Below are positions 1 to 64,000 of a stretch of 64,000 nt of DNA, one piece after another. The DNA is taken from assembly GCF_030758295.1 (NCBI RefSeq), contig NZ_CP132335.1, positions 1,588,412 through 1,652,411 on the forward strand. Reading direction: 5' to 3'. The notes under the pieces were generated by a model. It searched no databases. It worked only from the letters and a program-made list of their open reading frames with translations, and had not been told where the DNA came from. The first letter of the stretch is position 1. Every line of letters begins with the position of its first letter. The position numbers and the translations under genes are program-made. Source of the stretch: Pararhizobium sp. IMCC21322. GTDB taxonomy: Bacteria > Pseudomonadota > Alphaproteobacteria > Rhizobiales > GCA-2746425.

Positions 1-27
1 CGGCGCTCCCAGAATTTGGGGGTGCCG
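1..27 (+). terminator. Hairpin with T-run upstream of sugar permease
   Basis: Positions 1-11 pair with 17-27 (two G-T wobbles, 5-nt loop) and a T5 run follows at 32-36. In this place, between a presumed binding-protein gene before the window and the permease at 104, it looks like a partial terminator or mRNA-stabilising stem that lowers expression of the membrane genes. The function is inferred. Confidence 0.4.
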
Positions 28-103
28 CAGCTTTTTCTGTTCAGTTTCCAATTAGGGTCGGGCTCAAGGGTTTTGGCCCCTATTCATATTAGGGACACAT
101 AAA

Positions 104-1216
104 ATGTCAGACGCTGCGCAAGGTGACGAGCGTATCAAGGAAATTTCAGGTTTCCGAAAATCGCTTATCCGGCCCGAATTAGGCGGAATTGTTGGAGCAA
201 TTGCCGTCTTTACATTCTTCATTCTATTCGCTCACGATAGCGGAATGTTCAACAGCCAGGGCGTGTTGAACTGGTCTATCGTATCCGCGCAATTCATGAT
301 TATCGCCGTTGGCGCATGTCTGCTGATGATCGCCGGTGAGTTCGATCTCAGTGTCGGTTCCATGATCGGCTTTGCCGGCATGATGATTGCCATATTCAGT
401 GTTACACTGGGTTGGCCGGTCTGGATGGCCATTCTGGTGACCTTCGTGCTGTGCGTCGCAATCGGCGGGCTGAATGGGTACATCGTCGTGCGAACAGGAC
501 TGCCAAGTTTTATTGTCACGCTGGCGTTTCTGTTCATCCTGCGTGGCTTCACCATCTTCCTTCCTCAGACTGTTGAGCGCAAAACCATTATTGGCGGTAT
601 TCGCGATGTGGCAGAAGGTGATTGGCTTGCACCGGTATTCGGCGGAAAAATTGGCGGACCAATTTTCCAGTGGATGGGGGAAGCAGGTCTGATTGCTGTT
701 TTCGAACGAGGAAATCGTGCAGGTCAGCCGGTTGTAGATGGCATCCCGATGCTGATCGTCTGGGCGCTTGTTCTGGTCGCTTTCGGGCATTTCCTTCTAA
801 CCCGCACCCGCTTCGGTAACTGGATTTTCGCTTCAGGTGGCGATGCTCAGGCCGCGCGTTATGTCGGTGTCCCTGTCAACAAGGTGAAAATCCTGATGTT
901 CATGTTCACGGCATTCTGTGCCACGGTATTTGCAACCTGTCAGGTCATGGAATTTGGCTCGGCTGGCGCGGATCGCGGTTTGCTGAAAGAGTTTGAGGCC
1001 ATCATTGCAGTGGTGATCGGTGGTGCATTGCTTACCGGCGGTTATGGCTCGGTTATTGGTGCCGCTCTCGGGGCGCTAATCTTTGGCGTCGTCCAGCAGG
1101 GACTGTTCTTTGCCGGTGTTGAAAGTTCGCTGTTCCGGGTGTTCCTCGGAGTCATTCTTTTGATGGCGGTGATTTTGAACACCTATATTCGTCGCATGAT
1201 TACAGGGGAGCGATAA
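104..1216 (+). CDS. Sugar ABC transporter permease (FrcC/RbsC type)
   Basis: Inner-membrane permease of the BPD_transp_2 (branched-chain amino acid/ribose) type, 370 aa, close to the family's usual 330-370. About ten hydrophobic segments can be seen, beginning near residue 28 after a hydrophilic cytoplasmic N-terminus. The family signature GEFDLSVGSM lies near residues 78-87, where RbsC-type permeases carry a similar GxxDLSVG motif. It is followed after one base by a single-domain ATPase, so the pair resembles the fructose FrcC/FrcA system of Sinorhizobium. The matching periplasmic binding protein is presumably encoded just before the window. Substrate is not established; a monosaccharide is likely. 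Confidence 0.88.
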   Translation: MSDAAQGDERIKEISGFRKSLIRPELGGIVGAIAVFTFFILFAHDSGMFNSQGVLNWSIVSAQFMIIAVGACLLMIAGEFDLSVGSMIGFAGMMIAIFSVTLGWPVWMAILVTFVLCVAIGGLNGYIVVRTGLPSFIVTLAFLFILRGFTIFLPQTVERKTIIGGIRDVAEGDWLAPVFGGKIGGPIFQWMGEAGLIAVFERGNRAGQPVVDGIPMLIVWALVLVAFGHFLLTRTRFGNWIFASGGDAQAARYVGVPVNKVKILMFMFTAFCATVFATCQVMEFGSAGADRGLLKEFEAIIAVVIGGALLTGGYGSVIGAALGALIFGVVQQGLFFAGVESSLFRVFLGVILLMAVILNTYIRRMITGER

Positions 1217-1217
1217 G

Positions 1218-1997
1218 ATGGCTGATCCAATCATTCGAATGAGCAACATCGAAAAGCACTTTGGCAGTGTGATCGCGCTGGCCGGAGTGACCCTGGAAGT
1301 GAATCCCGCCGAATGCCATTGCCTTCTGGGCGATAATGGTGCCGGTAAATCCACTTTCATCAAAACCATGTCCGGCGTTCATAAGCCAACCAAGGGCGAG
1401 ATTTATTTCGAAGGTAAACCTTTGTCTTTCGCCGAGCCTCGGGATGCGATCACAGCTGGCATTGCAACCGTGTATCAAGATCTGGCGATGATCCCGCTCA
1501 TGTCTGTCAGCCGCAACTTTTTCATGGGCAATGAGCCCACGAAGAAAAAGTTCGGCGTTTCTGTCTTTGATCACGAATATGCCAATGAAGTGACTATGAC
1601 TGAAATGAAGACGATGGGCATTAATCTGCGTGGTCCCGATCAGGCGGTGGGAACACTGTCCGGCGGGGAACGCCAGACAGTCGCAATCGCCAGAGCGGTC
1701 CATTTCGGCGCCAAGGTTCTGATCCTGGATGAGCCGACATCAGCTCTTGGTGTGCGCCAGACGTCCAATGTTCTGGCGACCATCGACAAGGTGCGCAAAA
1801 GTGGCATTGCCGTTGTTTTCATCACCCACAATGTACGCCATGCCATGGCTGTGGGTGACCGGTTCACTGTGTTGAATCGGGGCAAGACATTGGGAACGGC
1901 ACTGAAAGGTGAAATCACACCTGAAGAGCTACAGGATCTGATGGCTGGCGGGCAGGAACTGGCAACCCTTGAAGGATCTCTGGGCGGCACTGTTTAA
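1218..1997 (+). CDS. Sugar ABC transporter ATP-binding protein (FrcA type, single domain)
   Basis: Cytoplasmic ATPase energising the permease at 104. Walker A GDNGAGKST is at residues 38-46, the Q-loop glutamine at about 87, signature LSGGE at 147-151 and Walker B LILDEP near 168-173. At 259 aa it has only one nucleotide-binding domain, whereas RbsA/XylG-type sugar ATPases have two fused domains (about 500 aa); FrcA of Sinorhizobium is the known single-domain exception. The start codon is two bases after the permease stop, so the two are translated from one message. A strong terminator follows at 2018. Confidence 0.88.
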   Translation: MADPIIRMSNIEKHFGSVIALAGVTLEVNPAECHCLLGDNGAGKSTFIKTMSGVHKPTKGEIYFEGKPLSFAEPRDAITAGIATVYQDLAMIPLMSVSRNFFMGNEPTKKKFGVSVFDHEYANEVTMTEMKTMGINLRGPDQAVGTLSGGERQTVAIARAVHFGAKVLILDEPTSALGVRQTSNVLATIDKVRKSGIAVVFITHNVRHAMAVGDRFTVLNRGKTLGTALKGEITPEELQDLMAGGQELATLEGSLGGTV

Positions 1998-2017
1998 GCT
2001 GAATTCTCGACATTGTA

Positions 2018-2052
2018 AAAGAGGCCCGGACCAGATTGGTTCGGGCCTCTTT
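2018..2052 (+). terminator. Rho-independent terminator of sugar ABC operon
   Basis: A 16-bp stem (2018-2033 with 2037-2052, one G-T wobble) with a 3-nt GAT loop ends in TTT. It lies 20 bases after the ATPase stop. Bases 2053-2297 hold no gene and must contain the promoter of the next operon. Confidence 0.8.
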
Positions 2053-2297
2053 GCTTTGTCAGACAGGTTTTACAGTGCGGATGGACGCGCCGAACGGGCC
2101 ATCATTGGTTCGACATTGATACTAAACGCTCGTATTTTGGCCACGCTTCGACCACTATGAAGACCAAGTTATGCCACATCATTCATGATTTGCATGGGCA
2201 ATTTGAATTTTGCATTGGCTCGTGTGATCAAACAGTGCGTTAATTGAGGCTGACTAAATCTGGAGGTCGGTATTTGACTTCCTAGAAGGAGAGAAAG

Positions 2298-3857
2298 ATG
2301 AAAAATATTATCCGCACGGTTGCGATTTGCGTGATGTCTCTCGCATTTGCAACTGCTGTTCAGGCTCAGACCACAGTCAATGTGGCCTATGATGCCGACC
2401 CTGTTTCACTGGATCCACATGAGCAGCTTTCCGGGGGGACTCTTCAGTTGTCACACATGGTATTTGATCCATTGGTGCGCTGGACTCAGGATCTGGAATT
2501 TGAAGCACGCATTGCCGAAAGCTGGGAGCAGATTGATGCGACCACCACACGGTTCAAGCTGCGTGACGGTGTTAAATTTCATTCCGGCAACGAATTGACC
2601 GCAACTGATGTCAAATGGACATTTGACCGGTTGAAAGAAAGCGATGATTTCAAAGGTATCTTCAGCCTGTTCACCGCTGTTAACATCATTGACGACCTGA
2701 CCATTGATCTTGTCACATCCGAACCATATCCACTGGTTCTGCACACTGCGACTTACATTTTCCCGATGGACAGCAAGTTCTATTCAGGAACAACAGCAGA
2801 CGGCAAAGACAAGGCCGAACTGGTGAAACACGGAGACAGCTTTGCTTCGCGTAACGTGTCTGGCACGGGCCCATATGTGGTTTCCGAGCGGGAACAAGGC
2901 GTGAAAGTTGTTTTCGATCGCTTCGCCGATTATTGGGATACGGCATCTGAAGGCAATGTGGACAAAATTGTTCTGACCCCGATTAAGGAAGATCCTACGC
3001 GGGTTGCAGCACTTCTTGCCGGTGATGTTGATTTCATCGCTCCGGTTCCACCAACCGATCTGAAGCGTGTCGAAGAAAATGCCGGCACAAACCTGATCAC
3101 TATGCCCGGCACCCGGATCATCACATTCCAGATGAACCAGGATCGCGTAGAGGCGTTCAAGGATGCACGCGTACGTAAAGCAATCGACTATGCAGTAAAT
3201 AATGCTGGTATCGTTGATCGCATCATGCGCGGCTTTGGTACTGTTGGAGCACAGGCCAGTCCTGCTGGTTATCTGGGTTACAATGCTGAGCTGACCCCGC
3301 GTTTCGATGTGGAAATGGCTCAGTCCCTGATGAAGGAAGCCGGATACGAAGATGGCTTCTCGATCACCATGATGGCCCCAAACAACCGCTATGTGAACGA
3401 TGACAAGATTGCTCAGGCAGTTGCGTCGATGCTGTCGAAAATCAACATCAAAGTTGATCTGCAAACGATGCCGAAGGCCCAGTACTGGCCAAAATACGAC
3501 GAGCGGGCAGCTGACATGATGATGATTGGTTGGCATGCAGATACCGAAGATAGTGCGAATTTCCATCAGTTCCTGTCTGCTTGCAAGGATGACGCTTCAG
3601 GCAATGGCCAGTATAATTCCGGTGCCTATTGCAACGCAGAAGCTGACGCATTGATGAATGCTTCCAACAGCGAAACCGACGTCGCTAAGCGTGGGGAAAT
3701 GCTGCAGAAGCTGGAAGGAATTCTGTATGACGAAGCGGCATTTATTCCGCTGCATTGGCAGAATCTGGCTTGGGGCGCCCGCGAAGGCATCCACGCTGAG
3801 AAAATCGTGAACGCACTGAACTTCCCATACTTTGGCGACCTGGTTGTCGATAAGTAA
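2298..3857 (+). CDS. Peptide/opine-type ABC transporter substrate-binding protein (family 5)
   Basis: Periplasmic solute receptor of the SBP_bac_5 (DppA/OppA/NikA) family, 519 aa, usual size. The N-terminus has a clear signal peptide with likely cleavage after the AQA at about residues 22-24. The mature start (VNVAYDADPVSLDPHE) and the segment FHSGNELTATDVKWTFDRL near residue 94 onward are typical of the family's lobe I. A good ribosome site AGGAGAG precedes the ATG. It heads an operon with two permeases and two ATPases. The family binds peptides, opines, glutathione, nickel or oligosaccharides, so the ligand cannot be read from sequence. Confidence 0.92.
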   Translation: MKNIIRTVAICVMSLAFATAVQAQTTVNVAYDADPVSLDPHEQLSGGTLQLSHMVFDPLVRWTQDLEFEARIAESWEQIDATTTRFKLRDGVKFHSGNELTATDVKWTFDRLKESDDFKGIFSLFTAVNIIDDLTIDLVTSEPYPLVLHTATYIFPMDSKFYSGTTADGKDKAELVKHGDSFASRNVSGTGPYVVSEREQGVKVVFDRFADYWDTASEGNVDKIVLTPIKEDPTRVAALLAGDVDFIAPVPPTDLKRVEENAGTNLITMPGTRIITFQMNQDRVEAFKDARVRKAIDYAVNNAGIVDRIMRGFGTVGAQASPAGYLGYNAELTPRFDVEMAQSLMKEAGYEDGFSITMMAPNNRYVNDDKIAQAVASMLSKINIKVDLQTMPKAQYWPKYDERAADMMMIGWHADTEDSANFHQFLSACKDDASGNGQYNSGAYCNAEADALMNASNSETDVAKRGEMLQKLEGILYDEAAFIPLHWQNLAWGAREGIHAEKIVNALNFPYFGDLVVDK

Positions 3858-3877
3858 GTCTCAGTTAGTTTGATCAT

Positions 3878-3912
3878 CTTCCAGGACGAGCCATAATCGC
3901 TCGCCCTGGAAG
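3878..3912 (+). terminator. Imperfect hairpin between binding protein and permeases
   Basis: Positions 3878-3891 pair with 3899-3912 (14 bp, one A-C mismatch) around a 7-nt loop, with no T-run. Such stems after binding-protein genes usually stabilise the upstream message so that the receptor is made in excess over the permeases. That role is inferred here. Confidence 0.5.
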
Positions 3913-3997
3913 GCCATTTGCAACCACCGCTTTTCACCGGCATTCTTCGCAACACAACGAAGAGGCAACGACAAGTGCGATAACAGGTTAAGAGAGT

Positions 3998-4978
3998 ATG
4001 CTTGCCTACCTCGTAAAACGTGTTTTCCAGGCCGTTGCCGTGATGTTCGTTATCTCACTCATTGGCTTCGCTATTCAGGATAATCTCGGAGATCCACTGC
4101 GCGAATTGCTCGGGCAGTCAGTCTCTGAAGAAGTGCGGCAGGAGCTGCGCGAGGAATTAGGCCTGAACGATGGTTTTCTGACACAATACACCCGCTTTCT
4201 CGGCAAAGCGCTTCAGGGCGATTTGGGCACCAGTTATTTTTTCAAGGAACCGGCGCTTGATGTCATTTTGAAGAAGCTTCCAGCCACTATGGAATTGGTT
4301 CTTGGGGCAACCTTCATAATCGTTGGTTTTTCGGTGCCGCTGGGCGTTTACACCGCGATCCGACCTAACACGATCCTCAGCCGTGTTATCATGGGCCTGT
4401 CAATTATCGGGATATCGGTACCGGTCTTTCTGACTGCAATTCTGATGATCTATGTATTTGCTGTTGGCTATGGTTGGCTTCCATCATTCGGCCGTGGCGA
4501 TTTGGTCCATGTCTTTGGCTATTGGGAAACCAATTTCGCGACGCTTGATGGCTGGTCCCATATCTTCCTTCCATCGCTCGCCCTGGCCTCCATCATGCTG
4601 CCCTTGTTCATACGCCTGATCCGATCAGAAATGATGGAAGTGCTGCAAAGTGAGTATGTCAAATACGCCAGAGCCAAGGGCATTTGGCCGTGGCGCATCT
4701 ATTTTGTCCATGCACTCAAAAACACACTCTTGCCCGTGATTACCGTTGGCGGCGTTCAGATCGGAACCATGGTCGCCTACACAATTCTCACGGAAACTGT
4801 GTTTCAGTGGCCTGGTATGGGGTTCATGTTTCTGGAAGCGGTCAACCGGGTCGATACACCTCTGATCGTGGCCTACCTGATTGTTGTCGGCTTCATTTTC
4901 GTCGTTACGAATACCATCGTTGATCTGATCTATGGGCTGGTAAATCCCATGGTCAACCTTGCAAGGATGGGGGCATGA
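3998..4978 (+). CDS. Dipeptide-type ABC transporter permease, DppB-like
   Basis: Inner-membrane permease of the BPD_transp_1 family, 326 aa, with an N-terminal transmembrane segment at about residues 9-28, a periplasmic region with LGDP and GxxTQY-like features, and about five further segments. The EAA loop that contacts the ATPase is visible near residues 218-237 (EYVKYARAKGIWPWRIYFVH). Its stop overlaps the next start (ATGA at 4975), indicating translational coupling with the partner permease. It forms a heterodimer with the product of the next gene. Confidence 0.92.
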   Translation: MLAYLVKRVFQAVAVMFVISLIGFAIQDNLGDPLRELLGQSVSEEVRQELREELGLNDGFLTQYTRFLGKALQGDLGTSYFFKEPALDVILKKLPATMELVLGATFIIVGFSVPLGVYTAIRPNTILSRVIMGLSIIGISVPVFLTAILMIYVFAVGYGWLPSFGRGDLVHVFGYWETNFATLDGWSHIFLPSLALASIMLPLFIRLIRSEMMEVLQSEYVKYARAKGIWPWRIYFVHALKNTLLPVITVGGVQIGTMVAYTILTETVFQWPGMGFMFLEAVNRVDTPLIVAYLIVVGFIFVVTNTIVDLIYGLVNPMVNLARMGA

Positions 4979-5919
4979 GCACTTTGGAAACAAGCCCGCC
5001 GCCTTCGCTTTGGGTCCGCATGTGGGACTCCAATATGGCGTACAGCTTCCGGCGCAATCCGGTTGCAGTCGTCTCTCTTATCATATTCGTTGCTGTCGCA
5101 CTGATGGCAATTTTTGCACCGCTGGTTGCGCCGTTTGATCCATATGATCCAGCGCAGATCGACATCATGAACAGCGAATATCCCCCTATCTGGATCGAGG
5201 GTGCCGATCCGAATTTTCTGTTTGGAACTGATGATCAGGGCCGGGATTTATGGTCCACCATCCTCTATGGCACACGGCTTTCGCTTTTGATTGGACTATG
5301 TGCAGTTGCTTTGCAGGCTTTCCTTGGCATCTCCATCGGTCTGATTGCAGGCTATGTTGGCGGTCGGCTGGACAGTCTGTTGATGCGGTTGGCAGATATC
5401 CAATTGTCCTTCTCAACCTTGATGGTTGCGATCATCTTCCTGGCTGTCACGCAAGCCATGTTCGGGTCGGAGACATTCAACCAATACGCCATCTATTTCC
5501 TGATTGTGGTCATTGGCGTGGCCGAATGGCCGCAATATGCGCGAACGGTGCGCGCAACGGTGCTCGCAGAGAAGAAAAAAGAATATGTCGACGGCGCCCG
5601 GGTTCTGGGGTTTGGCCCGCTGCGCATTATGGTGCGGCACATCCTGCCAAACTCAATGTCACCGATTTTCGTGATCTCAACAGTTCAGGTGGCTAACGCA
5701 ATTATTTCTGAAGCATCGCTTTCGTTCCTCGGATTGGGCATGCCGCCAAGCCAACCTTCACTGGGCTCACTGATTTCCTCCGGATTCGATTACATCTTCT
5801 CTGGCAGTTGGTGGATTACAGCGATCCCCGGTGTGGTTCTCGTGGTTCTGGTGCTCGTCATCAATTTGCTGGGGGACTGGATGCGTGATGTTCTGAACCC
5901 CAAATCGTTTAAAGGATAA
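4975..5919 (+). CDS. Dipeptide-type ABC transporter permease, DppC-like
   Basis: Second permease subunit, 314 aa, usual length. It has the OppC N-terminal domain with the first membrane segment at about residues 29-50 and the DppC-typical stretch FGTDDQGRDLWS near residue 83. An EAA loop lies near residues 202-222 (KEYVDGARVLGFGPLRIM). It overlaps the previous gene by four bases and is followed by the ATPase gene after five bases. Confidence 0.92.
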   Translation: MSTLETSPPPSLWVRMWDSNMAYSFRRNPVAVVSLIIFVAVALMAIFAPLVAPFDPYDPAQIDIMNSEYPPIWIEGADPNFLFGTDDQGRDLWSTILYGTRLSLLIGLCAVALQAFLGISIGLIAGYVGGRLDSLLMRLADIQLSFSTLMVAIIFLAVTQAMFGSETFNQYAIYFLIVVIGVAEWPQYARTVRATVLAEKKKEYVDGARVLGFGPLRIMVRHILPNSMSPIFVISTVQVANAIISEASLSFLGLGMPPSQPSLGSLISSGFDYIFSGSWWITAIPGVVLVVLVLVINLLGDWMRDVLNPKSFKG

Positions 5920-5924
5920 GCGCA

Positions 5925-6917
5925 ATGACATTGCTTTCAGTGCGCGATCTGACAGTTAAATTCGCCACGCGTGACAGTTCGGTGACCGCACTCAACCAGA
6001 TCAGTTTCGATCTGGCCAAAGGCGAGCGCCTTGGCATTGTGGGGGAGTCGGGTGCGGGTAAATCCATCACCGGATTTTCCTTGATGAATTTGCTCAGTCG
6101 TCCGGGTTTCATCGACAATGGGACAATTCTATTCCAAGGCGACGATATCGTTAAAATGTCCGAATCTCAGATGCGCTCTATTCGCGGCAATCAGATGGCG
6201 ATGATCTTTCAAGATCCGATGGTCACGCTCAATCCCGTGCTGACAATCGGACAACAGATGGTTGAAACCCTGAGGGCCCATCGTAAGCTCAGCCAAAAAG
6301 AAGCGGAGCAGATCTCTATCGTCAAATTGCGCGAGGTCTATATTCCCTCGCCGGAAGAGCGCTTGGACCAGTATCCGCATGAATTATCCGGAGGAATGCG
6401 ACAACGCATTGTTATTGCGATCGCACTCTTGCTGGATCCGCAATTGATTATTGCCGACGAACCAACAACTGCGCTTGATGTCACGATCCAGGCCGACATC
6501 ATGGAACTGCTGTTGGAACTGTGCCAGTCAAACAAGGTTGGGCTTATTCTGATCACCCATGACCTCGGGGTTGTCAGCCAGATGACCGAACGCACTTTGG
6601 TCATGTATGCGGGCAGGATCATAGAGGCGGGGCGCACACGCGAGATCATCAATGACCCACAGCATCCCTATACGCAGGGCCTGATCAACGCATTGCCACA
6701 ACAGACCCAGCCCGGCAGTCCGCTTAAGCAAATTCCGGGCAATATGCCATCGCTGACGGCCATTCCAAACGGATGTGCTTTCAACCCCCGGTGCGAATAT
6801 GCCTTGGACCACTGCCGCACCACGGTCCCGGAAATCGTGCAATACGCCCATGTCAAGGTTGCGTGTCACGAGGTCAGTCGCCTGCACAGCGACAAATCCG
6901 AGGAGCGCAGTGCATGA
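5925..6917 (+). CDS. Dipeptide-type ABC transporter ATP-binding protein, DppD-like
   Basis: First of two ATPases for the family-5 transporter, 330 aa. Walker A GESGAGKS is at residues 40-47; the signature LSGGMRQR and Walker B IIADEPTTALD follow in the normal order. The C-terminal oligo_HPY extension contains four cysteines (GCAFNPRCEYALDHC and a later AC), the pattern that binds an iron-sulfur cluster in structurally studied Dpp ATPases. The last four bases overlap the start of the second ATPase. Confidence 0.92.
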   Translation: MTLLSVRDLTVKFATRDSSVTALNQISFDLAKGERLGIVGESGAGKSITGFSLMNLLSRPGFIDNGTILFQGDDIVKMSESQMRSIRGNQMAMIFQDPMVTLNPVLTIGQQMVETLRAHRKLSQKEAEQISIVKLREVYIPSPEERLDQYPHELSGGMRQRIVIAIALLLDPQLIIADEPTTALDVTIQADIMELLLELCQSNKVGLILITHDLGVVSQMTERTLVMYAGRIIEAGRTREIINDPQHPYTQGLINALPQQTQPGSPLKQIPGNMPSLTAIPNGCAFNPRCEYALDHCRTTVPEIVQYAHVKVACHEVSRLHSDKSEERSA

Positions 6918-7945
6918 ATGATATGAACCACGCCCGACCTCTTCTGGAACTAAAAAACCTTGAAAAACGCTTTGAGCTGGATCGTGGTTTTCTCGAAACC
7001 ATCAAGTTCCGAAGCGGGAAGATCGTTCGCGAACGCCGCGAGGTTCATGCGGTCAACAATATCACGCTGAATGTGGAACGTGGCGAGGCGTTGTGCGTGG
7101 TGGGAGAAAGTGGCTGTGGAAAGTCCACAGTTGCCCGTTTGATCGCTGGTCTGCTGACACCAAGTGGTGGTGAAATCCATTACGAAGGTGAGCGTATCGA
7201 CAATCGCTCACGCCATGCGATGATGCCTCTGCGCAAGAAGATGCAGATGATTTTTCAAAATCCCTATGCATCACTCAATCCGCGGATGACCATTCAGCAG
7301 GCGCTTGAAGAACCTGTGCGCTACCACAATCCGGAACTGTCCAAAAGCGATGTGGTGGAAAAGGTTGCCACGGTCATGCGCTCGGTCGGCGTCGATCCCA
7401 GTTGGTCGAAACGCTATCCGCATGAATTTTCTGGCGGTCAGCGCCAACGCATTGCAATTGCCCGCGCATTAACTGTGGACCCTGAATTCATTATTGCCGA
7501 TGAACCTATTTCTGCGTTGGATGTGTCCATTCAGGCTCAGGTTCTCAACCTGATGCTGGAAGCTAAAAACCAGCGCGGGCTAACCTACCTGTTTATCACT
7601 CATGATTTGAGCGTGGTTCAGCACTTTGGCACGCGTGTTGCGGTTCTCTATCTCGGGTCCGTCTGTGAACTGGCAGATACCGCCACGCTGTTTGAGAACC
7701 CCAAACACCCTTACACAAAAGCTTTGTTGTCGGCTGTGCCTCAGCTGAAAGATGATCATCCCAACCACATCCGGCTCAAGGGCGAAATCCCAACGCCGAT
7801 CAATTTACCGCAAGGGTGCCCATTTGAAAGCCGTTGTGCATATGCCAATGATCGTTGTAGGGTCGAGCAGCCCAGACCGCTGCAACAAACTGATGGTTCC
7901 ATTGTGGCCTGTCATGCAGTTGAAGAAGATCGGTTGGAAAGCTGA
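6914..7945 (+). CDS. Dipeptide-type ABC transporter ATP-binding protein, DppF-like
   Basis: Second ATPase, 343 aa from the ATG at 6914, which overlaps the previous stop in an ATGA arrangement; a longer in-frame reading from 6773 would extend into the previous gene and is unlikely. Walker A GESGCGKST, signature FSGGQRQR and Walker B IIADEPISALD are intact. The insert between strand 1 and Walker A (a charged FLETIKFRSGKIVRERREVHA stretch cut short here to its sense) is typical of DppF. The C-terminal oligo_HPY domain again carries four cysteines. With the previous gene it forms the ATPase heterodimer. Confidence 0.92.
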   Translation: MNDMNHARPLLELKNLEKRFELDRGFLETIKFRSGKIVRERREVHAVNNITLNVERGEALCVVGESGCGKSTVARLIAGLLTPSGGEIHYEGERIDNRSRHAMMPLRKKMQMIFQNPYASLNPRMTIQQALEEPVRYHNPELSKSDVVEKVATVMRSVGVDPSWSKRYPHEFSGGQRQRIAIARALTVDPEFIIADEPISALDVSIQAQVLNLMLEAKNQRGLTYLFITHDLSVVQHFGTRVAVLYLGSVCELADTATLFENPKHPYTKALLSAVPQLKDDHPNHIRLKGEIPTPINLPQGCPFESRCAYANDRCRVEQPRPLQQTDGSIVACHAVEEDRLES

Positions 7946-7975
7946 ATCCCGTAATTCGCTGAACGGACTGCAAAA

Positions 7976-8923
7976 TTGGACATAGCCTGGCTGAAAGACT
8001 TTGAAGCTTTGGTCGCTCAAAGAAATTTTTCACGTGCGGCAGAAGAACGTAATGTCAGCCAGCCAGCATTTTCCCGCCGTATCCGCGCATTGGAAGAGGA
8101 CGTTGGTGTCAAGCTGATTGACCGGCAGACGCTTCCTCTGTCGCTGACGTCTGCCGGTGAAGTCTTTCTGCCGCAGGCGCGCAGTATGTTGCGGACCTAT
8201 CATGAGACGCTTGAGCGCTGTCAGACGGTTGATGCAGCGGCTGAACACGTCATCCGGTTTGCCACATCCCAGTCGCTCTACATGACCCATTACAAGACCC
8301 ACATCGCGCCACTGGTTGAAGTGGGAGGTTTGGACATTGATCTGAACTCCACGAGTTGGTCTGCAGATCAATTCGTAACGGCATTGCAACAGCGTTATTG
8401 CGATGTGATCCTGACCTACTGGCATCCCGCGATGGATTATCTGGCACCGCTGGAGGTCGGAAAGTGTGACTATCTGACCTTGTCCCGGGATGATTTTTTG
8501 CCGGTGTCCAAAACAGACGCAACCGGTCCAATCCACAGCTTTGAACGAAACGACAAGAAACCTGTTTCCCTGCTGTCCTATGGCACAGCTTCGGCGCTGC
8601 GTGCCGTACTGGACTTCACACTTCGACAGAATATCGATGGTCCCAAAATCCTGGTGGTTAACCAGAACGCATTGGCGATATCGGTGAAGGCGATGATCAT
8701 GGAAGGTTTCGGAATGGGCTGGCTGCCACGGGAAATGTGCAAGAATGAGCTATCGAGCGGGCAGCTTCAGATTGTTGGTGGTGAGAACTATATCAGCCAA
8801 CTGGAAGTGCGCCTGTATCGCGCCCGTGAAAACACAAAGCCGACTTTGAACAGGCTTTGGAACGATATGAAAGCAATCGTGGAAACTGGCGAAACTGGCG
8901 TGGGCCTGCTTCAACAGCAATAG
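7976..8923 (+). CDS. LysR-family transcriptional regulator
   Basis: DNA-binding regulator, 315 aa. The winged helix-turn-helix fills residues 1-60 (FSRAAEERNVSQPAFSRRIRALE is the recognition region), followed by a linker helix and a periplasmic-binding-protein-like effector domain. Only a TTG start at 7976 fits the N-terminus (MDIAWLKDFEAL); no ATG exists nearby in frame. It lies 30 bases after the second ATPase on the same strand, so it may be co-transcribed with the transporter. LysR genes are more often divergent from their targets, so the target could also be the convergent aldehyde dehydrogenase. Weak initiation would keep it scarce. Confidence 0.9.
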   Translation: MDIAWLKDFEALVAQRNFSRAAEERNVSQPAFSRRIRALEEDVGVKLIDRQTLPLSLTSAGEVFLPQARSMLRTYHETLERCQTVDAAAEHVIRFATSQSLYMTHYKTHIAPLVEVGGLDIDLNSTSWSADQFVTALQQRYCDVILTYWHPAMDYLAPLEVGKCDYLTLSRDDFLPVSKTDATGPIHSFERNDKKPVSLLSYGTASALRAVLDFTLRQNIDGPKILVVNQNALAISVKAMIMEGFGMGWLPREMCKNELSSGQLQIVGGENYISQLEVRLYRARENTKPTLNRLWNDMKAIVETGETGVGLLQQQ

Positions 8924-8975
8924 ATAAGTGGTTTGGCTTTAATAGCGGCAGCCGGTCTGGCGTCTACCATAGTGT

Positions 8976-10427
8976 TCAGGCCTCAGTCGTGAGGGAAAGA
9001 CCACTGATAGACTTCAATTCCTGAAACGCTCTGATACCCCAAATGCCAGCCTCACGCCCAAGGCCGGATGATTTTGTGCCACCAAAGGGGGCTCCCAATG
9101 CCCGGCTGTTGCCATTCACCTGGATCATGCCGGCATTGATACGGCGAGCGGCCTCATTGGCCATGTGCGCATCGCTGCTCTGGATATAGGCCGCAAGCCC
9201 ATAGGCCGAGTGATTGGCTTTCAGGACCGCATCATCCAGATCACGAAATGACATGATGGTCAGAACCGGGCCAAAAACCTCCTCGCGCGCAACATTCATA
9301 TCCGGTGTGACATCAACCAGAACCGTTGGCCGGACAAAATAGCCCTGGTTCAAGCCATCAGGTCTGCCTGCTCCGCCGGAGACGCATCTGGCACCTTGCT
9401 CAATGGCGTTTTCGATAAAGTTCTGAACCCGCACAAACTGCGCCCGGTTGACCAGCGGGCCCATATGCGGGCCTGATTTTTGAGGCAAATCCGCATGATA
9501 AGTATCAGCAATATCGGCAGCCGAGGTTACAACTTCATCGTAAATGCCGTCCTCTACCAGCATCAGTGAGGCTGCATTACAGGATTGGCCGGCATTGCGG
9601 AAACAATGCGCAACCCCTTGTCGGACTGCCGTTGCGATGTCGCAATCGGCAAACAAAAGGTTGGGTGATTTTCCACCAAGTTCCAGGGTCAGCCGACGAA
9701 ACCCGATAGAAGCTGCCGCTGCAACCAATTGTCCAGCGCGTGTCGAGCCGGTGAAAGAAATGGCTGAGACCCGTTTATGGGCCGTCAACAGTTCACCGGC
9801 TTCCGCTCCCCCGATCAGAAAATTGAAAACCCCGTGAGGCAGCTCCGTGGCCTCCATACATTGCGCAAATAGGTGGCCTGTTAACGGCGTCAGCTCGGAT
9901 GGTTTCAAAACCATGGTACAGCCGGCCATCAGCGCGGCACCAACCTTCAACGCAATCTGGTTCAATGGCCAGTTCCATGGCGTAATCAGTGTGGCAACAC
10001 CCATTGGCTCGTAGCGCACACGATGCATGGGATCATCTGCAATGGGCGTATCGATCGCGCCCTGCACAGTCATTGCGTCTACAAAACCGCGCAAGTGGGC
10101 AAGTGATGCCTCCACCTGATGCGCTTTGCAAAAATCAATCGGCGCACCCATTTCCTGGGAGATGATGTGAGCAAACTGATCACGTCTGTTCTCGATTTCG
10201 GCAATCAGCCGGTGAAGATAGATCAGCCGCTCCGATACAGATGTCTCAAGCCAACCCCGCGCCAACGCTGAATGGGCGGCCTCGACCGCCCTGGCAACAT
10301 CTTCAGCACCGGCAAGTGGCACACGGCAGCGCACAAGTTCCGTTGCCGGATCACACAGTTCAAGTGTTTTCGCTGCTTCAGGGGTAACCCAGCAGCCATC
10401 CACATAATGGTGAAAGTCGAAGTCCAT
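8976..10427 (-). CDS. NAD(P)-dependent aldehyde dehydrogenase
   Basis: Cytoplasmic dehydrogenase that oxidises an aldehyde to a carboxylic acid. About 483 aa. The family's catalytic residues are all present (numbering from the GTG at 10430): Asn153 in PWNWP, Glu250 in LELGGKSP and the nucleophile Cys284 in NAGQSC; the NAD-binding GSTRAG motif is near 228-233. The start is GTG 10430 or ATG 10427; no clear ribosome site separates them. It is convergent with the LysR gene and stands alone. The substrate is unknown; the closest overall feel is to the broad-specificity gamma/vanillin-type ALDH superfamily branch. Confidence 0.92.
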   Translation of the reverse strand: MDFDFHHYVDGCWVTPEAAKTLELCDPATELVRCRVPLAGAEDVARAVEAAHSALARGWLETSVSERLIYLHRLIAEIENRRDQFAHIISQEMGAPIDFCKAHQVEASLAHLRGFVDAMTVQGAIDTPIADDPMHRVRYEPMGVATLITPWNWPLNQIALKVGAALMAGCTMVLKPSELTPLTGHLFAQCMEATELPHGVFNFLIGGAEAGELLTAHKRVSAISFTGSTRAGQLVAAAASIGFRRLTLELGGKSPNLLFADCDIATAVRQGVAHCFRNAGQSCNAASLMLVEDGIYDEVVTSAADIADTYHADLPQKSGPHMGPLVNRAQFVRVQNFIENAIEQGARCVSGGAGRPDGLNQGYFVRPTVLVDVTPDMNVAREEVFGPVLTIMSFRDLDDAVLKANHSAYGLAAYIQSSDAHMANEAARRINAGMIQVNGNSRALGAPFGGTKSSGLGREAGIWGIRAFQELKSISGLSLTTEA

Positions 10428-10513
10428 CACGTGGGCTTAGAGGTTTAGGGGGAGGGGAGAAAGCAAATAAATTTGATGAATTCATGAACGATCCCGCATG
10501 AACAAGAAACGCT

Positions 10514-11068
10514 CTAAAGCAAATTGCGTGCAGAAGCTTCCCGGCGATAATCGCTCACAGCATCTGCAAATCTGGAAAGATCCCATTCCAACAGGCGTGT
10601 CTGGCCACTGCGGTCAGCAAACTCCTGAACAAGCACATCACCTCCGGACATGTGATCAAGCATGTCTTGTGCAGCCGCACCGGAGAGCGCGCAGGGGGAT
10701 GTATCCAGACACCCGTCCACGGCGCTCCAGACCCTTTCTCCCTGCCGTTCGACACGAAACCCGTTTTCGCTATAGCGAACGCCGCGTTCAAAGCCGAGTT
10801 CGATTTGTGTCTGCTTGTCCTGCGTGTAAGCGAACACAAAGCTGGCCATGAATACCGGGCGTGGCGAAAACACGTCGACATAACGCAAGTAGCACCGCTG
10901 TCGCAGCTCGCCTGCCTCCATACGTTCATCACACACACTGTCCCACAGACCGAAAGAGGCGTAGTGCTTTGCCAGCCAGTCCGAGGCCGTGTCATTCCCT
11001 GATCGATCCTGCGCTGAAACCTGGAAAGGGGCTACAAGAGCAACCGTCAGAAGGATTGTTTTGAGCAT
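10514..11068 (-). CDS. IalB-like periplasmic protein
   Basis: Secreted protein of about 184 aa from the ATG at 11068, chosen because it gives a clean signal peptide (MLKTILLTVALVAPFQVSA) that the upstream in-frame start would spoil. The mature part has four cysteines at residues 46, 59, 120 and 126, and the order WxxxCD, GV-x-GFRV, W-C-CAL, GD-x-F-D-SGQ, W-L-x-FADA matches the invasion-associated locus B layout common in alphaproteobacteria. The assignment rests on pattern, not on strong identity. Two disulfides are likely. The role is unknown outside Bartonella. Confidence 0.6.
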   Translation of the reverse strand: MLKTILLTVALVAPFQVSAQDRSGNDTASDWLAKHYASFGLWDSVCDERMEAGELRQRCYLRYVDVFSPRPVFMASFVFAYTQDKQTQIELGFERGVRYSENGFRVERQGERVWSAVDGCLDTSPCALSGAAAQDMLDHMSGGDVLVQEFADRSGQTRLLEWDLSRFADAVSDYRREASARNLL

Positions 11069-11239
11069 ATCTGTTCTCCCATGTGTGGCAGGACATAGAA
11101 CCGCAATAGAAGCCAACGCATCAAACAAACTCTTGTCACGTCACCGTGATCGAGTGGGCTTTCATCCGCTGAGGGGTGGGCCTATAAACGGGTGTTGTGA
11201 ATCGCTCGTGGCGACGAATTTCCAGAAAAGCACATTCCA

Positions 11240-12136
11240 ATGACCACCGTAGAACCTTCCAATTCAAAAGCTGCAATGTGGATGGCTGGCTGGCTGACAG
11301 CCATGCTGACCATGGCCGTCGCGGGGCGTGAGGCGGTCAGCCAGATCGGCGCATTTCAGGTTATGGAGTTGCGCGCCATAATTGGCATGTTTCTGCTCTA
11401 CCCGCTGGTGCGAATGAATGGCGGTTTTGCAGGGATGAAGACCGCGCATCCCTGGCGTCATATCTGGCGCAACACAGTGCATTACGGAGCGCAATTCGGA
11501 TGGTTGGTGGCCATCACGATGATCCCCTTGGCTCAGGTGATTTCAATTGAATTCACCATGCCGATCTGGACGGCTCTTCTGGCTGTTTTCTTTCTCGGCG
11601 AGAAAATGAACAGCTGGAAAATTGCCGCTGTGATGCTCGGTCTGGTCGGCGTCTGGATCATTGTCAGGCCAAGTACTGATGGTGTGGAACCGGGCCAGCT
11701 GATCTCGCTGTTGGCTGCTGTCGGCTTCAGCATCTCGGTGATCTTTGTAAAAGCCCTGACGCGTACTGAAAGTGTTGTCCGCATTATTTTCTGGATGCTG
11801 GTGATCCAGGGCATCATAGGCTTGATACCGGCACTGCTTGTCTGGCAGCCCATACCCAACAACCTTTGGGGCTGGATTCTTCTGGTTTCGATCTGCGGGA
11901 CATTTTCCCATTATTGCATGGCGCGCGCTATGACGTTTGCCGATGCGACCATTGTGGTTCCCATGGACTTTCTGCGCGTGCCTTTGACAGCCTTGGTGGG
12001 TTGGCTAGTGTATAGTGAAGCAATCGATGTCTACACGGTTGTCGGCGCGGCCTTGATCCTGTCCGGCAATTTACTGAATCTCAGGAAGTCTGCACCGCCG
12101 GCGCAAAAGCAAGCGCGCTTTGAAGAGCCAACCTAG
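11240..12136 (+). CDS. DMT-family (EamA) transporter
   Basis: Inner-membrane exporter of the drug/metabolite transporter superfamily, 298 aa, with two EamA repeats and about ten hydrophobic helices. The repeat ends IPLAQVISIEFTMPIWTALLA (first half) and ATIVVPMDFLRVPLTALVGW (second half) show the usual internal duplication. Members of this branch export amino acids or other small metabolites; the substrate is not predictable. The stop is three bases before the GNAT gene, so the two are co-transcribed. Confidence 0.88.
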   Translation: MTTVEPSNSKAAMWMAGWLTAMLTMAVAGREAVSQIGAFQVMELRAIIGMFLLYPLVRMNGGFAGMKTAHPWRHIWRNTVHYGAQFGWLVAITMIPLAQVISIEFTMPIWTALLAVFFLGEKMNSWKIAAVMLGLVGVWIIVRPSTDGVEPGQLISLLAAVGFSISVIFVKALTRTESVVRIIFWMLVIQGIIGLIPALLVWQPIPNNLWGWILLVSICGTFSHYCMARAMTFADATIVVPMDFLRVPLTALVGWLVYSEAIDVYTVVGAALILSGNLLNLRKSAPPAQKQARFEEPT

Positions 12137-12138
12137 AC

Positions 12139-13011
12139 ATGACAGATCTTCAGATAAGACCGGCAAGCGAGAACGAGTTCGCAGCCGTAATCAACTGGGC
12201 GGCTGACGAAGGCTGGAATCCAGGATTGGATGATTTGGGCGTCTTCCACCAGACCGATCCGGACGGGTTTTTGATGGGGTGGAAAAACGACAAGCCAGTG
12301 TCTTGCATTTCAGTCGTACGCTATGGGAAAACACATGGCTTTCTGGGCTTTTACATTGTCCACCCGGATTGGCGCGGCTCCGGTTTTGGAATTTCCACCT
12401 GGAACGCTGGTATGGCGCATCTGAAAGGCCGCATTGTCGGACTTGATGGCGTGGTTGAGCAGCAACAGAATTATGCCAGAAGCGGGTTTCAGTTTGCCGG
12501 AACAAATATTCGTTTCACTGGCGTGCCAGAGCGCAATGTCCCCAGCCTGGAACATTCAGACATCCGGCCTGTCGAACACATCGACAAGTTTGATATACTG
12601 AACTACCAAAAACCGTTTTTTCCGGCAGAACGGGATGACTTCATTGCACGCTGGGTGCGCCCGTCAACTCTTGGTGCACTCCCGCCTTCACGCCAAAGTC
12701 TCGCTGCTTTTGAGGACGGTAAATTAACCGGTTTTGGGACGATCCGCACATGCCGAAACGGCTATAAAATTGGCCCGCTTTTCGCTGATGACGATCGGAC
12801 AGGGGCTGCCCTCTTTCGCTCTTTATGCATGATTGTGCCGCAGGATGCGGAAGTTTCGCTTGATGTGCCAGAGGGCAATCAGGCCGCCATGGACCTGGCG
12901 CGCAGCGCTGGGCTGCAGCCGGTTTTTCAAACCGCGCGCATGTGGAAGGGCGACAAGCCGGATCCGCAAACCCGTCGCACCTTCGGATTGGCAAGCTTTG
13001 AACTAGGTTGA
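12139..13011 (+). CDS. GNAT-family N-acetyltransferase (two-domain, YitH-like)
   Basis: Acetyl-CoA-dependent acetyltransferase of 290 aa. Residues 1-125 form a GNAT fold: the acetyl-CoA loop is visible as HPDWRGSGFGISTWN near residues 75-89. Residues about 140-280 resemble the second acetyltransferase-like domain (Acetyltransf_18) found in YitH-type proteins. It starts two bases after the exporter stop, suggesting that modification and export of the same compound class are linked. The substrate is unknown. Confidence 0.82.
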   Translation: MTDLQIRPASENEFAAVINWAADEGWNPGLDDLGVFHQTDPDGFLMGWKNDKPVSCISVVRYGKTHGFLGFYIVHPDWRGSGFGISTWNAGMAHLKGRIVGLDGVVEQQQNYARSGFQFAGTNIRFTGVPERNVPSLEHSDIRPVEHIDKFDILNYQKPFFPAERDDFIARWVRPSTLGALPPSRQSLAAFEDGKLTGFGTIRTCRNGYKIGPLFADDDRTGAALFRSLCMIVPQDAEVSLDVPEGNQAAMDLARSAGLQPVFQTARMWKGDKPDPQTRRTFGLASFELG

Positions 13012-13013
13012 TC

Positions 13014-13400
13014 CTAGCTAAGCGATGCCGTTTGATTTGCAAAGCCAACGGAGATGGACAAGGAGCCCTCATTCACAAGCCATTTGCGCAAGGTAAAGGT
13101 GCGGCCACCTTTTGCATGCATCGGGTCATTCTCGGTCAGCGCTTTGGCTTCTTCCAGCGAGGCCGCGCGATAGATGATCATGCCGCCGCCACTCATTTGC
13201 TCTCCGCTCGCATCTGACAAAGGGCCTGCCATGAACAGCTTGCCTTCGGATTCCATCTGCTTCTGATAGGCAAGGTGCTCGGGCAGAATTTCAAGCATCT
13301 GTGGCGGTGCCATGGCTGGCGTTGATTCAACGATGTAAAGTTCAAACGCCAGTGAACCCCGCGCCCGAGCGGTTTCCCGATATTCTGACCATAATGGCAT
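13014..13400 (-). CDS. YciI-like protein
   Basis: Small cytoplasmic protein of 128 aa from the ATG at 13400, which has a GAGGAG ribosome site 8 bases upstream; an in-frame GTG nine bases earlier is less likely. The ferredoxin-like YciI core runs from residue 17 (FELYIVESTP) to about 105, with the motif HLAYQKQMESEGKLFMAGPL and the terminal ENDPMHAKGG region typical of the family. It is convergent with the GNAT gene, with only two bases between. The biochemical role of most YciI proteins is unknown; some act in dehalogenation or aromatic breakdown. Confidence 0.78.
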   Translation of the reverse strand: MPLWSEYRETARARGSLAFELYIVESTPAMAPPQMLEILPEHLAYQKQMESEGKLFMAGPLSDASGEQMSGGGMIIYRAASLEEAKALTENDPMHAKGGRTFTLRKWLVNEGSLSISVGFANQTASLS

Positions 13401-13494
13401 ATTCAACACTCCTCAAAACCTGTTTTCCCAGCCGAGTACGCCTGTTTTCTCCGCTGGACATGCGAGCCAGCATACAGAGTTTTTGGAAAAACAA

Positions 13495-13506
13495 AATATC
13501 GATATT
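13495..13506. promoter_or_regulatory. Palindrome AATATCGATATT, candidate operator
   Basis: A perfect 12-bp palindrome in the 240-bp gap before the reductase/OsmC/TRAP/dioxygenase operon. Near-copies occur at 19764 and 19939 in the gntR control region, and the flanking bases (TTGACG-TAGAAAA) are shared with the 19764 copy. It is probably a binding site of the GntR regulator at 18868. Confidence 0.45.
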
Positions 13507-13640
13507 AATTGACGTTTAGAAAAAAATGTGGGTATTTTCAGAAAAATTCGGCGCGGATCGAACAGTCAACTTTGCCTTAATCGGGTAAAGTCGGTTTTTA
13601 CACTGAAACCTCGCGCCTTTCGCTACAAGGACAGCCATGC

Positions 13641-14312
13641 ATGAATGCTAATGCGCCTCACGGACAGGATCTGGAACAAGCGCGGATACACGCGCAGGAA
13701 GATGTGCGCGATCTGCGATCCAAAATCAGCCATTTGGGTGAAGACGAAATAGGGTTGATGTTGACCCGTGCGCGTTCTCACTACGCATGGCAGGACAAAC
13801 CTGTAACCGATGAACAACTGAAGCAGATTTACGACATTACAAAAATGGGATCGACCAGCATGAATTGCTGTCCGGCCCGTTTTGTCTTTGTAAAATCTGC
13901 TGCAGGCAAGGACCGTTTGGCAAAGGCATTGAAGCCGACCAACGTGCCAAAAGTCATGAAGGCGCCGGTCACCGCGATCATTGCTTTTGACAAGGAATTC
14001 TGGACCGAACTGCCGCGTCTGTTCCCCCATGAAGATCGTCGGGGTCACTTTCGTGACAAGGAAAAGCATTCATATGACACGGCATTCCGCAATTCCACGC
14101 TTCAGGGTGGCTATTTCATGATGGCTGCGAGAGCTATCGGTCTGGATACGGGGCCAATCTCGGGTTTTTCCAATGAGATCGTGGACGCAGAGTTTTTTGC
14201 CGGCACAACAATTGCCTCGAACTTCCTGTGTAATCTGGGTTACGCGGACGAGTCTGCCTTATTCCAGCGTTTGCCACGTTTTGACTTCGAGGACGTCTGC
14301 GAATTCGCCTGA
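13641..14312 (+). CDS. Nitroreductase-fold reductase, RutE-like
   Basis: FMN-dependent NAD(P)H oxidoreductase, 223 aa, in the nitroreductase superfamily and closest in pattern to RutE/YdfG-type malonic semialdehyde reductases. Diagnostic stretches are the ARSHYAWQDKPV start, MGSTSMNCCPARFVFV near residues 72-87, FRNSTLQGGYFMMAARAIGLDTGP, and SNFLCNLGYAD near the end. It carries about 25 extra residues at the N-terminus relative to E. coli RutE. As the first gene of a TRAP-dioxygenase operon with no other rut genes, it is unlikely to serve pyrimidine breakdown here and more likely reduces an aromatic or semialdehyde intermediate. Confidence 0.85.
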   Translation: MNANAPHGQDLEQARIHAQEDVRDLRSKISHLGEDEIGLMLTRARSHYAWQDKPVTDEQLKQIYDITKMGSTSMNCCPARFVFVKSAAGKDRLAKALKPTNVPKVMKAPVTAIIAFDKEFWTELPRLFPHEDRRGHFRDKEKHSYDTAFRNSTLQGGYFMMAARAIGLDTGPISGFSNEIVDAEFFAGTTIASNFLCNLGYADESALFQRLPRFDFEDVCEFA

Positions 14313-14348
14313 TAAATAGGAACGTGTCAAATGGGAGGTGATGCGACA

Positions 14349-14804
14349 ATGCAATCAAAAACAACCGTAAAGCTGCGTGCTTCGGCCGTCAGCCCGTCTC
14401 ATTCATTGTCAAACATTTCCGTGCGGGATGTAAGCTTTGCAATTGATGAGCCCGTGGAGCGTGGCGGCACAAATCTTGGCCCGACACCCACGGATACTGC
14501 ATTAAGTGCCCTGGTTGGCTGCACCAATGTAATTGGACACAAATGTGCCGATGTCCTGGGCGTCGATATAGGCCATCTGACGATCTCTGCAGTTTGTGAT
14601 TTTGACCGGTTGGGCGTTACTTTGCAGCAGGAAGTTGATGTCCCATTCGTCAAAATACTTCTGACCGTGGAAGCCGACGGTCCAGCCACGCAATCGGAAC
14701 TGGATCTTGTTTCAGCGGAAGTCGGGAAATATTGCCCTTTGGCCAAATTGTTCCGGCAGGCTGGAACAATTATTGAAGAAAACTGGAAGTCAACACACAG
14801 CTGA
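14349..14804 (+). CDS. OsmC-family protein
   Basis: Cytoplasmic OsmC/Ohr-fold protein, about 151 aa. The two family cysteines are present in ALVGCTNV and KYCPLAKLF, as expected for thiol peroxidases that destroy organic hydroperoxides; some members have other roles. The start at 14349 is preferred because GGAGGTG lies about 10 bases upstream; an in-frame ATG at 14331 with a weaker AGGAA site would add six residues. It lies 36 bases after the reductase gene and 38 before the TRAP receptor gene in one operon. Confidence 0.85.
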   Translation: MQSKTTVKLRASAVSPSHSLSNISVRDVSFAIDEPVERGGTNLGPTPTDTALSALVGCTNVIGHKCADVLGVDIGHLTISAVCDFDRLGVTLQQEVDVPFVKILLTVEADGPATQSELDLVSAEVGKYCPLAKLFRQAGTIIEENWKSTHS

Positions 14805-14842
14805 TCTTGAAATAAAGCTCAGCACACTTTGGAGGAAGCACA

Positions 14843-15943
14843 ATGAGTACAATGACTTTACGCCGTGCCATGCTGTCGGCGGTTGTGTCTGCAGGCCTGT
14901 TTGCCGGACTGCATGCGCAATCTGCAAACGCAACAGAAACCATCAACATGATTGCAATTGATGGGTATCCAGATCGATCCATGTGGGTCAAGGAATTCTC
15001 CGGATTCTTTATTCCACGGGTGAATGAAGAACTGGCTGCCACAGGCAATTACAAGATTGAATGGCAGGAAGCGTATGGCGGCACAATCGTCAAGCCACGC
15101 GGTGTGCTGGAAGGCATCAAGCTTGGTCTTGGTGACATTGGCATCGTGACCACCATTTTCCACAATTCCGCATTGCCAAGTCAGGGTATTTCAGCGGTTA
15201 CGCCTTTTGTCTCTGCCGATGCCCGTGTGGTCGCAAAAGCGGTTGATGAGATCGCAAAAGAATTCCCGCAGATGGCATCTGAGCTGGAAGCAGAGAACCA
15301 GATTTATCTGGCAACCGGCGTGGTGCTTGATACCTATCAGATCTTCTCCAAGACGCCGATCAACGCATTGTCAGATTTGGGTGGCATGAAAGTAGCTGGT
15401 GCTGGCTATAATCTGCGGTATCTGGAAGGCATTGAAGGTGCTGCTGGTGTGCGCGGTGGCCTGCCAAATTTCTACAACATGCTTCAAACCGGTGTTGTTG
15501 ATGCTGCCATGCTGTGGCCTGAAGCTGCAAAAACATTCAAGATCGCTGAAGTTGCGCCTTACATGCTGAAAGCCGACCTTGGTGCCGTGAATTCCAAAAC
15601 CGTTACAGTCAACAAGGACGTTTGGAACAAGCTGCCTGACGAAGTGAAAACTGCGCTGCAGAAAGTGGCAGTTGAATATCGCGATCATGTTGCCGGCATT
15701 GCTATGGACCGTGCAGCTGAATCACTTGAAGCCTATAAGGCTGGCGGTGGTACAGTTGTCGAAATGTCTGCTGAAGCGCGTGCCGCCTGGGCAAACTCCA
15801 TGCCAAATATTGCTGTGGATTGGGCCCAGAAGCTCGATACAGCGGGCGCGCCCGGTTCTGAAATGCTGAAAGCCTATATGGCGAAGCTGAAAGCTGCTGG
15901 CCAGGTGCCAATCCGTGACTGGGCAGCAGAATTGACAAACTAA
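14843..15943 (+). CDS. TRAP transporter substrate-binding protein (DctP/TAXI-like)
   Basis: Periplasmic receptor of a TRAP transporter, 366 aa. A signal peptide covers residues 1 to about 29 (ending in QSANA). The mature protein has the family features GGTIVKPRGVLEGIKLGLGDIG and, near residue 190, GGMKVAGAGYNLRYLEG, where the conserved arginine that binds the ligand carboxylate lies. GGAGG precedes the ATG. The membrane genes follow at once. A carboxylated aromatic acid would suit the dioxygenase that ends this operon, but that is inference. Confidence 0.9.
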   Translation: MSTMTLRRAMLSAVVSAGLFAGLHAQSANATETINMIAIDGYPDRSMWVKEFSGFFIPRVNEELAATGNYKIEWQEAYGGTIVKPRGVLEGIKLGLGDIGIVTTIFHNSALPSQGISAVTPFVSADARVVAKAVDEIAKEFPQMASELEAENQIYLATGVVLDTYQIFSKTPINALSDLGGMKVAGAGYNLRYLEGIEGAAGVRGGLPNFYNMLQTGVVDAAMLWPEAAKTFKIAEVAPYMLKADLGAVNSKTVTVNKDVWNKLPDEVKTALQKVAVEYRDHVAGIAMDRAAESLEAYKAGGGTVVEMSAEARAAWANSMPNIAVDWAQKLDTAGAPGSEMLKAYMAKLKAAGQVPIRDWAAELTN

Positions 15944-15972
15944 TATAAATTGAAACGGCGGAGCAGAAAATC

Positions 15973-16596
15973 ATGTCCAACAATGCGCTTCGCCGTTTCT
16001 ACAGTGCCTCTGTCTCGATCGCGACAATTGCCAATATGGTGGGAACGGGCATTATTTTTGTTCTGGTTGCCATTCTGAACGCTGATGTTGTGGCCCGAGG
16101 CGTTTTTCACGACCCTATTCGCGGCGTCGTAGAAATGGTCATTTTCTCACTGGCCTTGATCGTCTTCATGCAATTGCCGGATGTGGTGCGCAGCAACAGG
16201 CTGACCCGGTCAGATGGTATGCTGCTGATGATGTTTGAATCCCGACCAGGGGCCGCCCGGATTATGACCCGTGTCATTGATCTTGTCGCTGGAATTTTCA
16301 TGGCGCTGATCGCATGGACCATGTGGCCCGAATTTATTGAATCTTTTGAAACCTGCCATTTCATCACGCCTCCGGAATTTGGGCCTGTGCCGACCGGCGA
16401 CTTCCTAGCCGACATGTCGGCTGCATTCGGACGCTGTGAGTATTCCGGAACACCGGGCATTTTCACCGCACCCTGGTGGCCGATTAAACTCGCAATTTGT
16501 TTCAGCGTCACGCTGTGCACGATCATCTTCTTCATGAAGGCGTTGATCGGAAGCAAGGGTGCTGATCTGTTTAATATTGGAGATCGCCCGGCATGA
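15973..16596 (+). CDS. TRAP transporter small permease (DctQ-like)
   Basis: Inner-membrane small subunit, 207 aa, with four hydrophobic segments at about residues 25-45, 53-72, 96-116 and 168-190. The GRCEYSG/ETCHF region between the third and fourth segments is a roughly 50-residue periplasmic loop with two cysteines; this is longer than in ordinary DctQ (about 160-180 aa total) and might hold a disulfide. It pairs with the large subunit 27 bases downstream. Confidence 0.87.
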   Translation: MSNNALRRFYSASVSIATIANMVGTGIIFVLVAILNADVVARGVFHDPIRGVVEMVIFSLALIVFMQLPDVVRSNRLTRSDGMLLMMFESRPGAARIMTRVIDLVAGIFMALIAWTMWPEFIESFETCHFITPPEFGPVPTGDFLADMSAAFGRCEYSGTPGIFTAPWWPIKLAICFSVTLCTIIFFMKALIGSKGADLFNIGDRPA

Positions 16597-16623
16597 CGAA
16601 CCCAACCCATCTGGCGGATCAAT

Positions 16624-17934
16624 ATGTCTCCCGTTGAAATCGGCTCGCTTTCAGTTCTGGCCATTGTCGTGCTCGTCTATATGGGCATGTATATTCCGGT
16701 TGCGCTTGGGTTGGTGTCATTTGTCTCCATCTGGCTGATCAGCGGAAAATCCATTCTGGCTTTCAACTTCCTGAAAATTGCCGTTGGCGATGGTGTTGCA
16801 GAATATGAATTTGCCACCATTCCGCTGTTCACCGTCATGGGGCTTTTGGTGTCTCGAGCAGGTTTAGGAACCGATATCTATACGGTTATGAACCGCGGCT
16901 TCAGGCGCATAACAGGCGGTATCGGAATGGCAACTGTGGGCGCAAATGCTGTGTTTGCCGCGGTTACCGGATCGTCGATTGCCTCTGCCTCGGTCTTCAC
17001 CAAGATATCCGTCCCCGAAATGCTGAGACTGAATTATAATCCGCGTTTCGCTGTTGGTGTTGTTGCCGGGTCATCCGTACTTGGCATGATCATCCCGCCA
17101 AGCGCGATGTTGATCATCTACTCATTTGTTGCCGAGCAATCGGTTGGCGAAATGTTCATTGCGGGCATTATTCCAGGCTTGATTCTAACTGCAGCCTACA
17201 TCGCCGGTATCCTGGCAGCCGGTCGCTTCTGGCCCACATTTCTGGGTGTCGGGGCGGGTGTCACCGAAGATATTCCTCTGAGCACCTATGAACTGCTGGA
17301 AAAGACAGTTCCTATTGTCAGCCTGATCATCATCGTGTTGGGCGGTATCTATACCGGCTGGTTGACGCCTGTTGAAGCCGGTGCTGCCGGCGCTCTGGTA
17401 GCGCTGCTGATTGCAATCATCCGCCGCAGAATGACATGGAAATCCCTTTGGGCAACGGCCATCGAAACAGGCCACATCACAGCTTCCATTCTGTTCCTGA
17501 TTACAATGGCATCACTCTACAGCCGCATGCTTGGCTACGCCGGCCTGCCAAATGAGCTCGACAATCTGCTGCAGACTTATGATCTGGGCTTTGCGGAAAT
17601 CATGATCATCTATGTGATCCTGATGCTCTTTTTGGGCACATTGCTGGATACAGCTTCCATTATCCTGATCGTGGTTCCACTGTTCATCACCTTGATGGAA
17701 TCCATGGGGCTCAGCCTTATCTGGTTCGGCATCGTAACGGTGATTGGCGCAGAAATCGGTTTGCTGACACCCCCATTGGGAATTTCCTGCTTTGTGATCA
17801 AAGCTACACTCAACAATCCAAAGATCAGTCTGAAAGATGTGTTCATGGGGGCCTTCCCCTTCGCAGTTATTATGCTGTTGGTGCTCATCCTCCTCATTCG
17901 CTATCCGATCCTCTCAACCGGACTGCTCGGCTGA
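16624..17934 (+). CDS. TRAP transporter large permease (DctM-like)
   Basis: Ion-coupled inner-membrane channel subunit, 436 aa, about twelve hydrophobic segments, usual length. The duplicated DctM signature is clear: AVTGSSIASASVFTKISVPEM near residue 115 onward and GSSVLGMIIPPSAMLIIYSF, then the second-half motif GTLLDTASIILIVVPLF and LLTPPLGISCFV. It uses a sodium or proton gradient, not ATP. It follows the small subunit by 27 bases and precedes the dioxygenase by 28. Confidence 0.92.
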   Translation: MSPVEIGSLSVLAIVVLVYMGMYIPVALGLVSFVSIWLISGKSILAFNFLKIAVGDGVAEYEFATIPLFTVMGLLVSRAGLGTDIYTVMNRGFRRITGGIGMATVGANAVFAAVTGSSIASASVFTKISVPEMLRLNYNPRFAVGVVAGSSVLGMIIPPSAMLIIYSFVAEQSVGEMFIAGIIPGLILTAAYIAGILAAGRFWPTFLGVGAGVTEDIPLSTYELLEKTVPIVSLIIIVLGGIYTGWLTPVEAGAAGALVALLIAIIRRRMTWKSLWATAIETGHITASILFLITMASLYSRMLGYAGLPNELDNLLQTYDLGFAEIMIIYVILMLFLGTLLDTASIILIVVPLFITLMESMGLSLIWFGIVTVIGAEIGLLTPPLGISCFVIKATLNNPKISLKDVFMGAFPFAVIMLLVLILLIRYPILSTGLLG

Positions 17935-17962
17935 TCAAAACTCCACAGACGAGGACTATCAA

Positions 17963-18835
17963 ATGCGTACAGTTTCAAAAGACAACATCACACAAGCGTT
18001 TCTGGATTATTGCAGCGACGAAACGGAGCCGCGTGTGCGCTTCGTTCTGGAAAAACTGGTCAGCCATCTGCACGATTTTGTGCGTGAAACTAACCTCACG
18101 CACGCCGAATGGCGCAAGGGTCTGGAACTGCTTGAAAAAACCGGTGACATGACAGATCCGGAACGCAATGAGTTCGTTCTCATGTCAGACGTGCTCGGCT
18201 TGTCTTCTTTGGTTGATATGGTCAATTCGCCAGATGAAGGCACGCCTTCCAGCGTGCTTGGACCTTTCCATATTCTGGGCGCACCGGACCTTGCAGTCGG
18301 TGGCGACATGAAACAGGACAATGACGGTGCAGCCGTTATTGTAAAAGGTCATGTGCGCAACCCGGATGGTGAGCCGATCAAGGGTGCCGAAATCGAGATA
18401 TGGCAGACCGCCGACAACGGCCTGTATTCCAATCAGGACAACAAACAGACAGAGTATAATCTGCGCGGTCACATTGTTGTCGGCGATGATGGTCTGTATC
18501 AGTTCTCCACGGTTCGGCCGGCACCTTACACTGTGCCCGGCGATGGTCCGGTTGGCGAATTGCTGCGTGCCACAGGACGTCACCCCTGGCGTCCGTCTCA
18601 CCTGCATTTCATCATCACAGCCCCAGGCTACCGCAGCCTTGTGACGGAAGTATTCCCAAGCGATGATGAATATCTGGATGAAGATGCTGTGTTTGGTGTG
18701 CGCGAGCAGCTTGTGATGAAATATGTTGAACAAAACGACGTGACCGCCATCCCAGATGGGATGGAGATCGCTGAGCGATTGCAGGCGCCATTCTTCACAG
18801 TTGATTTTGACTTTGTTCTGGCCAAAGAAGCGTAA
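17963..18835 (+). CDS. Intradiol ring-cleavage dioxygenase, hydroxyquinol 1,2-dioxygenase type
   Basis: Non-heme Fe(III) enzyme that opens an aromatic diol between the hydroxyls; the hydroxyquinol branch makes maleylacetate. 290 aa from the ATG at 17963; an in-frame extension back to 17837 lies inside the permease gene and is not real. Residues about 25-100 form the helical dimer (dioxygenase N) domain. Iron ligands are Tyr155 (DNGLY), Tyr189 (APYTVP), His213 and His215 (RPSHLH), all intact. GDGPVGELLRATGRHPWRPSHLHF is characteristic of hydroxyquinol rather than protocatechuate enzymes. It is last in the TRAP operon, so the transporter probably imports its aromatic precursor. A chlorocatechol or catechol substrate is the alternative. 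Confidence 0.87.
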   Translation: MRTVSKDNITQAFLDYCSDETEPRVRFVLEKLVSHLHDFVRETNLTHAEWRKGLELLEKTGDMTDPERNEFVLMSDVLGLSSLVDMVNSPDEGTPSSVLGPFHILGAPDLAVGGDMKQDNDGAAVIVKGHVRNPDGEPIKGAEIEIWQTADNGLYSNQDNKQTEYNLRGHIVVGDDGLYQFSTVRPAPYTVPGDGPVGELLRATGRHPWRPSHLHFIITAPGYRSLVTEVFPSDDEYLDEDAVFGVREQLVMKYVEQNDVTAIPDGMEIAERLQAPFFTVDFDFVLAKEA

Positions 18836-18857
18836 ACAGGACCACTCATTTGTGTCG

Positions 18858-18883
18858 GTTGGACGGCTTAGTAGTCGTCCAAC
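18858..18883. terminator. Convergent hairpin between dioxygenase and GntR genes
   Basis: Perfect 8-bp stem (18858-18865 with 18876-18883) around a 10-nt loop, overlapping the gntR stop codon at 18868. It sits between two convergent genes and may serve both, though neither side has a strong T-run. Confidence 0.45.
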
Positions 18884-19611
18884 TGATCTTTGAGAAAGTC
18901 GCCGGTGTTGACGTAGTGGCTGACCAGCAATTGTGCGGCCAGATCAGCATCACGTGCCAGCACCGCGTCGCAGATGGCACCGTGTTCGGCCGTTACATCC
19001 CGTGAGGGATAGGCCTGTATCCCGGATAATTGGCGGTACCGGATGTTCTGATCATAGAGTTGGTCACAAAATTTCATCAGCATGGTTGAATCGCATGCCG
19101 AAATCAGCGTCACATGAAAGTGCTTGTGGCGTACTTCCCATTCCGCATTGGCAACGAAATGATCATCCGCCGCCGAGCGCGGAACACGGGATAGCCGGTA
19201 GGCTGCCAGCACAACCTGCTCTTCCCAACTTGCATTGCCATGGTCAATGGATTCGCGCAAAGCGCGTTCTTCAAGCCAGCAACGGGTTTTAAGCAATTCA
19301 TCAAATTCTTTCGCGCTGACCGTTGCGACACGAAAGCCGCGCTGATCAATGCGTTCTACGAAATGATCCGAGGTCAAAAGGCTCAGCGCTTCGCGAATCG
19401 GGCTGGTTCCGACATCGTAGAGTTGCCGCAATTCTTCAATCTTGAGCTTCTGTCCAGGGATCAAAACACCAGCAATGATATCAGCCCTCAACCTGGCATA
19501 GGCGCGGCTGGTCATGGAAGCCCGGCTTGATGTCTCCTTGTCCGACATATCAGACAGACTGATGTCGTCGACTGATTCAGGCATCATAAGCTCGGTGTCT
19601 TCCTGTTTCAT
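18868..19611 (-). CDS. GntR-family (FCD/FadR subgroup) transcriptional regulator
   Basis: DNA-binding repressor-type protein, about 247 aa. After a 30-residue polar N-terminus, a winged helix occupies about residues 34-100 (LKIEELRQLYDVGTSPIREALSLL), and a helical FCD ligand domain follows with metal-binding candidates Asp and three His in the usual positions (HKHFHVTLI, AEHGAI, SHY). It is convergent with the dioxygenase and divergent from the lyase gene at 20047, whose control region holds two copies of the motif that also stands before 13641. That placement suggests it controls both units, probably released by an aromatic or organic acid. Confidence 0.9.
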   Translation of the reverse strand: MKQEDTELMMPESVDDISLSDMSDKETSSRASMTSRAYARLRADIIAGVLIPGQKLKIEELRQLYDVGTSPIREALSLLTSDHFVERIDQRGFRVATVSAKEFDELLKTRCWLEERALRESIDHGNASWEEQVVLAAYRLSRVPRSAADDHFVANAEWEVRHKHFHVTLISACDSTMLMKFCDQLYDQNIRYRQLSGIQAYPSRDVTAEHGAICDAVLARDADLAAQLLVSHYVNTGDFLKDQLDDY

Positions 19612-19763
19612 CAAAAGTCTAATCTTCAGCGGAAAACATGTATTTCCAAACCTGACGATGTGTATTCAGAACCTTCAGTCTATCCTGTTTACCAAGTCCC
19701 TGTCTTCATAACGTAGCCCAAAATACAATTAATCGCACTCTGGAAAATCGGGATGAGGAAAAT

Positions 19764-19775
19764 AATATCGATTTT
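19764..19775. promoter_or_regulatory. Candidate operator, copy of AATATCGATATT motif
   Basis: AATATCGATTTT, followed by TTGACGGTAGAAAA, closely resembles the perfect palindrome and flank at 13495. It lies in the 435-bp gene-free, AT-rich interval (19612-20046) between gntR and the divergent lyase gene. Confidence 0.4.
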
Positions 19776-19938
19776 TTGACGGTAGAAAATTTGATGATCT
19801 GCAGAAAAGTGAACTTCGCCAAGCACGAATTAATTCAGCACTAAAAAAAACATATAATAATTTCAATTGATTATAGCGTTTTTGCTACATCTGATCTGAT
19901 TTCGTCGCACAAAAAATTCATGGGCTTTAATGAAGAAT

Positions 19939-19950
19939 AATATTGATATT
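19939..19950. promoter_or_regulatory. Second candidate operator near the 20047 gene
   Basis: AATATTGATATT differs from the 13495 palindrome by one base and sits about 100 bases before the lyase start, in a position where it could overlap that gene's promoter. Confidence 0.35.
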
Positions 19951-20046
19951 TCTTGTTAAAAATATAAAATATAGACAAGTTGGGTTTGGTTCCTGTTTTG
20001 GCAGGTGCGGACGGACACCCTTTCACGATAGCTTTGGAGAGACAAC

Positions 20047-21267
20047 ATGCGCGAGAACCATTTTGAAGAGGATAAATGGTGGGTCAGCCCATATAATTTT
20101 GTACCCGAAGTGCGTGATGCTATGGACCTGCCTCCAAAGGTAGAAATCCATGACGCGACACTGCGTGATGGAGAGCAGACACCTGGTGTTGTTTTTTCTG
20201 TTGATGACAAAATTGCGATTGCGCAAAAGCTTTCCGAAGTTGGTGTTGAGCGCATTGAAGCTGGTATGCCCGCAGTTTCCCCGCAGGATGCCGAATCCAT
20301 CAAGCAGATTTCAAAATTGGGCCTGAACTCCCGTATTTTCACTTTTGCGCGAGCCATGAAAAAAGACATCGACATGGCGCTTGAGTGCGGCGCGCAAGGC
20401 GTCATCATTGAAGTGCCAATCGGCTATCCCAAGCTGAAAACCCAGTTTGGCTGGACCTGGCAGGATGTTCTGGCGCGCAGCGCGCCCGTCATCAATTACG
20501 CCCGTGAAAACGGCCTTTATGCTGTGTTCTTCCCATATGACACCACCCGCGCCCGCGCGGATGATCTTGAGAATTTGTGCAAGGGCATCATGGCTGAATC
20601 CCCACCCGATTCCATTGGCATCGTTGATACAATGGGCTGCGCCACGCCTGAAGCCATCAAATACATGGTGCGCTGGGTCAAGCGTATGACCGGCCTTCCA
20701 ATCGAAATTCACACGCATAATGATTTCGGCATGGGTGTTGCCACTGAACTGGCAGCGGTGACCGCCGGTGCCGAAGTTGTGCATTCCTGCGGAAATGGCC
20801 TGGGTGAGCGTACCGGCAACGCAGCGCTGGAAGAGCTTATGCTCGGTCTTGACCTGCTTTACGGTTATGACACCGGCTACAAACTGGATAAATTACCAGA
20901 GCTGGGCGAGTTGCTGTCCCGTTTGGCCAATGTGCCGATTGCCCGCAACAAGCCAATTTTGGGTTCTGGAAACTTCACCCGCGAATCCGGCATCGGCATC
21001 AATTATGTGATGCATGACCCACTGGTCATGTTTGGTACGCATCCGGCTCTTACGGGCCGGGCAGGCGAAGTGGTGCTGGGCAAGAAAAGCGGCAAAGCTT
21101 CCATAGCTTACAAGCTGGAAGATCTGGGTCTGGGCGAATCAGATGAGGCTGAAACAGCGGAAATGCTTGATCACGTCAAACAGGCCGGTATCAAAAAACG
21201 CGACATTCTGAGCGATGATGAGTTCAAGGCCATCGTTGAAGCGATCCGCTCCCGCAAGGCAGCCTGA
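20047..21267 (+). CDS. HMGL-like/LeuA-superfamily acyltransferase or lyase
   Basis: TIM-barrel enzyme of the DRE-TIM metallolyase superfamily, 406 aa. The superfamily motif is visible as DATLRDGEQTPG near residues 37-48 (catalytic Arg, metal Asp, Glu), and the metal histidines as HTHNDFG near residue 220; GCGNGLGERTGNAALEE-like sequence follows. It lacks the C-terminal LeuA regulatory domain, so it resembles NifV/homocitrate synthase or trans-homoaconitate-type members rather than leucine-pathway LeuA. It would join an acyl-CoA to a 2-oxo acid, or cleave such a product. GGAGA precedes the start. The true substrate is unknown; the link to the GntR region suggests catabolic use. Confidence 0.82.
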   Translation: MRENHFEEDKWWVSPYNFVPEVRDAMDLPPKVEIHDATLRDGEQTPGVVFSVDDKIAIAQKLSEVGVERIEAGMPAVSPQDAESIKQISKLGLNSRIFTFARAMKKDIDMALECGAQGVIIEVPIGYPKLKTQFGWTWQDVLARSAPVINYARENGLYAVFFPYDTTRARADDLENLCKGIMAESPPDSIGIVDTMGCATPEAIKYMVRWVKRMTGLPIEIHTHNDFGMGVATELAAVTAGAEVVHSCGNGLGERTGNAALEELMLGLDLLYGYDTGYKLDKLPELGELLSRLANVPIARNKPILGSGNFTRESGIGINYVMHDPLVMFGTHPALTGRAGEVVLGKKSGKASIAYKLEDLGLGESDEAETAEMLDHVKQAGIKKRDILSDDEFKAIVEAIRSRKAA

Positions 21268-21283
21268 TCGAACATCAAGTAAG

Positions 21284-21315
21284 GCCCTGACAGCGTAAAC
21301 CACGTTTGTCGGGGC
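21284..21315 (+). terminator. Hairpin between lyase and GST genes
   Basis: Positions 21284-21292 pair with 21307-21315 (9 bp, one wobble) around a 14-nt loop without a T-run. It probably weakens rather than stops transcription into the GST gene eleven bases later. Confidence 0.35.
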
Positions 21316-21325
21316 TGCATCTCTC

Positions 21326-22117
21326 ATGTCAGAACCCGAAATCACGCTCTATCATTCGCTGACCTCAGTCTGTTCCCAGAAAGTGCGGCTGACCTTGGCA
21401 GAATTGGGCCTTGGCTTCCAAAGTCGGGTCATGGACCTGAAGAAGGGCGACCAGTTTGCGCCTGATTATCTGAAGCTGAACCCCAACGCTGTTGTCCCAA
21501 CATTGATTGATGGCACGCAGGTGGTTTTAAACTCCAATACCATCTTGCAGCATTTATGCGCGCGCAATGCAGCGCACCCACTCAGCACTGCAACCGTAGA
21601 TCGTCAGGAGCTGTGCTCTCAATGGTTCGAACGCGCTGACCGGCTCCACGTCGCAATCCACGCAATTACCTATGTCAGTGTAAATCGTGAAAAGCTGTTG
21701 GCCTTGTCGCCAGAGCAACGAGAGCAACGCTACCAAAACATCCCGGACCCCGTCCGCTCCGCCAGGCTGCGCCGGATTGTAGACGATGGATTTGAGTCCG
21801 CTCCGGTCCTGGCTGCATTGGAAACACTCAATGAAATTCTGCCAAAACTTCAAACGGCACTCCGGGGCTATAGATGCTTGACGGGTGACCGTGCAACGCT
21901 GGCTGATTTCGCGATGTTTCCATTTGTGCATCGGCTGCATCTGTTGGGCTTTGACCCATTGTGGGAAGAGGGGAACCTGGCCCGCTGGCATGGCGACATG
22001 ATGCAGCGCCCCAGCTTTCAAACCGCAATCCGGACTGTTGTCCCTGCCAGCGCCACCGACAATTTCGCGGCTTCCGGAAAAGCCGCTTGGCCACAGCTTG
22101 GCGTGCGTTTCAACTGA
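21326..22117 (+). CDS. Glutathione S-transferase with S-x-C active-site motif
   Basis: Cytosolic GST, 263 aa. The thioredoxin-like N-domain (residues 6-80) starts LYHSLTSVCSQKVRLTLAEL, giving Ser14 and Cys16; the glutathione-binding NPNAVVPTLIDG and NSNTI stretches follow. An all-alpha C-domain fills the rest and is longer than in plain GSTs. The Ser-x-Cys pair at this point is the arrangement used by the tetrachlorohydroquinone dehalogenase PcpC (Ser11, Cys13) and is also seen in GDAP1-like GSTs. A related GST lies at 30167. Dehalogenation or glutathione conjugation of an aromatic intermediate is possible but unproven. Confidence 0.85.
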   Translation: MSEPEITLYHSLTSVCSQKVRLTLAELGLGFQSRVMDLKKGDQFAPDYLKLNPNAVVPTLIDGTQVVLNSNTILQHLCARNAAHPLSTATVDRQELCSQWFERADRLHVAIHAITYVSVNREKLLALSPEQREQRYQNIPDPVRSARLRRIVDDGFESAPVLAALETLNEILPKLQTALRGYRCLTGDRATLADFAMFPFVHRLHLLGFDPLWEEGNLARWHGDMMQRPSFQTAIRTVVPASATDNFAASGKAAWPQLGVRFN

Positions 22118-22392
22118 ATAGATTTTCTTGGCGCGTACAGGTTTCCAGACGCTTTTCAGCAGCATCCATTGCCCGATTCCTTTGTTCTCCAATGCTTAAT
22201 CACCCCAAGGTTGTGAATTGGCTTTAAAAGCCCTGCCAGTCAAGCTCAGAAAATCGCCGCCTCTTGATGATGTGTCAGGCCGAATTCCAGGCCAAGACCC
22301 TTGGGTCATCTCGTTTCGTATCGCTCAATAAAGGACATCGAAGTGAAAGTTAGACGTTTCAACTTCACTTTCAAATCTTGTTTCAAAAACTC

Positions 22393-22404
22393 CAAAGCGC
22401 CTTG
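22393..22404. promoter_or_regulatory. Upstream LacI-type operator (agl)
   Basis: CAAAGCGCCTTG, an imperfect copy of the palindrome at 22557, centred about 164 bases upstream of it. The spacing, close to 15-16 helical turns, would allow looping by a LacI-family tetramer. Confidence 0.5.
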
Positions 22405-22519
22405 AATTCACAGTGATGTGCGGAAGCCGCGCCTCATAGCAGGAACTGGGTATTGTTAACAAAATGGCTTTTAGAACGGCTAAAATCTGCGGATATTCCA
22501 TATCAAAGATGAAAATCGG

Positions 22520-22550
22520 TTGACAAGCAGCGGGAAAAAGGAGGTATATT
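22520..22550 (+). promoter_or_regulatory. Promoter of aglE operon
   Basis: TTGACA at 22520-22525 and TATATT at 22545-22550, spacer 19 (18 for an offset GTATAT). The downstream operator begins seven bases after the -10 box, so bound repressor would cover the start site. The 520-bp gap 22118-22637 contains no gene otherwise. Confidence 0.6.
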
Positions 22551-22556
22551 TGTTTC

Positions 22557-22568
22557 CAAAGCGCTTTG
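22557..22568. promoter_or_regulatory. Main LacI-type operator (agl)
   Basis: Perfect 12-bp palindrome CAAAGCGCTTTG with a central CG, the hallmark of LacI/AglR-family operators, placed across the predicted transcription start of the alpha-glucoside operon. Confidence 0.7.
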
Positions 22569-22637
22569 AATTTTTTAAATAATGAGTGTTCGGACAAGAT
22601 TTTCATGTTATGCATGTTTTTTCTGGGAGGAAAATTT

Positions 22638-23990
22638 ATGAAGAAAATACTCTACTCAACAGCCATGGCTTTGGTGCTTGCTGCTGGTTCCGCACAAGCG
22701 CAGACTGCTCTCATGTTTGAGCCTGGTTCCGGTGATTTTAACTGGGACAGCTACGAAGCGCTGAAATCCACACAACTGAACGGCGAGCAGGTCACAGTCT
22801 TTGGCCCGTGGCTCGGACCCGATCAGAAAGTAGTCGAAAGCGTGTTGGCCTATTTTGGCGCAGCAACAGGTGCTGACGTTAAATATGTTGGTTCTGACAG
22901 TTTCGAGCAGCAGATCATGATTGATGCTGAGGCCGGGTCTGCACCAAATGTTGCCGTGTTCCCTCAGCCGGGACTTGCGGCAGATATGGCTGCACGCGGA
23001 TTTCTGACGCCTCTGGCAGACGGTACCGGTGACTGGATTCGTGAAAACTATGCGGCCGGACAGTCCTGGGTCGATCTTGGCACTTATGCCAGTGCGAGCG
23101 GTGAAGATGAACTCTTTGGCTTCTTCTACAAGGTAGATGTAAAATCTCTGGTTTGGTATTCGCCTGAAAACTTTGAAGATGCCGGTTACGAAATTCCAAC
23201 CAGCATGGAAGATCTGAAGGCGTTGTCAGAGCAGATCGTGGCAGATGGCGGAACGCCATGGTGCATCGGCCTGGGATCAGGCGGCGCAACAGGCTGGCCT
23301 GCAACCGACTGGGTTGAAGACATGATGCTGCGTACGCAGACACCTGATGTCTATGACCGATGGGTGACGAACGAAATTCCGTTCACAGATGAGCGCGTTG
23401 TTGCTGCTATTGATGAGTTTGGTGCTTTTGCACGCAACGATGATTTTGTTGCAGGTGGAGCTGGAGCCGTTGCTTCAACTGACTTCCGCGATAGCCCCAA
23501 AGGCCTCTTCTCGTCGCCTCCTCAGTGCTACATGCACCGTCAGGCTTCTTTCATCCCGGCTTTCTTCCCTGAAGGTACAAGTGTTGGTGAAGATGCGGAC
23601 TTCTTCTACTTCCCATCCTATGCTGGCAAGGATCTTGGAAACCCGGTTCTGGGTGCAGGTACAGTTTGGGCCATCACAAGCGACAGCCCGGGTTCTCAGG
23701 CACTGGTCGAATTCCTGAAATCGCCAATTGCTCACGAATTGTGGATGGCACAGTCCGGTTTCCTGACACCACATAAAGGTGTCGACACTGGAATTTATGC
23801 TGACGATACACAGCGCGCACTGGGAGATGTTCTTCTGGGGGCGACAACCTTCCGCTTCGACGGATCCGATCTGATGCCTGGTGGTGTTGGAGCTGGTGCC
23901 TTCTGGACCGGAATGGTGGACTATGCAGGTGGCAAGCCTGCGGCAGAAGTTGCCGCAGAAATCCAGGCCTCCTGGGACTCGCTGAAATAA
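22638..23990 (+). CDS. aglE: Alpha-glucoside ABC transporter substrate-binding protein AglE
   Basis: Periplasmic receptor for alpha-glucosides (sucrose, maltose, trehalose class), 450 aa from the ATG at 22638, which has GGGAGG eleven bases upstream and opens a clear signal peptide (MKKILYSTAMALVLAAGSAQAQ at 1-22). The in-frame reading can be extended to 22566 but that would cross the operator. Mature sequence motifs include VLAYFGAATGADVKYVGSDSF, WCIGLGSGGATGWPATDW and the C-terminal ASWDSLK, in keeping with Sinorhizobium AglE. It is the first gene of aglEFGAK. Confidence 0.9.
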   Translation: MKKILYSTAMALVLAAGSAQAQTALMFEPGSGDFNWDSYEALKSTQLNGEQVTVFGPWLGPDQKVVESVLAYFGAATGADVKYVGSDSFEQQIMIDAEAGSAPNVAVFPQPGLAADMAARGFLTPLADGTGDWIRENYAAGQSWVDLGTYASASGEDELFGFFYKVDVKSLVWYSPENFEDAGYEIPTSMEDLKALSEQIVADGGTPWCIGLGSGGATGWPATDWVEDMMLRTQTPDVYDRWVTNEIPFTDERVVAAIDEFGAFARNDDFVAGGAGAVASTDFRDSPKGLFSSPPQCYMHRQASFIPAFFPEGTSVGEDADFFYFPSYAGKDLGNPVLGAGTVWAITSDSPGSQALVEFLKSPIAHELWMAQSGFLTPHKGVDTGIYADDTQRALGDVLLGATTFRFDGSDLMPGGVGAGAFWTGMVDYAGGKPAAEVAAEIQASWDSLK

Positions 23991-24074
23991 TCAGCAGGCC
24001 GTGACGGCTATTGAGGAACCCGGCCCAAGCCGCCGGGTTCCCACCGAATACTAAAAGACATTGGGGAGGGGACT

Positions 24075-25082
24075 ATGCATCCTGCATTCCAGGGGTTGCT
24101 GACGATTATCATCGGCGTTGGCGGTTGTGTCGGCTATTATTATTTTTCCAATCAGTTTTTGGACAAGGTTCTGTTCCCTGCCAAAGGGGCGAATATTGGA
24201 CGGAACATAAATCGGGCCAATATGGTTCGACCGTGGCTGTTTCTGTTCCCGGCTCTTTTGGCACTTGGGCTCTATCTGGCCTATCCCGTTGTTGAGACAT
24301 TGCGCATGTCCTTGTCCGAGCGATTGCCGGGCGGTGGTTCTCAGTTTGTCGGCCTCGATAATTACGGACAGATGCTGACCGAGCCAAAGTTCTGGGAGGC
24401 CTTGCAGAACAATTTCTTCTGGCTTCTGGTGGTTCCTGCGATGTCGACGGCCTTTGGTCTGTTGGCGGCGCAACTGACTGACCGCATTTCCTGGGGCAAC
24501 ATTGCGAAATCCCTGATTTTCATGCCCATGGCCATCTCCTTCGTTGGTGCGGCCGTGATCTGGAAGCTGGTCTATGACACCCGCCCTGTGGATCAGGAGC
24601 AAATCGGCGTTCTGAACGCACTGTATCTCTGGTTTGGCGGCACCGAACCCAATACCTGGCTGACCATGCCGTTCTGGAACAACTTTTTCCTGATGGCTGT
24701 CCTGATCTGGATCCAAACCGGATTTGCCATGGTTATCCTCTCCGCCGCTTTGCGCGGCATACCTGAAGAAACCATTGAGGCTGCGATTCTGGATGGTGCC
24801 AATCCGTTCCAGGTTTTCTTCAAGATCAAGGTGCCGCAGATCATGGGAACCATTGTTGTGGTCTGGACGACCATCACCATCGTGGTTTTGAAGGTCTTCG
24901 ACATCGTGTTCGCTATGACCAACGGTCAATGGGAGACGCAGGTTCTGGCCAACTACATGTATGACAAGCTGTTCCGCGCCAATGATTGGGGCGTCGGCTC
25001 TGCCAGCGCCATGGTGATCATGCTTCTGGTGACACCAATCCTGGTTTGGAATGTCTACAACGCCCGCAAAGAAATGCGCTGA
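24075..25082 (+). CDS. aglF: Alpha-glucoside ABC transporter permease AglF
   Basis: MalF-type inner-membrane permease, 335 aa. It has two N-terminal hydrophobic segments (about residues 5-25 and 53-75), then a periplasmic loop and the BPD_transp_1 core; the EAA loop is near residues 235-255 (IPEETIEAAILDGANPFQVF). GGGGAGGGG precedes the ATG. It pairs with AglG, whose gene begins 11 bases later. Confidence 0.9.
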   Translation: MHPAFQGLLTIIIGVGGCVGYYYFSNQFLDKVLFPAKGANIGRNINRANMVRPWLFLFPALLALGLYLAYPVVETLRMSLSERLPGGGSQFVGLDNYGQMLTEPKFWEALQNNFFWLLVVPAMSTAFGLLAAQLTDRISWGNIAKSLIFMPMAISFVGAAVIWKLVYDTRPVDQEQIGVLNALYLWFGGTEPNTWLTMPFWNNFFLMAVLIWIQTGFAMVILSAALRGIPEETIEAAILDGANPFQVFFKIKVPQIMGTIVVVWTTITIVVLKVFDIVFAMTNGQWETQVLANYMYDKLFRANDWGVGSASAMVIMLLVTPILVWNVYNARKEMR

Positions 25083-25093
25083 GGGAGACGACA

Positions 25094-26242
25094 ATGGATA
25101 ATATTGCAGGAACAAAATCCAGTCTCACCTGGGCTGTACACATCTCGGTGGCTTTGCTGGTTGCATTGTGGCTTTTTCCGACACTTGGGCTTCTGGTCTC
25201 GTCATTCAGAACGTCCGACCAGATTGCCACAAGCGGTTGGTGGAAAGCAGGCTTTCCCTCTGAGCAGAACCTGACGCTGCGAACTGCAGATCCTGATACG
25301 CAGGAGCAGGAAGGCGATGTCTTTGTTATCGAAGGCAATCTGTTCGAAGAACCGGGCGCCGCCGAAATTTCGGTTTTTGGCGTCTCGTCCCGCGAAATCA
25401 GCACCTACAATGCCGGGGATACGGCGGAACTGAGGGACGGTTCCACAGTAACCGTGCAAAGCAATGGCGACTATCGTCAGGAAAGCACGGAAGAACTGAC
25501 CGGGAGCCGTGGTAGCCGAATTTTTGTGACGGCGACAACGCCGCCGGAATTCACCCTGAGAAACTATCAGAACGTCTTGTTTGATCCCTCAAACAGGGAG
25601 GGCATGGCAAAAGCGTTTTTCAATACGCTGACGGTGACAATTCCGGCCACCATCATACCCATCCTGGTCGCAGCCTTTGCCGCTTACGCGTTGGCATGGA
25701 TGGATTTTCCAGGTCGTGCTCTGCTGATTGCCGTTGTGGTCGGTTTGCTGGTCGTGCCTTTGCAACTGGCGCTGATACCGCTTCTTAAATTTCACAATGA
25801 AATTGGTATTGGAAAGGGGTATCTGGGTGCCTGGATGGCCCATACCGGCTTCGGACTTCCTTTGGCGATTTATCTGTTACGAAATTACATGGTTGGATTA
25901 CCTCGGGATATCATTGAAAATGCCAAGGTTGACGGTGCAACGGATTTCCAGATTTTCGTAAAAATCATCTTGCCGCTCAGCTTCCCGGCATTGGCCTCCT
26001 TCGCCATATTCCAGTTCCTTTGGACATGGAATGATCTGTTGGTGGCTCTGGTGTTTCTGATCGATTCAACCGGCGATACGACCGTCATGACCAAGCAGAT
26101 TGTTGAATTGCTCGGCACACGTGGCGGCAATTGGGAAATCCTAGCGACATCCGCCTTCGTCTCAATTGCAGTGCCATTGCTGGTGTTCTTTGCCATGCAG
26201 AAATATCTCGTGCGCGGCCTGTTGGCCGGGTCGGTAAAGTAG
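25094..26242 (+). CDS. aglG: Alpha-glucoside ABC transporter permease AglG
   Basis: MalG-type permease, 382 aa from the ATG at 25094 (GGGAGACG before it; the longer frame overlaps aglF). The first membrane helix is at about residues 14-36, followed by an unusually large periplasmic insertion of about 120 residues (roughly 50-165) before the permease core; this is a known trait of AglG proteins and absent from MalG. The EAA loop lies near residues 272-292 (LPRDIIENAKVDGATDFQIF). Confidence 0.9.
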   Translation: MDNIAGTKSSLTWAVHISVALLVALWLFPTLGLLVSSFRTSDQIATSGWWKAGFPSEQNLTLRTADPDTQEQEGDVFVIEGNLFEEPGAAEISVFGVSSREISTYNAGDTAELRDGSTVTVQSNGDYRQESTEELTGSRGSRIFVTATTPPEFTLRNYQNVLFDPSNREGMAKAFFNTLTVTIPATIIPILVAAFAAYALAWMDFPGRALLIAVVVGLLVVPLQLALIPLLKFHNEIGIGKGYLGAWMAHTGFGLPLAIYLLRNYMVGLPRDIIENAKVDGATDFQIFVKIILPLSFPALASFAIFQFLWTWNDLLVALVFLIDSTGDTTVMTKQIVELLGTRGGNWEILATSAFVSIAVPLLVFFAMQKYLVRGLLAGSVK

Positions 26243-26253
26243 GGCTCACAATT

Positions 26254-27915
26254 ATGAACGCTATGGTCAATTTGGTGCCCAATCAGCTTCCGGCTGTTGA
26301 TAAGGATTGGTGGCGCGGCGCGGTGGTCTATCAGATCTATCCGCGCAGCTTCCAGGACAGCAATGGTGATGGCATTGGCGATTTGCTGGGCATCTTGCAG
26401 CGTCTGCCCTACATCGCCTCATTGGGTGTGGATGCCATCTGGATATCACCATTCTTCACCTCGCCCATGAAGGATTTTGGCTACGACGTCAGTGATTACT
26501 GCGATGTGGATCCGCTGTTTGGATCGCTGGCGGATTTTGATGCCGTGGTTGATGAAGCGCACAGGCTGGGCGTTCGCGTCATGATCGATCTGGTTCTCAG
26601 TCACACCTCAGACCAGCATCCATGGTTCGTGGAAAGCCGTGCTGATCGGACCAATCCCAAAGCCGACTGGTTTGTGTGGGCTGACCCGCAGCCCGATGGC
26701 ACTGCGCCGAACAACTGGTTGTCGATTTTCGGCGGGCCTGCCTGGCATTGGGATGCACGCCGCGAACAGTATTATCTGCATAATTTTCTGATGTCTCAGC
26801 CGGATTTGAACTTTCACAATTCTGACGTTCAGGATGCGCTTCTGGATGTCACCCGCTTCTGGCTGGAGCGCAAGGTGGATGGCTTTCGCCTGGATACGAT
26901 CAATTTCTACTTTGCTGACAAGGAATTGCGTTCGAACCCGCCTTTGCCGCCGGAACAACGCAATTCGAACATTGCGCCATCTGTGAATCCCTATAATCAT
27001 CAGGAACATATCTATTCCAAGAACCAGCCGGAAAATCTGGCGTTTCTGGAACGCTTCCGCGCTGTCCTGGATGACTATCCGGCGACGACCTCTCTGGGTG
27101 AAGTGGGTGATGCGCAATTGGGGCTCGATATACTGGGCCAGTATACCAGCGGTAATGAGCATGTTCACATGTGCTACGCCTTTGAGTTTCTGGCACAGGA
27201 GAGACTGACTGCTGCTCGCATAGCCGAGGTGTTTGCCAAGCTCGATGACGTGGCAAAAGATGGCTGGGCCTGCTGGGCATTTTCCAATCATGACGTGAAG
27301 CGTCACAGCTCGCGCTGGGACTTGCCGCCGGCAGCACTACGTCTTTACGCAACCATGATGATGTGCCTGCGCGGATCGGTTTGTCTTTATCAGGGCGAGG
27401 AACTGGGCTTTCCGGAAGCCGATGTCGCCTTTGAAGATTTGCAGGACCCGTATGGCATTGAGTTCTGGCCCGAATATAAAGGGCGGGACGGTTGCAGGAC
27501 ACCGATGACCTGGGACAAATCCAATTTGAATGCAGGCGCGTCAGAAGGCAAAACCTGGCTGCCCGTTGCCTCCGCACATCTGGCACTTTGCGTGGAGCGG
27601 CAAGAAGAAGATCCAACATCATTGCTGCATCACTACCGCAAGGCCATCGCCTTTCGTCAGGCGCATCTTTCTTTGACCAAGGGAGCAGATAATGGCGTCC
27701 ACAGCGAGGGCGACATTGTCTATTTTGTGCGCAGTTTTGGTAGCGAGCAGATTTTCTGTGCCTTCAACCTGAGTGACTCGCCATCAGCGCTGGATATGCC
27801 ATCAGGCAAGTGGCTTCAGACCGGAGCCGAACTTGGCAGCGCCAATGTATCGCTAGATGGGAAATTACATTTGGGGCCGTGGCAACCATGTCTGGCACTC
27901 AAGACAAAAGCATAA
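26254..27915 (+). CDS. aglA: Alpha-glucosidase AglA (GH13)
   Basis: Cytoplasmic exo-alpha-glucosidase that hydrolyses imported alpha-glucosides, about 553 aa, usual for GH13 oligo-1,6-/alpha-glucosidases. The four conserved regions are intact: DLVLSHTS near 112-119, FRLDTINF with nucleophile Asp214, SLGEVGD with acid/base Glu283, and FSNHDV with His346-Asp347. The start is ATG 26254 (or the nearby in-frame ATG at 26263). It lies 11 bases after aglG and 15 before aglK. No signal peptide is present. Confidence 0.92.
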   Translation: MNAMVNLVPNQLPAVDKDWWRGAVVYQIYPRSFQDSNGDGIGDLLGILQRLPYIASLGVDAIWISPFFTSPMKDFGYDVSDYCDVDPLFGSLADFDAVVDEAHRLGVRVMIDLVLSHTSDQHPWFVESRADRTNPKADWFVWADPQPDGTAPNNWLSIFGGPAWHWDARREQYYLHNFLMSQPDLNFHNSDVQDALLDVTRFWLERKVDGFRLDTINFYFADKELRSNPPLPPEQRNSNIAPSVNPYNHQEHIYSKNQPENLAFLERFRAVLDDYPATTSLGEVGDAQLGLDILGQYTSGNEHVHMCYAFEFLAQERLTAARIAEVFAKLDDVAKDGWACWAFSNHDVKRHSSRWDLPPAALRLYATMMMCLRGSVCLYQGEELGFPEADVAFEDLQDPYGIEFWPEYKGRDGCRTPMTWDKSNLNAGASEGKTWLPVASAHLALCVERQEEDPTSLLHHYRKAIAFRQAHLSLTKGADNGVHSEGDIVYFVRSFGSEQIFCAFNLSDSPSALDMPSGKWLQTGAELGSANVSLDGKLHLGPWQPCLALKTKA

Positions 27916-27930
27916 ACGGGGAGAGAACAT

Positions 27931-29028
27931 ATGGCCGACCTGAAACTGATAGACGTTGCAAAGACATATGGTGGGACCGTAGAAGTCCTGAAACACATCG
28001 ATCTTGATATCAAGACCGGTGAATTGATTGTTTTTGTCGGCCCGTCGGGTTGCGGCAAATCCACCCTGCTGCGGATGATCGCCGGGCTGGAGAAAATCAG
28101 TGGTGGCGAATTCTACATTGACGGTGAGTTGATGAATGATGTGCCGCCCGCCCAGCGCGGCATTGCGATGGTGTTCCAGTCTTATGCGCTGTATCCGCAC
28201 ATGACGGTTCGCGACAACATGTCCTTTGCTCTGAAACTGGCCAAGAAAACTCCCGAAGAAATCAAAACTGCAGTGGATAAGGCGGCTGATACGCTGCAAT
28301 TGACAGAGTATCTGGACCGGTTGCCCAAAGCCTTGTCTGGCGGCCAGCGCCAGCGTGTTGCCATTGGCCGCTCAATTGTCCGCGATCCAAAAGTCTATTT
28401 GTTTGATGAGCCGCTCTCCAATCTGGATGCTGCGCTTAGGGTGGCCACACGCATCGAGATTGCCCAATTGAAGGAATCCATGCCCAATTCCACCATGGTC
28501 TACGTGACCCACGATCAGGTCGAGGCGATGACACTTGCCACCCGCATCGTGGTTCTGGCCAATAAGGGCATTGCACAAGTGGGCAGCCCGCTTGAGTTGT
28601 ACGAAAAACCTGAAAACGAGTTTGTCGCCCAGTTTATCGGCTCTCCTGCCATGAACCTTTTGGCTGGCGAAGTTGTTTCCACGGGTGCCCAGACCGGTGT
28701 TGTTCTGACCGAAGGCAAAGGCACCATCATGGCGGATATTCCGACCCAGGCCACAGATGTTGGGCTGAAAGTCAATGTCGGGATCAGGCCTGAAGACATG
28801 GCACTCACCGACGGTGAGAATTATGCCTATGAAGCCAAAGTGGAAATCAGCGAAGCGCTTGGCGAAGTGACTCAGGTCTATTTTGCAAAGACCGATCCCT
28901 CCCACGATCCGGTCATAGCAAAACTCCCCGGCATTCACCGCGACGTGCGCGGCAACCTTCTGCGCATGACAGCAGACCCGTCAAAGCTGCACCTGTTCAG
29001 CAATGGCATGTCATTGCTGTATCGTTGA
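27931..29028 (+). CDS. aglK: Alpha-glucoside ABC transporter ATP-binding protein AglK
   Basis: MalK/UgpC-type ATPase, 365 aa, energising AglEFG. Walker A GPSGCGKST is near residues 37-45, signature LSGGQRQRVAIGR near 135, Walker B VYLFDEPLSNLD follows, and a TOBE/MalK-type regulatory domain covers about residues 240-365 (VGIRPEDMAL). It is the last gene of the operon; a 12-bp stem follows at 29053. ATPases of this class often also serve other sugar transporters. Confidence 0.9.
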   Translation: MADLKLIDVAKTYGGTVEVLKHIDLDIKTGELIVFVGPSGCGKSTLLRMIAGLEKISGGEFYIDGELMNDVPPAQRGIAMVFQSYALYPHMTVRDNMSFALKLAKKTPEEIKTAVDKAADTLQLTEYLDRLPKALSGGQRQRVAIGRSIVRDPKVYLFDEPLSNLDAALRVATRIEIAQLKESMPNSTMVYVTHDQVEAMTLATRIVVLANKGIAQVGSPLELYEKPENEFVAQFIGSPAMNLLAGEVVSTGAQTGVVLTEGKGTIMADIPTQATDVGLKVNVGIRPEDMALTDGENYAYEAKVEISEALGEVTQVYFAKTDPSHDPVIAKLPGIHRDVRGNLLRMTADPSKLHLFSNGMSLLYR

Positions 29029-29052
29029 TTTTTGGGCTTTGAGCTGGTGAGA

Positions 29053-29081
29053 CGGACTTAGCCGGGAAACGGCTAAGTCCG
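29053..29081. terminator. Hairpin at end of agl operon (convergent)
   Basis: Perfect 12-bp stem CGGACTTAGCCG/CGGCTAAGTCCG with a GGAAA loop. It lies between aglK and the convergent transglycosylase gene. There is no long T-run, so efficiency is uncertain; it may act on both strands. Confidence 0.65.
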
Positions 29082-29154
29082 CGTCTGGTCTACTGCTTCC
29101 AATGCGCTTCATATAAGAATTGGCGCCGGACTGACTTCCCAGACTTATTGCCTA

Positions 29155-29967
29155 TCAAAGAGTGGCTGCAAATTTGGCGATCGCCTGTTGGTAGGCCGAA
29201 GACGCATTCCATTCTTTCAGCACTCTGAAATTATGTGTTCCCTGGCCGAAGGGTTGGCCAGCACGCCATCCGTGAGCGCGCAGGTAATTGGCTGTTGACG
29301 CCATTACATCCGGGACGGAACGGATAAGATCCCGCCGACCGTCGCGATCAAAATCAACGCCAAATTTTATATAGTTCTTGGCCATGAACTGGGTCTGACC
29401 AATTTCGCCATGACGCGCGCCGCGCATCTGCTTTTTATCTATCCAACCCTTGTCGATGATCATCAGCGCAGCCATCAGATTTGGTTTGAAAAAGCCGGAC
29501 CGTCGGCAGTCATGTGTTAGCGAGGCCAGTGATGTGACAATGTCATGCTTTCCGGTAAAGCCGCCAAAGCCTGTTTCCATGCCCCAGATTGTCACAAGGA
29601 TTTCTTTGGGCACGCCGTATTTTTTCTCAACCTGGTTCAGCAGTCTTGCATAGCTTTTCAGCCGTTTGCGCGTTGGATTGAGCAGGCCTTTGGTTTTCTT
29701 GGCATAAAAGCTTGAAAAATTTGTTTTTGCGCGCTTGAAGCTGCGGTTGACGCTGCGGTCATACTTGATGACCCCCGGTGAATACTTAGTGGCAGCCAAA
29801 GCCGCCAGACCCCGGCGCCCGATGCCCGCAGCCTTTGCTTCCTTGGTGAAGTCACGTTTGAAAGCATCAAATCCTGATCCATTATTACTGCATTTAGCAG
29901 CCATGGCGGAGCCTGAGACAAGCGCAAATGTAACTGCACCAACGATAATTCCAAAATTTCTGCGCAT
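29155..29967 (-). CDS. Lytic murein transglycosylase, MltB-like (SLT_2)
   Basis: Periplasmic enzyme that cleaves the MurNAc-GlcNAc bond of peptidoglycan with 1,6-anhydro formation. 270 aa. A signal peptide covers residues 1-24 (ending GSAMAA) and has no lipobox cysteine at cleavage. The catalytic glutamate is Glu131 in WGMETGFGG; MAALMIIDKGWIDKKQMRGARHGEIGQTQF follows in pattern (shortened). Unlike many alphaproteobacterial homologues of about 400 aa, it has no C-terminal peptidoglycan-binding domain. Confidence 0.88.
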   Translation of the reverse strand: MRRNFGIIVGAVTFALVSGSAMAAKCSNNGSGFDAFKRDFTKEAKAAGIGRRGLAALAATKYSPGVIKYDRSVNRSFKRAKTNFSSFYAKKTKGLLNPTRKRLKSYARLLNQVEKKYGVPKEILVTIWGMETGFGGFTGKHDIVTSLASLTHDCRRSGFFKPNLMAALMIIDKGWIDKKQMRGARHGEIGQTQFMAKNYIKFGVDFDRDGRRDLIRSVPDVMASTANYLRAHGWRAGQPFGQGTHNFRVLKEWNASSAYQQAIAKFAATL

Positions 29968-30166
29968 ACAAGCCTCGTTAAAACATGGATCCGATTGTCG
30001 GATTTCAAAATGAAAGCGTCGGCATCATAGATACACCACATCGCTTTCCGGCAAAAGAGGGCCAAAATCCGGCGATTCTGTGTTTAACAGCTCGCTATTG
30101 CGAATTGGTAAAGCAGGTTGTAGCGGCGGGCGAGGATTGTTCTGCCACCGCCGCGCCAGCTTTTGC

Positions 30167-30958
30167 TTAAATTCCGGTCCAGATCGTCCTGATGTCTGGC
30201 CAGGCTTCTTCACCCACCTGGCGGGAACGTTCCGCCGCTGCGGATGGAATGAGATCACCAATCGCGGTTTTGTAGCTTGGCCGTGCCTGATTGGCACGCA
30301 GCCATGGATCAATCGCGGGGTAGCGTTCGGTCCACAGTCTGGACAGGCTAAGCCGGTCCAGACGATCCACATAGGCGATCACCGCAATATCTGACAAGCC
30401 GTATTGACCGGCGGTCAGCCAGTCCGCGCTCTCCAGTGTTGCGGACATGTCATCGAACATACGCTTCAGCGTGAACAGGGCACCTGCAACGTAAGGAGAG
30501 TTCACACCATTGGTATACAGATCAATGCGCTTTGACCGGATTTGCGGGTTCGGGAATTTCGCAATACGCGCTTTCACTTCTTCAGGCGTACTGTCACGCA
30601 ACTGGTTTTGGCGCATCAATGTTGCAAATGTTATGGAGTTGATGGCAGCATGAATATCAATTGCACGTGTCAGCCACAGATGCATAGCCGCCTGATCTTT
30701 TAGGGCTGTCGGGGCCAGTGGATTGTGTTCGGACAGTTGATCCAGATATTCGGCAATCACACTGGATTCCCGTAAAACAATATCGCCATCAACCAAAGTT
30801 GGAACGACACCTTCCGGGTTTAGTTTCATGTATTCAGCAGTCGATTGCTCACCCTTGGCAAGATCAAGATGAACGCTTTCCCACGTCAATTCTTTTTCCG
30901 CGAGCGTGACGCGTACCTTTTGCGAACAGACGCTATTATTGTTGTGATAGAGTTTCAT
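30167..30958 (-). CDS. Glutathione S-transferase with S-x-C active-site motif (second copy)
   Basis: Cytosolic GST, 263 aa from the ATG at 30958, chosen because GGAGG lies about 11 bases upstream. The N-domain begins MKLYHNNNSVCSQKVR, giving Ser9 and Cys11 in the same Ser-x-Cys arrangement as the GST at 21326; NPEGVVPTLVDGD and RESSVIAEYL are the glutathione-site stretches. Equal length and shared motifs show the two are related paralogues, though they are clearly diverged. It is divergent from the second TRAP operon. Conjugation, isomerisation or reductive removal of a group from an aromatic is plausible. Confidence 0.85.
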   Translation of the reverse strand: MKLYHNNNSVCSQKVRVTLAEKELTWESVHLDLAKGEQSTAEYMKLNPEGVVPTLVDGDIVLRESSVIAEYLDQLSEHNPLAPTALKDQAAMHLWLTRAIDIHAAINSITFATLMRQNQLRDSTPEEVKARIAKFPNPQIRSKRIDLYTNGVNSPYVAGALFTLKRMFDDMSATLESADWLTAGQYGLSDIAVIAYVDRLDRLSLSRLWTERYPAIDPWLRANQARPSYKTAIGDLIPSAAAERSRQVGEEAWPDIRTIWTGI

Positions 30959-31112
30959 TGCTTGGTCCTCCATTTGAAATCTGCGCCGTGCCTAGCACAA
31001 TTGACAATTGGGGAAAAGCCACGATACGATACAAGTGTACCGCAAGGCAGGTCACTCATGGTCAGGGGAACATGGGGCGGGAACCGATGCTCTGGTACAA
31101 TGGAGGAGAATT

Positions 31113-32114
31113 ATGTTGCAAAATCCGGTCGTGAAAATTGCTTTGGCTGTTGCCATCAGCGCCGCATCCATCTCTGCGGTTTCGGCGCAGAAGCTGAAAG
31201 TATCCAGCTTTCTGCCGCCCAATCACACATTCCACAAAATGCTGAAATTGTGGTCAGATGAAATGAGCGAAAAATCCAACGGCGAAATGTCTTTGGAAGT
31301 CTTTACATCTGGCCAGCTTGGCCCACCCCCGCGCCAGTTTGAATTGGTTGCTGCTGGTGCTGCTGATCTGTCGATCATCCTGCACGGCGCAACACCTGGT
31401 CGCTTTCCAATGACAGAGCTGGCTGGATTGCCGCTCAGCCATCCCTCTGCCGGTGATTTGAGTGCCATTACATCGCGGCGCCTGACAGAGCTTGCGCCAG
31501 AATATCTGGCGGAGGAACACGCCGGAACCAAAATTATGTGGATGGCCGTCACACCGCCTTTGAAAATTCACTCGGCAAAAGCCGATCTGAGCAAACTGGA
31601 AAACATCAAAGGTCAACGCATTCGGTATGCCGGTGCCATCTGGCAGCAGGTTGTCGAGAAACTTGAGGCTGTTCCCTTGAGAATTCCACCGGCGCAGTCT
31701 GCGGACAGCATTTCAAAAGGCGTCGCTGATGCAGCTTCATTCCCGTTTGAAGCAACAAAAGCGTTCGATATGGCGCCCCTCATCAAATATTCGCTGGAGC
31801 CAGGCATTGCCTCGGCAACCTTTGCAGTGGTGATGAACGAAAACACCTACAACAGCCTCAGCCCTGAAATGAAAAAGATCATTGATGACACCACTGGTCC
31901 TGATCGGGGCGAAGCATTTGGCAAAATGTGGGATGATGGTGAAGCCGAAGCGCGTCAATATATGGCCGATGGCGGCGTGAACATTGTTCAATTGTCAGAC
32001 GCTGAGCGGGCCACACTGGAAAGCATTGTTGCGCCAATCAGCGACAGTTTCATCGGTGCTGTGAATGAGGCCGGAAAACCCGGCAGTGACTTTGTAGCAG
32101 CCTACACAAAATAG
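31113..32114 (+). CDS. TRAP transporter substrate-binding protein (DctP-like), second system
   Basis: Periplasmic receptor, 333 aa from the ATG at 31113 with GGAGGAG ten bases upstream. A signal peptide spans residues 1-27 (ending AVSAQ). Core features are SFLPPNHTFHKMLKLWSDEM, TSGQLGPPPRQFELVAAGAADLSI and, near residue 166, KGQRIRYAGAIWQQV, where the family's carboxylate-binding arginine lies. It is the first gene of a six-gene operon with an amidohydrolase-type decarboxylase. The ligand is probably an aromatic or hydroxy acid. Confidence 0.9.
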   Translation: MLQNPVVKIALAVAISAASISAVSAQKLKVSSFLPPNHTFHKMLKLWSDEMSEKSNGEMSLEVFTSGQLGPPPRQFELVAAGAADLSIILHGATPGRFPMTELAGLPLSHPSAGDLSAITSRRLTELAPEYLAEEHAGTKIMWMAVTPPLKIHSAKADLSKLENIKGQRIRYAGAIWQQVVEKLEAVPLRIPPAQSADSISKGVADAASFPFEATKAFDMAPLIKYSLEPGIASATFAVVMNENTYNSLSPEMKKIIDDTTGPDRGEAFGKMWDDGEAEARQYMADGGVNIVQLSDAERATLESIVAPISDSFIGAVNEAGKPGSDFVAAYTK

Positions 32115-32213
32115 AAATGTAGCAAGGCCGGGCATTCATGAACTGGATGTCCGGCTTTTGCCTTGATCCGTGCCATCGGCGTTCGCGCCCTGGCTGCAAA
32201 CAGGGATAGCCCT

Positions 32214-32729
32214 ATGCCGCATAACGGCCAAGTTCGGCGAGTTTTGCATTCCATTTTCGAACTGCAGTTGAAGCTGTCAATGCTTGCGCTAGTCGCGATG
32301 ATGCTCATCATCGTCGCAGATGTTTTCATGAGATATGCATTTAACGCACCTATCCCGGGGACCTATGATCTTGTTGGCATATTGCTTGCGATCATGGTCT
32401 TCTTCGGCCTGGCAAAAGTGATTTCGGAGCGCGCGGAAATCACCATCGATATTGTGGATAATCTCGTAGCGCCAATTGTCGTGCGTCTGCTGATGATGAT
32501 TGCAAGTCTTGTGGCATTGGGCGTTCTCCTTTTTGTTTTCTGGTCAATGATTGGCCCGATGATCAGCGCCCAACGCTATGGGGATCGTTCGCTGGAACTC
32601 AACCTGCCGGTCTGGCTGACCTGGGCCTTATCTCTAGTGGGTTTGGCAGGGGCAATCCTGGCCGCTTTTATGGCTGCATTTTCGTCAGGAAAATTGACAG
32701 CGTCTGACGAGCGGGGCACGGACCTATGA
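32214..32729 (+). CDS. TRAP transporter small permease (DctQ-like), second system
   Basis: Small inner-membrane subunit, 171 aa from the ATG at 32214; a TTG at 32163 in frame would add 17 residues but has no better ribosome site. Four hydrophobic segments can be seen at about residues 19-40, 50-68, 87-110 and 128-150, the usual DctQ layout. The stop overlaps the next gene's start by four bases (ATGA), so the two permeases are translationally coupled. Confidence 0.87.
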   Translation: MPHNGQVRRVLHSIFELQLKLSMLALVAMMLIIVADVFMRYAFNAPIPGTYDLVGILLAIMVFFGLAKVISERAEITIDIVDNLVAPIVVRLLMMIASLVALGVLLFVFWSMIGPMISAQRYGDRSLELNLPVWLTWALSLVGLAGAILAAFMAAFSSGKLTASDERGTDL

Positions 32730-34027
32730 GCATCCCGATTATGGGACTGCTGTCCATAGCAGTGCTATTCGGCTTGCTGCTGTTGCGACAGCCTGTGTGG
32801 TTGGCATTGGCGCTATGCGGTATTGTTGGCAATGTGCTTCTGTCCAATGTGAGCGTGGCGAAACTGGTAACTGGCACCAACGCCTTCGACATTGCGTCAG
32901 GGTATGGTCTGTCGGTCGTGCCGCTTTTCATTCTGATGGGTGAAATCGCCTCAAAATCAAGATTGTCAGCCGATCTGTTCAAAGCTGCACGCATTGTCCT
33001 TTCGGGCGTGCGGGGCGGGCTTTCTGTTGCCACCATCGGGGCTTCTGGTGCCTTTGGTGCCATTTGCGGCTCGTCTATCGCTACCGCCGCTACCATGACC
33101 CGTATCGCAATGCCGGAAATGCGCCGTGCGGGTTATGAGGAAGGTTTTGCGGCCTCTTCTGTGGCAACCGGCGGCACGCTGGGCATTCTTATTCCGCCCT
33201 CGATCATCCTCGTTATCTACGGATCAATTGCGGAAGTCTCTGTCCCCAAATTATTCGCAGCGTCGCTCATTCCCGGCCTGGTATTGCTGGTCCTGTACTC
33301 GGCCATCGCCATGATCATTGCCGCAAGGTCTCCTGAAAAAGCCCCGCTGGACGCGTCGGCCAGTTTGACAGAGCGTCTGAAAGCACTGCGTGAGCCATGG
33401 CAGTTCATCATTCTGTTCACGGCAACAATTGGCGGTATCTATCTGGGAGTATTCAGCCCCAACGAGGCTGCCGCTGTCGGTGCGTTCGGCGCAATTGTGC
33501 TTGGCTTTGCCACTGGCAATCTGACAGTGCTCCGATTGACGGAAGCCGTGCGCGCATCGGTCATCACGTCCTGCGTCCTGTTTCTCATTGTGATTGGCGC
33601 AACCATCTTTGCAAACTTTGTCGTGCAGACAAGGCTGCCGGAATTGCTGCTGTCTTCAGCTCAGGAATTTGGACTTGGCCCCTTCGCAGTGGTCTCCATC
33701 ATCATCCTGCTTTACATTGTGATGGGCTGTTTTCTGGAGGGGATCGGCATGATGCTGATCACGGTACCTGTCTTCCTGCCAATCATAATCGGCTACGGCT
33801 ATGATCCGATCTGGTTTGGCGTTCTGGTTGTGGTTGTCGTTGAGCTGGGTCTGATAACGCCGCCCGTTGGCATGAATCTGTTTATCATTCAGGCGCAAAT
33901 ACCAGGGACCAATATTGCGACCCTTTACCGGGGTATTGTCCCTTTTCTGATCGCGCCGCTGATCCTCATTCTGATGTTATTTCTGCTTCCTCAGCTAACG
34001 CTCTGGTTGCCATCCATTCTTTATTGA
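32726..34027 (+). CDS. TRAP transporter large permease (DctM-like), second system
   Basis: Large channel subunit, 433 aa, about twelve membrane segments. Family stretches are AICGSSIATAATMTRIAMPEM near residue 111 onward, TGGTLGILIPPSIILVIYGS, the second-half GCFLEGIGMMLITVPVFLP, and LITPPVGMNLFI. It is the same family as the DctM at 16624 but clearly a different lineage, so the window holds two separate TRAP systems. The hydroxyacid dehydrogenase follows after 10 bases. Confidence 0.92.
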   Translation: MSIPIMGLLSIAVLFGLLLLRQPVWLALALCGIVGNVLLSNVSVAKLVTGTNAFDIASGYGLSVVPLFILMGEIASKSRLSADLFKAARIVLSGVRGGLSVATIGASGAFGAICGSSIATAATMTRIAMPEMRRAGYEEGFAASSVATGGTLGILIPPSIILVIYGSIAEVSVPKLFAASLIPGLVLLVLYSAIAMIIAARSPEKAPLDASASLTERLKALREPWQFIILFTATIGGIYLGVFSPNEAAAVGAFGAIVLGFATGNLTVLRLTEAVRASVITSCVLFLIVIGATIFANFVVQTRLPELLLSSAQEFGLGPFAVVSIIILLYIVMGCFLEGIGMMLITVPVFLPIIIGYGYDPIWFGVLVVVVVELGLITPPVGMNLFIIQAQIPGTNIATLYRGIVPFLIAPLILILMLFLLPQLTLWLPSILY

Positions 34028-34037
34028 GCGGGACCCG

Positions 34038-34985
34038 ATGCACTCAAAAACAGCCCTTATTTTTGATCAAAAGGCAGACTGGTATGCCCACGAACTTGGT
34101 GGCCTGTGTCAGGATTATCAGTTTGTTGCAGCGTCCACCCACGAAGAGGCTGTGTCGCGCGCTGCAAATGCGGACATACTGGTCGGCCTTGCGCCCTACA
34201 TAAAACCGGATTTGATTGCCGCTATGCCCAATCTGGAATGGGTTCAGGCCCTGACCACAGGTGTTGATAATCTTTTGGCAATGGACACGCTGCCCAAAGA
34301 TGTTGTGATCACCAATTGCAATGGTTTCCACGGTCCCCAAATGTCGGAACTGACGCTGCTGTTGATGTTGTCGCTTGGGCGCAATTTTCCAACCATGCTG
34401 GAAAACCAGAAATCAGCATCCTGGCAAAGATGGCCGCAGCCGCTGCTGGCTGGAAAAACCGCCTGTCTTGTCGGGCTGGGTGCCATTGCAGAAACATTGG
34501 CAAAGCGCTGCCTCGCGATGGAGATGCGCGTGACCGGTGTTTCCAATGGGCGTACCGAACTGGAGGGTTTCGACCGGATTTACAAGCGATCTGACATTGA
34601 AAGCGCCGCCGGTGACGCGGATTTCCTCATCGTGATTGTTCCTTATTCAGACGAAACACATAATATCATCAACGCCAGAATCCTCAGCCTCATGAAACAA
34701 TCAGCCTTTCTGATCAACATTTCCCGCGGCGGCTGCGTCGATGAAGAAGCATTGGTTGATGCTCTGGACGCGGGCCGCATTGCCGGGGCAGGCATGGACG
34801 TGTTTGCAACCGAACCGCTGCCGGCAGACAGCCCGCTTTGGCAGCATCCCAAAATCATTGTTACGCCCCATATCGGCGGAATGGCGGATATTTATCATCA
34901 GCAGGCTCTGCCGCTTGTCGCCGAAAACCTCAACAAATTCGCCCTGTTCGGGGCCGATGGTTTGACTGGAAAATTTGACCGCTGA
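34038..34985 (+). CDS. D-isomer-specific 2-hydroxyacid dehydrogenase
   Basis: Cytoplasmic NAD(P)-dependent enzyme interconverting a 2-hydroxy acid and a 2-oxo acid, 315 aa. The Rossmann motif is VGLGAIAETLAKR (around 145-157), an unusual GxGxxA form lacking the last glycine. The catalytic triad is present: Arg in NISRGG, Glu in ATEPLP and His in TPHIGG. As the fourth gene of the TRAP operon it probably acts on an imported hydroxy/oxo acid or on a breakdown product. Confidence 0.88.
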   Translation: MHSKTALIFDQKADWYAHELGGLCQDYQFVAASTHEEAVSRAANADILVGLAPYIKPDLIAAMPNLEWVQALTTGVDNLLAMDTLPKDVVITNCNGFHGPQMSELTLLLMLSLGRNFPTMLENQKSASWQRWPQPLLAGKTACLVGLGAIAETLAKRCLAMEMRVTGVSNGRTELEGFDRIYKRSDIESAAGDADFLIVIVPYSDETHNIINARILSLMKQSAFLINISRGGCVDEEALVDALDAGRIAGAGMDVFATEPLPADSPLWQHPKIIVTPHIGGMADIYHQQALPLVAENLNKFALFGADGLTGKFDR

Positions 34986-35016
34986 AATTTTTGATAATTC
35001 TGTAAGGAACTCTCCC

Positions 35017-36195
35017 ATGAAAATGCGCTCTCCCATCACCGATGCAGAACTGCAGCGCCGCTGGAAGGCTGTTGCCAGTGCCATGGAGGCGGACGGTATC
35101 GACGCCTTGGTCATGCAAAACACCAGCGATTGGGTTGGCGGTTATGTGCGCTGGTTCAGCGACATTCCCGCAGGCAATGGCTACCCCAGAACCCTCATCT
35201 TTTACCGTGATCAGCCGATGACCATTATCGAAATGGGTCCGTTTGATACAGTGCGGGATCTTGGCGGCACGGATGATATCCATCGTGGCGTTGGCCGCGT
35301 GGTTCACACACCTTCCTTTACCTCAATCGGTTATACCAACAGATATGATGCTGAATTGCTGGTGAAAGAATTCCAGAACACCAAACCGGCAAAAATCGGC
35401 TGGCTGACGCCCGACACACTGCCTTACTCTCTGGTGAACTCGGTGCAGAAAATGCCCAACGCACCGCAGCAGGTCGATGCGACGGATCTGGTTGATACAA
35501 TCAAAGCCGTCAAAAGCCCGGAAGAAATCGACCTCATCATCCAGACTGCACATCTGCAGGATAAGGTGTTCGCCGAAGTCTGCGATTTCCTGCGTCCAGA
35601 CGTCCAGGACATTGATGTTGCCAACCATGCACAGGCGGTGGCCCACAGACTTGGCAGCGATCAGGGTATTTTCCTTGGCACATCTTCACCGCTAGGGCGT
35701 TCATCGCGGTTTGCAAGCCGGCCGCTTCAAGCCCGTACAATTGAAAAGGGCGATCATTTCTCGCTGCTGATTGAGATTAATGGGCCCGGCGGCCTCTATC
35801 TGGAAATCGCCCGCACCATGGTGCTTGGCACGCCAAGTGACCATCTGCTGCAATCATTTGAACACATGAAGAAGGCGCAGGATTACACGCTGTCCCTGAT
35901 GAAACCCGGCGCCAGCCCTGCTGAAATAGCCGCGGCGCATGATGCCTGGATGATCGATCATGATCTGCCGCCCGAGACACGTCTTTACGCGCATGGTCAG
36001 GGTGTCGATATGGTGGAACGCCCGATGATCCGGAAGGATGAAACCATGCCATTGGCTGCCAATATGTGCTTTGCGGTTCATCCCGGATTTGATGATGGCG
36101 AAGTCTTTGCTGTGATCTGCGACAATTACATGATCGAAGAAAACGGTGTTGGCGCCTGCCTGCACAAGACGGACAAGAAAATTTTCCAGCTCTGA
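35017..36195 (+). CDS. M24 (pita-bread fold) protein with altered metal site
   Basis: Protein of 392 aa with the creatinase/prolidase/aminopeptidase-P layout: N-terminal domain (about 10-155), then the pita-bread domain (about 165-385). The metal ligands of M24 peptidases are not conserved: the aspartates are replaced by Glu253 (LIEINGPGG) and Glu263 (YLEIART), and the fourth ligand glutamate by His355 (FAVHPG), while His326 (AHGQG) and Glu374 remain. It is thus more likely a C-N or C-S hydrolase/lyase of the creatinase kind than a peptidase. The start at 35017 has TAAGGA upstream. It sits between a hydroxyacid dehydrogenase and a decarboxylase. Confidence 0.78.
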   Translation: MKMRSPITDAELQRRWKAVASAMEADGIDALVMQNTSDWVGGYVRWFSDIPAGNGYPRTLIFYRDQPMTIIEMGPFDTVRDLGGTDDIHRGVGRVVHTPSFTSIGYTNRYDAELLVKEFQNTKPAKIGWLTPDTLPYSLVNSVQKMPNAPQQVDATDLVDTIKAVKSPEEIDLIIQTAHLQDKVFAEVCDFLRPDVQDIDVANHAQAVAHRLGSDQGIFLGTSSPLGRSSRFASRPLQARTIEKGDHFSLLIEINGPGGLYLEIARTMVLGTPSDHLLQSFEHMKKAQDYTLSLMKPGASPAEIAAAHDAWMIDHDLPPETRLYAHGQGVDMVERPMIRKDETMPLAANMCFAVHPGFDDGEVFAVICDNYMIEENGVGACLHKTDKKIFQL

Positions 36196-36240
36196 TCGGC
36201 GCGCGCAACAAAGCCACAGATTTCAAAGAAGGACGCATAA

Positions 36241-37215
36241 ATGGATCAGTCATCGGGACACCGCAAGATAGCTCTGGAAGAGCATTTCATGATGCCGGAA
36301 TTTGTCGATTATTGGTCCAGAACGGCGATCAATATCAGCCCGGGATTGTTCGGCAAGGTGCGGAATACGCTGGAGGATTTTGGTGAATTGCGGCTCACCG
36401 GCATGGAGCGAAACAACATTGAAAAAGCTGTTCTGTCGCTTGCAGGCCCGGGTGTCCAGGCAGAGACGAATACTGCAACCGCAGTGAAAATGGCAAAGAT
36501 CTGTAACGAGTATCTGGCAGAACAGATCAGCACGCAGCCGGGCCGCTATGCCGGTTTCGCGCATCTGGCCCTTCAGGACCCGCTTGCAGCAGCTGATGAG
36601 TTGGAACGCTGCGTCAAGCAGCTTGGCTTTTGCGGTGCCATGATCAATGGCCAGACCAACGGGGCCTATCTGGATGATGATCGCTTTTCAATTGTCTGGG
36701 AACGGGCATCTGATCTTGATGTCCCGATCTACATACACCCCAACAATCCGGCGGATGTCCCCTATATGTACAACAATCATCCCGAGCTCTTTGGCCCCGT
36801 ATGGTCATGGACAGTGGAAACCGGCAATCACGCATTGCGGATTTTGTTCAGCGGTGTGTTTGACCGCTATCCAAAGGCCAAACTCATTTTGGGTCACATG
36901 GGTGAAACACTGCCGTATCAGCTTTGGCGTTTTGACAGCCGATGGCTGATCAGCAATCGCGGCGACATGACGCTGGACATGAAGCCGTCTGACTATTTCA
37001 AGCGCAACATTTACGCGACCACTGCAGGTGTCTGTTCAGATGAGCCGCTGCGGTGTGCCATGGACGCGATGGGCCCTGACCGAGTTATGTTTTCGGTCGA
37101 TTATCCTTTTGAAAAGATAGACGAGGCCGGTGGGTGGATAGACAGCGCAAAGCTCACCGAAGAGGAACGTACCATGGTGTGTTACCAGAACGCCAAGACA
37201 TTGCTGCGTCTATAG
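36241..37215 (+). CDS. Amidohydrolase_2 family decarboxylase, gamma-resorcylate decarboxylase-like
   Basis: Cytoplasmic metal-dependent TIM-barrel enzyme, 324 aa. It fits the non-oxidative aromatic acid decarboxylases: metal ligands Glu13 and His15 in ALEEHF, His166 in IYIHP, and Asp287 in SVDYPFE correspond to Glu8, His10, His164 and Asp287 of gamma-resorcylate decarboxylase, and GHMGE (His219, Glu222) is also present. The likely reaction removes CO2 from a hydroxybenzoate; for 2,6-dihydroxybenzoate the product is resorcinol, which leads to hydroxyquinol, the substrate type of the dioxygenase at 17963. Other members decarboxylate 2,3-dihydroxybenzoate or 5-carboxyvanillate. It is last in the second TRAP operon. 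Confidence 0.83.
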   Translation: MDQSSGHRKIALEEHFMMPEFVDYWSRTAINISPGLFGKVRNTLEDFGELRLTGMERNNIEKAVLSLAGPGVQAETNTATAVKMAKICNEYLAEQISTQPGRYAGFAHLALQDPLAAADELERCVKQLGFCGAMINGQTNGAYLDDDRFSIVWERASDLDVPIYIHPNNPADVPYMYNNHPELFGPVWSWTVETGNHALRILFSGVFDRYPKAKLILGHMGETLPYQLWRFDSRWLISNRGDMTLDMKPSDYFKRNIYATTAGVCSDEPLRCAMDAMGPDRVMFSVDYPFEKIDEAGGWIDSAKLTEEERTMVCYQNAKTLLRL

Positions 37216-37231
37216 GCTTGCATATAAGGCG

Positions 37232-38143
37232 TCATGCGGATTTCCTGATAAAGGTTCCCGCGTTCAATTCATTGATGGCCTGCATCAATTCTGCGCGCGT
37301 GTTCATGACGATTGGGCCGTGCCAGGCAACCGGCTCCTGAATGGGCGTCCCTGACACCAGCAGAAAGCGGATGCCCGCATCGCCTGCCTGGACTGTGATT
37401 TCATCACCTGTCCCAAACAGCACCAGGGATCGGTTGCCGCTCTGGTCCCGGATCAGCAGCTCTTCGCCATTGGCTTCTTTCTCGGTCAAAACCCCGATGG
37501 GCTTTGAGGCATCGCGAAAGGTGCCGGAGCCTTCAAAAATATAGGCAAATGCCTTTTGATAGGTGCTGACGGGCAGGGTGCGTTTTTTCCCGGCGGGCAC
37601 AAACACATCCAGGTAGCGCGGGTCAGCGGCAATACCATCAACCGGTCCTTTACGATCCCAGAATTCGCCGCAGATGATTTTGACTTCTGTCCCGTCATCT
37701 TCCTGCAACAGCGGAATTTCGCTGGCATTCACATCCTGATAGCGCGGGTCTGTCATCTTCAGATCACGGGGCAAATTCGCCCACAGTTGAAAGCCATGCA
37801 TCTGCCCCTTCGCATCACCTTGCGGCATTTCCTGATGCAGGATGCCACGGCCTGCTGTCATCCATTGTACGTCACCGGCACCCAGAGCGCCTGTATTGCC
37901 AAGACTGTCGGCATGTTCCACAGAGCCTGAAAGCACGTAGGTAATTGTCTCAATGCCCCGATGCGGATGCCAGGGGAACCCGCGTTCAAAATCTTGCGGC
38001 TTGTCATTGCGAAAATCATCAAACAGCAGAAACGGGTCTGCCATATCCGGATCACCAAAACCAAATGCGCGATGTAACTTAACGCCAGCCCCTTCCATTG
38101 TGGGTTGGGCTTGCAGAATTTGGTTGACCGGGCGGACAGACAT
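37232..38143 (-). CDS. Pirin-family protein
   Basis: Bicupin protein, 303 aa from the ATG at 38143 with AGGAG upstream; 13 extra in-frame residues upstream lack such a site. The metal-binding N-terminal cupin shows HPHRGIETITYVLSGSVEHAD and GRGILHQEM, giving the three histidines and one glutamate that bind iron in pirins; some bacterial pirins have quercetinase activity. It is convergent with the decarboxylase gene, with 16 bases between. Function in this cell is unknown. Confidence 0.9.
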   Translation of the reverse strand: MSVRPVNQILQAQPTMEGAGVKLHRAFGFGDPDMADPFLLFDDFRNDKPQDFERGFPWHPHRGIETITYVLSGSVEHADSLGNTGALGAGDVQWMTAGRGILHQEMPQGDAKGQMHGFQLWANLPRDLKMTDPRYQDVNASEIPLLQEDDGTEVKIICGEFWDRKGPVDGIAADPRYLDVFVPAGKKRTLPVSTYQKAFAYIFEGSGTFRDASKPIGVLTEKEANGEELLIRDQSGNRSLVLFGTGDEITVQAGDAGIRFLLVSGTPIQEPVAWHGPIVMNTRAELMQAINELNAGTFIRKSA

Positions 38144-38483
38144 AACAGTGCTCCTGTATTGTTCACGGAAATAGTTTGACACAAATTATCCAGGAAGTGT
38201 CGTGAACGATGTGTCTCGTGCTGCTGTACAGAGTGAATTGCCTTCGGCCAAGGAGTTTCCTGAGGGGTTTGAAGTTTATAAAATTTTAGTAAAAGTCTCT
38301 ATATTAGTGTTAACTTTTTATTATAAATATACGAAGTTGTTGATTACAAATTATGAATAGAAGATAAGGGTGGACATAGAGAGTAGCGGCGGAAATGAGC
38401 TTCAAAAGAATCATCAAGAAAATATATATTTAAAAAATGTAATAATTTATGAGAATTAGTTTTAGAATTTAAGAAATAAAGTT

Positions 38484-38505
38484 GCCACCATTCGCCCATG
38501 GTGGC
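38484..38505. other. Hairpin 1 in gene-free interval
   Basis: Perfect 8-bp stem GCCACCAT/ATGGTGGC with the 6-nt loop TCGCCC. Confidence 0.5.
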
Positions 38506-38653
38506 ATCGGTTGGGCAGGTTTCTTGCATTTTTAATGAAGGTTGCAATCGTTCGCCCCGAGAGCTGCTTCCATTTTTGAGGCTTGCCCAACTGCTTGCCC
38601 AACTCCTTGCCCTGCAGGCTGCTTCATAACCCGACAGACTGCTTCGCAAAAGA

Positions 38654-38673
38654 CGCCGAGAGTGCTCTCGGCG
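38654..38673. other. Hairpin 2 in gene-free interval
   Basis: CGCCGAGAG and CTCTCGGCG pair around a 2-4 nt TG-centred loop. On the minus strand it is followed by TCTTTT, so it could terminate a minus-strand transcript begun further right, where no gene is visible. Confidence 0.5.
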
Positions 38674-38959
38674 CCCCAGGCAAAATCCTAAAATCCCCAA
38701 AATTTGAAATGAATTGAATCGCATTGCAAGGCGATTTTTGATTCGCCTTATTCAAAATAAGTAAATTGGACAATTAAGAATAGAAATTAACATTAACAGT
38801 TAGTCTTAACATTAATATAATTAAGAAGTTGTTAAATTTCTGTTGAAAACCTGTCAAATAAGTATTTTTATTGTAGTTTCGGAAAGCATTTTCCAAATTA
38901 CATTTTAAAAAAGACAAAGTGCTTCCGATTAAAAGTATTGCGTAAATCGGAGAAACATT

Positions 38960-39508
38960 ATGATTAAGTATATATGGGGAGTATCCTCAAGTTTGATCGC
39001 CGGTGCGGTCATGGCAACTGCCATGGCAGTAACCCCCGTGCAAGCTCAGCAGGGACCAAGCCAGGAAGTTTGCGAACAGCTTCCTCAGCACATTCGTATT
39101 GAATATAATTGTTCAGGATCAGCCTTCCTGGTTGAATCCAACGCAGAAGAGAACGCAGTTGTGGCGGCTACAACAGAGCCGAGCCGCAAACTGGAAAAAG
39201 TGAAGCATCACGGACACAAGTACCACAAGGTGAAGAAGCTTAAGAAAAAAATCAACAGACTTACAAATAAAAAGAAAAAAATCAAAAATAGAATAGAAAA
39301 ACTGAAGGACAAAAAAGATCCTCCAAAGAAAAAAATCAGAAAACTCAAAAATAAAAAAGAGAAAATTTCTGACAAGATAAAGAATAAAAAGAGAAAATTG
39401 AATAAAATCACCAAAGGCAAAAAGGGCAAAGGGTCCAAAAGTCGTGCAGGTCGCAAAGGCGGGAAACACCGTGACGGAGAAAAGCGTAGCGGAAAAGACC
39501 GAGATTGA
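38960..39508 (+). CDS. Secreted lysine-rich coiled-coil protein
   Basis: Unrecognised protein of 182 aa. A signal peptide covers residues 1-30 (ending PVQAQ). A short mature head (31-75) has two cysteines, Cys38 and Cys51, that could pair. From residue 77 on, about 42 of 106 residues are lysine, with Leu/Ile spaced in a heptad-like way (LKKKINRLTNKKKKIKNRIEKL is abridged here), so a highly basic coiled coil up to about 150 and a Gly/Lys/Arg tail. GGAGAAAC precedes the ATG and a strong terminator follows at 39622. The adenine-rich codons give base composition unlike the neighbours. Binding to DNA, peptidoglycan or other polyanions outside the cytoplasm is a guess. Confidence 0.75.
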   Translation: MIKYIWGVSSSLIAGAVMATAMAVTPVQAQQGPSQEVCEQLPQHIRIEYNCSGSAFLVESNAEENAVVAATTEPSRKLEKVKHHGHKYHKVKKLKKKINRLTNKKKKIKNRIEKLKDKKDPPKKKIRKLKNKKEKISDKIKNKKRKLNKITKGKKGKGSKSRAGRKGGKHRDGEKRSGKDRD

Positions 39509-39621
39509 AACGACCGTGACGGCCAGGGTAGTGGCAACAATTAGTGCTGAAACCGGAAGTCAGGCAATCAGAATAATCTGATACCCTAAACTCTGGAACA
39601 CCCAGGTAAATCGCAAAAATG

Positions 39622-39654
39622 ATACGGCATCATGCTCATCACATGGTGCCGTAT
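39622..39654 (+). terminator. Strong terminator after lysine-rich gene
   Basis: 13-bp stem (39622-39634 with 39642-39654, one wobble), 7-nt loop, followed by a T-run to 39661. The rest of the gap to infA (39662-39918) has no gene. Confidence 0.85.
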
Positions 39655-39865
39655 TTTTTTGGGTTGCGACAGAGTGTCCTGCTTCTTGTGGTGCCAGGTG
39701 GCGCATGAATCTCGGGAAACACCAGCTCTTAAAAATTGAAATTTCCACGAATTATCAGATTTCCCGCACTTAATGGTGACCTTTGCTTACCGATCTGGTA
39801 ACAGACCATCCAATGTGATGCGAAAAGTCGGCTTACTGTGCCGACACGGGCATCTTAATAATATG

Positions 39866-39889
39866 TCTGAACGGTTTATCCGGTTCAGA
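39866..39889 (+). promoter_or_regulatory. Small hairpin in infA leader
   Basis: TCTGAAC and GTTCAGA form a 7-bp stem around a 10-nt loop about 30 bases before the infA start. It may be part of the infA 5' leader; function is not evident. Confidence 0.35.
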
Positions 39890-39918
39890 TCTGTAGAATA
39901 CTGTAGATAAGGAATCCT

Positions 39919-40137
39919 ATGGCTAAGGAAGAAATCCTTGAGTTTCCCGGTGTGGTCACCGAGTTGCTGCCAAACGCGATGTTCCGCGTGAAGCTGGAAA
40001 ACGACCATGAAATCATTGCCCATACAGCGGGCCGCATGCGCAAAAACCGTATCCGGGTTCTGGCAGGCGATAAAATTCTTGTGGAAATGACGCCTTACGA
40101 TTTGACAAAAGGGCGCATTACCTACCGCTTTAAGTAA
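39919..40137 (+). CDS. infA: Translation initiation factor IF-1
   Basis: Ribosomal A-site factor, 72 aa, the exact usual length. It is a single S1/OB-fold domain with the hallmark segments [50 protein letters not shown] and a [14 protein letters not shown] end (abridged). AAGGA stands before the ATG. It starts the conserved infA-maf-yacG-tRNA-Phe block of alphaproteobacteria. Confidence 0.97.
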
Positions 40138-40183
40138 TCAGAATGACGCTTCCGGCGTTGCTGCTTGCGGGTAAATTGTAAAC

Positions 40184-40867
40184 ATGGCTGCCAAATCCAC
40201 TCCCAAATTGGTTCTTGCATCGTCGTCACCAAGGCGGCTTGCTCTGCTACAACAGGTCGGGCTGCAGCCGGATCGTTTGCAGCCGGTAGATTTGGACGAA
40301 ACACCACGTCGTCGTGAAAGCCCAAGAGCGCTGGCAGCCCGCCTTGCCACCGCAAAGGCAAAAACAGCACGCGAGATGCTTGTGGCCATGGCTAAATCCA
40401 TGGACGGCAAGGAAAGCGAGTTTGCGGACCTGTCGCCCAAAACAGAACGCTATGACGATGCGTTCGTCCTGGGTGCAGATACGGTTGTTGCTGTCGGTCA
40501 ACGCATATTGCCCAAAACCGAAACAGTGAATGAAGCTGTCGAGGCGCTGGAACGCCTGTCGGGCCGCGCCCATCGAGTTTACACAGGCGTTGCCTTTGTC
40601 ACGCCAAGAGGTGGGCTGCGCAAGCGGTTGGTTGAATCCAAAGTCCGCTTTAAAAAGCTGTCACGCATCGAAATTGACGCCTATCTGGCATCTGATGAGT
40701 GGCGCGGAAAAGCTGGCGGCTATGCCATCCAGGGTCTGGCCGCAGCCTTTGTGACCAATCTTCAGGGCTCTTATACCAGTGTGGTTGGCTTGCCCCTGTT
40801 TGAGACCGTTTCCCTGTTGCAGGGAGAGGGTTTCCCGGTTGTTCTGAACTGGCTGAACCACGAATAA
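40184..40867 (+). CDS. Maf-like nucleotide pyrophosphatase
   Basis: Cytoplasmic house-cleaning phosphatase that hydrolyses non-canonical or excess nucleoside triphosphates to monophosphates. 227 aa, slightly longer than the usual 190-210 because of an insertion of about 15 residues ([16 protein letters not shown] region). The family start [17 protein letters not shown], the VLGADTVV motif and the C-terminal AGGYAIQG region are intact. It lies 46 bases after infA, as in many alphaproteobacteria. Confidence 0.93.
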
Positions 40868-40942
40868 TCGCGGCAAGCCGCGTTGCATGACTGTTGACCG
40901 GGTCCAGGCGATCGCGATGATACACATCAAAAGCGAGCAGAT

Positions 40943-42619
40943 ATGACCAGCGGCACCATTACGCGCGTCAATTTCGATCAGACGCGACACAAGCTCCTGA
41001 CAGAACAGCAGATGCGCGACACCGAACAGCGCGCTATGGCATCCGGTCATGTAACCGGCTTATCCATGATGGAAACTGCCGGGTGCGGTGTGGTGGATGC
41101 CCTGTTGCAGTCCCATCCGCAATTTGGGGAGACCGGAAACAGCGCGGCAGTGTTGTGCGGCCCGGGCAACAATGGTGGCGATGGTTATGTCATTGCACGG
41201 TGCTTGCACCAGCTTGGTTGGAAAGTTACCGTCTTTCATTATGGCAATCCCGACAGGCTTCCCACTGACGCTGCAGAAAATGCACGATTATGGGCACAGC
41301 TTGACAGCACCCATCCTTTGTCTGACCTGACCGCGGCGGATGTTTCAGGCCAGGATGTTGTGATCGATGCCTTGTTCGGCACAGGCCTGACGCGTTCGCT
41401 TGGCACAGAAATTGTTACAAAACTGGATATGGTGGCGCAGCACGCCACAACCATTATCGCGGTGGATATGCCGTCCGGGGTGAGTGCTGACAGCGGAAAA
41501 ATGCTCAAAAATGTGCAGGCAGAAACGCCCCCGGCAGCTACCGGCCCTCAATTGTCCTGGCCAAGTGTGAACCATATTATCACTTTTCAGCGCATGAAGC
41601 CCGGCCATCTCTTTTGGGTCGATGCGATGTCCCAACAGACAGGTGCCGACAAAACCGCTCCCATTCTTTCGATTGTCGATCTTGGTATCGAGGATTTTGA
41701 ACCATCCAGTGGGCGCAAACCCGATGAGGCTGACCCCGATCACCCCATAAACACTGGCGGAATTCCCGCCGGACTGAACAAACCCAATCTCGCCCATAAA
41801 TATCAGCACGGTCATGCGGTGGTATGTGCAGGCGGAAGTGGCCATGGCGGGGCAGGAAGGCTGGCTGCCAGGGCCGCGTTACGCGTTGGGGCCGGGGCTG
41901 TCACTCTGACCTGTCCATCCGCCGCACTGATGGAGAACGCTGCACAGCTTAATGCGATCATGCTGACACCAATTGCAACGGTGGCGGAGCTGGAAACCCT
42001 TCTCACGGACACCAGAAAAAACAGCCTCTGCCTGGGGCCAGGCATGGGGCGTGGTCAAAATACCAGATCGCTGGTTTGTGCAGCGCTCAAGAGCCAACGC
42101 CCGATTGTGCTGGATGCAGATGCCCTGACCAGCTTTGAAGAGGATCCATCAAGTCTGTTTGCCCGCCTGCATGAAAATGCAGTTCTGACCCCGCACAGCG
42201 GAGAGTTTGCACGCCTTTTCCCGGATCTTGTGAGAGTTGAAGAGGCCGCCGGAACCGACACAAACGGGAGTGGACTATCTGGAATCGAGAAAGCCCGCCA
42301 AGCCGCAAAAATGGCTGACTGTTGCATTCTGCTGAAAGGCGCTGTGACCATTATTGCCGCACCCGATGGCCGGACAGAACTCTCTGCAGCACTTGGCCAA
42401 AGACAGGTTCCCTGGCTTGCAACAGCAGGCGCAGGCGACGTTCTGGCCGGATTCATCACAGGTCTGATGGCGCGCGGTTTTGACCCCTTTGAGGCGGCAA
42501 GGGCCGGAACGTGGCTGCATGTGGAATGCGCCAGAATGTTCGGCCCCGGCCTTATTGCCGAAGACCTGCCGGACATGCTACCCCGCGTTCTCCAACAGAT
42601 TGAAGCCGAAACGCAATAA
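40943..42619 (+). CDS. nnr: Bifunctional NAD(P)HX epimerase/dehydratase
   Basis: Repair enzyme for hydrated NADH/NADPH, 558 aa with both halves fused. Residues about 15-240 are the YjeF_N epimerase (GPGNNGGDG at 73-81, DALFGTGL, DMPSGVSADSG). Residues about 285-550 are the ADP-dependent dehydratase of ribokinase-like fold (GGSGHGGAGRLAARAALRVGAG, LGPGMG, DADAL, and AGAGD with the catalytic Asp near 499). The position between maf and yacG is noteworthy, since many relatives carry a ribonuclease E/G gene there. Confidence 0.92.
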   Translation: MTSGTITRVNFDQTRHKLLTEQQMRDTEQRAMASGHVTGLSMMETAGCGVVDALLQSHPQFGETGNSAAVLCGPGNNGGDGYVIARCLHQLGWKVTVFHYGNPDRLPTDAAENARLWAQLDSTHPLSDLTAADVSGQDVVIDALFGTGLTRSLGTEIVTKLDMVAQHATTIIAVDMPSGVSADSGKMLKNVQAETPPAATGPQLSWPSVNHIITFQRMKPGHLFWVDAMSQQTGADKTAPILSIVDLGIEDFEPSSGRKPDEADPDHPINTGGIPAGLNKPNLAHKYQHGHAVVCAGGSGHGGAGRLAARAALRVGAGAVTLTCPSAALMENAAQLNAIMLTPIATVAELETLLTDTRKNSLCLGPGMGRGQNTRSLVCAALKSQRPIVLDADALTSFEEDPSSLFARLHENAVLTPHSGEFARLFPDLVRVEEAAGTDTNGSGLSGIEKARQAAKMADCCILLKGAVTIIAAPDGRTELSAALGQRQVPWLATAGAGDVLAGFITGLMARGFDPFEAARAGTWLHVECARMFGPGLIAEDLPDMLPRVLQQIEAETQ

Positions 42620-42631
42620 AGTGACAAACCC

Positions 42632-42829
42632 ATGAGCGATAACAAGATTACCCCTCTCAGAAAGCCGGTGCCGTGCCCCATCTGCAAGAAGCTGTCACAC
42701 CGCGATAGCTATCCGTTTTGTTCCAAACATTGCGCCAATGTGGATCTGGGCCGTTGGTTCAACGGCAAATATGCAGTTCCAGTGATCGAGGAAGACCCCT
42801 CCAGCGACGAATTTGACATAGAAAACTAG
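42632..42829 (+). CDS. yacG: DNA gyrase inhibitor YacG (zinc protein)
   Basis: Small zinc-binding protein, 65 aa. The four zinc cysteines are Cys15, Cys18 (CPIC), Cys30 and Cys34 (CSKHC), followed by the family's VDLGRWFNGKYAVP. E. coli YacG binds GyrB and blocks DNA binding. It starts 12 bases after the repair gene and is followed by tRNA-Phe, the standard alphaproteobacterial order. Confidence 0.94.
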   Translation: MSDNKITPLRKPVPCPICKKLSHRDSYPFCSKHCANVDLGRWFNGKYAVPVIEEDPSSDEFDIEN

Positions 42830-42888
42830 AGCTGCCGGGCGGCATTTGGCCCTTAATCAACTTTTCCAAAAGGAACAAAAATCGCCAC

Positions 42889-42917
42889 TGGACAGGTGTT
42901 TGTGACTTGCCTATAAC
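42889..42917 (+). promoter_or_regulatory. Promoter of tRNA-Phe
   Basis: TGGACA (42889-42894) and TATAAC (42912-42917) with a 17-bp spacer, about 75 bases before the mature tRNA end. Confidence 0.6.
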
Positions 42918-42991
42918 CGCTCAGCAACATGATCAGCCCTTACCTCGGGGCTCCGCACTATAACGCAACAGCGCTGGCGGACGATCAGTAT

Positions 42992-43066
42992 GCCCGGGTA
43001 GCTCAGGGGTAGAGCAGCGGATTGAAAATCCGCGTGTCGGTGGTTCAAATCCGCCCCCGGGCACCA
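42992..43066 (+). tRNA. tRNA-Phe (GAA)
   Basis: 75-nt cloverleaf. Acceptor stem GCCCGGG (42992-42998) pairs with CCCGGGC before the discriminator A; CCA is encoded (43064-43066). The anticodon loop TTGAAAA between GCGGA and TCCGC gives anticodon GAA. The T-arm contains GGTTCAAATCC. Its 3' 25 bases are part of the 32-bp direct repeat that bounds the island to the right; the gene itself is complete. Confidence 0.97.
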
Positions 43067-43073
43067 TTTTTCA
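43042..43073 (+). repeat. Left attachment repeat (3' end of tRNA-Phe)
   Basis: 32-bp direct repeat, identical to 58055-58086. It comprises the T-arm, the 3' acceptor strand and CCA of tRNA-Phe plus the next seven bases. This is the classical att core of a tRNA-targeting tyrosine-recombinase element. Confidence 0.9.
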
Positions 43074-43624
43074 TAAATAATTACAATAGTTTGAAAGATT
43101 TTTGAATATAGTTTGCGATGTCAATGATTTGGCTGGGTTGCAAACAGGCAGCAAGTTTGTTTTTTGACTGTGACGATCAATCGATGGCCCGTTGATCTTG
43201 CAACTGTGCTGCCGAAAACAAATTTGAATTGTTTGGCTTAAGCCTTCTCAGAAAAATGTGCATATATAGAGAGTGCGCTTTCGAGGAATTATAAAAAATT
43301 GCTGTTGGGGCTTGTATTAGCCAAACATCAATCCCAGAATTATTCGGGCGAAAGTCTACGAACCGACAACAATCGAGCGGCCATCCTGAATTGGTGTACA
43401 CGCTCATTCGATAAACGACGGGTCATTTGTTTGACCGCAACATAGGCCACTTTTGCTCAAATTGGTTGGTAGAGACCCACGTCCATTTCCCTCGGAAATT
43501 CCTGGTGAAACAGAAGTTTGCTACAGCTTGGCGATCAAATGGTTTGATTTTCAAGACCAGATTGACGGTTACGGTTTCTGATCAACTATGATCGTCCTCA
43601 GCCCAATTTTGGCAGCGGTACTTT
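43074..43624. other. Gene-free left end of the island (551 bp)
   Basis: No reading frame with protein-like features is seen, only a 76-codon minus-strand frame at 43177-43407 without recognisable motifs. This is where a tRNA-linked integrase would normally stand, so it may be the scar of a lost one; no recombinase residues could be recognised in six frames by eye. Confidence 0.5.
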
Positions 43625-44554
43625 CTATCTAACAGGCAAAATGATGGTTGATGTGTTTTGCTGCATGAGTTCGCGGAACGGGCGCATGCCGATTGTCTGG
43701 ATTTCAAATTCATCCAGCCAGCCAGCGATCAGGCCATTACGCAGAGCCTCCGTCTCCTCCACCCGCCAATGTGCACGCGGCGGAACGATCGTTTCAATAT
43801 CACCGGTGACGTTGGGGTGAAGGGCAAAAAATGTGATGCCAGGGTCCAACGCTTCGAGGATCTTTCGATAAGCAGCTGCACCTTCGCCTTTTGGAGCGCC
43901 AGGCGTCATGGCGAAATTGTCCACAAGCGGTTCCTGATTTTGTGCGCTTTGTGCGACAGCTGCGTCCCATTCTGCTTCACCGCCATGGGACTCCAGCTTG
44001 AGTACATCCCGATAGGTTTTGCCGTCGCGCGGAAGCAGCACTGGAAGATCGTATTCCCGGCCCAGACGAAGTGTGGTTTCTAAAAGTGGGGCGCATAGAG
44101 CTGCGCCCATATGCGTATCCAGATGAGTGACGTCAATCCCGGCACCGAGCGCGCGCTCTATTTGCGCCCGCATCTCGTCTTTGGCGGCGGCGGGATCAAT
44201 CCGTTTTGCAAGTGCTGCAACGTTGCTGTGAAAATAACCCGCATCGTCCACCAGGCCTGAATCAGAACTGGCGCGGGTCAGCGGCCCCCAACGATAACTC
44301 GTCCATTCGCTGGTCAATGTCAGGTGGACGCCCAGATCAAGTGTGTCGTCGCCTGCAGCTTCGCTGGCAATCTCAGGAAACCATGGGCACGGCACCATAA
44401 CCGAACCGCAGTTCAGCGCCTCAGAACGCGACAGTTCGAGAAACGCGACATTGGCACCGTGACACATTCCCACATCGTCAGCATGCAGCAGGACGGCAGG
44501 ATGATCGGGGTTCAGTCCCAGAGCCTGCATGGTCTCTGATCGGTTCATCTGCAC
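43625..44554 (-). CDS. YdjC/ChbG-family carbohydrate deacetylase
   Basis: Metal-dependent deacetylase of the ChbG/YdjC family, 309 aa, that removes an acetyl group from an N-acetylated sugar. The metal and catalytic motif LHADDVGMCHGAN (residues 23-35, Asp-Asp) and the second site THLDTHMGA near 143-151 (two His) are intact; HPNVTGD near 248 is a third family element. Start GTG 44554 has AAGGGG close before it; ATG 44548 is an alternative. No signal peptide, so it acts in the cytoplasm on imported sugar. It lies downstream in the minus-strand importer operon. Confidence 0.85.
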   Translation of the reverse strand: MQMNRSETMQALGLNPDHPAVLLHADDVGMCHGANVAFLELSRSEALNCGSVMVPCPWFPEIASEAAGDDTLDLGVHLTLTSEWTSYRWGPLTRASSDSGLVDDAGYFHSNVAALAKRIDPAAAKDEMRAQIERALGAGIDVTHLDTHMGAALCAPLLETTLRLGREYDLPVLLPRDGKTYRDVLKLESHGGEAEWDAAVAQSAQNQEPLVDNFAMTPGAPKGEGAAAYRKILEALDPGITFFALHPNVTGDIETIVPPRAHWRVEETEALRNGLIAGWLDEFEIQTIGMRPFRELMQQNTSTIILPVR

Positions 44555-44593
44555 ATTCCCCTTCTTAGGTTTGTAATCTGATCGGTAGCACCC

Positions 44594-45637
44594 TTACTTT
44601 GTCTCGGTGGTGTGCTGTTGCCCCGGTGTGGAGCGCAGACGGGCGACAGTTTCCGGGTGCGCCGATTGCAGTCGTGCGGGGGGCAGACCGGAAAGCAAAA
44701 GGCCAGCATCATCCGCCACCATCTCTCCGATCCTTAGAAAAGCTTCTTTGATGCCGCCAGCGCGGTGCGCTGAAAGGATCATATGATCATGCCTACGCAC
44801 TGGATCATCAGGAGACACGGGCTCTTGCGGGAAAACATCGGTTGCCGCCCGGAAGCGCCCCTCACGAGAGGCTTCCAGAAAGGCATCCCAATCCACGATG
44901 GGGGCACGCGACATGAGCAGGAAAGCGGCTCCGCCAGGTATCAGTGCAAGTTGTTCTGCGCCGATCATTCCGTAGTTTTCTTCGGTCACCCCGGCGAGGA
45001 CAAATGTCACTTTTGATTTCGATAAGACACCCTCAAGTGAATCAGGAACCAGACCGTGTTCACGCAATGCGCCTGGTGGCACCCAAGGATCGAACACCCG
45101 GATCGTTGGCCTGAAAGGTTGCAAAAGAGGTAGCAGCGAACGGCCCAAATGGCCGAAGCCAACAAAGCCCATATCCGCTCCGGTCAGGAGAAACGATCCG
45201 GCATTATCTGCCTTCCCATAACCCTCTCGTCCGGCGCGAAAAGCCCGGTCAGCGCGGGTAATACCGCGTGCGGCGTCGATGGCCATGCCCAGCGCCATTT
45301 CCGCTACGGGCAGAGAGAAGGCCGGACCTATTCCCAACACGCGAATTCCGCGCGCAAAGGCAATCTTGTAGTCGACATTGGGATAGAAATTGCCTTCAAC
45401 GTTAATGATCGCCCGAAGTGGTTCGGCGCGTTCTAGTCGTTCGGCGGGCAGGTCTGTCTGCCCTATGATCAGGGAAGCTTGGGGCAAATATTCGTCAACC
45501 AAGGCGTCGTCCATACGCCCGGCACCTTCATGTGAGATCACACGACCCAGAGAATTCAGCCGTTTCCAATCTTCGGCACTGAAAATTAGTTCGCGGCTTC
45601 GCGGCGAGGGATCGAAGATGATGACAGGCTGACTCAA
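44594..45637 (-). CDS. D-isomer-specific 2-hydroxyacid dehydrogenase (island)
   Basis: NAD(P)-dependent dehydrogenase, 347 aa. The NAD motif is VGFGHLGRSLLPLL near residue 158; catalytic residues are Arg in LMSRAPIVDW, Glu in FPQEPVSPDDP and His in SAHRAGG. It is only distantly like the one at 34038. The start is a TTG at 45637, three bases after the previous stop, with GGAG about 9 bases upstream. In this island it may reduce or oxidise a sugar-acid-derived 2-oxo acid. Confidence 0.85.
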   Translation of the reverse strand: MSQPVIIFDPSPRSRELIFSAEDWKRLNSLGRVISHEGAGRMDDALVDEYLPQASLIIGQTDLPAERLERAEPLRAIINVEGNFYPNVDYKIAFARGIRVLGIGPAFSLPVAEMALGMAIDAARGITRADRAFRAGREGYGKADNAGSFLLTGADMGFVGFGHLGRSLLPLLQPFRPTIRVFDPWVPPGALREHGLVPDSLEGVLSKSKVTFVLAGVTEENYGMIGAEQLALIPGGAAFLLMSRAPIVDWDAFLEASREGRFRAATDVFPQEPVSPDDPVRRHDHMILSAHRAGGIKEAFLRIGEMVADDAGLLLSGLPPARLQSAHPETVARLRSTPGQQHTTETK

Positions 45638-45639
45638 AA

Positions 45640-46017
45640 TTATTGCTCCGCGACCAGTTTCAAGGGTTCTTTCAAGACGAGTTCCTGTCCTTTGAAATAG
45701 AGCCTGTATTCACGAGATGACGTTTCACCAACCCCCGGCTTTTCTGCAGCCAGATAGAGTCTATAGACGTCCTGGTTTTCGAATTTGAACTGTCCGTCTT
45801 CATCGGTTTCCGCTGTTCCCTTTGGGCGCGTGACGAGCAGCGTTCGTTCAGACAGGCTCACAATTGCTCCGGTTACCGGAGCCCCGTCGGGACCTATGAC
45901 CCGACCAGCGATGAGCCCGGTATTATTGGCTTCAACGTAGATATTCCAGAACGCGATCAGCACCGCAAGCATGCCGAAGGTGATCGAAAAACGATTAAAA
46001 AGCCAGCGGCGTACCAT
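45640..46017 (-). CDS. Membrane-anchored protein with carboxypeptidase-regulatory-like domain
   Basis: Small protein of 125 aa from the ATG at 46017, five bases after the permease stop. It has a basic N-terminus, one hydrophobic helix at about residues 11-28, and then a periplasmic beta-sandwich of CarboxypepD_reg/transthyretin type from about 33 to 122 (GLIAGRVIGPDGAPVTGAIVSL and DEDGQFKFENQDVYRLYL). Such domains bind peptides or sugars or act as spacers. Its place directly behind the two permease genes suggests a partner of the ABC transporter. An upstream in-frame reading runs inside the permease and is not used. Confidence 0.75.
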   Translation of the reverse strand: MVRRWLFNRFSITFGMLAVLIAFWNIYVEANNTGLIAGRVIGPDGAPVTGAIVSLSERTLLVTRPKGTAETDEDGQFKFENQDVYRLYLAAEKPGVGETSSREYRLYFKGQELVLKEPLKLVAEQ

Positions 46018-46022
46018 AGCGC

Positions 46023-46835
46023 TTACCCCTTCGTCGCGCCGGAGGTGAGGCCAGTAATGAATTCCTTTTGCGCCAGAAGGAAGATCAGCAGTCCGGGCAC
46101 AAGGACCATTACGCAGAAAGCATAGAGCGCGCCGGTCGTGTCCTCTACCACACTCAGGAATCGTGAAAGCCCGAGTGGTAGCGTTTGCATCTCGGCATCG
46201 CGCACAATCACCAGCGGCCACAGGAAGCTGTTCCATGACCAGATAAAGGACAGAATGACATTGGTAGCGATTGCAGGTTTTGTGAGCGGCATGATGATGC
46301 GGAAGACGATCATCCATTCCGGCACACCATCAATCCGGGCAGCATCAATCAGGCTTTTCGGTATGGCCTCAAAGGCCGCCTTGAAGATGAAGATGCAGAC
46401 GATAGTCGACATCAGCGGCAGCGCCATGCCGATGTATGAGTTCAGGATGCCCAATTTGGCGGTAATCAGATAAGCGGGAATAATGGTCACTTGAAAGGGG
46501 ATCATCATACAGCTCAAAAACAGCAGCACAGTTAGTTTTTTACCCGGAAACTCGCGGGTTAACGCATAGCCGGCAGTCGCGTTGAGAACAACATTTGCAA
46601 TAACAACCAGCACCGAGACGACGACCGAATTGAAGAGATAGCGCACGAAAGGGATGGCGTACCACACATCAACATAGAAAAACGGCTGCGGGTTCTCCGG
46701 CAACAGAGCGGGCGGATAGGCAAAAATGTTTTCGCCCGTCAGGCTAGTCTTCAACACCCAATAGAAGGGGATGAGCATGATGGTCGAAACGATCATCAGC
46801 ATGATGTGGACGGATAAGGTCGATCTTTTGCGCAT
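46023..46835 (-). CDS. Carbohydrate ABC transporter permease, MalG-like (island)
   Basis: Inner-membrane permease, 270 aa, six hydrophobic segments in the CUT1 layout. The EAA loop is visible as IPKSLIDAARIDGVPEWMIVF near residue 159 onward, and the MalG-like C-terminus AQKEFITGLTSGATKG is present. AGGAGG lies before the start. It follows the MalF-like gene by seven bases. Confidence 0.92.
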   Translation of the reverse strand: MRKRSTLSVHIMLMIVSTIMLIPFYWVLKTSLTGENIFAYPPALLPENPQPFFYVDVWYAIPFVRYLFNSVVVSVLVVIANVVLNATAGYALTREFPGKKLTVLLFLSCMMIPFQVTIIPAYLITAKLGILNSYIGMALPLMSTIVCIFIFKAAFEAIPKSLIDAARIDGVPEWMIVFRIIMPLTKPAIATNVILSFIWSWNSFLWPLVIVRDAEMQTLPLGLSRFLSVVEDTTGALYAFCVMVLVPGLLIFLLAQKEFITGLTSGATKG

Positions 46836-46842
46836 GACTGCT

Positions 46843-47889
46843 TTAGCCTCCTGTCTTCACTGCACCCGCATCACCGCCTGCCAATCGGTTACCGATAAGA
46901 GCGAGCGCGAGGAAGAGAAGAAAATTCACCACAGTCATCGCTGCTGCATAGTCAAACTGCGATAACTTGAAGGCGGATGAGTAGATGTATGTGATGAGAA
47001 GATCAGTTGATCGTCCCGGCCCGCCGCCGGTCATGACGAAGATGAGATCGAAGGCGGTGAATGAGTTGATAATGCCGACCACGAAACACAGGAATAGAGA
47101 CGGTCGCAGAAGCGGCATGGTAATGCGCCGGAATTGCTGCCAGCGGCTTGCTCCGTCAATTGAGGCAGCCTCATAGAGATTAGGCGGGATGCCCTGCAGA
47201 CCCGTGAGCAGAATGATCATGTAGAAGCCAATCACTTGCCAGATTGACGCGACAATGACCGCAGGCAAGGCGTAGTCGAAACTCTCAAGAAACGGGATTC
47301 CCTGGTCTATGACGCCCAGCGAGAGGAGAATGTAGTTGATCAATCCGACCTTCTCGTTGAACAGCCATTGCCAGATGACACCCACGGCAACTGTCATGAC
47401 GGGGTAGGAGATGAAGACGATTGTACGGTAGATGTTACGTCCCCGAACCGGGCTGTCCACCAGGATCGCGATGCCCAGGGCCAGGAAAATACCAATTGGC
47501 GCAGAGGCCATGAACAGAACGGTATTCCAGAGGACCTCCCGGAAGGCCTCGTCGTAGATCAGCATTTCCTCATAGTGGTACAGACCTGCGAATTCTGCCG
47601 GTTTGTAGGGCGACCAGTGCTGGAACGATAGAACACCGTTCCAGATAAGCGGAATGATCCGGTAGAGCGCAAAAATGAAAAGTGATGGTGCCAGAAAGAC
47701 CCATACAAGGGTAAGTTCCCGGGTCCGTTTGCGCCCGGCGAAGGCGCGAAGCCCTCGCCGGACGTTAGAGTGTCCGGATGCAGATACGCCATCTACTTTG
47801 GTGGTATCATTGGACCCGGTGGCGGTGCTGGGAGACACCGCCATCTTTTTCGGCACTGAACCGACAGCCATTCGATTATCTGGTGTCAT
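46843..47889 (-). CDS. Carbohydrate ABC transporter permease, MalF-like (island)
   Basis: Inner-membrane permease, 348 aa. The first about 55 residues are polar (Ser/Thr/Lys-rich cytoplasmic tail, longer than usual for CUT1 permeases); the first helix is at about 59-80. The EAA loop is near residues 230-250 (IPPNLYEAASIDGASRWQQF). It forms the channel with the MalG-like subunit. The binding-protein gene lies 20 bases upstream. Confidence 0.92.
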   Translation of the reverse strand: MTPDNRMAVGSVPKKMAVSPSTATGSNDTTKVDGVSASGHSNVRRGLRAFAGRKRTRELTLVWVFLAPSLFIFALYRIIPLIWNGVLSFQHWSPYKPAEFAGLYHYEEMLIYDEAFREVLWNTVLFMASAPIGIFLALGIAILVDSPVRGRNIYRTIVFISYPVMTVAVGVIWQWLFNEKVGLINYILLSLGVIDQGIPFLESFDYALPAVIVASIWQVIGFYMIILLTGLQGIPPNLYEAASIDGASRWQQFRRITMPLLRPSLFLCFVVGIINSFTAFDLIFVMTGGGPGRSTDLLITYIYSSAFKLSQFDYAAAMTVVNFLLFLALALIGNRLAGGDAGAVKTGG

Positions 47890-47909
47890 GGCCAGTGCCT
47901 CTTGCTGTG

Positions 47910-49157
47910 CTAGCGGCGTCGCAGGACGCGGTTAACCTTGCGTTCTGCATCAGCCAACGCTTCGGCAGCGCTTTTTTCACCAAGCAGGGCGGCCTGAAGC
48001 TCAGGATAGAAGACGTCCTTGACGGCCGCATCATTCGCCAAAGGCCAGTTTCCGGTCAGCTTGTCGAGGTTCTGCAACTGTGTTTCCAGCACTGGAACCA
48101 CGGCAGGAACTTTCTCGGCGAACAACTTCATCAATTCTGCGTTTTCAATGCTGTCACCGGTCAAGTTGTTGGTTGCTGAACCCATCGCATAGGCACCTTT
48201 GCCACTGGTAGCGATCTTCATGAAATCCCATGCTTGCTCAGGATATTTTGACCCTTTGGAGAGCACCAGCGAGTGGGAGTTAGGGGTCGACATACCGCCT
48301 GGCATGTTGATTGCCTGAACTGTGTTTTCGTCAACCCAGTCCGACTTGCCCTTGAACCACAGGAAGGCAGGTGCGTGGGCATGAAGCATGCCTACAGTTC
48401 CGGCAGCAAAGGCACTGTTCGGCTCAACCCAGCGGCCCGTCCAGCTGAGCTTGTTAATAGCCCCACTTTTCGTTGCTTCCGCCAGACGTTCAACCAGCGC
48501 AACAGCTTCAGGTGTATTGAATGCCGCCTCCGTCAGGTCTTCATTTACGAACTCAATACCGTTCATCGCGAAAAGTGGCCAGTAGAGCCAATCGAAATTG
48601 AGGGTCATGAAGCCGGTTTTTTCGCCACCCGACATTTTCTCTGCCGCAGCCATCAAAGACTCAAAATCGCTGGGAGCTTCGGTGACGCCCGCTTCGTCCA
48701 TCATCTTCTTGTTGAGGAAAAGCAGCGTCTTGGAAATGTAGAGCGGAACGCCGTAGTTCCTGCCTTCGTATTTCCAGCTGTTGATGACCTCGGGGATCAT
48801 CCGTTCGGTGTAGTCCGTATCGCGCTCCAATAAAGGCGTCAGGTCAACAAGGCCACCTTGGGAAGCGTATTCCAGCCAAAGACCGCCTTGAATGTCAACA
48901 ATGTCAGGTGGTGTGCCAGCCACGACCTGTGTCTGATAGAACGTGGGGATATCCGTCCCCTTCATATCGATCCGTTCGACTTCAAAATCAGGGTGCAGTT
49001 TTTTGAACTCATCGACCCAAAGCTGAAAGCCCTCTTGGTAGTAAGAGATATTCCAGGTAACGACAGTAATTTTCTTTTGCTCCTGCGCCACGGCCGGACC
49101 AAACAGGGCAAGCCCCAGCATGGCGGCGCCCGCGAGAGCCTTTGATAGAATATGCAT
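47910..49157 (-). CDS. Carbohydrate ABC transporter substrate-binding protein (island)
   Basis: Periplasmic receptor of the SBP_bac_1 family (CUT1), 415 aa. Signal peptide at residues 1-24 (ending GPAVAQ). Mature motifs include VDEFKKLHPDFEVE, QVVAGTPPDIVDIQGG and the late FAAGTVGMLHAHAPAF and PNSHSLVLSKGSKYPEQAWDFMK (abridged), all usual. AAGGAGGAG precedes the ATG. It is the first gene of the importer part of the minus-strand operon. Family members bind di- and oligosaccharides or sugar derivatives. Confidence 0.92.
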   Translation of the reverse strand: MHILSKALAGAAMLGLALFGPAVAQEQKKITVVTWNISYYQEGFQLWVDEFKKLHPDFEVERIDMKGTDIPTFYQTQVVAGTPPDIVDIQGGLWLEYASQGGLVDLTPLLERDTDYTERMIPEVINSWKYEGRNYGVPLYISKTLLFLNKKMMDEAGVTEAPSDFESLMAAAEKMSGGEKTGFMTLNFDWLYWPLFAMNGIEFVNEDLTEAAFNTPEAVALVERLAEATKSGAINKLSWTGRWVEPNSAFAAGTVGMLHAHAPAFLWFKGKSDWVDENTVQAINMPGGMSTPNSHSLVLSKGSKYPEQAWDFMKIATSGKGAYAMGSATNNLTGDSIENAELMKLFAEKVPAVVPVLETQLQNLDKLTGNWPLANDAAVKDVFYPELQAALLGEKSAAEALADAERKVNRVLRRR

Positions 49158-49246
49158 TTAGATCTCCTCCTTTTTTATAACCACTCATTTTGCTGAAAGC
49201 CGTTGCGGGGTCATGCAACCCCCTGTCTCAACAATTCGATACGCGA

Positions 49247-50281
49247 TCAGTCGAAGTTCAGCATGACCTCCTTACCTTCCGACAGAGAGCGTTCTGCTTC
49301 CAGGCAAACAAGTATGCGCTTGCGCGCATCCTCACCTGATACAATTGGACGTCCCTCGCGAAAGGCCTGCACGGAAAGCCGCAACTGCTCGTCAAGTTCA
49401 AACAACTCACCCGAAGCGCCAAGCTCAAGATTTTCCACAGGCTCGTCACCCGATTTGAGTTTTAGTTCGAATGAAGGCTGGCGCGTTCGATCCTGCGCAC
49501 CCGACCACCAGGTCCGCAAAGAACCCTTTGTTCCAACGATTTCCATGACGTGATGATGTTCGAACCCTGAAAGGGACTGGGTCAGCACGGCATATTGTCC
49601 GTTTGGCCAGCGCATGATTGTGGTCAGATTATCAGCCATGGCCGCGCCGCCATTTGTGGCATCCCGATCACGGGCGTTTCCCGTCGCCATCAAAGAGACG
49701 GGATCTCCCAATTCTTCGAAATACCACATAATGCAATCATAGAAGTGGACCGGTTCTTCCAAAATCCATGAACCAACCTTGTCCGCATCGTAGCGCCATC
49801 CTCCAGACCCTCCGCGATAAGGAAATCTGAAAAGGCTCATGTGAGCATAAAGGGGTGTACCGATTGCGCCGTCATCCACGATCTTGCGAATGCGTCCCCA
49901 CTGAGTAGACAGGCGTAATTCATGACCGATTGTGAGCACTTTGCCTGATCGTTTCGCCGCGTCAATCAGACGGTCGCAAGAAGCGACCGATAGGGCCATC
50001 GGCTTTTCAAGCAGAACGTGTTTGCCGGCATTCAGTGCAGCAACGCCGATTTCTTCGTGCAGATGGTTGGGCACGACGACATCGATTGCCTCGATTGCAG
50101 GATCGTTAATAAGTGCATCGGCATTGAGATGGATTTTGACGTCTGGAAATCGCTCACGTGCTTTCGCCGCTGTCGCTTCGCTTGAACAGGCAATGGCCGT
50201 TAGCTCTGCATCGGGTGCCTTGGCAATTGCCTCGGCGTGATGCTGTCCCCATAGCCCATAACCAACAAGACCGAACTTCAC
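49247..50281 (-). CDS. Gfo/Idh/MocA-family NAD(P)-dependent oxidoreductase 1 (island)
   Basis: Sugar dehydrogenase-type protein, 344 aa from the GTG at 50281, chosen because GAGGAAAG stands 8 bases upstream and the Rossmann strand (VKFGLVGYGLWGQHHAEAI) begins at once; a TTG at 50311 would add ten residues. The catalytic EKPMA motif is near residue 92 and the second-domain ILEEPVHFYDCIMW stretch carries the expected His/Asp pair. It leads the minus-strand operon and is divergent from the ATPase gene, with a 215-bp shared control region. Confidence 0.88.
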   Translation of the reverse strand: MKFGLVGYGLWGQHHAEAIAKAPDAELTAIACSSEATAAKARERFPDVKIHLNADALINDPAIEAIDVVVPNHLHEEIGVAALNAGKHVLLEKPMALSVASCDRLIDAAKRSGKVLTIGHELRLSTQWGRIRKIVDDGAIGTPLYAHMSLFRFPYRGGSGGWRYDADKVGSWILEEPVHFYDCIMWYFEELGDPVSLMATGNARDRDATNGGAAMADNLTTIMRWPNGQYAVLTQSLSGFEHHHVMEIVGTKGSLRTWWSGAQDRTRQPSFELKLKSGDEPVENLELGASGELFELDEQLRLSVQAFREGRPIVSGEDARKRILVCLEAERSLSEGKEVMLNFD

Positions 50282-50392
50282 TTTGCTTTCCTCAACTTGA
50301 TCCGAAGCCAATTCCGCACAAAAGAATCCTCAGAAATTTGAGCGTCTTGGCTGTCAAAAAAACCATACTTGATATTAATAGACCATATGTGG

Positions 50393-50405
50393 TTGTCTCT
50401 GACAA
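50393..50405. promoter_or_regulatory. Palindrome in divergent island promoter region
   Basis: TTGTC-TCT-GACAA, a 5-bp inverted repeat with a 3-base spacer, midway in the 215-bp gap (50282-50496) between the two island operons. It is a candidate site for the IclR regulator encoded at 52560. Short palindromes occur by chance, so support is weak. Confidence 0.3.
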
Positions 50406-50496
50406 GCGGTCGTGGAAATTCCGCTGCATTGATGCCGCCGTGGTTCTTTACCCCACAGGTTGGTAGACCAGTTGATTGAAGGGGAGGGGAAGTTCC

Positions 50497-51612
50497 ATGG
50501 CCACAATAGAGCTTAACAAGGTGATCAAGCGATACGGGGACGTCCAGGTCATCCATGGGGTTGATCTCTCAATCGCCGACAAGGAATTTGTGGTTTTGGT
50601 TGGGCCTTCTGGCTGCGGAAAGTCAACTTTGTTGCGCATGATCGCTGGTCTGGAAGACATATCAGACGGGACCATCTCAATCGGTGGCAGTGTCGTGAAC
50701 GAAAAGGCGCCAAAGGAGCGTGACATCGCCATGGTGTTCCAGGACTACGCGCTCTACCCGCACCTGGATGTTTATCGAAACATGTCTTTCGCTCTTGAAG
50801 TGCGCCGCATGAAGGCAACCGAGATTCGCCGCCGGGTTGAGCGTGCCGCAAAAATTCTCAATCTTGAAGAGCTGTTTGATCGTAAGCCGGCACAATTGTC
50901 CGGGGGACAACGCCAGCGTGTAGCCATGGGCCGCGCTATGGTTCGCGAGCCTGTAGCATTCCTGTTTGATGAGCCGCTCTCGAATTTGGACGCAAAGCTG
51001 CGCGGCGAAATGCGCACCGAAATCAGGAAGCTGCATCAGGAGGTGCAGAAGACCATTGTCTATGTGACCCACGATCAGGTGGAAGCCATGACACTTGCTG
51101 AGCGCATTGTGGTGATGCGCAGCGGGTATGTGGAACAGATTGGTACGCCCAATGAAGTTTATAACCACCCCGCGACGCTGTTTGTTGGTGGTTTTATCGG
51201 AGCGCCTCGGATGAACCAGCTACCTTGTGTTTATGATCCCAAAAATGGCGGCAAACTCTCAATTGCAGGCGGTCCGGACATCTCTGTTCCGACCCACCTC
51301 ACTGAGGCCACTTCGGGACTTGAGGGGCGTCGGCTGGTGTTGGGAATACGTCCCGAGGCCTTCATTTTGGCCAAGGCTGACAGCACTGCGGACGCGTTTA
51401 CGGCGAAGATAGATTTCCTCGAACCGCTCGGTTCCGACACACTTGTATTCTTGCACGTTGGGGATGTTGAAGTGATCGCGCGCCTTCCACCGCTTGAACA
51501 TCTTAGGGAAGGCAACGAAATTACGCTCGCTCTGGATTCACCTAAACTGCATCTCTTCGACGCAGACACCGAACAGGCCATCACGAAGTCTTCACCAGTT
51601 GCAGCGACATGA
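50497..51612 (+). CDS. Carbohydrate ABC transporter ATP-binding protein, MalK/UgpC-like (island)
   Basis: ATPase for the island importer, 371 aa from the ATG at 50497 (GGGGAGGGG upstream). Walker A GPSGCGKST near 36-44, signature LSGGQRQRVAMGR, Walker B FLFDEPLSNLDAKLR and switch His (THDQ) are intact; the MalK-type TOBE domain follows from about 240 (LGIRPEAFIL). It is encoded on the opposite strand from the permeases, and its stop overlaps the NagB-like gene by four bases. Confidence 0.92.
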   Translation: MATIELNKVIKRYGDVQVIHGVDLSIADKEFVVLVGPSGCGKSTLLRMIAGLEDISDGTISIGGSVVNEKAPKERDIAMVFQDYALYPHLDVYRNMSFALEVRRMKATEIRRRVERAAKILNLEELFDRKPAQLSGGQRQRVAMGRAMVREPVAFLFDEPLSNLDAKLRGEMRTEIRKLHQEVQKTIVYVTHDQVEAMTLAERIVVMRSGYVEQIGTPNEVYNHPATLFVGGFIGAPRMNQLPCVYDPKNGGKLSIAGGPDISVPTHLTEATSGLEGRRLVLGIRPEAFILAKADSTADAFTAKIDFLEPLGSDTLVFLHVGDVEVIARLPPLEHLREGNEITLALDSPKLHLFDADTEQAITKSSPVAAT

Positions 51613-52475
51613 ACCAGGAAACGAAAGCGGATGTTTTGCCGCTTCTTATCCCCAAGGATATGGTTGGCGTTGGCTCGCCGATCCCGCTGGAGACAGTACC
51701 TGATCCAGCCGCTCTGACCGAGCGTTTCGCCAAAGATCTTATGTCCGAATATCTGGCAGCTAAAGCGTCGGGCAGGGACAAAATTGTCTTTATCGTTCCG
51801 GTTGGACCCGTGGGACAGTTCGAGCAATGGGCAGACAGGTGCAACGCTGAAAAGATCAGTTTACGCGATCTCGTCGTTATCAATATGGATGAGTATTTGA
51901 AACCCGACGGAAGCGGCTTCATTTCCATTGATGATCCTCTTAGTTTCCGGCGTCACATGGACCAAAAATTCTACAATCGCCTTGACCCGGAGCTGGCCCC
52001 GCCATTGGAAGCGCGCCATTTCCCCAATCCCTTACACCCCGAACAGACCGGCGAACTGATCGCCACACATGGTGGTGTTGATGCGTGTTTTGGGGGCGTT
52101 GGTATCACCGGCCATGTGGCCTTCAATGACCCGCCGGAACCTGGAAAGCCGATGGATCTGGACGAATTTGCCGATCTGCCCACACGTTGTGTTGAGCTGT
52201 CTCGGGAAACACGCCTGATCAATTCAGTCACAGTCTGTCGAGGTAATCTGTCGCGCATACCGCGCAAAGCTATCACGGTTGGTATGCGTGAAATTCTCAA
52301 CTCTCGTCATGTGCGGATCTACATGAACAGACAATGGCAGTGTGCGGTTGTGCGCCAGTTGCTACACGGTCCGGTTACGCCGGACGTGCCTGCTTCTCTC
52401 CTTCAGCGGCATAAGGATGTTCGGGTTGTTGCGGTCGATTTGGTCAGGGAAGTACCAGAGCCGACCCTGGCGTGA
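51609..52475 (+). CDS. NagB-like (glucosamine-6-phosphate isomerase fold) protein with altered active site
   Basis: Protein of 288 aa in the glucosamine-6-phosphate deaminase/6-phosphogluconolactonase superfamily. It keeps NMDEYL with Asp94 (NagB Asp72) and GHVAF with His169 (NagB His143), but the ring-opening residue Asp141 is replaced by Thr167 (GGVGITGH), Glu148 by Asp174, and the phosphate loop LPTGGTP by VPVGPVG (63-69). The phosphate site and acid-base set thus differ from true deaminases. It may act on a non-phosphorylated or differently substituted amino sugar. The start overlaps the ATPase stop (ATGA). Confidence 0.8.
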   Translation: MNQETKADVLPLLIPKDMVGVGSPIPLETVPDPAALTERFAKDLMSEYLAAKASGRDKIVFIVPVGPVGQFEQWADRCNAEKISLRDLVVINMDEYLKPDGSGFISIDDPLSFRRHMDQKFYNRLDPELAPPLEARHFPNPLHPEQTGELIATHGGVDACFGGVGITGHVAFNDPPEPGKPMDLDEFADLPTRCVELSRETRLINSVTVCRGNLSRIPRKAITVGMREILNSRHVRIYMNRQWQCAVVRQLLHGPVTPDVPASLLQRHKDVRVVAVDLVREVPEPTLA

Positions 52476-52559
52476 GATCCGAACGGGCTTGGACAAACGC
52501 CCGTATTTGAAAATACAATGCTATATATGGTAGAGGCAGAATAATTATTGAAATCTGAA

Positions 52560-53396
52560 ATGGCACGTTTTATGGATTCATCTCAACCAGTACTGCGCAC
52601 GCTCAAGGTACTGCAACAATTCACGCAGCCAAGTCATGATGGAATGACTTTGACGGAAATCGCACGGGCATGCGCGATTGCACCCGCTACACTTGGCCGG
52701 ATTGTTAAAACCCTTGAGGCGGAGGGTTATATCGAGCAGGTTGAGCGAGGCCGCTACCGGGCAAATTTCGAAATTCGTAAAGTTCTGGACATGCCGAGCC
52801 ATTATCTTTCACGTTTGGCCCGCGTTCTCGATCATCTCGTCGATGAGACACGGCAGTCATCTGAAGTGATACTGCGAAGCCATGGTGATCTCGTATGGCA
52901 CGCCAAGCGCGAGCATCCCGATCTGGCTATCATCATTCGTGCGCGGCCAGGTTTTCGGCGCGGGCTTCACGAATTGGATGCACTTTCACGCCTGTTTCTG
53001 TCCGCACTTGGTTTGGACGAGGTGCGCGCGCGCTTTAACCTGGATGGGTTTGTGGCGACCGGAGGTGAAGATCAGCCTATTTCAGCGGCAAAGGTTTGCG
53101 CTTTGATCGAAGCAACGGATCCAAACGGCATTGCTTACGATGTCCAGGGCAATGAACACGGCGTGCGGCGTTTCTGCCGCCTCGTTTACGGTGTCGACGG
53201 GGTCCCCCTGCACGCGATTTCCATCGCAGAAGCGGCGCGTATGAATATTGATATTCAGTTGCACATTGCCCGCAACACGCAACTGCTGGAGCGATATGGT
53301 GACGTCCTTGCCGAAGCTGCACGAGCAACGCTTGCTGATCCCGTATCCTCTTCTTCCCAATCCCAAGATGATCTTCAACAATTATGGAGAGCATGA
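52560..53396 (+). CDS. IclR-family transcriptional regulator (island)
   Basis: DNA-binding regulator, about 278 aa. Winged helix at about residues 10-70 (LTEIARACAIAPATLGRIVKTLE), then an IclR effector domain from about 85 to 255. The start is uncertain: ATG 52560, ATG 52572 or TTG 52548. It is the only regulator in the island and follows the NagB-like gene, so it most likely controls both island operons in response to a pathway intermediate. The 3' end overlaps the next gene or nearly so. Confidence 0.87.
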   Translation: MARFMDSSQPVLRTLKVLQQFTQPSHDGMTLTEIARACAIAPATLGRIVKTLEAEGYIEQVERGRYRANFEIRKVLDMPSHYLSRLARVLDHLVDETRQSSEVILRSHGDLVWHAKREHPDLAIIIRARPGFRRGLHELDALSRLFLSALGLDEVRARFNLDGFVATGGEDQPISAAKVCALIEATDPNGIAYDVQGNEHGVRRFCRLVYGVDGVPLHAISIAEAARMNIDIQLHIARNTQLLERYGDVLAEAARATLADPVSSSSQSQDDLQQLWRA

Positions 53397-54351
53397 ATTG
53401 GCGTGGGGTTTGTTAGACAGCTGTGAAGCTGGTTTTCGCTACGGCTTCCTGACCAATCAACTGGTCGATGTTGGCATAAGCGATGCTGATGAGATGTGTG
53501 ATTTCTGGAGTGAGGGCGGTTTCGATACACTTGAGATCGGCCCCACGTTTGATTTATCTGATGAGGCATTGCGTGGTTTTGAAAGCCGGGGGGTGAAGAT
53601 CTCCGATCTCATCTACTGCCGCAATACATTGGCTGCCAATACTTCCGACCGTGAAACGGTTCTCGAAAAACTGCGTCAGCGTATCGAATGGGCTGACCGG
53701 TTTGGCATCCCCATGGTCACGACGTCTGCTGGTTTCCCCGGTCGTTCGGACAACAAGCAGACTTACGACCGGTATGAAGCCATTCGGCCTTTGCCTGCTG
53801 CTGCCATTGACGAATGGGTCCGTGTCTTTACGCCGCTGGTCGAATTAGCAGAATCCAAAGGCGTCAAACTTGCCTTCGAAAACTGCCCATTGATGCAAAA
53901 CTGGGCCATCGCGCCGGATTTGTGGGCGTCGATGTTTGAACGGATCGACTCAAAACAACTCGGGCTGGTTTATGATCCTTCCCATCTGCTGTGGCAGATG
54001 ATCGACCCATATGAACCGCTTGAAGAGTTCGCTGACCGAATTTTTGCAATCCACGCAAAAGACACTCAAATCGATCATGAGCGGCTGGCCCGATGCGGTA
54101 TCCTGTCGGATTTCAGCTGGTGGAGCTATCGTATTCCAGGTCGAGGTCAGCTCGATTGGTCCCGTTTCATGGAAAAGCTGCTCGATATCGGTTTCGACGG
54201 CCCCATCACCATTGAACACGAGGACGCGGATTTTTCAGGTTCTGCCAAGGACGTCAAGGCGGGCATTCTGCAAGGACTGGCTCATCTCAGACATGCGGAA
54301 AAACAAGCGCGAAGCCAACGCGCAAAACTGAGCCAGCTGCAAGAGAGTTGA
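53368..54351 (+). CDS. Sugar phosphate isomerase/epimerase (xylose-isomerase-like TIM barrel)
   Basis: TIM-barrel protein of the AP_endonuc_2 family, about 327 aa from ATG 53368, which overlaps the IclR gene by 29 bases; a TTG at 53398, one base after the IclR stop and with GGAGAG upstream, would give 317 aa and fits equally well. Metal-site features are LAFENCPL (Glu), LVYDPSHLLWQ (Asp, His), IFAIHAKDTQ (His) and TIEHEDADF (Glu), all as in 2-keto-myo-inositol dehydratase or epimerase relatives. Family members isomerise, epimerise or dehydrate sugars and inositols, often beside Gfo/Idh dehydrogenases, as here. Confidence 0.87.
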   Translation: MIFNNYGEHELAWGLLDSCEAGFRYGFLTNQLVDVGISDADEMCDFWSEGGFDTLEIGPTFDLSDEALRGFESRGVKISDLIYCRNTLAANTSDRETVLEKLRQRIEWADRFGIPMVTTSAGFPGRSDNKQTYDRYEAIRPLPAAAIDEWVRVFTPLVELAESKGVKLAFENCPLMQNWAIAPDLWASMFERIDSKQLGLVYDPSHLLWQMIDPYEPLEEFADRIFAIHAKDTQIDHERLARCGILSDFSWWSYRIPGRGQLDWSRFMEKLLDIGFDGPITIEHEDADFSGSAKDVKAGILQGLAHLRHAEKQARSQRAKLSQLQES

Positions 54352-54414
54352 TGTCACCGAACAGTCAGTTCGATTGACGGACACGTCTTGCGGCTCATTG
54401 ATGGAGGAAGCCTG

Positions 54415-55596
54415 ATGGGTGCCGACGGTCGAAAATTGAAGATGGGTATGGTCGGTGGCGGGGCAGGCGCATTCATTGGCCATGTTCACCGCCGGGCAGC
54501 CGAACTGGATGGCGAAATCGAGCTCGTGGCGGGGGCGTTTTCCTCTCAACCCGAGAAGGCACAAAAATCCGCACAGGAACTGGGGTTGGACCCGGAGCGC
54601 AGTTATCTGGACTGGTCCCAGATGATGATTTCGGAAGGGACAAGACCGGTCGACGACAGGCTGGATTTGGTTGCCATAGTAACGCCCAATCATCTTCATT
54701 TTCCGGTCGCGAAGGCGGCAATCGAAGCTGGCTTCCATGTCATGTGTGAAAAACCGATGGTGCGCACAATCGAGGAGGCGGAGACGCTTTGCAGCTTGCT
54801 GGAGGAACGGCAGGTGTTTTTCGGGCTATGCCATACCTACACGGGCTATCCCATGATCAGGCAGGCACGTGCCCTTGTGCAAAACGGAAGGCTGGGACGC
54901 ATCAACCGTGTCGTTGTCAACTATACGCACGGCAACATGGTTGGCGTTGCGGCAAATGAAATGCGCCGGCGTTGGCGCGCCGATCCTGAAAAATCCGGTA
55001 TATCCAATGCGATGGGCGATATTGGAACCCATTGTCATAACTTGATTAGCTTTATTACCAACCTGTCCCAATCTGAGATCTGTGCCGATCTGCATGCCGC
55101 GCAACCAGGTGAATTGGACAATGAAGGGACTGTTCTCGTTAATTTCGAGGGCGGCGCGAAAGGGTTGATCCACGTCTCGCAACTATGTGTTGGCGACGTG
55201 AATAATTTGTGGATCAAGGTCCACGGTGATGAAGGCTCGATAGAGTGGAAGCAGACAGAGCCAGAGACCCTCTGGTTTCGTCAGGCTGGAAAACCAGCCA
55301 GCATGATAAACCGCGGTTTTGGCGATCTATCCGAGGAAGCCAGTCGGGCAAGCCGCCTTCCGCCCGGCCATCCCGAAGGGTTCATAGAGGCATTCGCTAC
55401 GCTCTACGCCGATTTCGCAAAAGCGATACGGTCTGACGATCGCAGCATGTGTCTGGTGCCGGACCAGAAAGATGGCATGCGCGGGATTCGCTTCGTGCAT
55501 GATTGTGTTGCAGCAAGCCAAAGCCCAACGAAATGGCACGCCATCGCAATTGAGCAGGCGGTCACGTTACCAAAAGAGAATGGAAAGCAGACATGA
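54415..55596 (+). CDS. Gfo/Idh/MocA-family oxidoreductase 2 (island)
   Basis: NAD(P)-dependent sugar dehydrogenase-type protein, 393 aa from ATG 54415 (GGAGGAAG upstream). The Rossmann motif is GMVGGGAGAFIGHVHRRAA near residues 11-30, and the catalytic Lys lies in CEKPMV near 113. The GxxxGAFIGxxHR form and the length resemble the branch that includes 3-dehydro-sugar enzymes and IolW/IolX-like proteins. It overlaps the sulfatase gene by four bases, suggesting that their products are needed together. Confidence 0.87.
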   Translation: MGADGRKLKMGMVGGGAGAFIGHVHRRAAELDGEIELVAGAFSSQPEKAQKSAQELGLDPERSYLDWSQMMISEGTRPVDDRLDLVAIVTPNHLHFPVAKAAIEAGFHVMCEKPMVRTIEEAETLCSLLEERQVFFGLCHTYTGYPMIRQARALVQNGRLGRINRVVVNYTHGNMVGVAANEMRRRWRADPEKSGISNAMGDIGTHCHNLISFITNLSQSEICADLHAAQPGELDNEGTVLVNFEGGAKGLIHVSQLCVGDVNNLWIKVHGDEGSIEWKQTEPETLWFRQAGKPASMINRGFGDLSEEASRASRLPPGHPEGFIEAFATLYADFAKAIRSDDRSMCLVPDQKDGMRGIRFVHDCVAASQSPTKWHAIAIEQAVTLPKENGKQT

Positions 55597-57116
55597 CGAA
55601 GCGACCAAACATTCTATTCATCATGTCAGATGACCACGCAGCCAATGCCATCAGTTGCTACGGGTCTGGTCTTAACCACACACCAAACCTTGACCGCATC
55701 GCAACACAAGGAATGCGGCTGGACCATTGCTATGTGACCAACTCGATCTGCACACCAAGCCGCGCCTCAATTCTCACGGGCACCTATAATCACGTCAATG
55801 GGGTGACAACCCTTGAAACGCCGATCAATACGAATGCACCTAATGTGGCGAAGCACCTGCAAGCAGGCGGTTACCAGACTGCAATTGTCGGCAAGTGGCA
55901 TCTGGGCGAGGGTGCGGCGCACCAGCCTTCCGGTTTCGACTTCTGGTCCGTGCTGCCGGGTCAAGGAGAATATTTTGATCCCTACATGATTGAAATGGGA
56001 GAAGAGGTCGAGCTTGATGGCTACGCCACAGATCTCATCACCGACAAGTGCCTCGACTGGATGAAAGCGCGCGACAGGGATCGCCCATTCTTCATGATGT
56101 GCCATCACAAAGCGCCACATCGAAGCTGGGAGCCTCATTCTCGACATAAGGACTTGTATCAGGACGAAATAGCTCTGCCGGAAACATTCAACGACGATTA
56201 CAAAAACCGGGCGAAGGCCGCCGCCGCCGCAACAATGCGTATTCGCGAGGATTTGTCCTATCAGGATCTGGGTTTGGTACAGCCCGAGGGCGGCAATGAA
56301 GTGGGACGGCGTTCGGCACCCGGTTCAACGAACCGGCTCATTCCTTTTTCAGAAGATGTCACGGGGTTGCGTCTGATCGACAAGGATACAGGGGAGACCT
56401 TCACCTTTTCCAGTCAGGACGAACTCGCTCATTTCAAGTATCAGCGCTATTTAAGGCGCTACCTTCAAACCATTGCGTCTATTGACGAGAATGTGGGCCG
56501 ACTACTGGATTATCTGGATGAAGACGGCATAGCCGAGGATACAATCGTCATTTACACCTCTGACCAGGGCTTTTTCCTTGGTGAGCATGGCTGGTTCGAC
56601 AAACGTTTCATGTACGAAGAATCTTTCCAGATGCCATTTTTGGTTCGTTATCCTCGGGCCATTCAGGCTGGATCAGACGCTTACAACATTGCCTGTAACG
56701 TTGACTTCGCACCGACATTTCTGGATTTCGCTGGTCTCAAGGTTCCAAACTATATGCAGGGACGCAGCCTACGACCGATCCTCACCGACAATGTGCCCGA
56801 TGATTGGCCAGATACGGCGTATCATCGATACTGGATGCATCGCGATGCTGAACATAATGCCTATGCGCATTACGGCGTACGCGACCAGCGTTACAAGCTG
56901 ATCTATTGGTACAATGAGGGGTTTGATCTGCCGGGAACGAACCAGGGCGGTCAGGACAGGGAGTGGGAGCTCTTTGATTGCGAGCGTGATCCTCTGGAAC
57001 TCTTCAATCTACACGCTGACCCAGAATATTCGGACGTCGTGCGCGCTATGACCGTCAAGCTTGATGCCAAGATGGAGGAAATTGGTGACGTGCCCATGCA
57101 TGGTGTACTGGAATGA
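55593..57116 (+). CDS. Sulfatase, formylglycine (Cys) type, cytoplasmic
   Basis: Type I sulfatase (alkaline phosphatase superfamily), 507 aa. The maturation motif CTPSRASILTG is at residues 53-63, so Cys53 would be turned into formylglycine by an FGE-type enzyme encoded elsewhere. Metal ligands Asp13-Asp14 (SDDHA), GKWHLG at 100-105 and YTSDQGFFLGEHG further on are intact. There is no signal peptide, so desulfation would take place inside the cell after uptake, which is less common than periplasmic sulfatases. The ATGA overlap ties it to the Gfo/Idh gene. The substrate is likely a sulfated sugar. Confidence 0.9.
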   Translation: MTKRPNILFIMSDDHAANAISCYGSGLNHTPNLDRIATQGMRLDHCYVTNSICTPSRASILTGTYNHVNGVTTLETPINTNAPNVAKHLQAGGYQTAIVGKWHLGEGAAHQPSGFDFWSVLPGQGEYFDPYMIEMGEEVELDGYATDLITDKCLDWMKARDRDRPFFMMCHHKAPHRSWEPHSRHKDLYQDEIALPETFNDDYKNRAKAAAAATMRIREDLSYQDLGLVQPEGGNEVGRRSAPGSTNRLIPFSEDVTGLRLIDKDTGETFTFSSQDELAHFKYQRYLRRYLQTIASIDENVGRLLDYLDEDGIAEDTIVIYTSDQGFFLGEHGWFDKRFMYEESFQMPFLVRYPRAIQAGSDAYNIACNVDFAPTFLDFAGLKVPNYMQGRSLRPILTDNVPDDWPDTAYHRYWMHRDAEHNAYAHYGVRDQRYKLIYWYNEGFDLPGTNQGGQDREWELFDCERDPLELFNLHADPEYSDVVRAMTVKLDAKMEEIGDVPMHGVLE

Positions 57117-57170
57117 GCAATCGGCAGAGGTTTCGTTCCAACGCAGCGTGCCAACCAAACTCCATATCCA

Positions 57171-58035
57171 GGCTCAGGACTCATTAAATCCACCATATGA
57201 CGATAGCTGCAATGCATATGCTTGAAAAGAATGTGTGTGCGCATCTGTGGTATCGAGTTGCTACGCGTCGCCGGTCTTTAAGTCTGCCGAACATGTTTTC
57301 CACCTTGTGGCGTTCCTTGTAGAGGGTTTTGCTAAAACCGGCAGGAAGGTTGCGACCCTTTCGCGGTGGAATGCAGGGCGTTATTCCCTTGGCTTTCAGC
57401 GCAGCCTTAAACTCATCGCTGTCATACCCTTTGTCGCCGATCAGGTGGGATGCTTTCTCAGGAAACGCGGGACAAAGCAGTTTGGCGCCGATGTGATCGC
57501 TTAACTGGCCCTCACTCACGCCCATGATGATCGGACGTCCCTTGCCATCACAGACCGCATGCAGTTTGGAGTTCAATCCACCTTTTGTGCGGCCAATATG
57601 GCGGGGAACATCGCCTTTTTTAGCAAACTGCAGGCAGTTCGGTGGGCTTTCAGGTGGGTGGCATCAATCATAAGCGTATCAGGACTGCCCGCGTCGCTGA
57701 CTAACGCACTGAAGATGCTATCAAAAACACCAGGTGGCTCCATCGGATGAAGCGATTGTATAGCGTCTTATGCGGCCCATGATCCGATGGTGCATCGCGC
57801 CAGCCGTTGGCCGGCAGACAAGCAAAGCGCAATCGAGAGGCGAAGCCCATTCTTGATCACAAAGATAATCCCTGACACCACCACCCGACGATCATCCACA
57901 CGCGGCTCACCATGGGCCAAGGGAAAATACGGCTCGATCTTCGCCAACTGATCCTGCGAAAGCCAAAACAAGTCACTCATGATGAATCACAATTCAGCCA
58001 AAATGGGAATCCAGTCGATTAATAGGTCCTGACCC
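57171..58035 (-). mobile_element. Decayed IS5-family (IS427-like) insertion sequence
   Basis: About 865 bp. Ends at 57171-57187 and 58019-58035 form an inverted repeat matching at 14 of 17 bases (GGGTCAGGACCTATTAA type). Transposase sequence lies between on the minus strand. No clear target duplication was found. It stands 54 bases after the sulfatase stop and 19 before the right att repeat. Confidence 0.82.
57184..57980 (-). pseudogene. IS5-family transposase, frame-disrupted
   Basis: The N-terminal part (58 residues of normal sense from 57980: MSDLFWLSQDQLAKIEPYFP and on to VIKNGLR) is followed by about 37 extra bases and a shift before WRDAPSDHGPHKTLYNRFIRWS resumes in another frame; a further one-base loss follows before GVFDSIF. 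The CTAAAAAAG run near 57614 is the usual programmed -1 slippage site of this group. The C-terminal frame 57184-57576 is intact (GDKGYDSDEFKAALKAKG, FGRLKDRRRVATRYHRC, the DDE part). With the upstream damage it cannot make a full transposase. The comparison is with the family consensus from memory. Confidence 0.78.
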
Positions 58036-58054
58036 TAGGTGTGTAATTTGACAC

Positions 58055-58086
58055 GGTTCAAATCCGCCCCCGGGCACCATTTTTCA
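58055..58086 (+). repeat. Right attachment repeat (tRNA-Phe 3' end copy)
   Basis: Perfect 32-bp copy of 43042-43073. The bases to its left (TTTGACAC) differ from the tRNA, so no tRNA gene is present here. It marks the right border of the island; bases 58087-58177 hold no gene. Confidence 0.9.
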
Positions 58087-58177
58087 CAGTCTGTATTCTT
58101 TCCATGACCCGTATTCATTCGATGGCCTTTGTTTAATTTGATTTGCTTGCTGGCGGTTCTCCCTTGATCAACTCAGC

Positions 58178-58756
58178 TCAGCCAAGCAGCCCGCCAATCG
58201 CCTCTTTGGCATCCTTCAACAACTGGTCTCTGTCGGCATTTGACACCGCAATCCGTGCAAGTGATATCGTGCCGACAAGAAGACAGGCAATCGTATTAGC
58301 TTTGCTCATTGCGACCGACTCAGCGCCACCAATTGCATTTGCGATCAGCTGCGTTGTTGTTTTGAGCGCTTCGCTTGCCGATTGCCGTGCTGCGCCATCG
58401 GTGCGCGCAGCCTCACCGGACAGCGCTGCCAGTGGGCAGCCATTTGACAAATCATCCACATGCTCAACCGATAGATAAGTGCTGATATAGTTGTCCAGCG
58501 CTTTCAAACGCTCGGCCTGCGTCTCTGCCGCACGCATGGCTCGGGTCACATCCTGGGTGGCGAAATGAAACGCAGCGCCAACCAATTCATCTTTCGATTT
58601 GAAATGACGATAGAATCCACCATGGGTCAGCCCGGCAGAATTCATCACATCCGACACGCTTGTCGTCTCCAAACCTCCGGACCGCAGCAGGCGTGAAGCC
58701 TCTTCAATGATCCGATTGTGACTGCGTTCTTTTTCTGCGGCCGAAACCCTTGGCAT
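58178..58756 (-). CDS. TetR-family transcriptional regulator (next to NmrA-like gene)
   Basis: Repressor-type protein, 192 aa from ATG 58756 (GGAGAA six bases upstream; other in-frame starts lie 3-12 bases earlier). Helix-turn-helix at about residues 24-46 (TTSVSDVMNSAGLTHGGFYRHF), C-terminal ligand domain of the TetR_C_16/AcrR-like kind with a CPLAAL segment typical of the YxaF/LmrA branch. Divergent from the NmrA-like gene; a TAGATG-N8-CATCTA palindrome between them is its probable operator. Confidence 0.9.
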   Translation of the reverse strand: MPRVSAAEKERSHNRIIEEASRLLRSGGLETTSVSDVMNSAGLTHGGFYRHFKSKDELVGAAFHFATQDVTRAMRAAETQAERLKALDNYISTYLSVEHVDDLSNGCPLAALSGEAARTDGAARQSASEALKTTTQLIANAIGGAESVAMSKANTIACLLVGTISLARIAVSNADRDQLLKDAKEAIGGLLG

Positions 58757-58786
58757 CATTTTCTCCAAAATAAGCGCTTGACTCTA

Positions 58787-58806
58787 TAGATGATATATAA
58801 CATCTA
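58787..58806. promoter_or_regulatory. Candidate TetR operator
   Basis: Perfect inverted repeat TAGATG-N8-CATCTA in the 89-bp gap between the divergent tetR and NmrA-like genes; a further ATCATCTA half-site lies at about 58826-58833. TTGACT at 58777-58782 could be the -35 box it overlaps. Confidence 0.6.
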
Positions 58807-58845
58807 ATATTAAAGATTACCATAATCATCTAAATGGAGTGCCGC

Positions 58846-59985
58846 ATGTCAAAGCCTCTTATTCTTGTTACATCTGCCTCTGGCAAGACGGGACTCCAGA
58901 CCGCTCTCCAACTGCGCCAACAGGGGCTTCCGGTGCGTGCATTTATCCGCAGGCATGATCACAGATCAACATTGCTGGAACAGGCAGGCGCGGAGCTTTT
59001 TGTCGGCAACCAGTATTCCCTTTCGGACATGCGCCGGGCGATGCATGGCGTTCAACGCGCCTATCAATGTGCGCCGACCGCACCCAATGGCCTTCATTTC
59101 AACGCTGTGTTTGCCGCCGCTGCCTATGAAGCGGGCGTTGAACATGTCGTGACACTCAGCCAATGGCTTTCCAGCGTTGATCACCCATCCCTGTTCACCC
59201 GTGAGGTCTTCATCAGCGATATCCTGATGGCGATGCGGCCTGAAATGACGGTCACTACGGTCAATGTCGGCTGGTTTGCCGACAATTATCTGATGGTTCT
59301 GGATATGGCGGCGCATCTGGGCATCTTTGCGATGCCGCTTGGCGATGGAGCCGTGAAAAAGAACGCGCCGCCCTCCAATGCAGATGTTGCAAGCGTGGCA
59401 GTCGGCGCTCTCATGGACCCCGCAAGCCATGCCGGCAAAACCTACCGGCCCACCGGCCCGGTCCTCTTGTCACCCAATGATATTGCAGCGGCGATGGGGC
59501 GTGTTCTAGGTCGAGAGGTCAAATACCAAAACATCTCGGAAAGCATGATGCTCAAGGCTCTCAAAGCCCTGCCGCCGGACAATTATTCCGAAGCCGCCGT
59601 ATCGCAACTCAAAATCTATGCTGATGAATATCGCAGAGGCACTTTTGCGGTGAATGCACCAACACAGCATGTCCTCAAAATTGGTGGGCGGGTGCCCGAA
59701 GATATTGAAACCATTATACGCCGTGAAGTTTCAGAGCGGACTGATTTAAAACCCGGTTTTGCGCGGACGGCGAAAGCCATGGTTGGATTTCTGAAGGTCC
59801 TGGCCACAACAGCACCAAATACAAGCGCCATTGAAGCCAGCAAGGATTTCGTCCAACTGGCCAGGTCGGAATTCTGCCAGGAGAGTGAATTTTGGCAGCA
59901 GACCCATCAACCGGAAAGTCAGGTGGAGCCAGAAAGTCAGATAAAGCCGGAAAGCCCGGCCCGAATGGCAGATTCAGCGGCCTGA
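58846..59985 (+). CDS. NmrA-family NAD(P)-binding protein
   Basis: Atypical short-chain dehydrogenase-like protein, 379 aa from ATG 58846 (GGAG lies just upstream, inside an earlier ATG). The dinucleotide motif is a degenerate VTSASGKTGLQTA at about residues 7-19, as in NmrA/HSCARG sensors of redox state. About 90 residues at the C-terminus go beyond the usual length of about 290; the last 25 are low-complexity with three PES units (QPESQVEPESQIKPES). It is under the divergent TetR. It may be a quinone reductase-like enzyme or a regulator. Confidence 0.85.
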   Translation: MSKPLILVTSASGKTGLQTALQLRQQGLPVRAFIRRHDHRSTLLEQAGAELFVGNQYSLSDMRRAMHGVQRAYQCAPTAPNGLHFNAVFAAAAYEAGVEHVVTLSQWLSSVDHPSLFTREVFISDILMAMRPEMTVTTVNVGWFADNYLMVLDMAAHLGIFAMPLGDGAVKKNAPPSNADVASVAVGALMDPASHAGKTYRPTGPVLLSPNDIAAAMGRVLGREVKYQNISESMMLKALKALPPDNYSEAAVSQLKIYADEYRRGTFAVNAPTQHVLKIGGRVPEDIETIIRREVSERTDLKPGFARTAKAMVGFLKVLATTAPNTSAIEASKDFVQLARSEFCQESEFWQQTHQPESQVEPESQIKPESPARMADSAA

Positions 59986-60033
59986 TAGCCAGTCTTTAAG
60001 CCGTTCCAGTAACCCTCAAACAGGAGACGCTTC

Positions 60034-60564
60034 ATGTCACAAACAAAGACGCTACTCGATCGAAACCGCGCATTCTCCAGCACCTTCGAATCCGGCAAAC
60101 TGCCAATACTGCCAAAGATGCGCACTGTGGTGCTGGCATGTGCTGATGCACGCGTTGACCCAGCGCATATTTTTGGTCTCGAACTGGGAGATGCGGTGAT
60201 TATTCGCAACAATGGCGGGCGCGTGACACCGGCTGTCATCGAAGAAATTGCAACATTGGCCTTCATGGTTGCCATGATGGATGGCGAAAATCTCCAGCCT
60301 TTTGAATTGGTTCTGGTACAGCACACCCAATGCGGCGCTGAACGTTTTGCCGACCCCGGCTTTCAGAAAGCACTGAAGGCCAAGGTTGGCGTGGACGTGT
60401 CTGCGGTCGCGATCACTGACCATGAACTGAGCCTGCAGGATGACATCGAAAGTCTGCGCAATGCACCCGGAATCCCGGGCTATGTGGTGGTTTCCGGATA
60501 CATTTATGATGTGCAGACTGGCCAGGTGCGCGAAATCATTTCACCGGCACCCTTGTCAGAATAA
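60034..60564 (+). CDS. Beta-carbonic-anhydrase-like protein
   Basis: Cytoplasmic zinc protein of 176 aa. The zinc ligands of beta-carbonic anhydrases are present: Cys36 with the Asp38-Arg40 dyad in CADAR, and His97, Cys100 in HTQCG. It is shorter than classical enzymes (about 210-230 aa) and matches the compact group common in actinobacteria and soil bacteria, for which hydration of CO2 has been shown in some and CS2/COS hydrolysis in related forms. It lies 48 bases after the NmrA-like gene, perhaps in one transcript. Confidence 0.87.
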   Translation: MSQTKTLLDRNRAFSSTFESGKLPILPKMRTVVLACADARVDPAHIFGLELGDAVIIRNNGGRVTPAVIEEIATLAFMVAMMDGENLQPFELVLVQHTQCGAERFADPGFQKALKAKVGVDVSAVAITDHELSLQDDIESLRNAPGIPGYVVVSGYIYDVQTGQVREIISPAPLSE

Positions 60565-60622
60565 GGACAAGGCTTCGACCCGATAATGGTATGAGATTCG
60601 GTGTCATCAGTCCGGTTAACGA

Positions 60623-61285
60623 CTACACTTTGGTGTCCCGTGAAAGCCCTGTCGGCGTACGGTCCATGACAATCCGGTTTGAGATTTCTCGAAGCAGTAT
60701 ATCTTCGGGAAACTCAATTCCTTTATTGGCAGCTTTTCCATCAATCATGAGCCAAGAATGCCCGTGAACCATCGTCCAAAGCATATAGGCGCGCCGTTCC
60801 GCTTCGGGTTCATCTGCACCAATACCGAGATAATTCGCGACTGCCTCAATCACAATCCCGAATACCCGGGTACCACAATCGCGCAATTCCTTATCATCGG
60901 CATGGCTTTCCGATAAGCCGAAGACAAGTCGGAACATGCCAGGGTGTTGTCGTGCAAAGTCGATGTAGCACTGACCTAATGCATCAATGCGTTCGATCGC
61001 GCCAATATCAAATGGGTCCATGACGGATCGCATATTGAGAGCCATCGTTTCCATGGCATCCATGACCAGCGCTTTCAGAAGTTCAGGCTTGTCTTTGAAG
61101 TGACGATAAGGTGCAGCGCTGCTAACGCCCGCCTTCCTGGCCGCTTCTGCTATCGAGAAGTTTTCCGAACCCTTGTCTTCCACCAAATGACGAACAGCAT
61201 TGAGCAACTGGGCACGCAGATCACCGTGATGATAATTCGCTTTCACAGTGACATCGGCTGTGGGCGGTGCAGTTTTTTTGCTCAT
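60623..61285 (-). CDS. TetR-family regulator of RND efflux operon
   Basis: Repressor-type protein, 220 aa. Helix-turn-helix at about residues 44-66 (FSIAEAARKAGVSSAAPYRHF), then a TetR_C_33-like ligand domain (MFRLVFGLSESHAD, LWTMVHGHSWLMIDG). It is divergent from the efflux operon; the gap of 126 bp holds a long inverted repeat at 61309-61351 over the promoter. A drug- or metabolite-released repressor is the likely role, as with AcrR or MexR-like systems. Confidence 0.9.
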   Translation of the reverse strand: MSKKTAPPTADVTVKANYHHGDLRAQLLNAVRHLVEDKGSENFSIAEAARKAGVSSAAPYRHFKDKPELLKALVMDAMETMALNMRSVMDPFDIGAIERIDALGQCYIDFARQHPGMFRLVFGLSESHADDKELRDCGTRVFGIVIEAVANYLGIGADEPEAERRAYMLWTMVHGHSWLMIDGKAANKGIEFPEDILLREISNRIVMDRTPTGLSRDTKV

Positions 61286-61308
61286 CAGGTGATCCGGTTT
61301 CTATCGAA

Positions 61309-61351
61309 GTAAGTATCGCTAACATCTATTGACAAAGTTAGCGTCACTTAC
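61309..61351. promoter_or_regulatory. TetR operator: long inverted repeat
   Basis: 15-base arms 61309-61323 and 61337-61351 (GTAAGT-N2-CGCTAAC and its complement, 13 of 15 matching) separated by 13 bases. The spacing fits two TetR dimers or one on each arm, and a further GTTAGTG half-site follows at 61356. Confidence 0.7.
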
Positions 61352-61358
61352 ATATGTT
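61329..61358 (+). promoter_or_regulatory. Promoter of RND efflux operon
   Basis: TTGACA at 61329-61334 and TATGTT at 61353-61358, spacer 18 (ATATGT with 17). The -35 box lies between the two operator arms, so bound TetR would block polymerase. Confidence 0.6.
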
Positions 61359-61411
61359 AGTGCTTATAACATAACAGTGCATGCGCGCTGTTACAATTCA
61401 GGTGTTTACCA

Positions 61412-62569
61412 ATGGCCCGTCTCGAAACAAACAGAAATTTCATTCAGCGTCTTTATCCCCGATTCGCCACACTGTTACTTACTGCAACATTTATTGCGGT
61501 CGCTGGTGGCGCAGTTTGGCAGGGAAGTAGCTTGATTGCAAAACGGGCTGTCGCGGCGGAACCACCGGCTGAAACTCTGCCAATAATGATATCCACTTCA
61601 ACCATCCAGATGCTGGACAGCTACTCGGTAACCCGAAATTTTGTGGGGCAGATCGAAGCGCCACAGACAGTCCAACTAGCATTTGAACAAGGTGGCACAC
61701 TGGAGGAAGCGTTCGTTGATGACGGCGATGAGATCGCTGCGGGCCAGATCCTGGCGCGTTTGGACGCTCGTTTGCTGCAGGCAGATGTTGATCGCCTGCG
61801 CGCGTCGAAAAGGATCGTGGAAGCACAGAAAGAACTGGCAGTGCTGACCGCCCAACGGCAGGCTGAGTTGAACCGGAAAGGTTTTGCCAGCAGCCAGACA
61901 ACAGATGAGACCCGCCTTTCGGTCATCGGATTGGAGGCGCGAATTGCTGAAGCTGATGCCGAGATACTGGCTGCCCTTATACGTCTTGAAAAGACAGTGA
62001 TACGCGCGCCGTTTGACGGCAGGGTAAACTTGCGCCTGATTGATCAGGGCAGCACAGTTGCCGGTGGGCAGGCAATCTTTTCCCTGGTTGAAAAAAGCAC
62101 CCCAGTGTTCCGCGTTGGCATCGCTCCCCAATTAGCTGACCAACTCTCGGTTGGCCAGACGATTGAAGTGATGGTTGCAGGCAATTTCCATGCAGCTGAA
62201 ATCATAGCCATATTGCCACAGATCGATCCAACGACCCGAACGCGGATCTTAAGAGCCGCCCTCCTGTCGACCACTGATATTGCATTGGGTCTGACAGGAA
62301 AGCTATCGCTCCTGGAAGATGTGCAGGCGCGCGGAGCCTGGTTGCCATTGTCTGCAATCGAAGATGGAGTTCGCGGGCTCTGGATCATCAAAACGCTCAA
62401 TGAAGTTGAAGAGCGCGGTGGCCGCGCGGAAATCGCCATTGAAGCAGTCGAAATCATTCATGCAGACAGCAACCGCGCCTACGTCCGGGGTACCTTTGAA
62501 AATGGTACCCAATTCGTTGAAAATGGTGTCCATCGTATCGTTGGTGGACAGACGGTGCGCCTGAAATAA
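61412..62569 (+). CDS. RND efflux periplasmic adaptor (HlyD/MFP family)
   Basis: Membrane fusion protein that links the inner-membrane RND pump to an outer-membrane channel, 385 aa. An N-terminal hydrophobic segment at about residues 16-37 anchors or exports it. The barrel-lipoyl half (LEEAFVDDGDEIAAGQILARLD), alpha-hairpin (about 110-165, coiled coil), second lipoyl half (TVIRAPFDGRVN) and beta-barrel (QTIEVMVAG) follow in order. The stop overlaps the pump start by one base (TAATG). Confidence 0.92.
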   Translation: MARLETNRNFIQRLYPRFATLLLTATFIAVAGGAVWQGSSLIAKRAVAAEPPAETLPIMISTSTIQMLDSYSVTRNFVGQIEAPQTVQLAFEQGGTLEEAFVDDGDEIAAGQILARLDARLLQADVDRLRASKRIVEAQKELAVLTAQRQAELNRKGFASSQTTDETRLSVIGLEARIAEADAEILAALIRLEKTVIRAPFDGRVNLRLIDQGSTVAGGQAIFSLVEKSTPVFRVGIAPQLADQLSVGQTIEVMVAGNFHAAEIIAILPQIDPTTRTRILRAALLSTTDIALGLTGKLSLLEDVQARGAWLPLSAIEDGVRGLWIIKTLNEVEERGGRAEIAIEAVEIIHADSNRAYVRGTFENGTQFVENGVHRIVGGQTVRLK

Positions 62570-64000
62570 TGGCTCATTCAATCAACACACTGACATTCCG
62601 TCAGCCAAGACTCGTCTTTCTGATTTTGATGGTTCTCATTGCCTCGGGCCTGTCTTCTCTTTTGTCAATTGGCCGTCAGGAAGACCCAACGATTACCAAT
62701 CTCTTTGCCACCGTTACAACCGCGTTTCCCGGAGCCGCACCCGGGCGCGTAGAGACACTCGTGACGGTCGAAATCGAAGAGTTGATCAAGGAAATCCCGG
62801 AGGTGGACACAATCAATTCGGTGTCATCCACGGGAATTTCCATTGTGTCCATAGAGCTGGTCGAAACAATTCCTGACGGTGAGATTGAGCAGGTGTGGTC
62901 TGAAGTGCGTGATGCACTTGAAGATGCGCAAGCGCAATTTCCGCCCGGCGCGCAACCGCCTGAATTTGATGCCGATGGCGTAAATACCTATGCGGCCATC
63001 GTCGCGTTACGAGTTGATCATAATCAGGTGCCGCTGACCATCGTCAAGCGTTACGCAGACGCAATGGCTGATGAAATCCGAAGCATACCCGGCACCAAAC
63101 TGGTGGAAATTTTCGGCGCGCCCGAGGATGAAATTCTCGTAACGCTGGACAGCGGACGCGCTGCTGCAGTCGGGCTGACCGCCGCGATGGTGTCAGGCGC
63201 AATCCGTGCTGCTGACGCCAAGGTGCAGGCAGGCCGCTTGCGCGATGCCACAAATGATATCGTTTTGGAAGTCAGCGGTGAGATCGAAACGCTTGATCGT
63301 CTGCGCGACATTATTGTGCGGGAGGGCGCAGACAACAATGCAACCCGACTATCAGACATCGCCACCATAACACGCGGGCCCCGATTGCCGGTCGGTGAAA
63401 TGGCAATCCATAATGGATCGTCGGCGATTCTTGTGGCTGCCGCCCTTGAAGACGGTTTGCAAGTTGATGTGTGGGCCGGATTTGTGCGTAAGACAATCTC
63501 GTCATTTGATGAGCAGATGCCCGGCGGCATTTCTCTGGAACTCATCTTCGATCAATCAGAATACACGTCAGACCGGTTGCTTGAAGTCGGGACAAATATG
63601 GCGATAGGCATTGCCCTTGTCGTCGGAGTTCTGCTTTTAACCCTGGGTTTTCGTGCGGCGATGATTGTCGCGCTTATCCTGCCTGTGGTCGGCCTGGCAA
63701 CTTTGGCGACGATGAACTTTCTGGGTCTTGCAATACACCAGATGTCGGTCACCGGGCTCATTGTCGCCCTCGGCCTTCTGGTGGATGCAGGAATTGTAAT
63801 GACCGATGAAATAGCGCAGCGCCTTCGCAAAGGTACCAGACGCATTGAAGCTGTGCGTGATGCAGTTATGCGGCTTTGGGGTCCCTTATTTGCATCCACG
63901 GTCACCACGGCTCTTTCCTTCACGCCGATGATCCTGCTTCCAGGGCCAGCCGGAGATTTTGTCGGCTCCATCGCGCTTGCAGTTGTTATCATGCTGTGCT
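62569..64000 (+). CDS. RND efflux transporter permease, partial (runs off window)
   Basis: N-terminal 477 residues of an RND pump (full size about 1020-1050). Starts at ATG 62569 (MAHSINTLTFRQPRL) with the first membrane helix at about 14-33, the porter domain with its two periplasmic repeats, then helices 2-4 from about 343. The helix-4 motif reads GLLVDAGIVMTDE: Asp406 is kept, but the second Asp of the AcrB proton-relay pair (Asp407-Asp408) is Ala here, as in some other RND branches. The export substrate is unknown. No outer-membrane channel gene is visible in the window. Confidence 0.93.
   Translation, partial: MAHSINTLTFRQPRLVFLILMVLIASGLSSLLSIGRQEDPTITNLFATVTTAFPGAAPGRVETLVTVEIEELIKEIPEVDTINSVSSTGISIVSIELVETIPDGEIEQVWSEVRDALEDAQAQFPPGAQPPEFDADGVNTYAAIVALRVDHNQVPLTIVKRYADAMADEIRSIPGTKLVEIFGAPEDEILVTLDSGRAAAVGLTAAMVSGAIRAADAKVQAGRLRDATNDIVLEVSGEIETLDRLRDIIVREGADNNATRLSDIATITRGPRLPVGEMAIHNGSSAILVAAALEDGLQVDVWAGFVRKTISSFDEQMPGGISLELIFDQSEYTSDRLLEVGTNMAIGIALVVGVLLLTLGFRAAMIVALILPVVGLATLATMNFLGLAIHQMSVTGLIVALGLLVDAGIVMTDEIAQRLRKGTRRIEAVRDAVMRLWGPLFASTVTTALSFTPMILLPGPAGDFVGSIALAVVIMLC

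Follow-up and report, generated by a model that had tools for sequence, protein, structure and literature searches.

Genes and features of the locus

The window, that is, the whole stretch of 64,000 nucleotides analysed here, harbors a single tRNA gene according to ARAGORN, an intact tRNA-Phe(gaa) whose 3' end occurs a second time about 15 kb downstream (Table 1). The repeated sequence is composed of the last 25 bases of the gene and the next 7 bases; its two copies are identical (0 mismatches over 32 bases), and the bases adjoining them differ on both sides. A scan of all 20-mers in the 64-kb window yielded no direct repeat of at least 20 bases except this pair, and no inverted repeat of that length, and the coordinates given in the original prediction for a perfect 32-bp repeat of the tRNA-Phe 3' end proved exact. 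The prediction had also described the sequence to the left of the second copy as unrelated to a tRNA, and indeed the identity ends immediately at 58055, with no tRNA-like sequence beyond it; 19 bp without assignment (58036-58054) separate the repeat from an insertion sequence (IS). When 121 bases around the tRNA-Phe end were searched against the 5.25-Mb genome, four places were retrieved at E <= 0.001, namely the tRNA-Phe itself, the copy at 58055 (100% over 32 bases) and two places at 77-79% taken to be other tRNA genes, and a third copy of the repeat was not found. By a rough estimate, a 32-base repeat would arise by chance in 64 kb with a probability of the order of 1e-10. The segment so delimited, hereafter the island, is flanked by direct repeats of the tRNA 3' end, and on one side the tRNA is intact.

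Table 1. Features of the island and of its borders, in window coordinates.
Feature	Position	Strand	Evidence
tRNA-Phe(gaa), intact, integration target	42992-43066	+	ARAGORN; Rfam RF00005
Left 32-bp repeat copy (attL core): T arm, 3' acceptor strand, CCA and TTTTTCA	43042-43073	+	sequence comparison
Left island end, AT-rich (GC 0.419), no long reading frame, no integrase remnant detected	43074-43624		PF00589 search
YdjC-type carbohydrate deacetylase	43625-44554	-	Pfam PF04794, 1.8e-44
D-isomer 2-hydroxyacid dehydrogenase	44594-45637	-	Pfam PF02826, 8.4e-31
Short protein, carboxypeptidase-regulatory-like domain	45640-46026	-	Pfam PF13620, 1.8e-7, 31.8 bits (cut-off 32.3); homologue in G166
ABC sugar permease	46023-46835	-	Pfam PF00528
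ABC sugar permease	46843-47889	-	Pfam PF00528
Sugar-binding protein of ABC transporter	47910-49157	-	Pfam PF13416; PDB 5f7v, 2.3e-26
Gfo/Idh/MocA oxidoreductase	49247-50311	-	Pfam PF01408
MalK/UgpC-type ABC ATPase	50476-51612	+	NCBIfam NF008653, over cut-off
NagB-like (glucosamine-6-phosphate deaminase-like) protein	51609-52475	+	TIGR00502, 2.6e-28; PDB 2bkv, 1.5e-19
IclR-type regulator	52548-53396	+	Pfam PF09339
Xylose-isomerase-like TIM-barrel protein	53248-54351	+	Pfam PF01261, 4.6e-31
Second Gfo/Idh/MocA oxidoreductase	54388-55596	+	Pfam PF01408, PF22725
Sulfatase	55593-57116	+	Pfam PF00884, PF16347; PDB 5g2v, 1.2e-133
IS with DDE transposase	57171-58035	-	Pfam PF13586
Right 32-bp repeat copy (attR core)	58055-58086	+	same place relative to TetR/NmrA as the G003 copy
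TetR regulator, chromosomal right flank	58178-58768	-	87% aa identity to G003, same place; Pfam
NmrA-like protein, chromosomal right flank	58834-59985	+	86% aa identity to G003, same place; Pfam

The 13 cargo genes form a minus-strand left arm, from the YdjC-type deacetylase to the first MocA oxidoreductase, and a plus-strand right arm, from the ATPase to the sulfatase, and closely fill an interval that begins about 550 bp in from the left repeat and ends some 55 bp short of the IS. The start of the short gene at 45640-46026 was placed by eye, as the longer frame that was scanned (45640-46317) overlaps a permease gene; the TIM-barrel frame likewise overlaps the gene of the IclR regulator, and its true start probably lies further in. 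In agreement with the original description of the cargo as metabolic rather than phage- or ICE-derived, none of the open reading frames (ORFs) scanned was recognised as a phage or ICE gene.

The closest solved relatives of the sulfatase (5g2v at 1.2e-133, 7p24 at 2.3e-118) are amino-sugar and mucin sulfatases, among them an N-acetylglucosamine-6-sulfatase (5g2v) in first place and a mucin-desulfating sulfatase, with an exo-L-galactose-6-sulfatase (7lha) in fourth place. Read by eye, its translation has no obvious signal peptide and contains CTPSR (C-x-P-S-R), which we take to be the catalytic site motif; both the motif and the structural matches fit the group of 5g2v. The NagB-like protein scored 99.1 of 236.9 bits against TIGR00502, well below the curated NagB cut-offs, and had no Pfam match at 0.001, and no sugar-kinase family was matched among the cargo ORFs scanned. 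With the NagB-like protein below the cut-offs and no kinase matched, we infer the pathway from the protein families: the predicted substrate imported by the ABC transporter is most likely a sulfated amino sugar or a small glycoside.

The tRNA-Phe site in congeners and viral contigs

Five genomes of the genus, one per species, were compared: the source genome (G000) and four congeners (G001 to G004). The tRNA-Phe gene is present in all five, and upstream of it G002, G003 and G004 match the window at 81-92%, G001 in pieces only. An uninterrupted site, with the tRNA-Phe directly followed by the TetR/NmrA pair, was found in none of the five: three congeners do not have the right flank beside the tRNA, and in the fourth the site is apparently occupied by another element. 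No NmrA protein was retrieved from G001, G002 or G004 at E <= 1e-60, and a tRNA-end copy directly before TetR/NmrA is restricted to G000 and G003, in the latter on a contig separate from the tRNA gene. The downstream backbone of G002 (L036 from 4474) is met again 12.4 kb past the tRNA. No second tRNA-end copy was detected in about 40 kb each of G002 and G004, in 26 kb of G001 or in 24 kb of G003 contig C4.

An independent view of both borders is given by G003. Its left flank aligns with the window at 91% as far as position 43068, and its contig C16 carries, beside TetR, a 53-bp tRNA-end copy (corresponding to window 43018-43070), directly followed by an 86% match to window 58055-60572 with the gene order TetR, NmrA, carbonic anhydrase. 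By blastn (E <= 1e-5), the window has no match to the 19 kb beyond the G003 tRNA or to the 991 bases on the left side of the C16 copy, so that the two window repeats mark where chromosomal homology stops and resumes. As G003 is a draft genome, with the tRNA and the phage genes on C4 and the right flank on C16, we infer the adjacency of its two flanks. Judged from these alignments, the repeats are the true island ends, in agreement with a genome lacking the insert: both borders are sharp in G003, whose site holds a different element.

Tandem tRNA duplications exist, and the second copy might accordingly be the remnant of a duplicated tRNA-Phe gene, or a chance repeat, with no insertion involved. 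We consider this very improbable, since the copy comprises no more than 25 bases of the tRNA 3' end and 7 flanking bases, with no trace of a 5' part, since the window contains no further 20-base repeat, and since the longer 53-bp copy of G003 lies at the homologous place, as repeated integration predicts.

The same tRNA gene has attracted other elements. In two of the five genus genomes it has a tyrosine integrase at a distance of less than 100 bp. In G003 the integrase begins 43 bp after the tRNA-Phe and is followed by phage-type genes, which encode a primase-polymerase with AAA domain, a SNF2-type helicase and a terminase small subunit and include a weak DNA polymerase A match, below its cut-off; in G004 a different integrase is found 90 bp after the tRNA-Phe. 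In G002 the genes there encode a cytosine methyltransferase, a Vsr nuclease and a type II restriction enzyme; all four PF00589 places of this genome lie away from the tRNA-Phe. In viral contigs (IMG/VR) the 25-base tRNA end was found in six stretches on five contigs, L139 and L140 being two stretches of one contig. The integrase of L138 is 86% identical to that of G004 and the integrase of L143 39% identical to that of G003, while L142 has the tRNA and no match to either. In L141 the tRNA-Phe, with an integrase next to it, and a second copy of its end are separated by 10.5 kb, in which phage terminase, portal and capsid genes are found. The tRNA-Phe site is thus an integration hotspot, and the site-specific insertion originally proposed is upheld by the G003 boundaries on both sides, the integrases of G003 and G004 and the viral contigs with the same tRNA end.

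The extent of the repeated core differs among these elements. In all five tRNA-end copies outside a full tRNA gene (G003 C16, L139, L140, L141 and L143), identity runs leftward into the anticodon arm, extending beyond the 25-base core by 24 (G003), 21 (L139), 22 (L140) and 19 (L143) bases; for L141 it extends by 9 bases when compared with the window tRNA and further when compared with its own tRNA gene, which differs from that of the window by one base. The right copy of the window matches 0 bases beyond the core, that is, none past the T arm. As the window core starts at the T arm and the others reach the anticodon arm, the island was probably inserted by an integrase of another class than that of the G003 element; it is possible that the right copy was altered after insertion.

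Relatives and composition of the cargo

The closest relative of the cargo was found in another family of the same order, in genome G166, where nine of the 13 cargo genes are collinear at 50-86% amino acid identity: those for the YdjC protein, the hydroxyacid dehydrogenase, the regulatory-domain protein, the two permeases, the binding protein, MocA, the ATPase and the NagB-like protein. As in the island, the MocA gene of G166 is divergent from an arm with the ATPase and NagB-like genes; unlike in the island, a LacI gene stands between the arms, and genes for an aldose 1-epimerase and a PfkB-type kinase follow the NagB-like gene, all three being assigned by Pfam. To call the island a complete operon pair, as was originally done, is therefore an overclaim, given the missing sugar-kinase match and the kinase and epimerase genes alongside the G166 cluster. 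Relatives of the IclR regulator, the TIM-barrel protein, the second MocA oxidoreductase and the sulfatase were not found in 47 kb of G166 around the cluster, and the collinearity of nine genes only suggests that the remaining ones may form a separate module. The further claim that everything between the repeats was acquired as a unit is not borne out, as the IS appears to be later and G166 keeps only the first nine genes together. The G166 cluster has a GC content of about 69% and lies about 1.1 kb from a tRNA-Thr, of whose region no repeat of at least 18 bases occurs within 47 kb.

At E <= 1e-100 the binding protein was present in eight of 397 genomes of the order, G000 included, and in the named genomes it matched two distant loci at 23-25% identity. 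In a tree of nine solute-binding proteins, built from tblastn translations, the island protein and that of G166 are sisters (76% identity, support 100/100), and the G002 and G004 homologues (46-49%) fall outside this pair. This topology would fit a horizontal gain, the loss of paralogues being the alternative.

The sulfatase was retrieved at E <= 1e-200 only from G000 among 385 genomes drawn from the class, a draw that may omit G003 and G004. The source genome encodes a second sulfatase elsewhere (73% amino acid identity), and relatives of the gene at 71% DNA identity are located elsewhere in G000, G003 and G004, indicating that the sulfatase gene is not foreign to the genus. None of the viral contigs matched the sulfatase patterns. 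Among plasmids, 36 records match the region, none of them covering 80% of it, and the best 20 of the 36 show short ATPase, sulfatase and tRNA-like matches only.

The original prediction had proposed to compare composition inside and outside the island. For GC content the outcome was negative (54.1% in 11 island ORFs vs. 53.4 +/- 1.9% in 61 flanking ORFs), and for codon use the distance of 0.289 in the island vs. 0.259 in the flanks was not significant (p = 0.06); the ORF set did not include the IclR gene and the short gene at 45640-46026. These values rule out foreign composition as evidence.

Mobility genes and origin of the island

The genome search, reading through stops at E <= 0.001, located nine PF00589 places in G000, all of them outside the window; the G003 and G004 integrases used as queries gave no match within the window either. 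No relaxase family or transfer gene was seen among the island ORFs scanned; an integrase and a relaxase of its own, by which an ICE or IME is recognised, were thus not found in the island. With no integrase detected, the enzyme either disappeared from the island or was provided from outside it. For seven of the nine PF00589 places (six regions), comparison with the G003 integrase gave a single weak match, in L117 (32% over 99 residues); the other two, which score best, are presumably XerC and XerD. One G000 integrase adjoins a tRNA-Leu. A homology between the left non-coding end of the island and the DNA following the G002 tRNA was considered and rejected, the alignment score of 29 being equal to the best of 100 shuffles.

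Apart from that of the IS, which we take to be IS5/IS427-like, no mobility gene was seen in the island; in the IS transposase a stretch of 130 amino acids (57184-57576) is open. Another copy of the IS, at C1:4703711, differs by 2 mismatches in 865 bases, on account of which the IS probably moved recently and was a later arrival in the island. The island copy is flanked by TA and TG, with no exact duplication, and the other copy has TA on both sides. An integrase gene might once have occupied the right end and been deleted through this IS, which lies 19 bp inside the right repeat, is recent and has inexact flanks where the other copy has TA twice. We regard such a deletion as possible but doubtful: a mismatch in a two-base duplication is a weak sign, and the integrases of G003 and G004 are on the tRNA side, the left one, which in the window offers no more than 550 bp of non-coding DNA. 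It represents a variant of the best explanation given below and not a true rival.

In a true rival reading, an older prophage or ICE left the repeats as scars and was itself deleted, the catabolic genes having entered its remnant later by transposition or homologous recombination. The apparent prophage at this site in G003, the IS near the right end, the presence of only nine of the 13 cargo genes together in the nearest relative and the failure to detect a recombination gene of the first element would all be compatible with it. We nonetheless hold it to be quite unlikely, as no phage or ICE gene was found among the ORFs scanned in the 15 kb, as the cargo fills the space from the left non-coding end almost to the IS, and as the 32-bp core starts at the T arm and that of G003 in the anticodon arm; the scar would thus not stem from a G003-like prophage, unless the right copy was later altered.

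Among known systems, the island is best filed as a tRNA-Phe island with exact att repeats, CIME-like and of an already known type. CIMEs (cis-mobilizable elements) are characterised as keeping attL and attR with integration and transfer genes missing, and as decayed ICEs or IMEs (PMC5704250). The island likewise keeps attL and attR with no recombination or transfer gene among the ORFs scanned; it differs in that nothing in it shows which parent element it may descend from and in that the integrase search revealed no functional element in tandem within the window. A related intact element was not found among the viral contigs and plasmids. The symbiosis ICEs and IMEs of Mesorhizobium (ICEMlSymR7A type) are described as integrating at the tRNA-Phe 3' end, with IntS as the integrase of ICEMlSymR7A (PMC8627217). 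The target is thus the same, but ICEMlSymR7A is conjugative and has IntS, while the island, some 15 kb long, yielded neither an integrase nor a transfer gene. The elements of G003, G004 and the IMG/VR contigs share the tRNA-Phe target as well, and G003, G004, L138, L141 and L143 have an integrase near the tRNA end, unlike the island. In the open-access literature no paper was recognised as describing this island.

Very probably, then, an element of about 15 kb entered by site-specific recombination at the tRNA-Phe and is now a CIME-like passenger. The tRNA-Phe 3' end of the element would have recombined with the host tRNA-Phe gene through a putative T-arm-specific tyrosine integrase, and a crossover in or beyond the T arm would have rebuilt an intact tRNA, with the left repeat at 43042, and left a second 3' end at 58055. 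The integrase gene may have been lost, the right end having since taken in the IS, or may never have belonged to the unit and been supplied in trans; in its present state the island would consist of att sites and cargo, its own mobility genes being absent. Judging from the protein families, the ABC transporter would import the substrate, on which the sulfatase and the YdjC-type deacetylase may act inside the cell together with the MocA dehydrogenases, the TIM-barrel protein and the NagB-like protein, under the control of the IclR regulator.

An unlikely extension of the reading as a CIME-like passenger is that the island, whose T-arm att core differs from the cores found at this tRNA in relatives, never had an integrase of its own and is excised, inserted and moved between families, as att-cargo-att, by the integrases of other tRNA-Phe visitors. 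If true, a carbohydrate-use cassette would spread between bacterial families as a bare att-cargo-att unit, and its excision without an integrase of its own, if shown, would provide a clear-cut example of metabolic cargo mobilised in trans. Within one genus, the tRNA-Phe is used by at least three unlike elements: a catabolic island, a prophage-like element and an integrase-bearing island. The island itself illustrates how a single insertion can bring in what is probably a sulfated-sugar pathway.

Occupants of the tRNA-Phe site in other genomes

In the IMG/VR viral contig L141 the tRNA-Phe end occurs twice, 10.5 kb apart; an integrase gene adjoins the tRNA, phage genes for terminase, portal and protease-capsid lie between the copies, and the stretch is a short provirus at the tRNA-Phe site. 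In the congener G002, the tRNA-Phe gene is directly followed by genes for a cytosine methyltransferase, a Vsr nuclease and a type II restriction enzyme; a PF00589 profile search of the genome gave no integrase match at the site, and a second copy of the tRNA end was not found in about 40 kb searched. The contig C16 of the draft congener genome G003 starts, as judged by eye, with nearly identical tandem repeats of about 100 bases each, which may be the reason why the G003 element is broken in the assembly.

Surroundings in G001 and G166

About 17 kb from the tRNA-Phe gene of the congener G001, serine-recombinase pieces (a resolvase domain and a zinc-ribbon recombinase domain) overlap the end of a gene whose SBP_bac_5 domain is incomplete, its first part alone being present; the pieces perhaps represent an insertion into that gene. 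In G166, from another family of the order, a tRNA-Thr gene lies about 1.1 kb away from the related nine-gene cluster; no repeat of the tRNA-Thr region of at least 18 bases was found within 47 kb.

Coordinates of the features described
Feature	Genome or contig	Position
Provirus	L141	1-10860
Methyltransferase, Vsr and restriction genes	G002	L033 16251-19295
Tandem repeats	G003, C16 start	L032 1-420
Serine-recombinase pieces	G001	L035 534-2883
Nine-gene cluster	G166	L130-L132, C10 about 26269-39214
IS, first copy	IMCC21322	window 57171-58035
IS, second copy	IMCC21322	G000:C1:4703711-4704584
Variable stretch	IMCC21322	window 60573 to about 65778 (L036 1877)

Insertion sequence and right flank in IMCC21322

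Two copies of one IS, differing by 2 mismatches in 865 bases, are present in IMCC21322, the second adjoining the end of a related IS. Another variable stretch lies a short way to the right of the island: about 5.2 kb, with a TetR gene and genes judged by eye to be of efflux type, are present in IMCC21322 and missing between the same neighbours in G003.

Follow-up and report, generated by a model that had tools for sequence, protein, structure and literature searches.

What reaction is catalysed by a NagB-like protein of Pararhizobium sp. IMCC21322 that departs from glucosamine-6-phosphate (GlcN6P) deaminases both at a catalytic Asp and in the phosphate loop? Its gene lies in the window, by which we mean the whole stretch of 64,000 nucleotides analysed here and to which all coordinates refer unless a locus is named. 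The gene and its upstream neighbour are as follows.

51609-52475, plus strand: NagB-like deaminase/isomerase of the remodelled clade (288 aa; ATG at 51609, stop at 52475)
50476-51612, plus strand: UgpC/MalK-type ABC ATPase, a conserved neighbour whose stop overlaps the NagB-like start

The two genes share an ATGA overlap, which makes their co-translation very likely. Misannotation or a frameshift was ruled out by this coupling, the clean open reading frame and a conserved clade of relatives; the same features are kept in independent relatives, so the variant is neither chance nor a sequencing error. A Pfam search with the protein gave no match at E 0.001, and none to PF01182. The best NCBIfam match was NagB (TIGR00502; 2.6e-28, 99.1 bits), far below the curated equivalog cut-off of 236.9 bits. 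AgaI galactosamine-6-phosphate isomerase (PRK09762) belongs to the same superfamily, and its NCBIfam equivalog scored 55.2 bits, far under a cut-off of 271; no 6-phosphogluconolactonase model was among the NCBIfam matches at E 0.001. An AlphaFold2 model (alignment A4; pLDDT 96.0, pTM 0.93) has the NagB fold, with Z of about 30 to the NagB structures 5hj5, 2bkv and 1dea. Its top structural matches were all GlcN6P deaminases (Z 24-30), followed by 6-phosphogluconolactonases (Z 20-24). The comparison with NagB, AgaI and lactonase families that an earlier note on this DNA had proposed, made from its letters, therefore gave a NagB fold with NagB models matching best. 6-Phosphogluconolactonases share the fold (Z ~20-24), whereas the protein has the NagB-type motifs MDEY and HVAFNDP; these motifs and the profile matches rule out a lactonase identity.

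We scanned GTDB genomes with a profile as guide. Of the 206 stretches that matched, 200 encode relatives, and the best 80 loci were kept. Clade counts refer to 87 members from many phyla, the window protein included. In a maximum-likelihood tree (quick search, LG+C20) these 87 rows split from 8 canonical-type NagBs with 100% SH-aLRT support, and the window protein grouped with mainly alphaproteobacterial members (99% support). The tree places the gene in a large branch, as yet uncharacterised, of the glucosamine-6-phosphate deaminases; a literature search found no characterised or assayed member of the clade. The gene is rare in its class, being found in 3 of 384 other sampled genomes at E 1e-40, and thus looks accessory. 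The genome also encodes a separate, canonical NagB.

We compared the catalytic core with solved NagBs and with an E. coli NagB sequence that we take to be correct, its numbering placing D72, D141, H143, E148, R172 and K208 as expected. Two stretches carry this core.

51885-51896, plus strand: MDEY (residues 93-96), with Asp94 aligned to NagB Asp72 and invariant in the clade
52107-52130, plus strand: T167-G-H169-V-A-F-N-D174, with Thr for Asp141, His143 kept and Asp for Glu148

The alignment agrees with the equivalences proposed in the earlier note. Asp94 and His169 correspond to NagB Asp72 and His143 and are invariant in all 87 members, and Asp141 and Glu148 are replaced by Thr167 and Asp174. 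Position 148 is always acidic across the clade (Glu in 60, Asp in 27), and the change to Asp is, on its face, conservative. Position 141 is Thr in 64 members, His in 20 and Ser in 3. NagB itself shares with the protein the fold, MDEY with Asp72, GxGxxGHxAFN with His143 and the acid at 148; relative to it, the window protein has about 25 extra N-terminal residues. The weight that the earlier note put on Asp141 could be taken to mean that deaminase chemistry is lost with it, and here we disagree. The monomeric NagB of B. subtilis (2bkv), a characterised enzyme and the best single-sequence PDB match of our protein, reads GIGRNGH and so has Asn at 141, and the clade itself retains the set of Asp72, His143 and the acid. 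Of the 8 canonical-type NagBs compared, 7 likewise have Asn here, among them that of the same genome. These observations rule out the missing Asp141 as a mark of lost deaminase chemistry and make it ordinary, unlike the missing phosphate site. As judged from the alignment, the earlier note gave Asp141 too much weight, and the argument from the phosphate site is the strong one.

Three places in the protein make up that argument.

51795-51815, plus strand: VPVGPVG (residues 63-69), the remodelled phosphate loop, 2 residues shorter than NagB PTGGTP
52227-52229, plus strand: Val207, aligned at the place of NagB Arg172
52335-52340, plus strand: Trp243 (invariant in the clade) and Gln244, aligned at the place of NagB Lys208

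The replacement of LPTGGTP by VPVGPVG, already seen in the earlier note, aligns as VPVG--PVG with a two-residue deletion. Beyond this, two further phosphate ligands are lost, with Arg172 replaced by Val207 and Lys208 by Gln244. Both residues are phosphate ligands in E. coli NagB. NagB G43-T44 is deleted in 87/87 members (V-G plus a two-residue gap in place of TGG[ST]), Arg172 is lost in 87/87, and Lys208 is replaced by His, Gln or Ala in 86/87. The canonical-type NagBs differ in keeping the TGG[ST] loop, Arg172 and Lys208, with a single outlier (L008) in which Lys208 is kept but the loop and Arg172 are missing too; the phosphate loop is therefore not inviolable elsewhere in the superfamily. 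By this comparison the clade stands apart in having lost the loop together with Arg172 and Lys208, and in having T, H or S at 141. 2bkv likewise lacks Asp141 and differs from the clade in being, by its title, a working GlcN6P deaminase. New invariants of the clade include Cys160, Gly212 and Trp243, and Trp243, Arg193 and Gln/His244 could be new residues binding an anionic group.

The genes around the NagB-like gene bear on what this altered pocket might accept.

43625-44554, minus strand: YdjC/ChbG-family carbohydrate deacetylase, a conserved partner
44594-45637, minus strand: D-2-hydroxyacid dehydrogenase family, in the same cluster in several relatives
45640-46317, minus strand: CarboxypepD_reg-like small protein, true start probably inside the ORF
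46023-46835, minus strand: sugar ABC permease B
46843-47889, minus strand: sugar ABC permease A
47910-49157, minus strand: sugar ABC transporter substrate-binding protein
49247-50311, minus strand: Gfo/Idh/MocA oxidoreductase, a conserved neighbour in near relatives
52548-53396, plus strand: IclR-family regulator, in the island but outside the conserved core
53392-54351, plus strand: IolE-like TIM-barrel isomerase/dehydratase, start estimated (ORF listed from 53248)
54388-55596, plus strand: second Gfo/Idh/MocA oxidoreductase
55593-57116, plus strand: S1 sulfatase, closest to N-acetylglucosamine-6-sulfatase 5g2v

The island ORFs tested (43.6-57.1 kb) yielded no sugar kinase, in line with the earlier note. 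The putative S1 sulfatase has N-acetylglucosamine-6-sulfatase 5g2v as its best solved relative (E 1.2e-133) and carries the formylglycine CxPSR motif as ICTPSR. A signal peptide is not evident in this protein, so that desulfation of an imported sugar is probably cytoplasmic. Its gene lies outside the conserved core of the clade loci. Taken together, the sulfatase homologue and the lack of a kinase would favour a nutrient containing 6-sulfated GlcNAc.

We counted neighbours in other loci by tblastn with reference proteins, because an ORF-based map had picked up antisense shadow ORFs at a number of GC-rich loci. The near relatives (Rhizobiaceae, Afifella, Rhodospirillales and Desulfofustis) have in common the UgpC ATPase, the NagB-like gene, Gfo/Idh, the substrate-binding protein and two permeases, the transporter being a CUT1-type sugar ABC system. 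The D-2-hydroxyacid dehydrogenase and the YdjC deacetylase join this set in part of the loci. YdjC is present in 9/18 alphaproteobacterial-type loci and lies directly downstream of the NagB-like gene in L036, L042, L045 and L046; in L042 and L045 TRAP transporters stand nearby in place of the ABC set. The CarboxypepD_reg-like protein also follows the permeases, at the same place, in Haloarcula (L013 21652-22119, L014 882-1355). A DUF3604/CehA-type metallohydrolase accompanies an ABC transporter and the NagB-like gene in IMCC20636 (L017 7406-8938) and occurs in the Haloarcula clusters (L013 16616-18205, L014 4859-6454); none was seen in the window island.

Both Haloarcula plasmids encode a pair of divergent members, a T-type and an H-type protein, adjoining a Khk-family kinase, a class I type aldolase, a GlpR regulator, an ABC transporter and Gfo/Idh. 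The kinases match Pfam Khk (E 2.7e-137 and 4.7e-139), and a characterised haloarchaeal Khk phosphorylates free fructose (PMC11519228). The ketohexokinase-family gene in both loci fits a free ketose as the product of the NagB-like enzyme. Related Khk-family genes in other haloarchaea stand beside aldolase, sugar isomerase/epimerase, sulfatase and IclR genes, with no NagB-like gene alongside. The kinase is thus not tied to the NagB-like enzyme alone, and the link is suggestive only.

The kept catalytic core and the lost parts of the phosphate pocket lead us to think that the protein probably deaminates an amino sugar without a 6-phosphate. On balance, we lean towards a cytoplasmic NagB-type deaminating ketol-isomerase, and we infer its substrate to be a deacetylated 2-amino sugar lacking that phosphate. 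A possible order of steps would begin with a (sulfated) N-acetylamino sugar or small glycan entering through the ABC transporter, the S1 sulfatase taking off the 6-sulfate and the YdjC deacetylase the N-acetyl group. His169, helped by Asp174, would then open the ring, Asp94 would shift the C2 proton to C1, and ammonia would be released to leave a free ketose for oxidoreductases or kinases to process. Linkage to a deacetylase in two lineages (YdjC in alphaproteobacterial-type loci, NagA in Firmicutes/Spirochaete loci) supports a non-phosphorylated amino-sugar substrate. The earlier suggestion of another, perhaps phosphate-free, substrate therefore stands on the remodelled pocket, the lack of an obvious kinase, and the deacetylase and haloarchaeal Khk neighbours; its argument from Asp141 does not. 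For 3-keto-glucosamine, which the note listed for assay, the near relatives do offer a conserved adjacent Gfo/Idh enzyme, but no feature links that enzyme to C3.

A rather unlikely, though serious, alternative is that the rebuilt pocket reads a 2-amino sugar bearing another acid group on or close to C6, such as a sulfate, a carboxylate as in amino-uronic acids, or a sulfonate. TRAP transporters mostly carry acids, and they occur in four alphaproteobacterial-type loci and in the Clostridiaceae locus L083. The NMT1-type ABC importers and TauE of Firmicutes loci and the GlcNAc-6-sulfatase homologue of the window point the same way, and neighbouring LarA and D-2-hydroxyacid dehydrogenase genes hint at products that are 2-hydroxy acids. 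Against this, the transporter of the near relatives is a sugar ABC system of CUT1 type, and a new, conserved Arg/Lys cluster in the pocket was not demonstrated.

The Firmicutes and Spirochaete loci raise the opposite difficulty. Here the NagB-like gene stands with LarA, TIM, NagA, PPi-PFK and a class II aldolase, along with an NMT1-type ABC importer and TauE. NagA was found in 25 of the 33 loci, many of which were ended early by contig ends, and it scores above the NCBIfam cut-off in the Firmicutes loci. NagA and PPi-PFK usually act on 6-phosphates. Their presence counts against the non-phosphorylated reading and leaves room for a phosphorylated substrate in the Firmicutes lineage. With PGI among the same neighbours, one might suppose that the clade remains a hexosamine-6-phosphate deaminase whose phosphate site is built differently. 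We consider this improbable in view of the loop deletion and loss of Arg172 in 87/87 members and of Lys208 in 86/87, the canonical NagB in the same cluster in L060, the canonical NagB of Pararhizobium sp. IMCC21322 itself, and the lack of a kinase among the window island ORFs tested.

An aldose-ketose isomerase or a C2-deprotonating lyase that releases no ammonia appears very unlikely. Such an enzyme would suit a Vibrio nigripulchritudo plasmid member, which lies among nucleoside salvage genes and not amino-sugar genes, but the deacetylase linkage in two lineages and the better match to NagB than to lactonase models speak against it. This distant member (L015 11821-12714), whose neighbours are nucleoside hydrolase, adenosine deaminase and ribokinase, probably has a different substrate. 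A non-catalytic NagB-fold sensor is scarcely credible, as the catalytic residues are invariant over several phyla and the protein has no DNA-binding part, even if the effector domains of DeoR/SorC regulators share the fold (Z ~11).

Returning to deamination without a 6-phosphate, the loci allow us to hypothesise a wider route. Known NagB routes phosphorylate the sugar first. In bacteria and haloarchaea, N-deacetylation would instead be followed by deamination of a free, 6-sulfated or acidic 2-amino sugar to a free ketose, in Firmicutes together with an orphan nickel-pincer LarA; we hold this broader proposal to be evenly balanced. The LarA neighbours match a subfamily of unknown substrate in which Asn replaces the second catalytic His and for which a 'glucosamine-6-phosphate isomerase' neighbour was seen (PMC12611868). 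Consistent with this, GNPYGGYSGG, with Asn where LarA has that His, occurs in 26/26 LarA sequences checked. LarA is a different enzyme, a neighbour of Firmicutes clade members and absent from the window, and its linkage to the NagB-like gene (L048-L090) makes the latter a likely pathway partner for the orphan nickel enzyme. Muramic acid, with lactate passing through LarA or the D-2-hydroxyacid dehydrogenase, was considered as a substrate, but no etherase gene was noticed among the neighbours. Further candidates for the Firmicutes clusters would be 6-deoxy and sulfo-sugars. If true, the proposal would give amino-sugar catabolism a second logic in several phyla, with a deamination core devoid of the phosphate site. 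It would also correct annotations as glucosamine-6-phosphate deaminase, 6-phosphogluconolactonase or hypothetical protein, and open a way into the function of the LarA subfamily that has just one catalytic histidine.

T/S-type and H-type paralogues lie side by side in archaea and in several bacterial phyla, at the following places.

L013, 10985-12810: paralogue pair
L014, 10916-12774: paralogue pair
L083, 9938-11639: paralogue pair
L102, 944-3607: paralogue pair
L103, 1748-3685: paralogue pair

This arrangement suggests either a hetero-complex or two successive steps.
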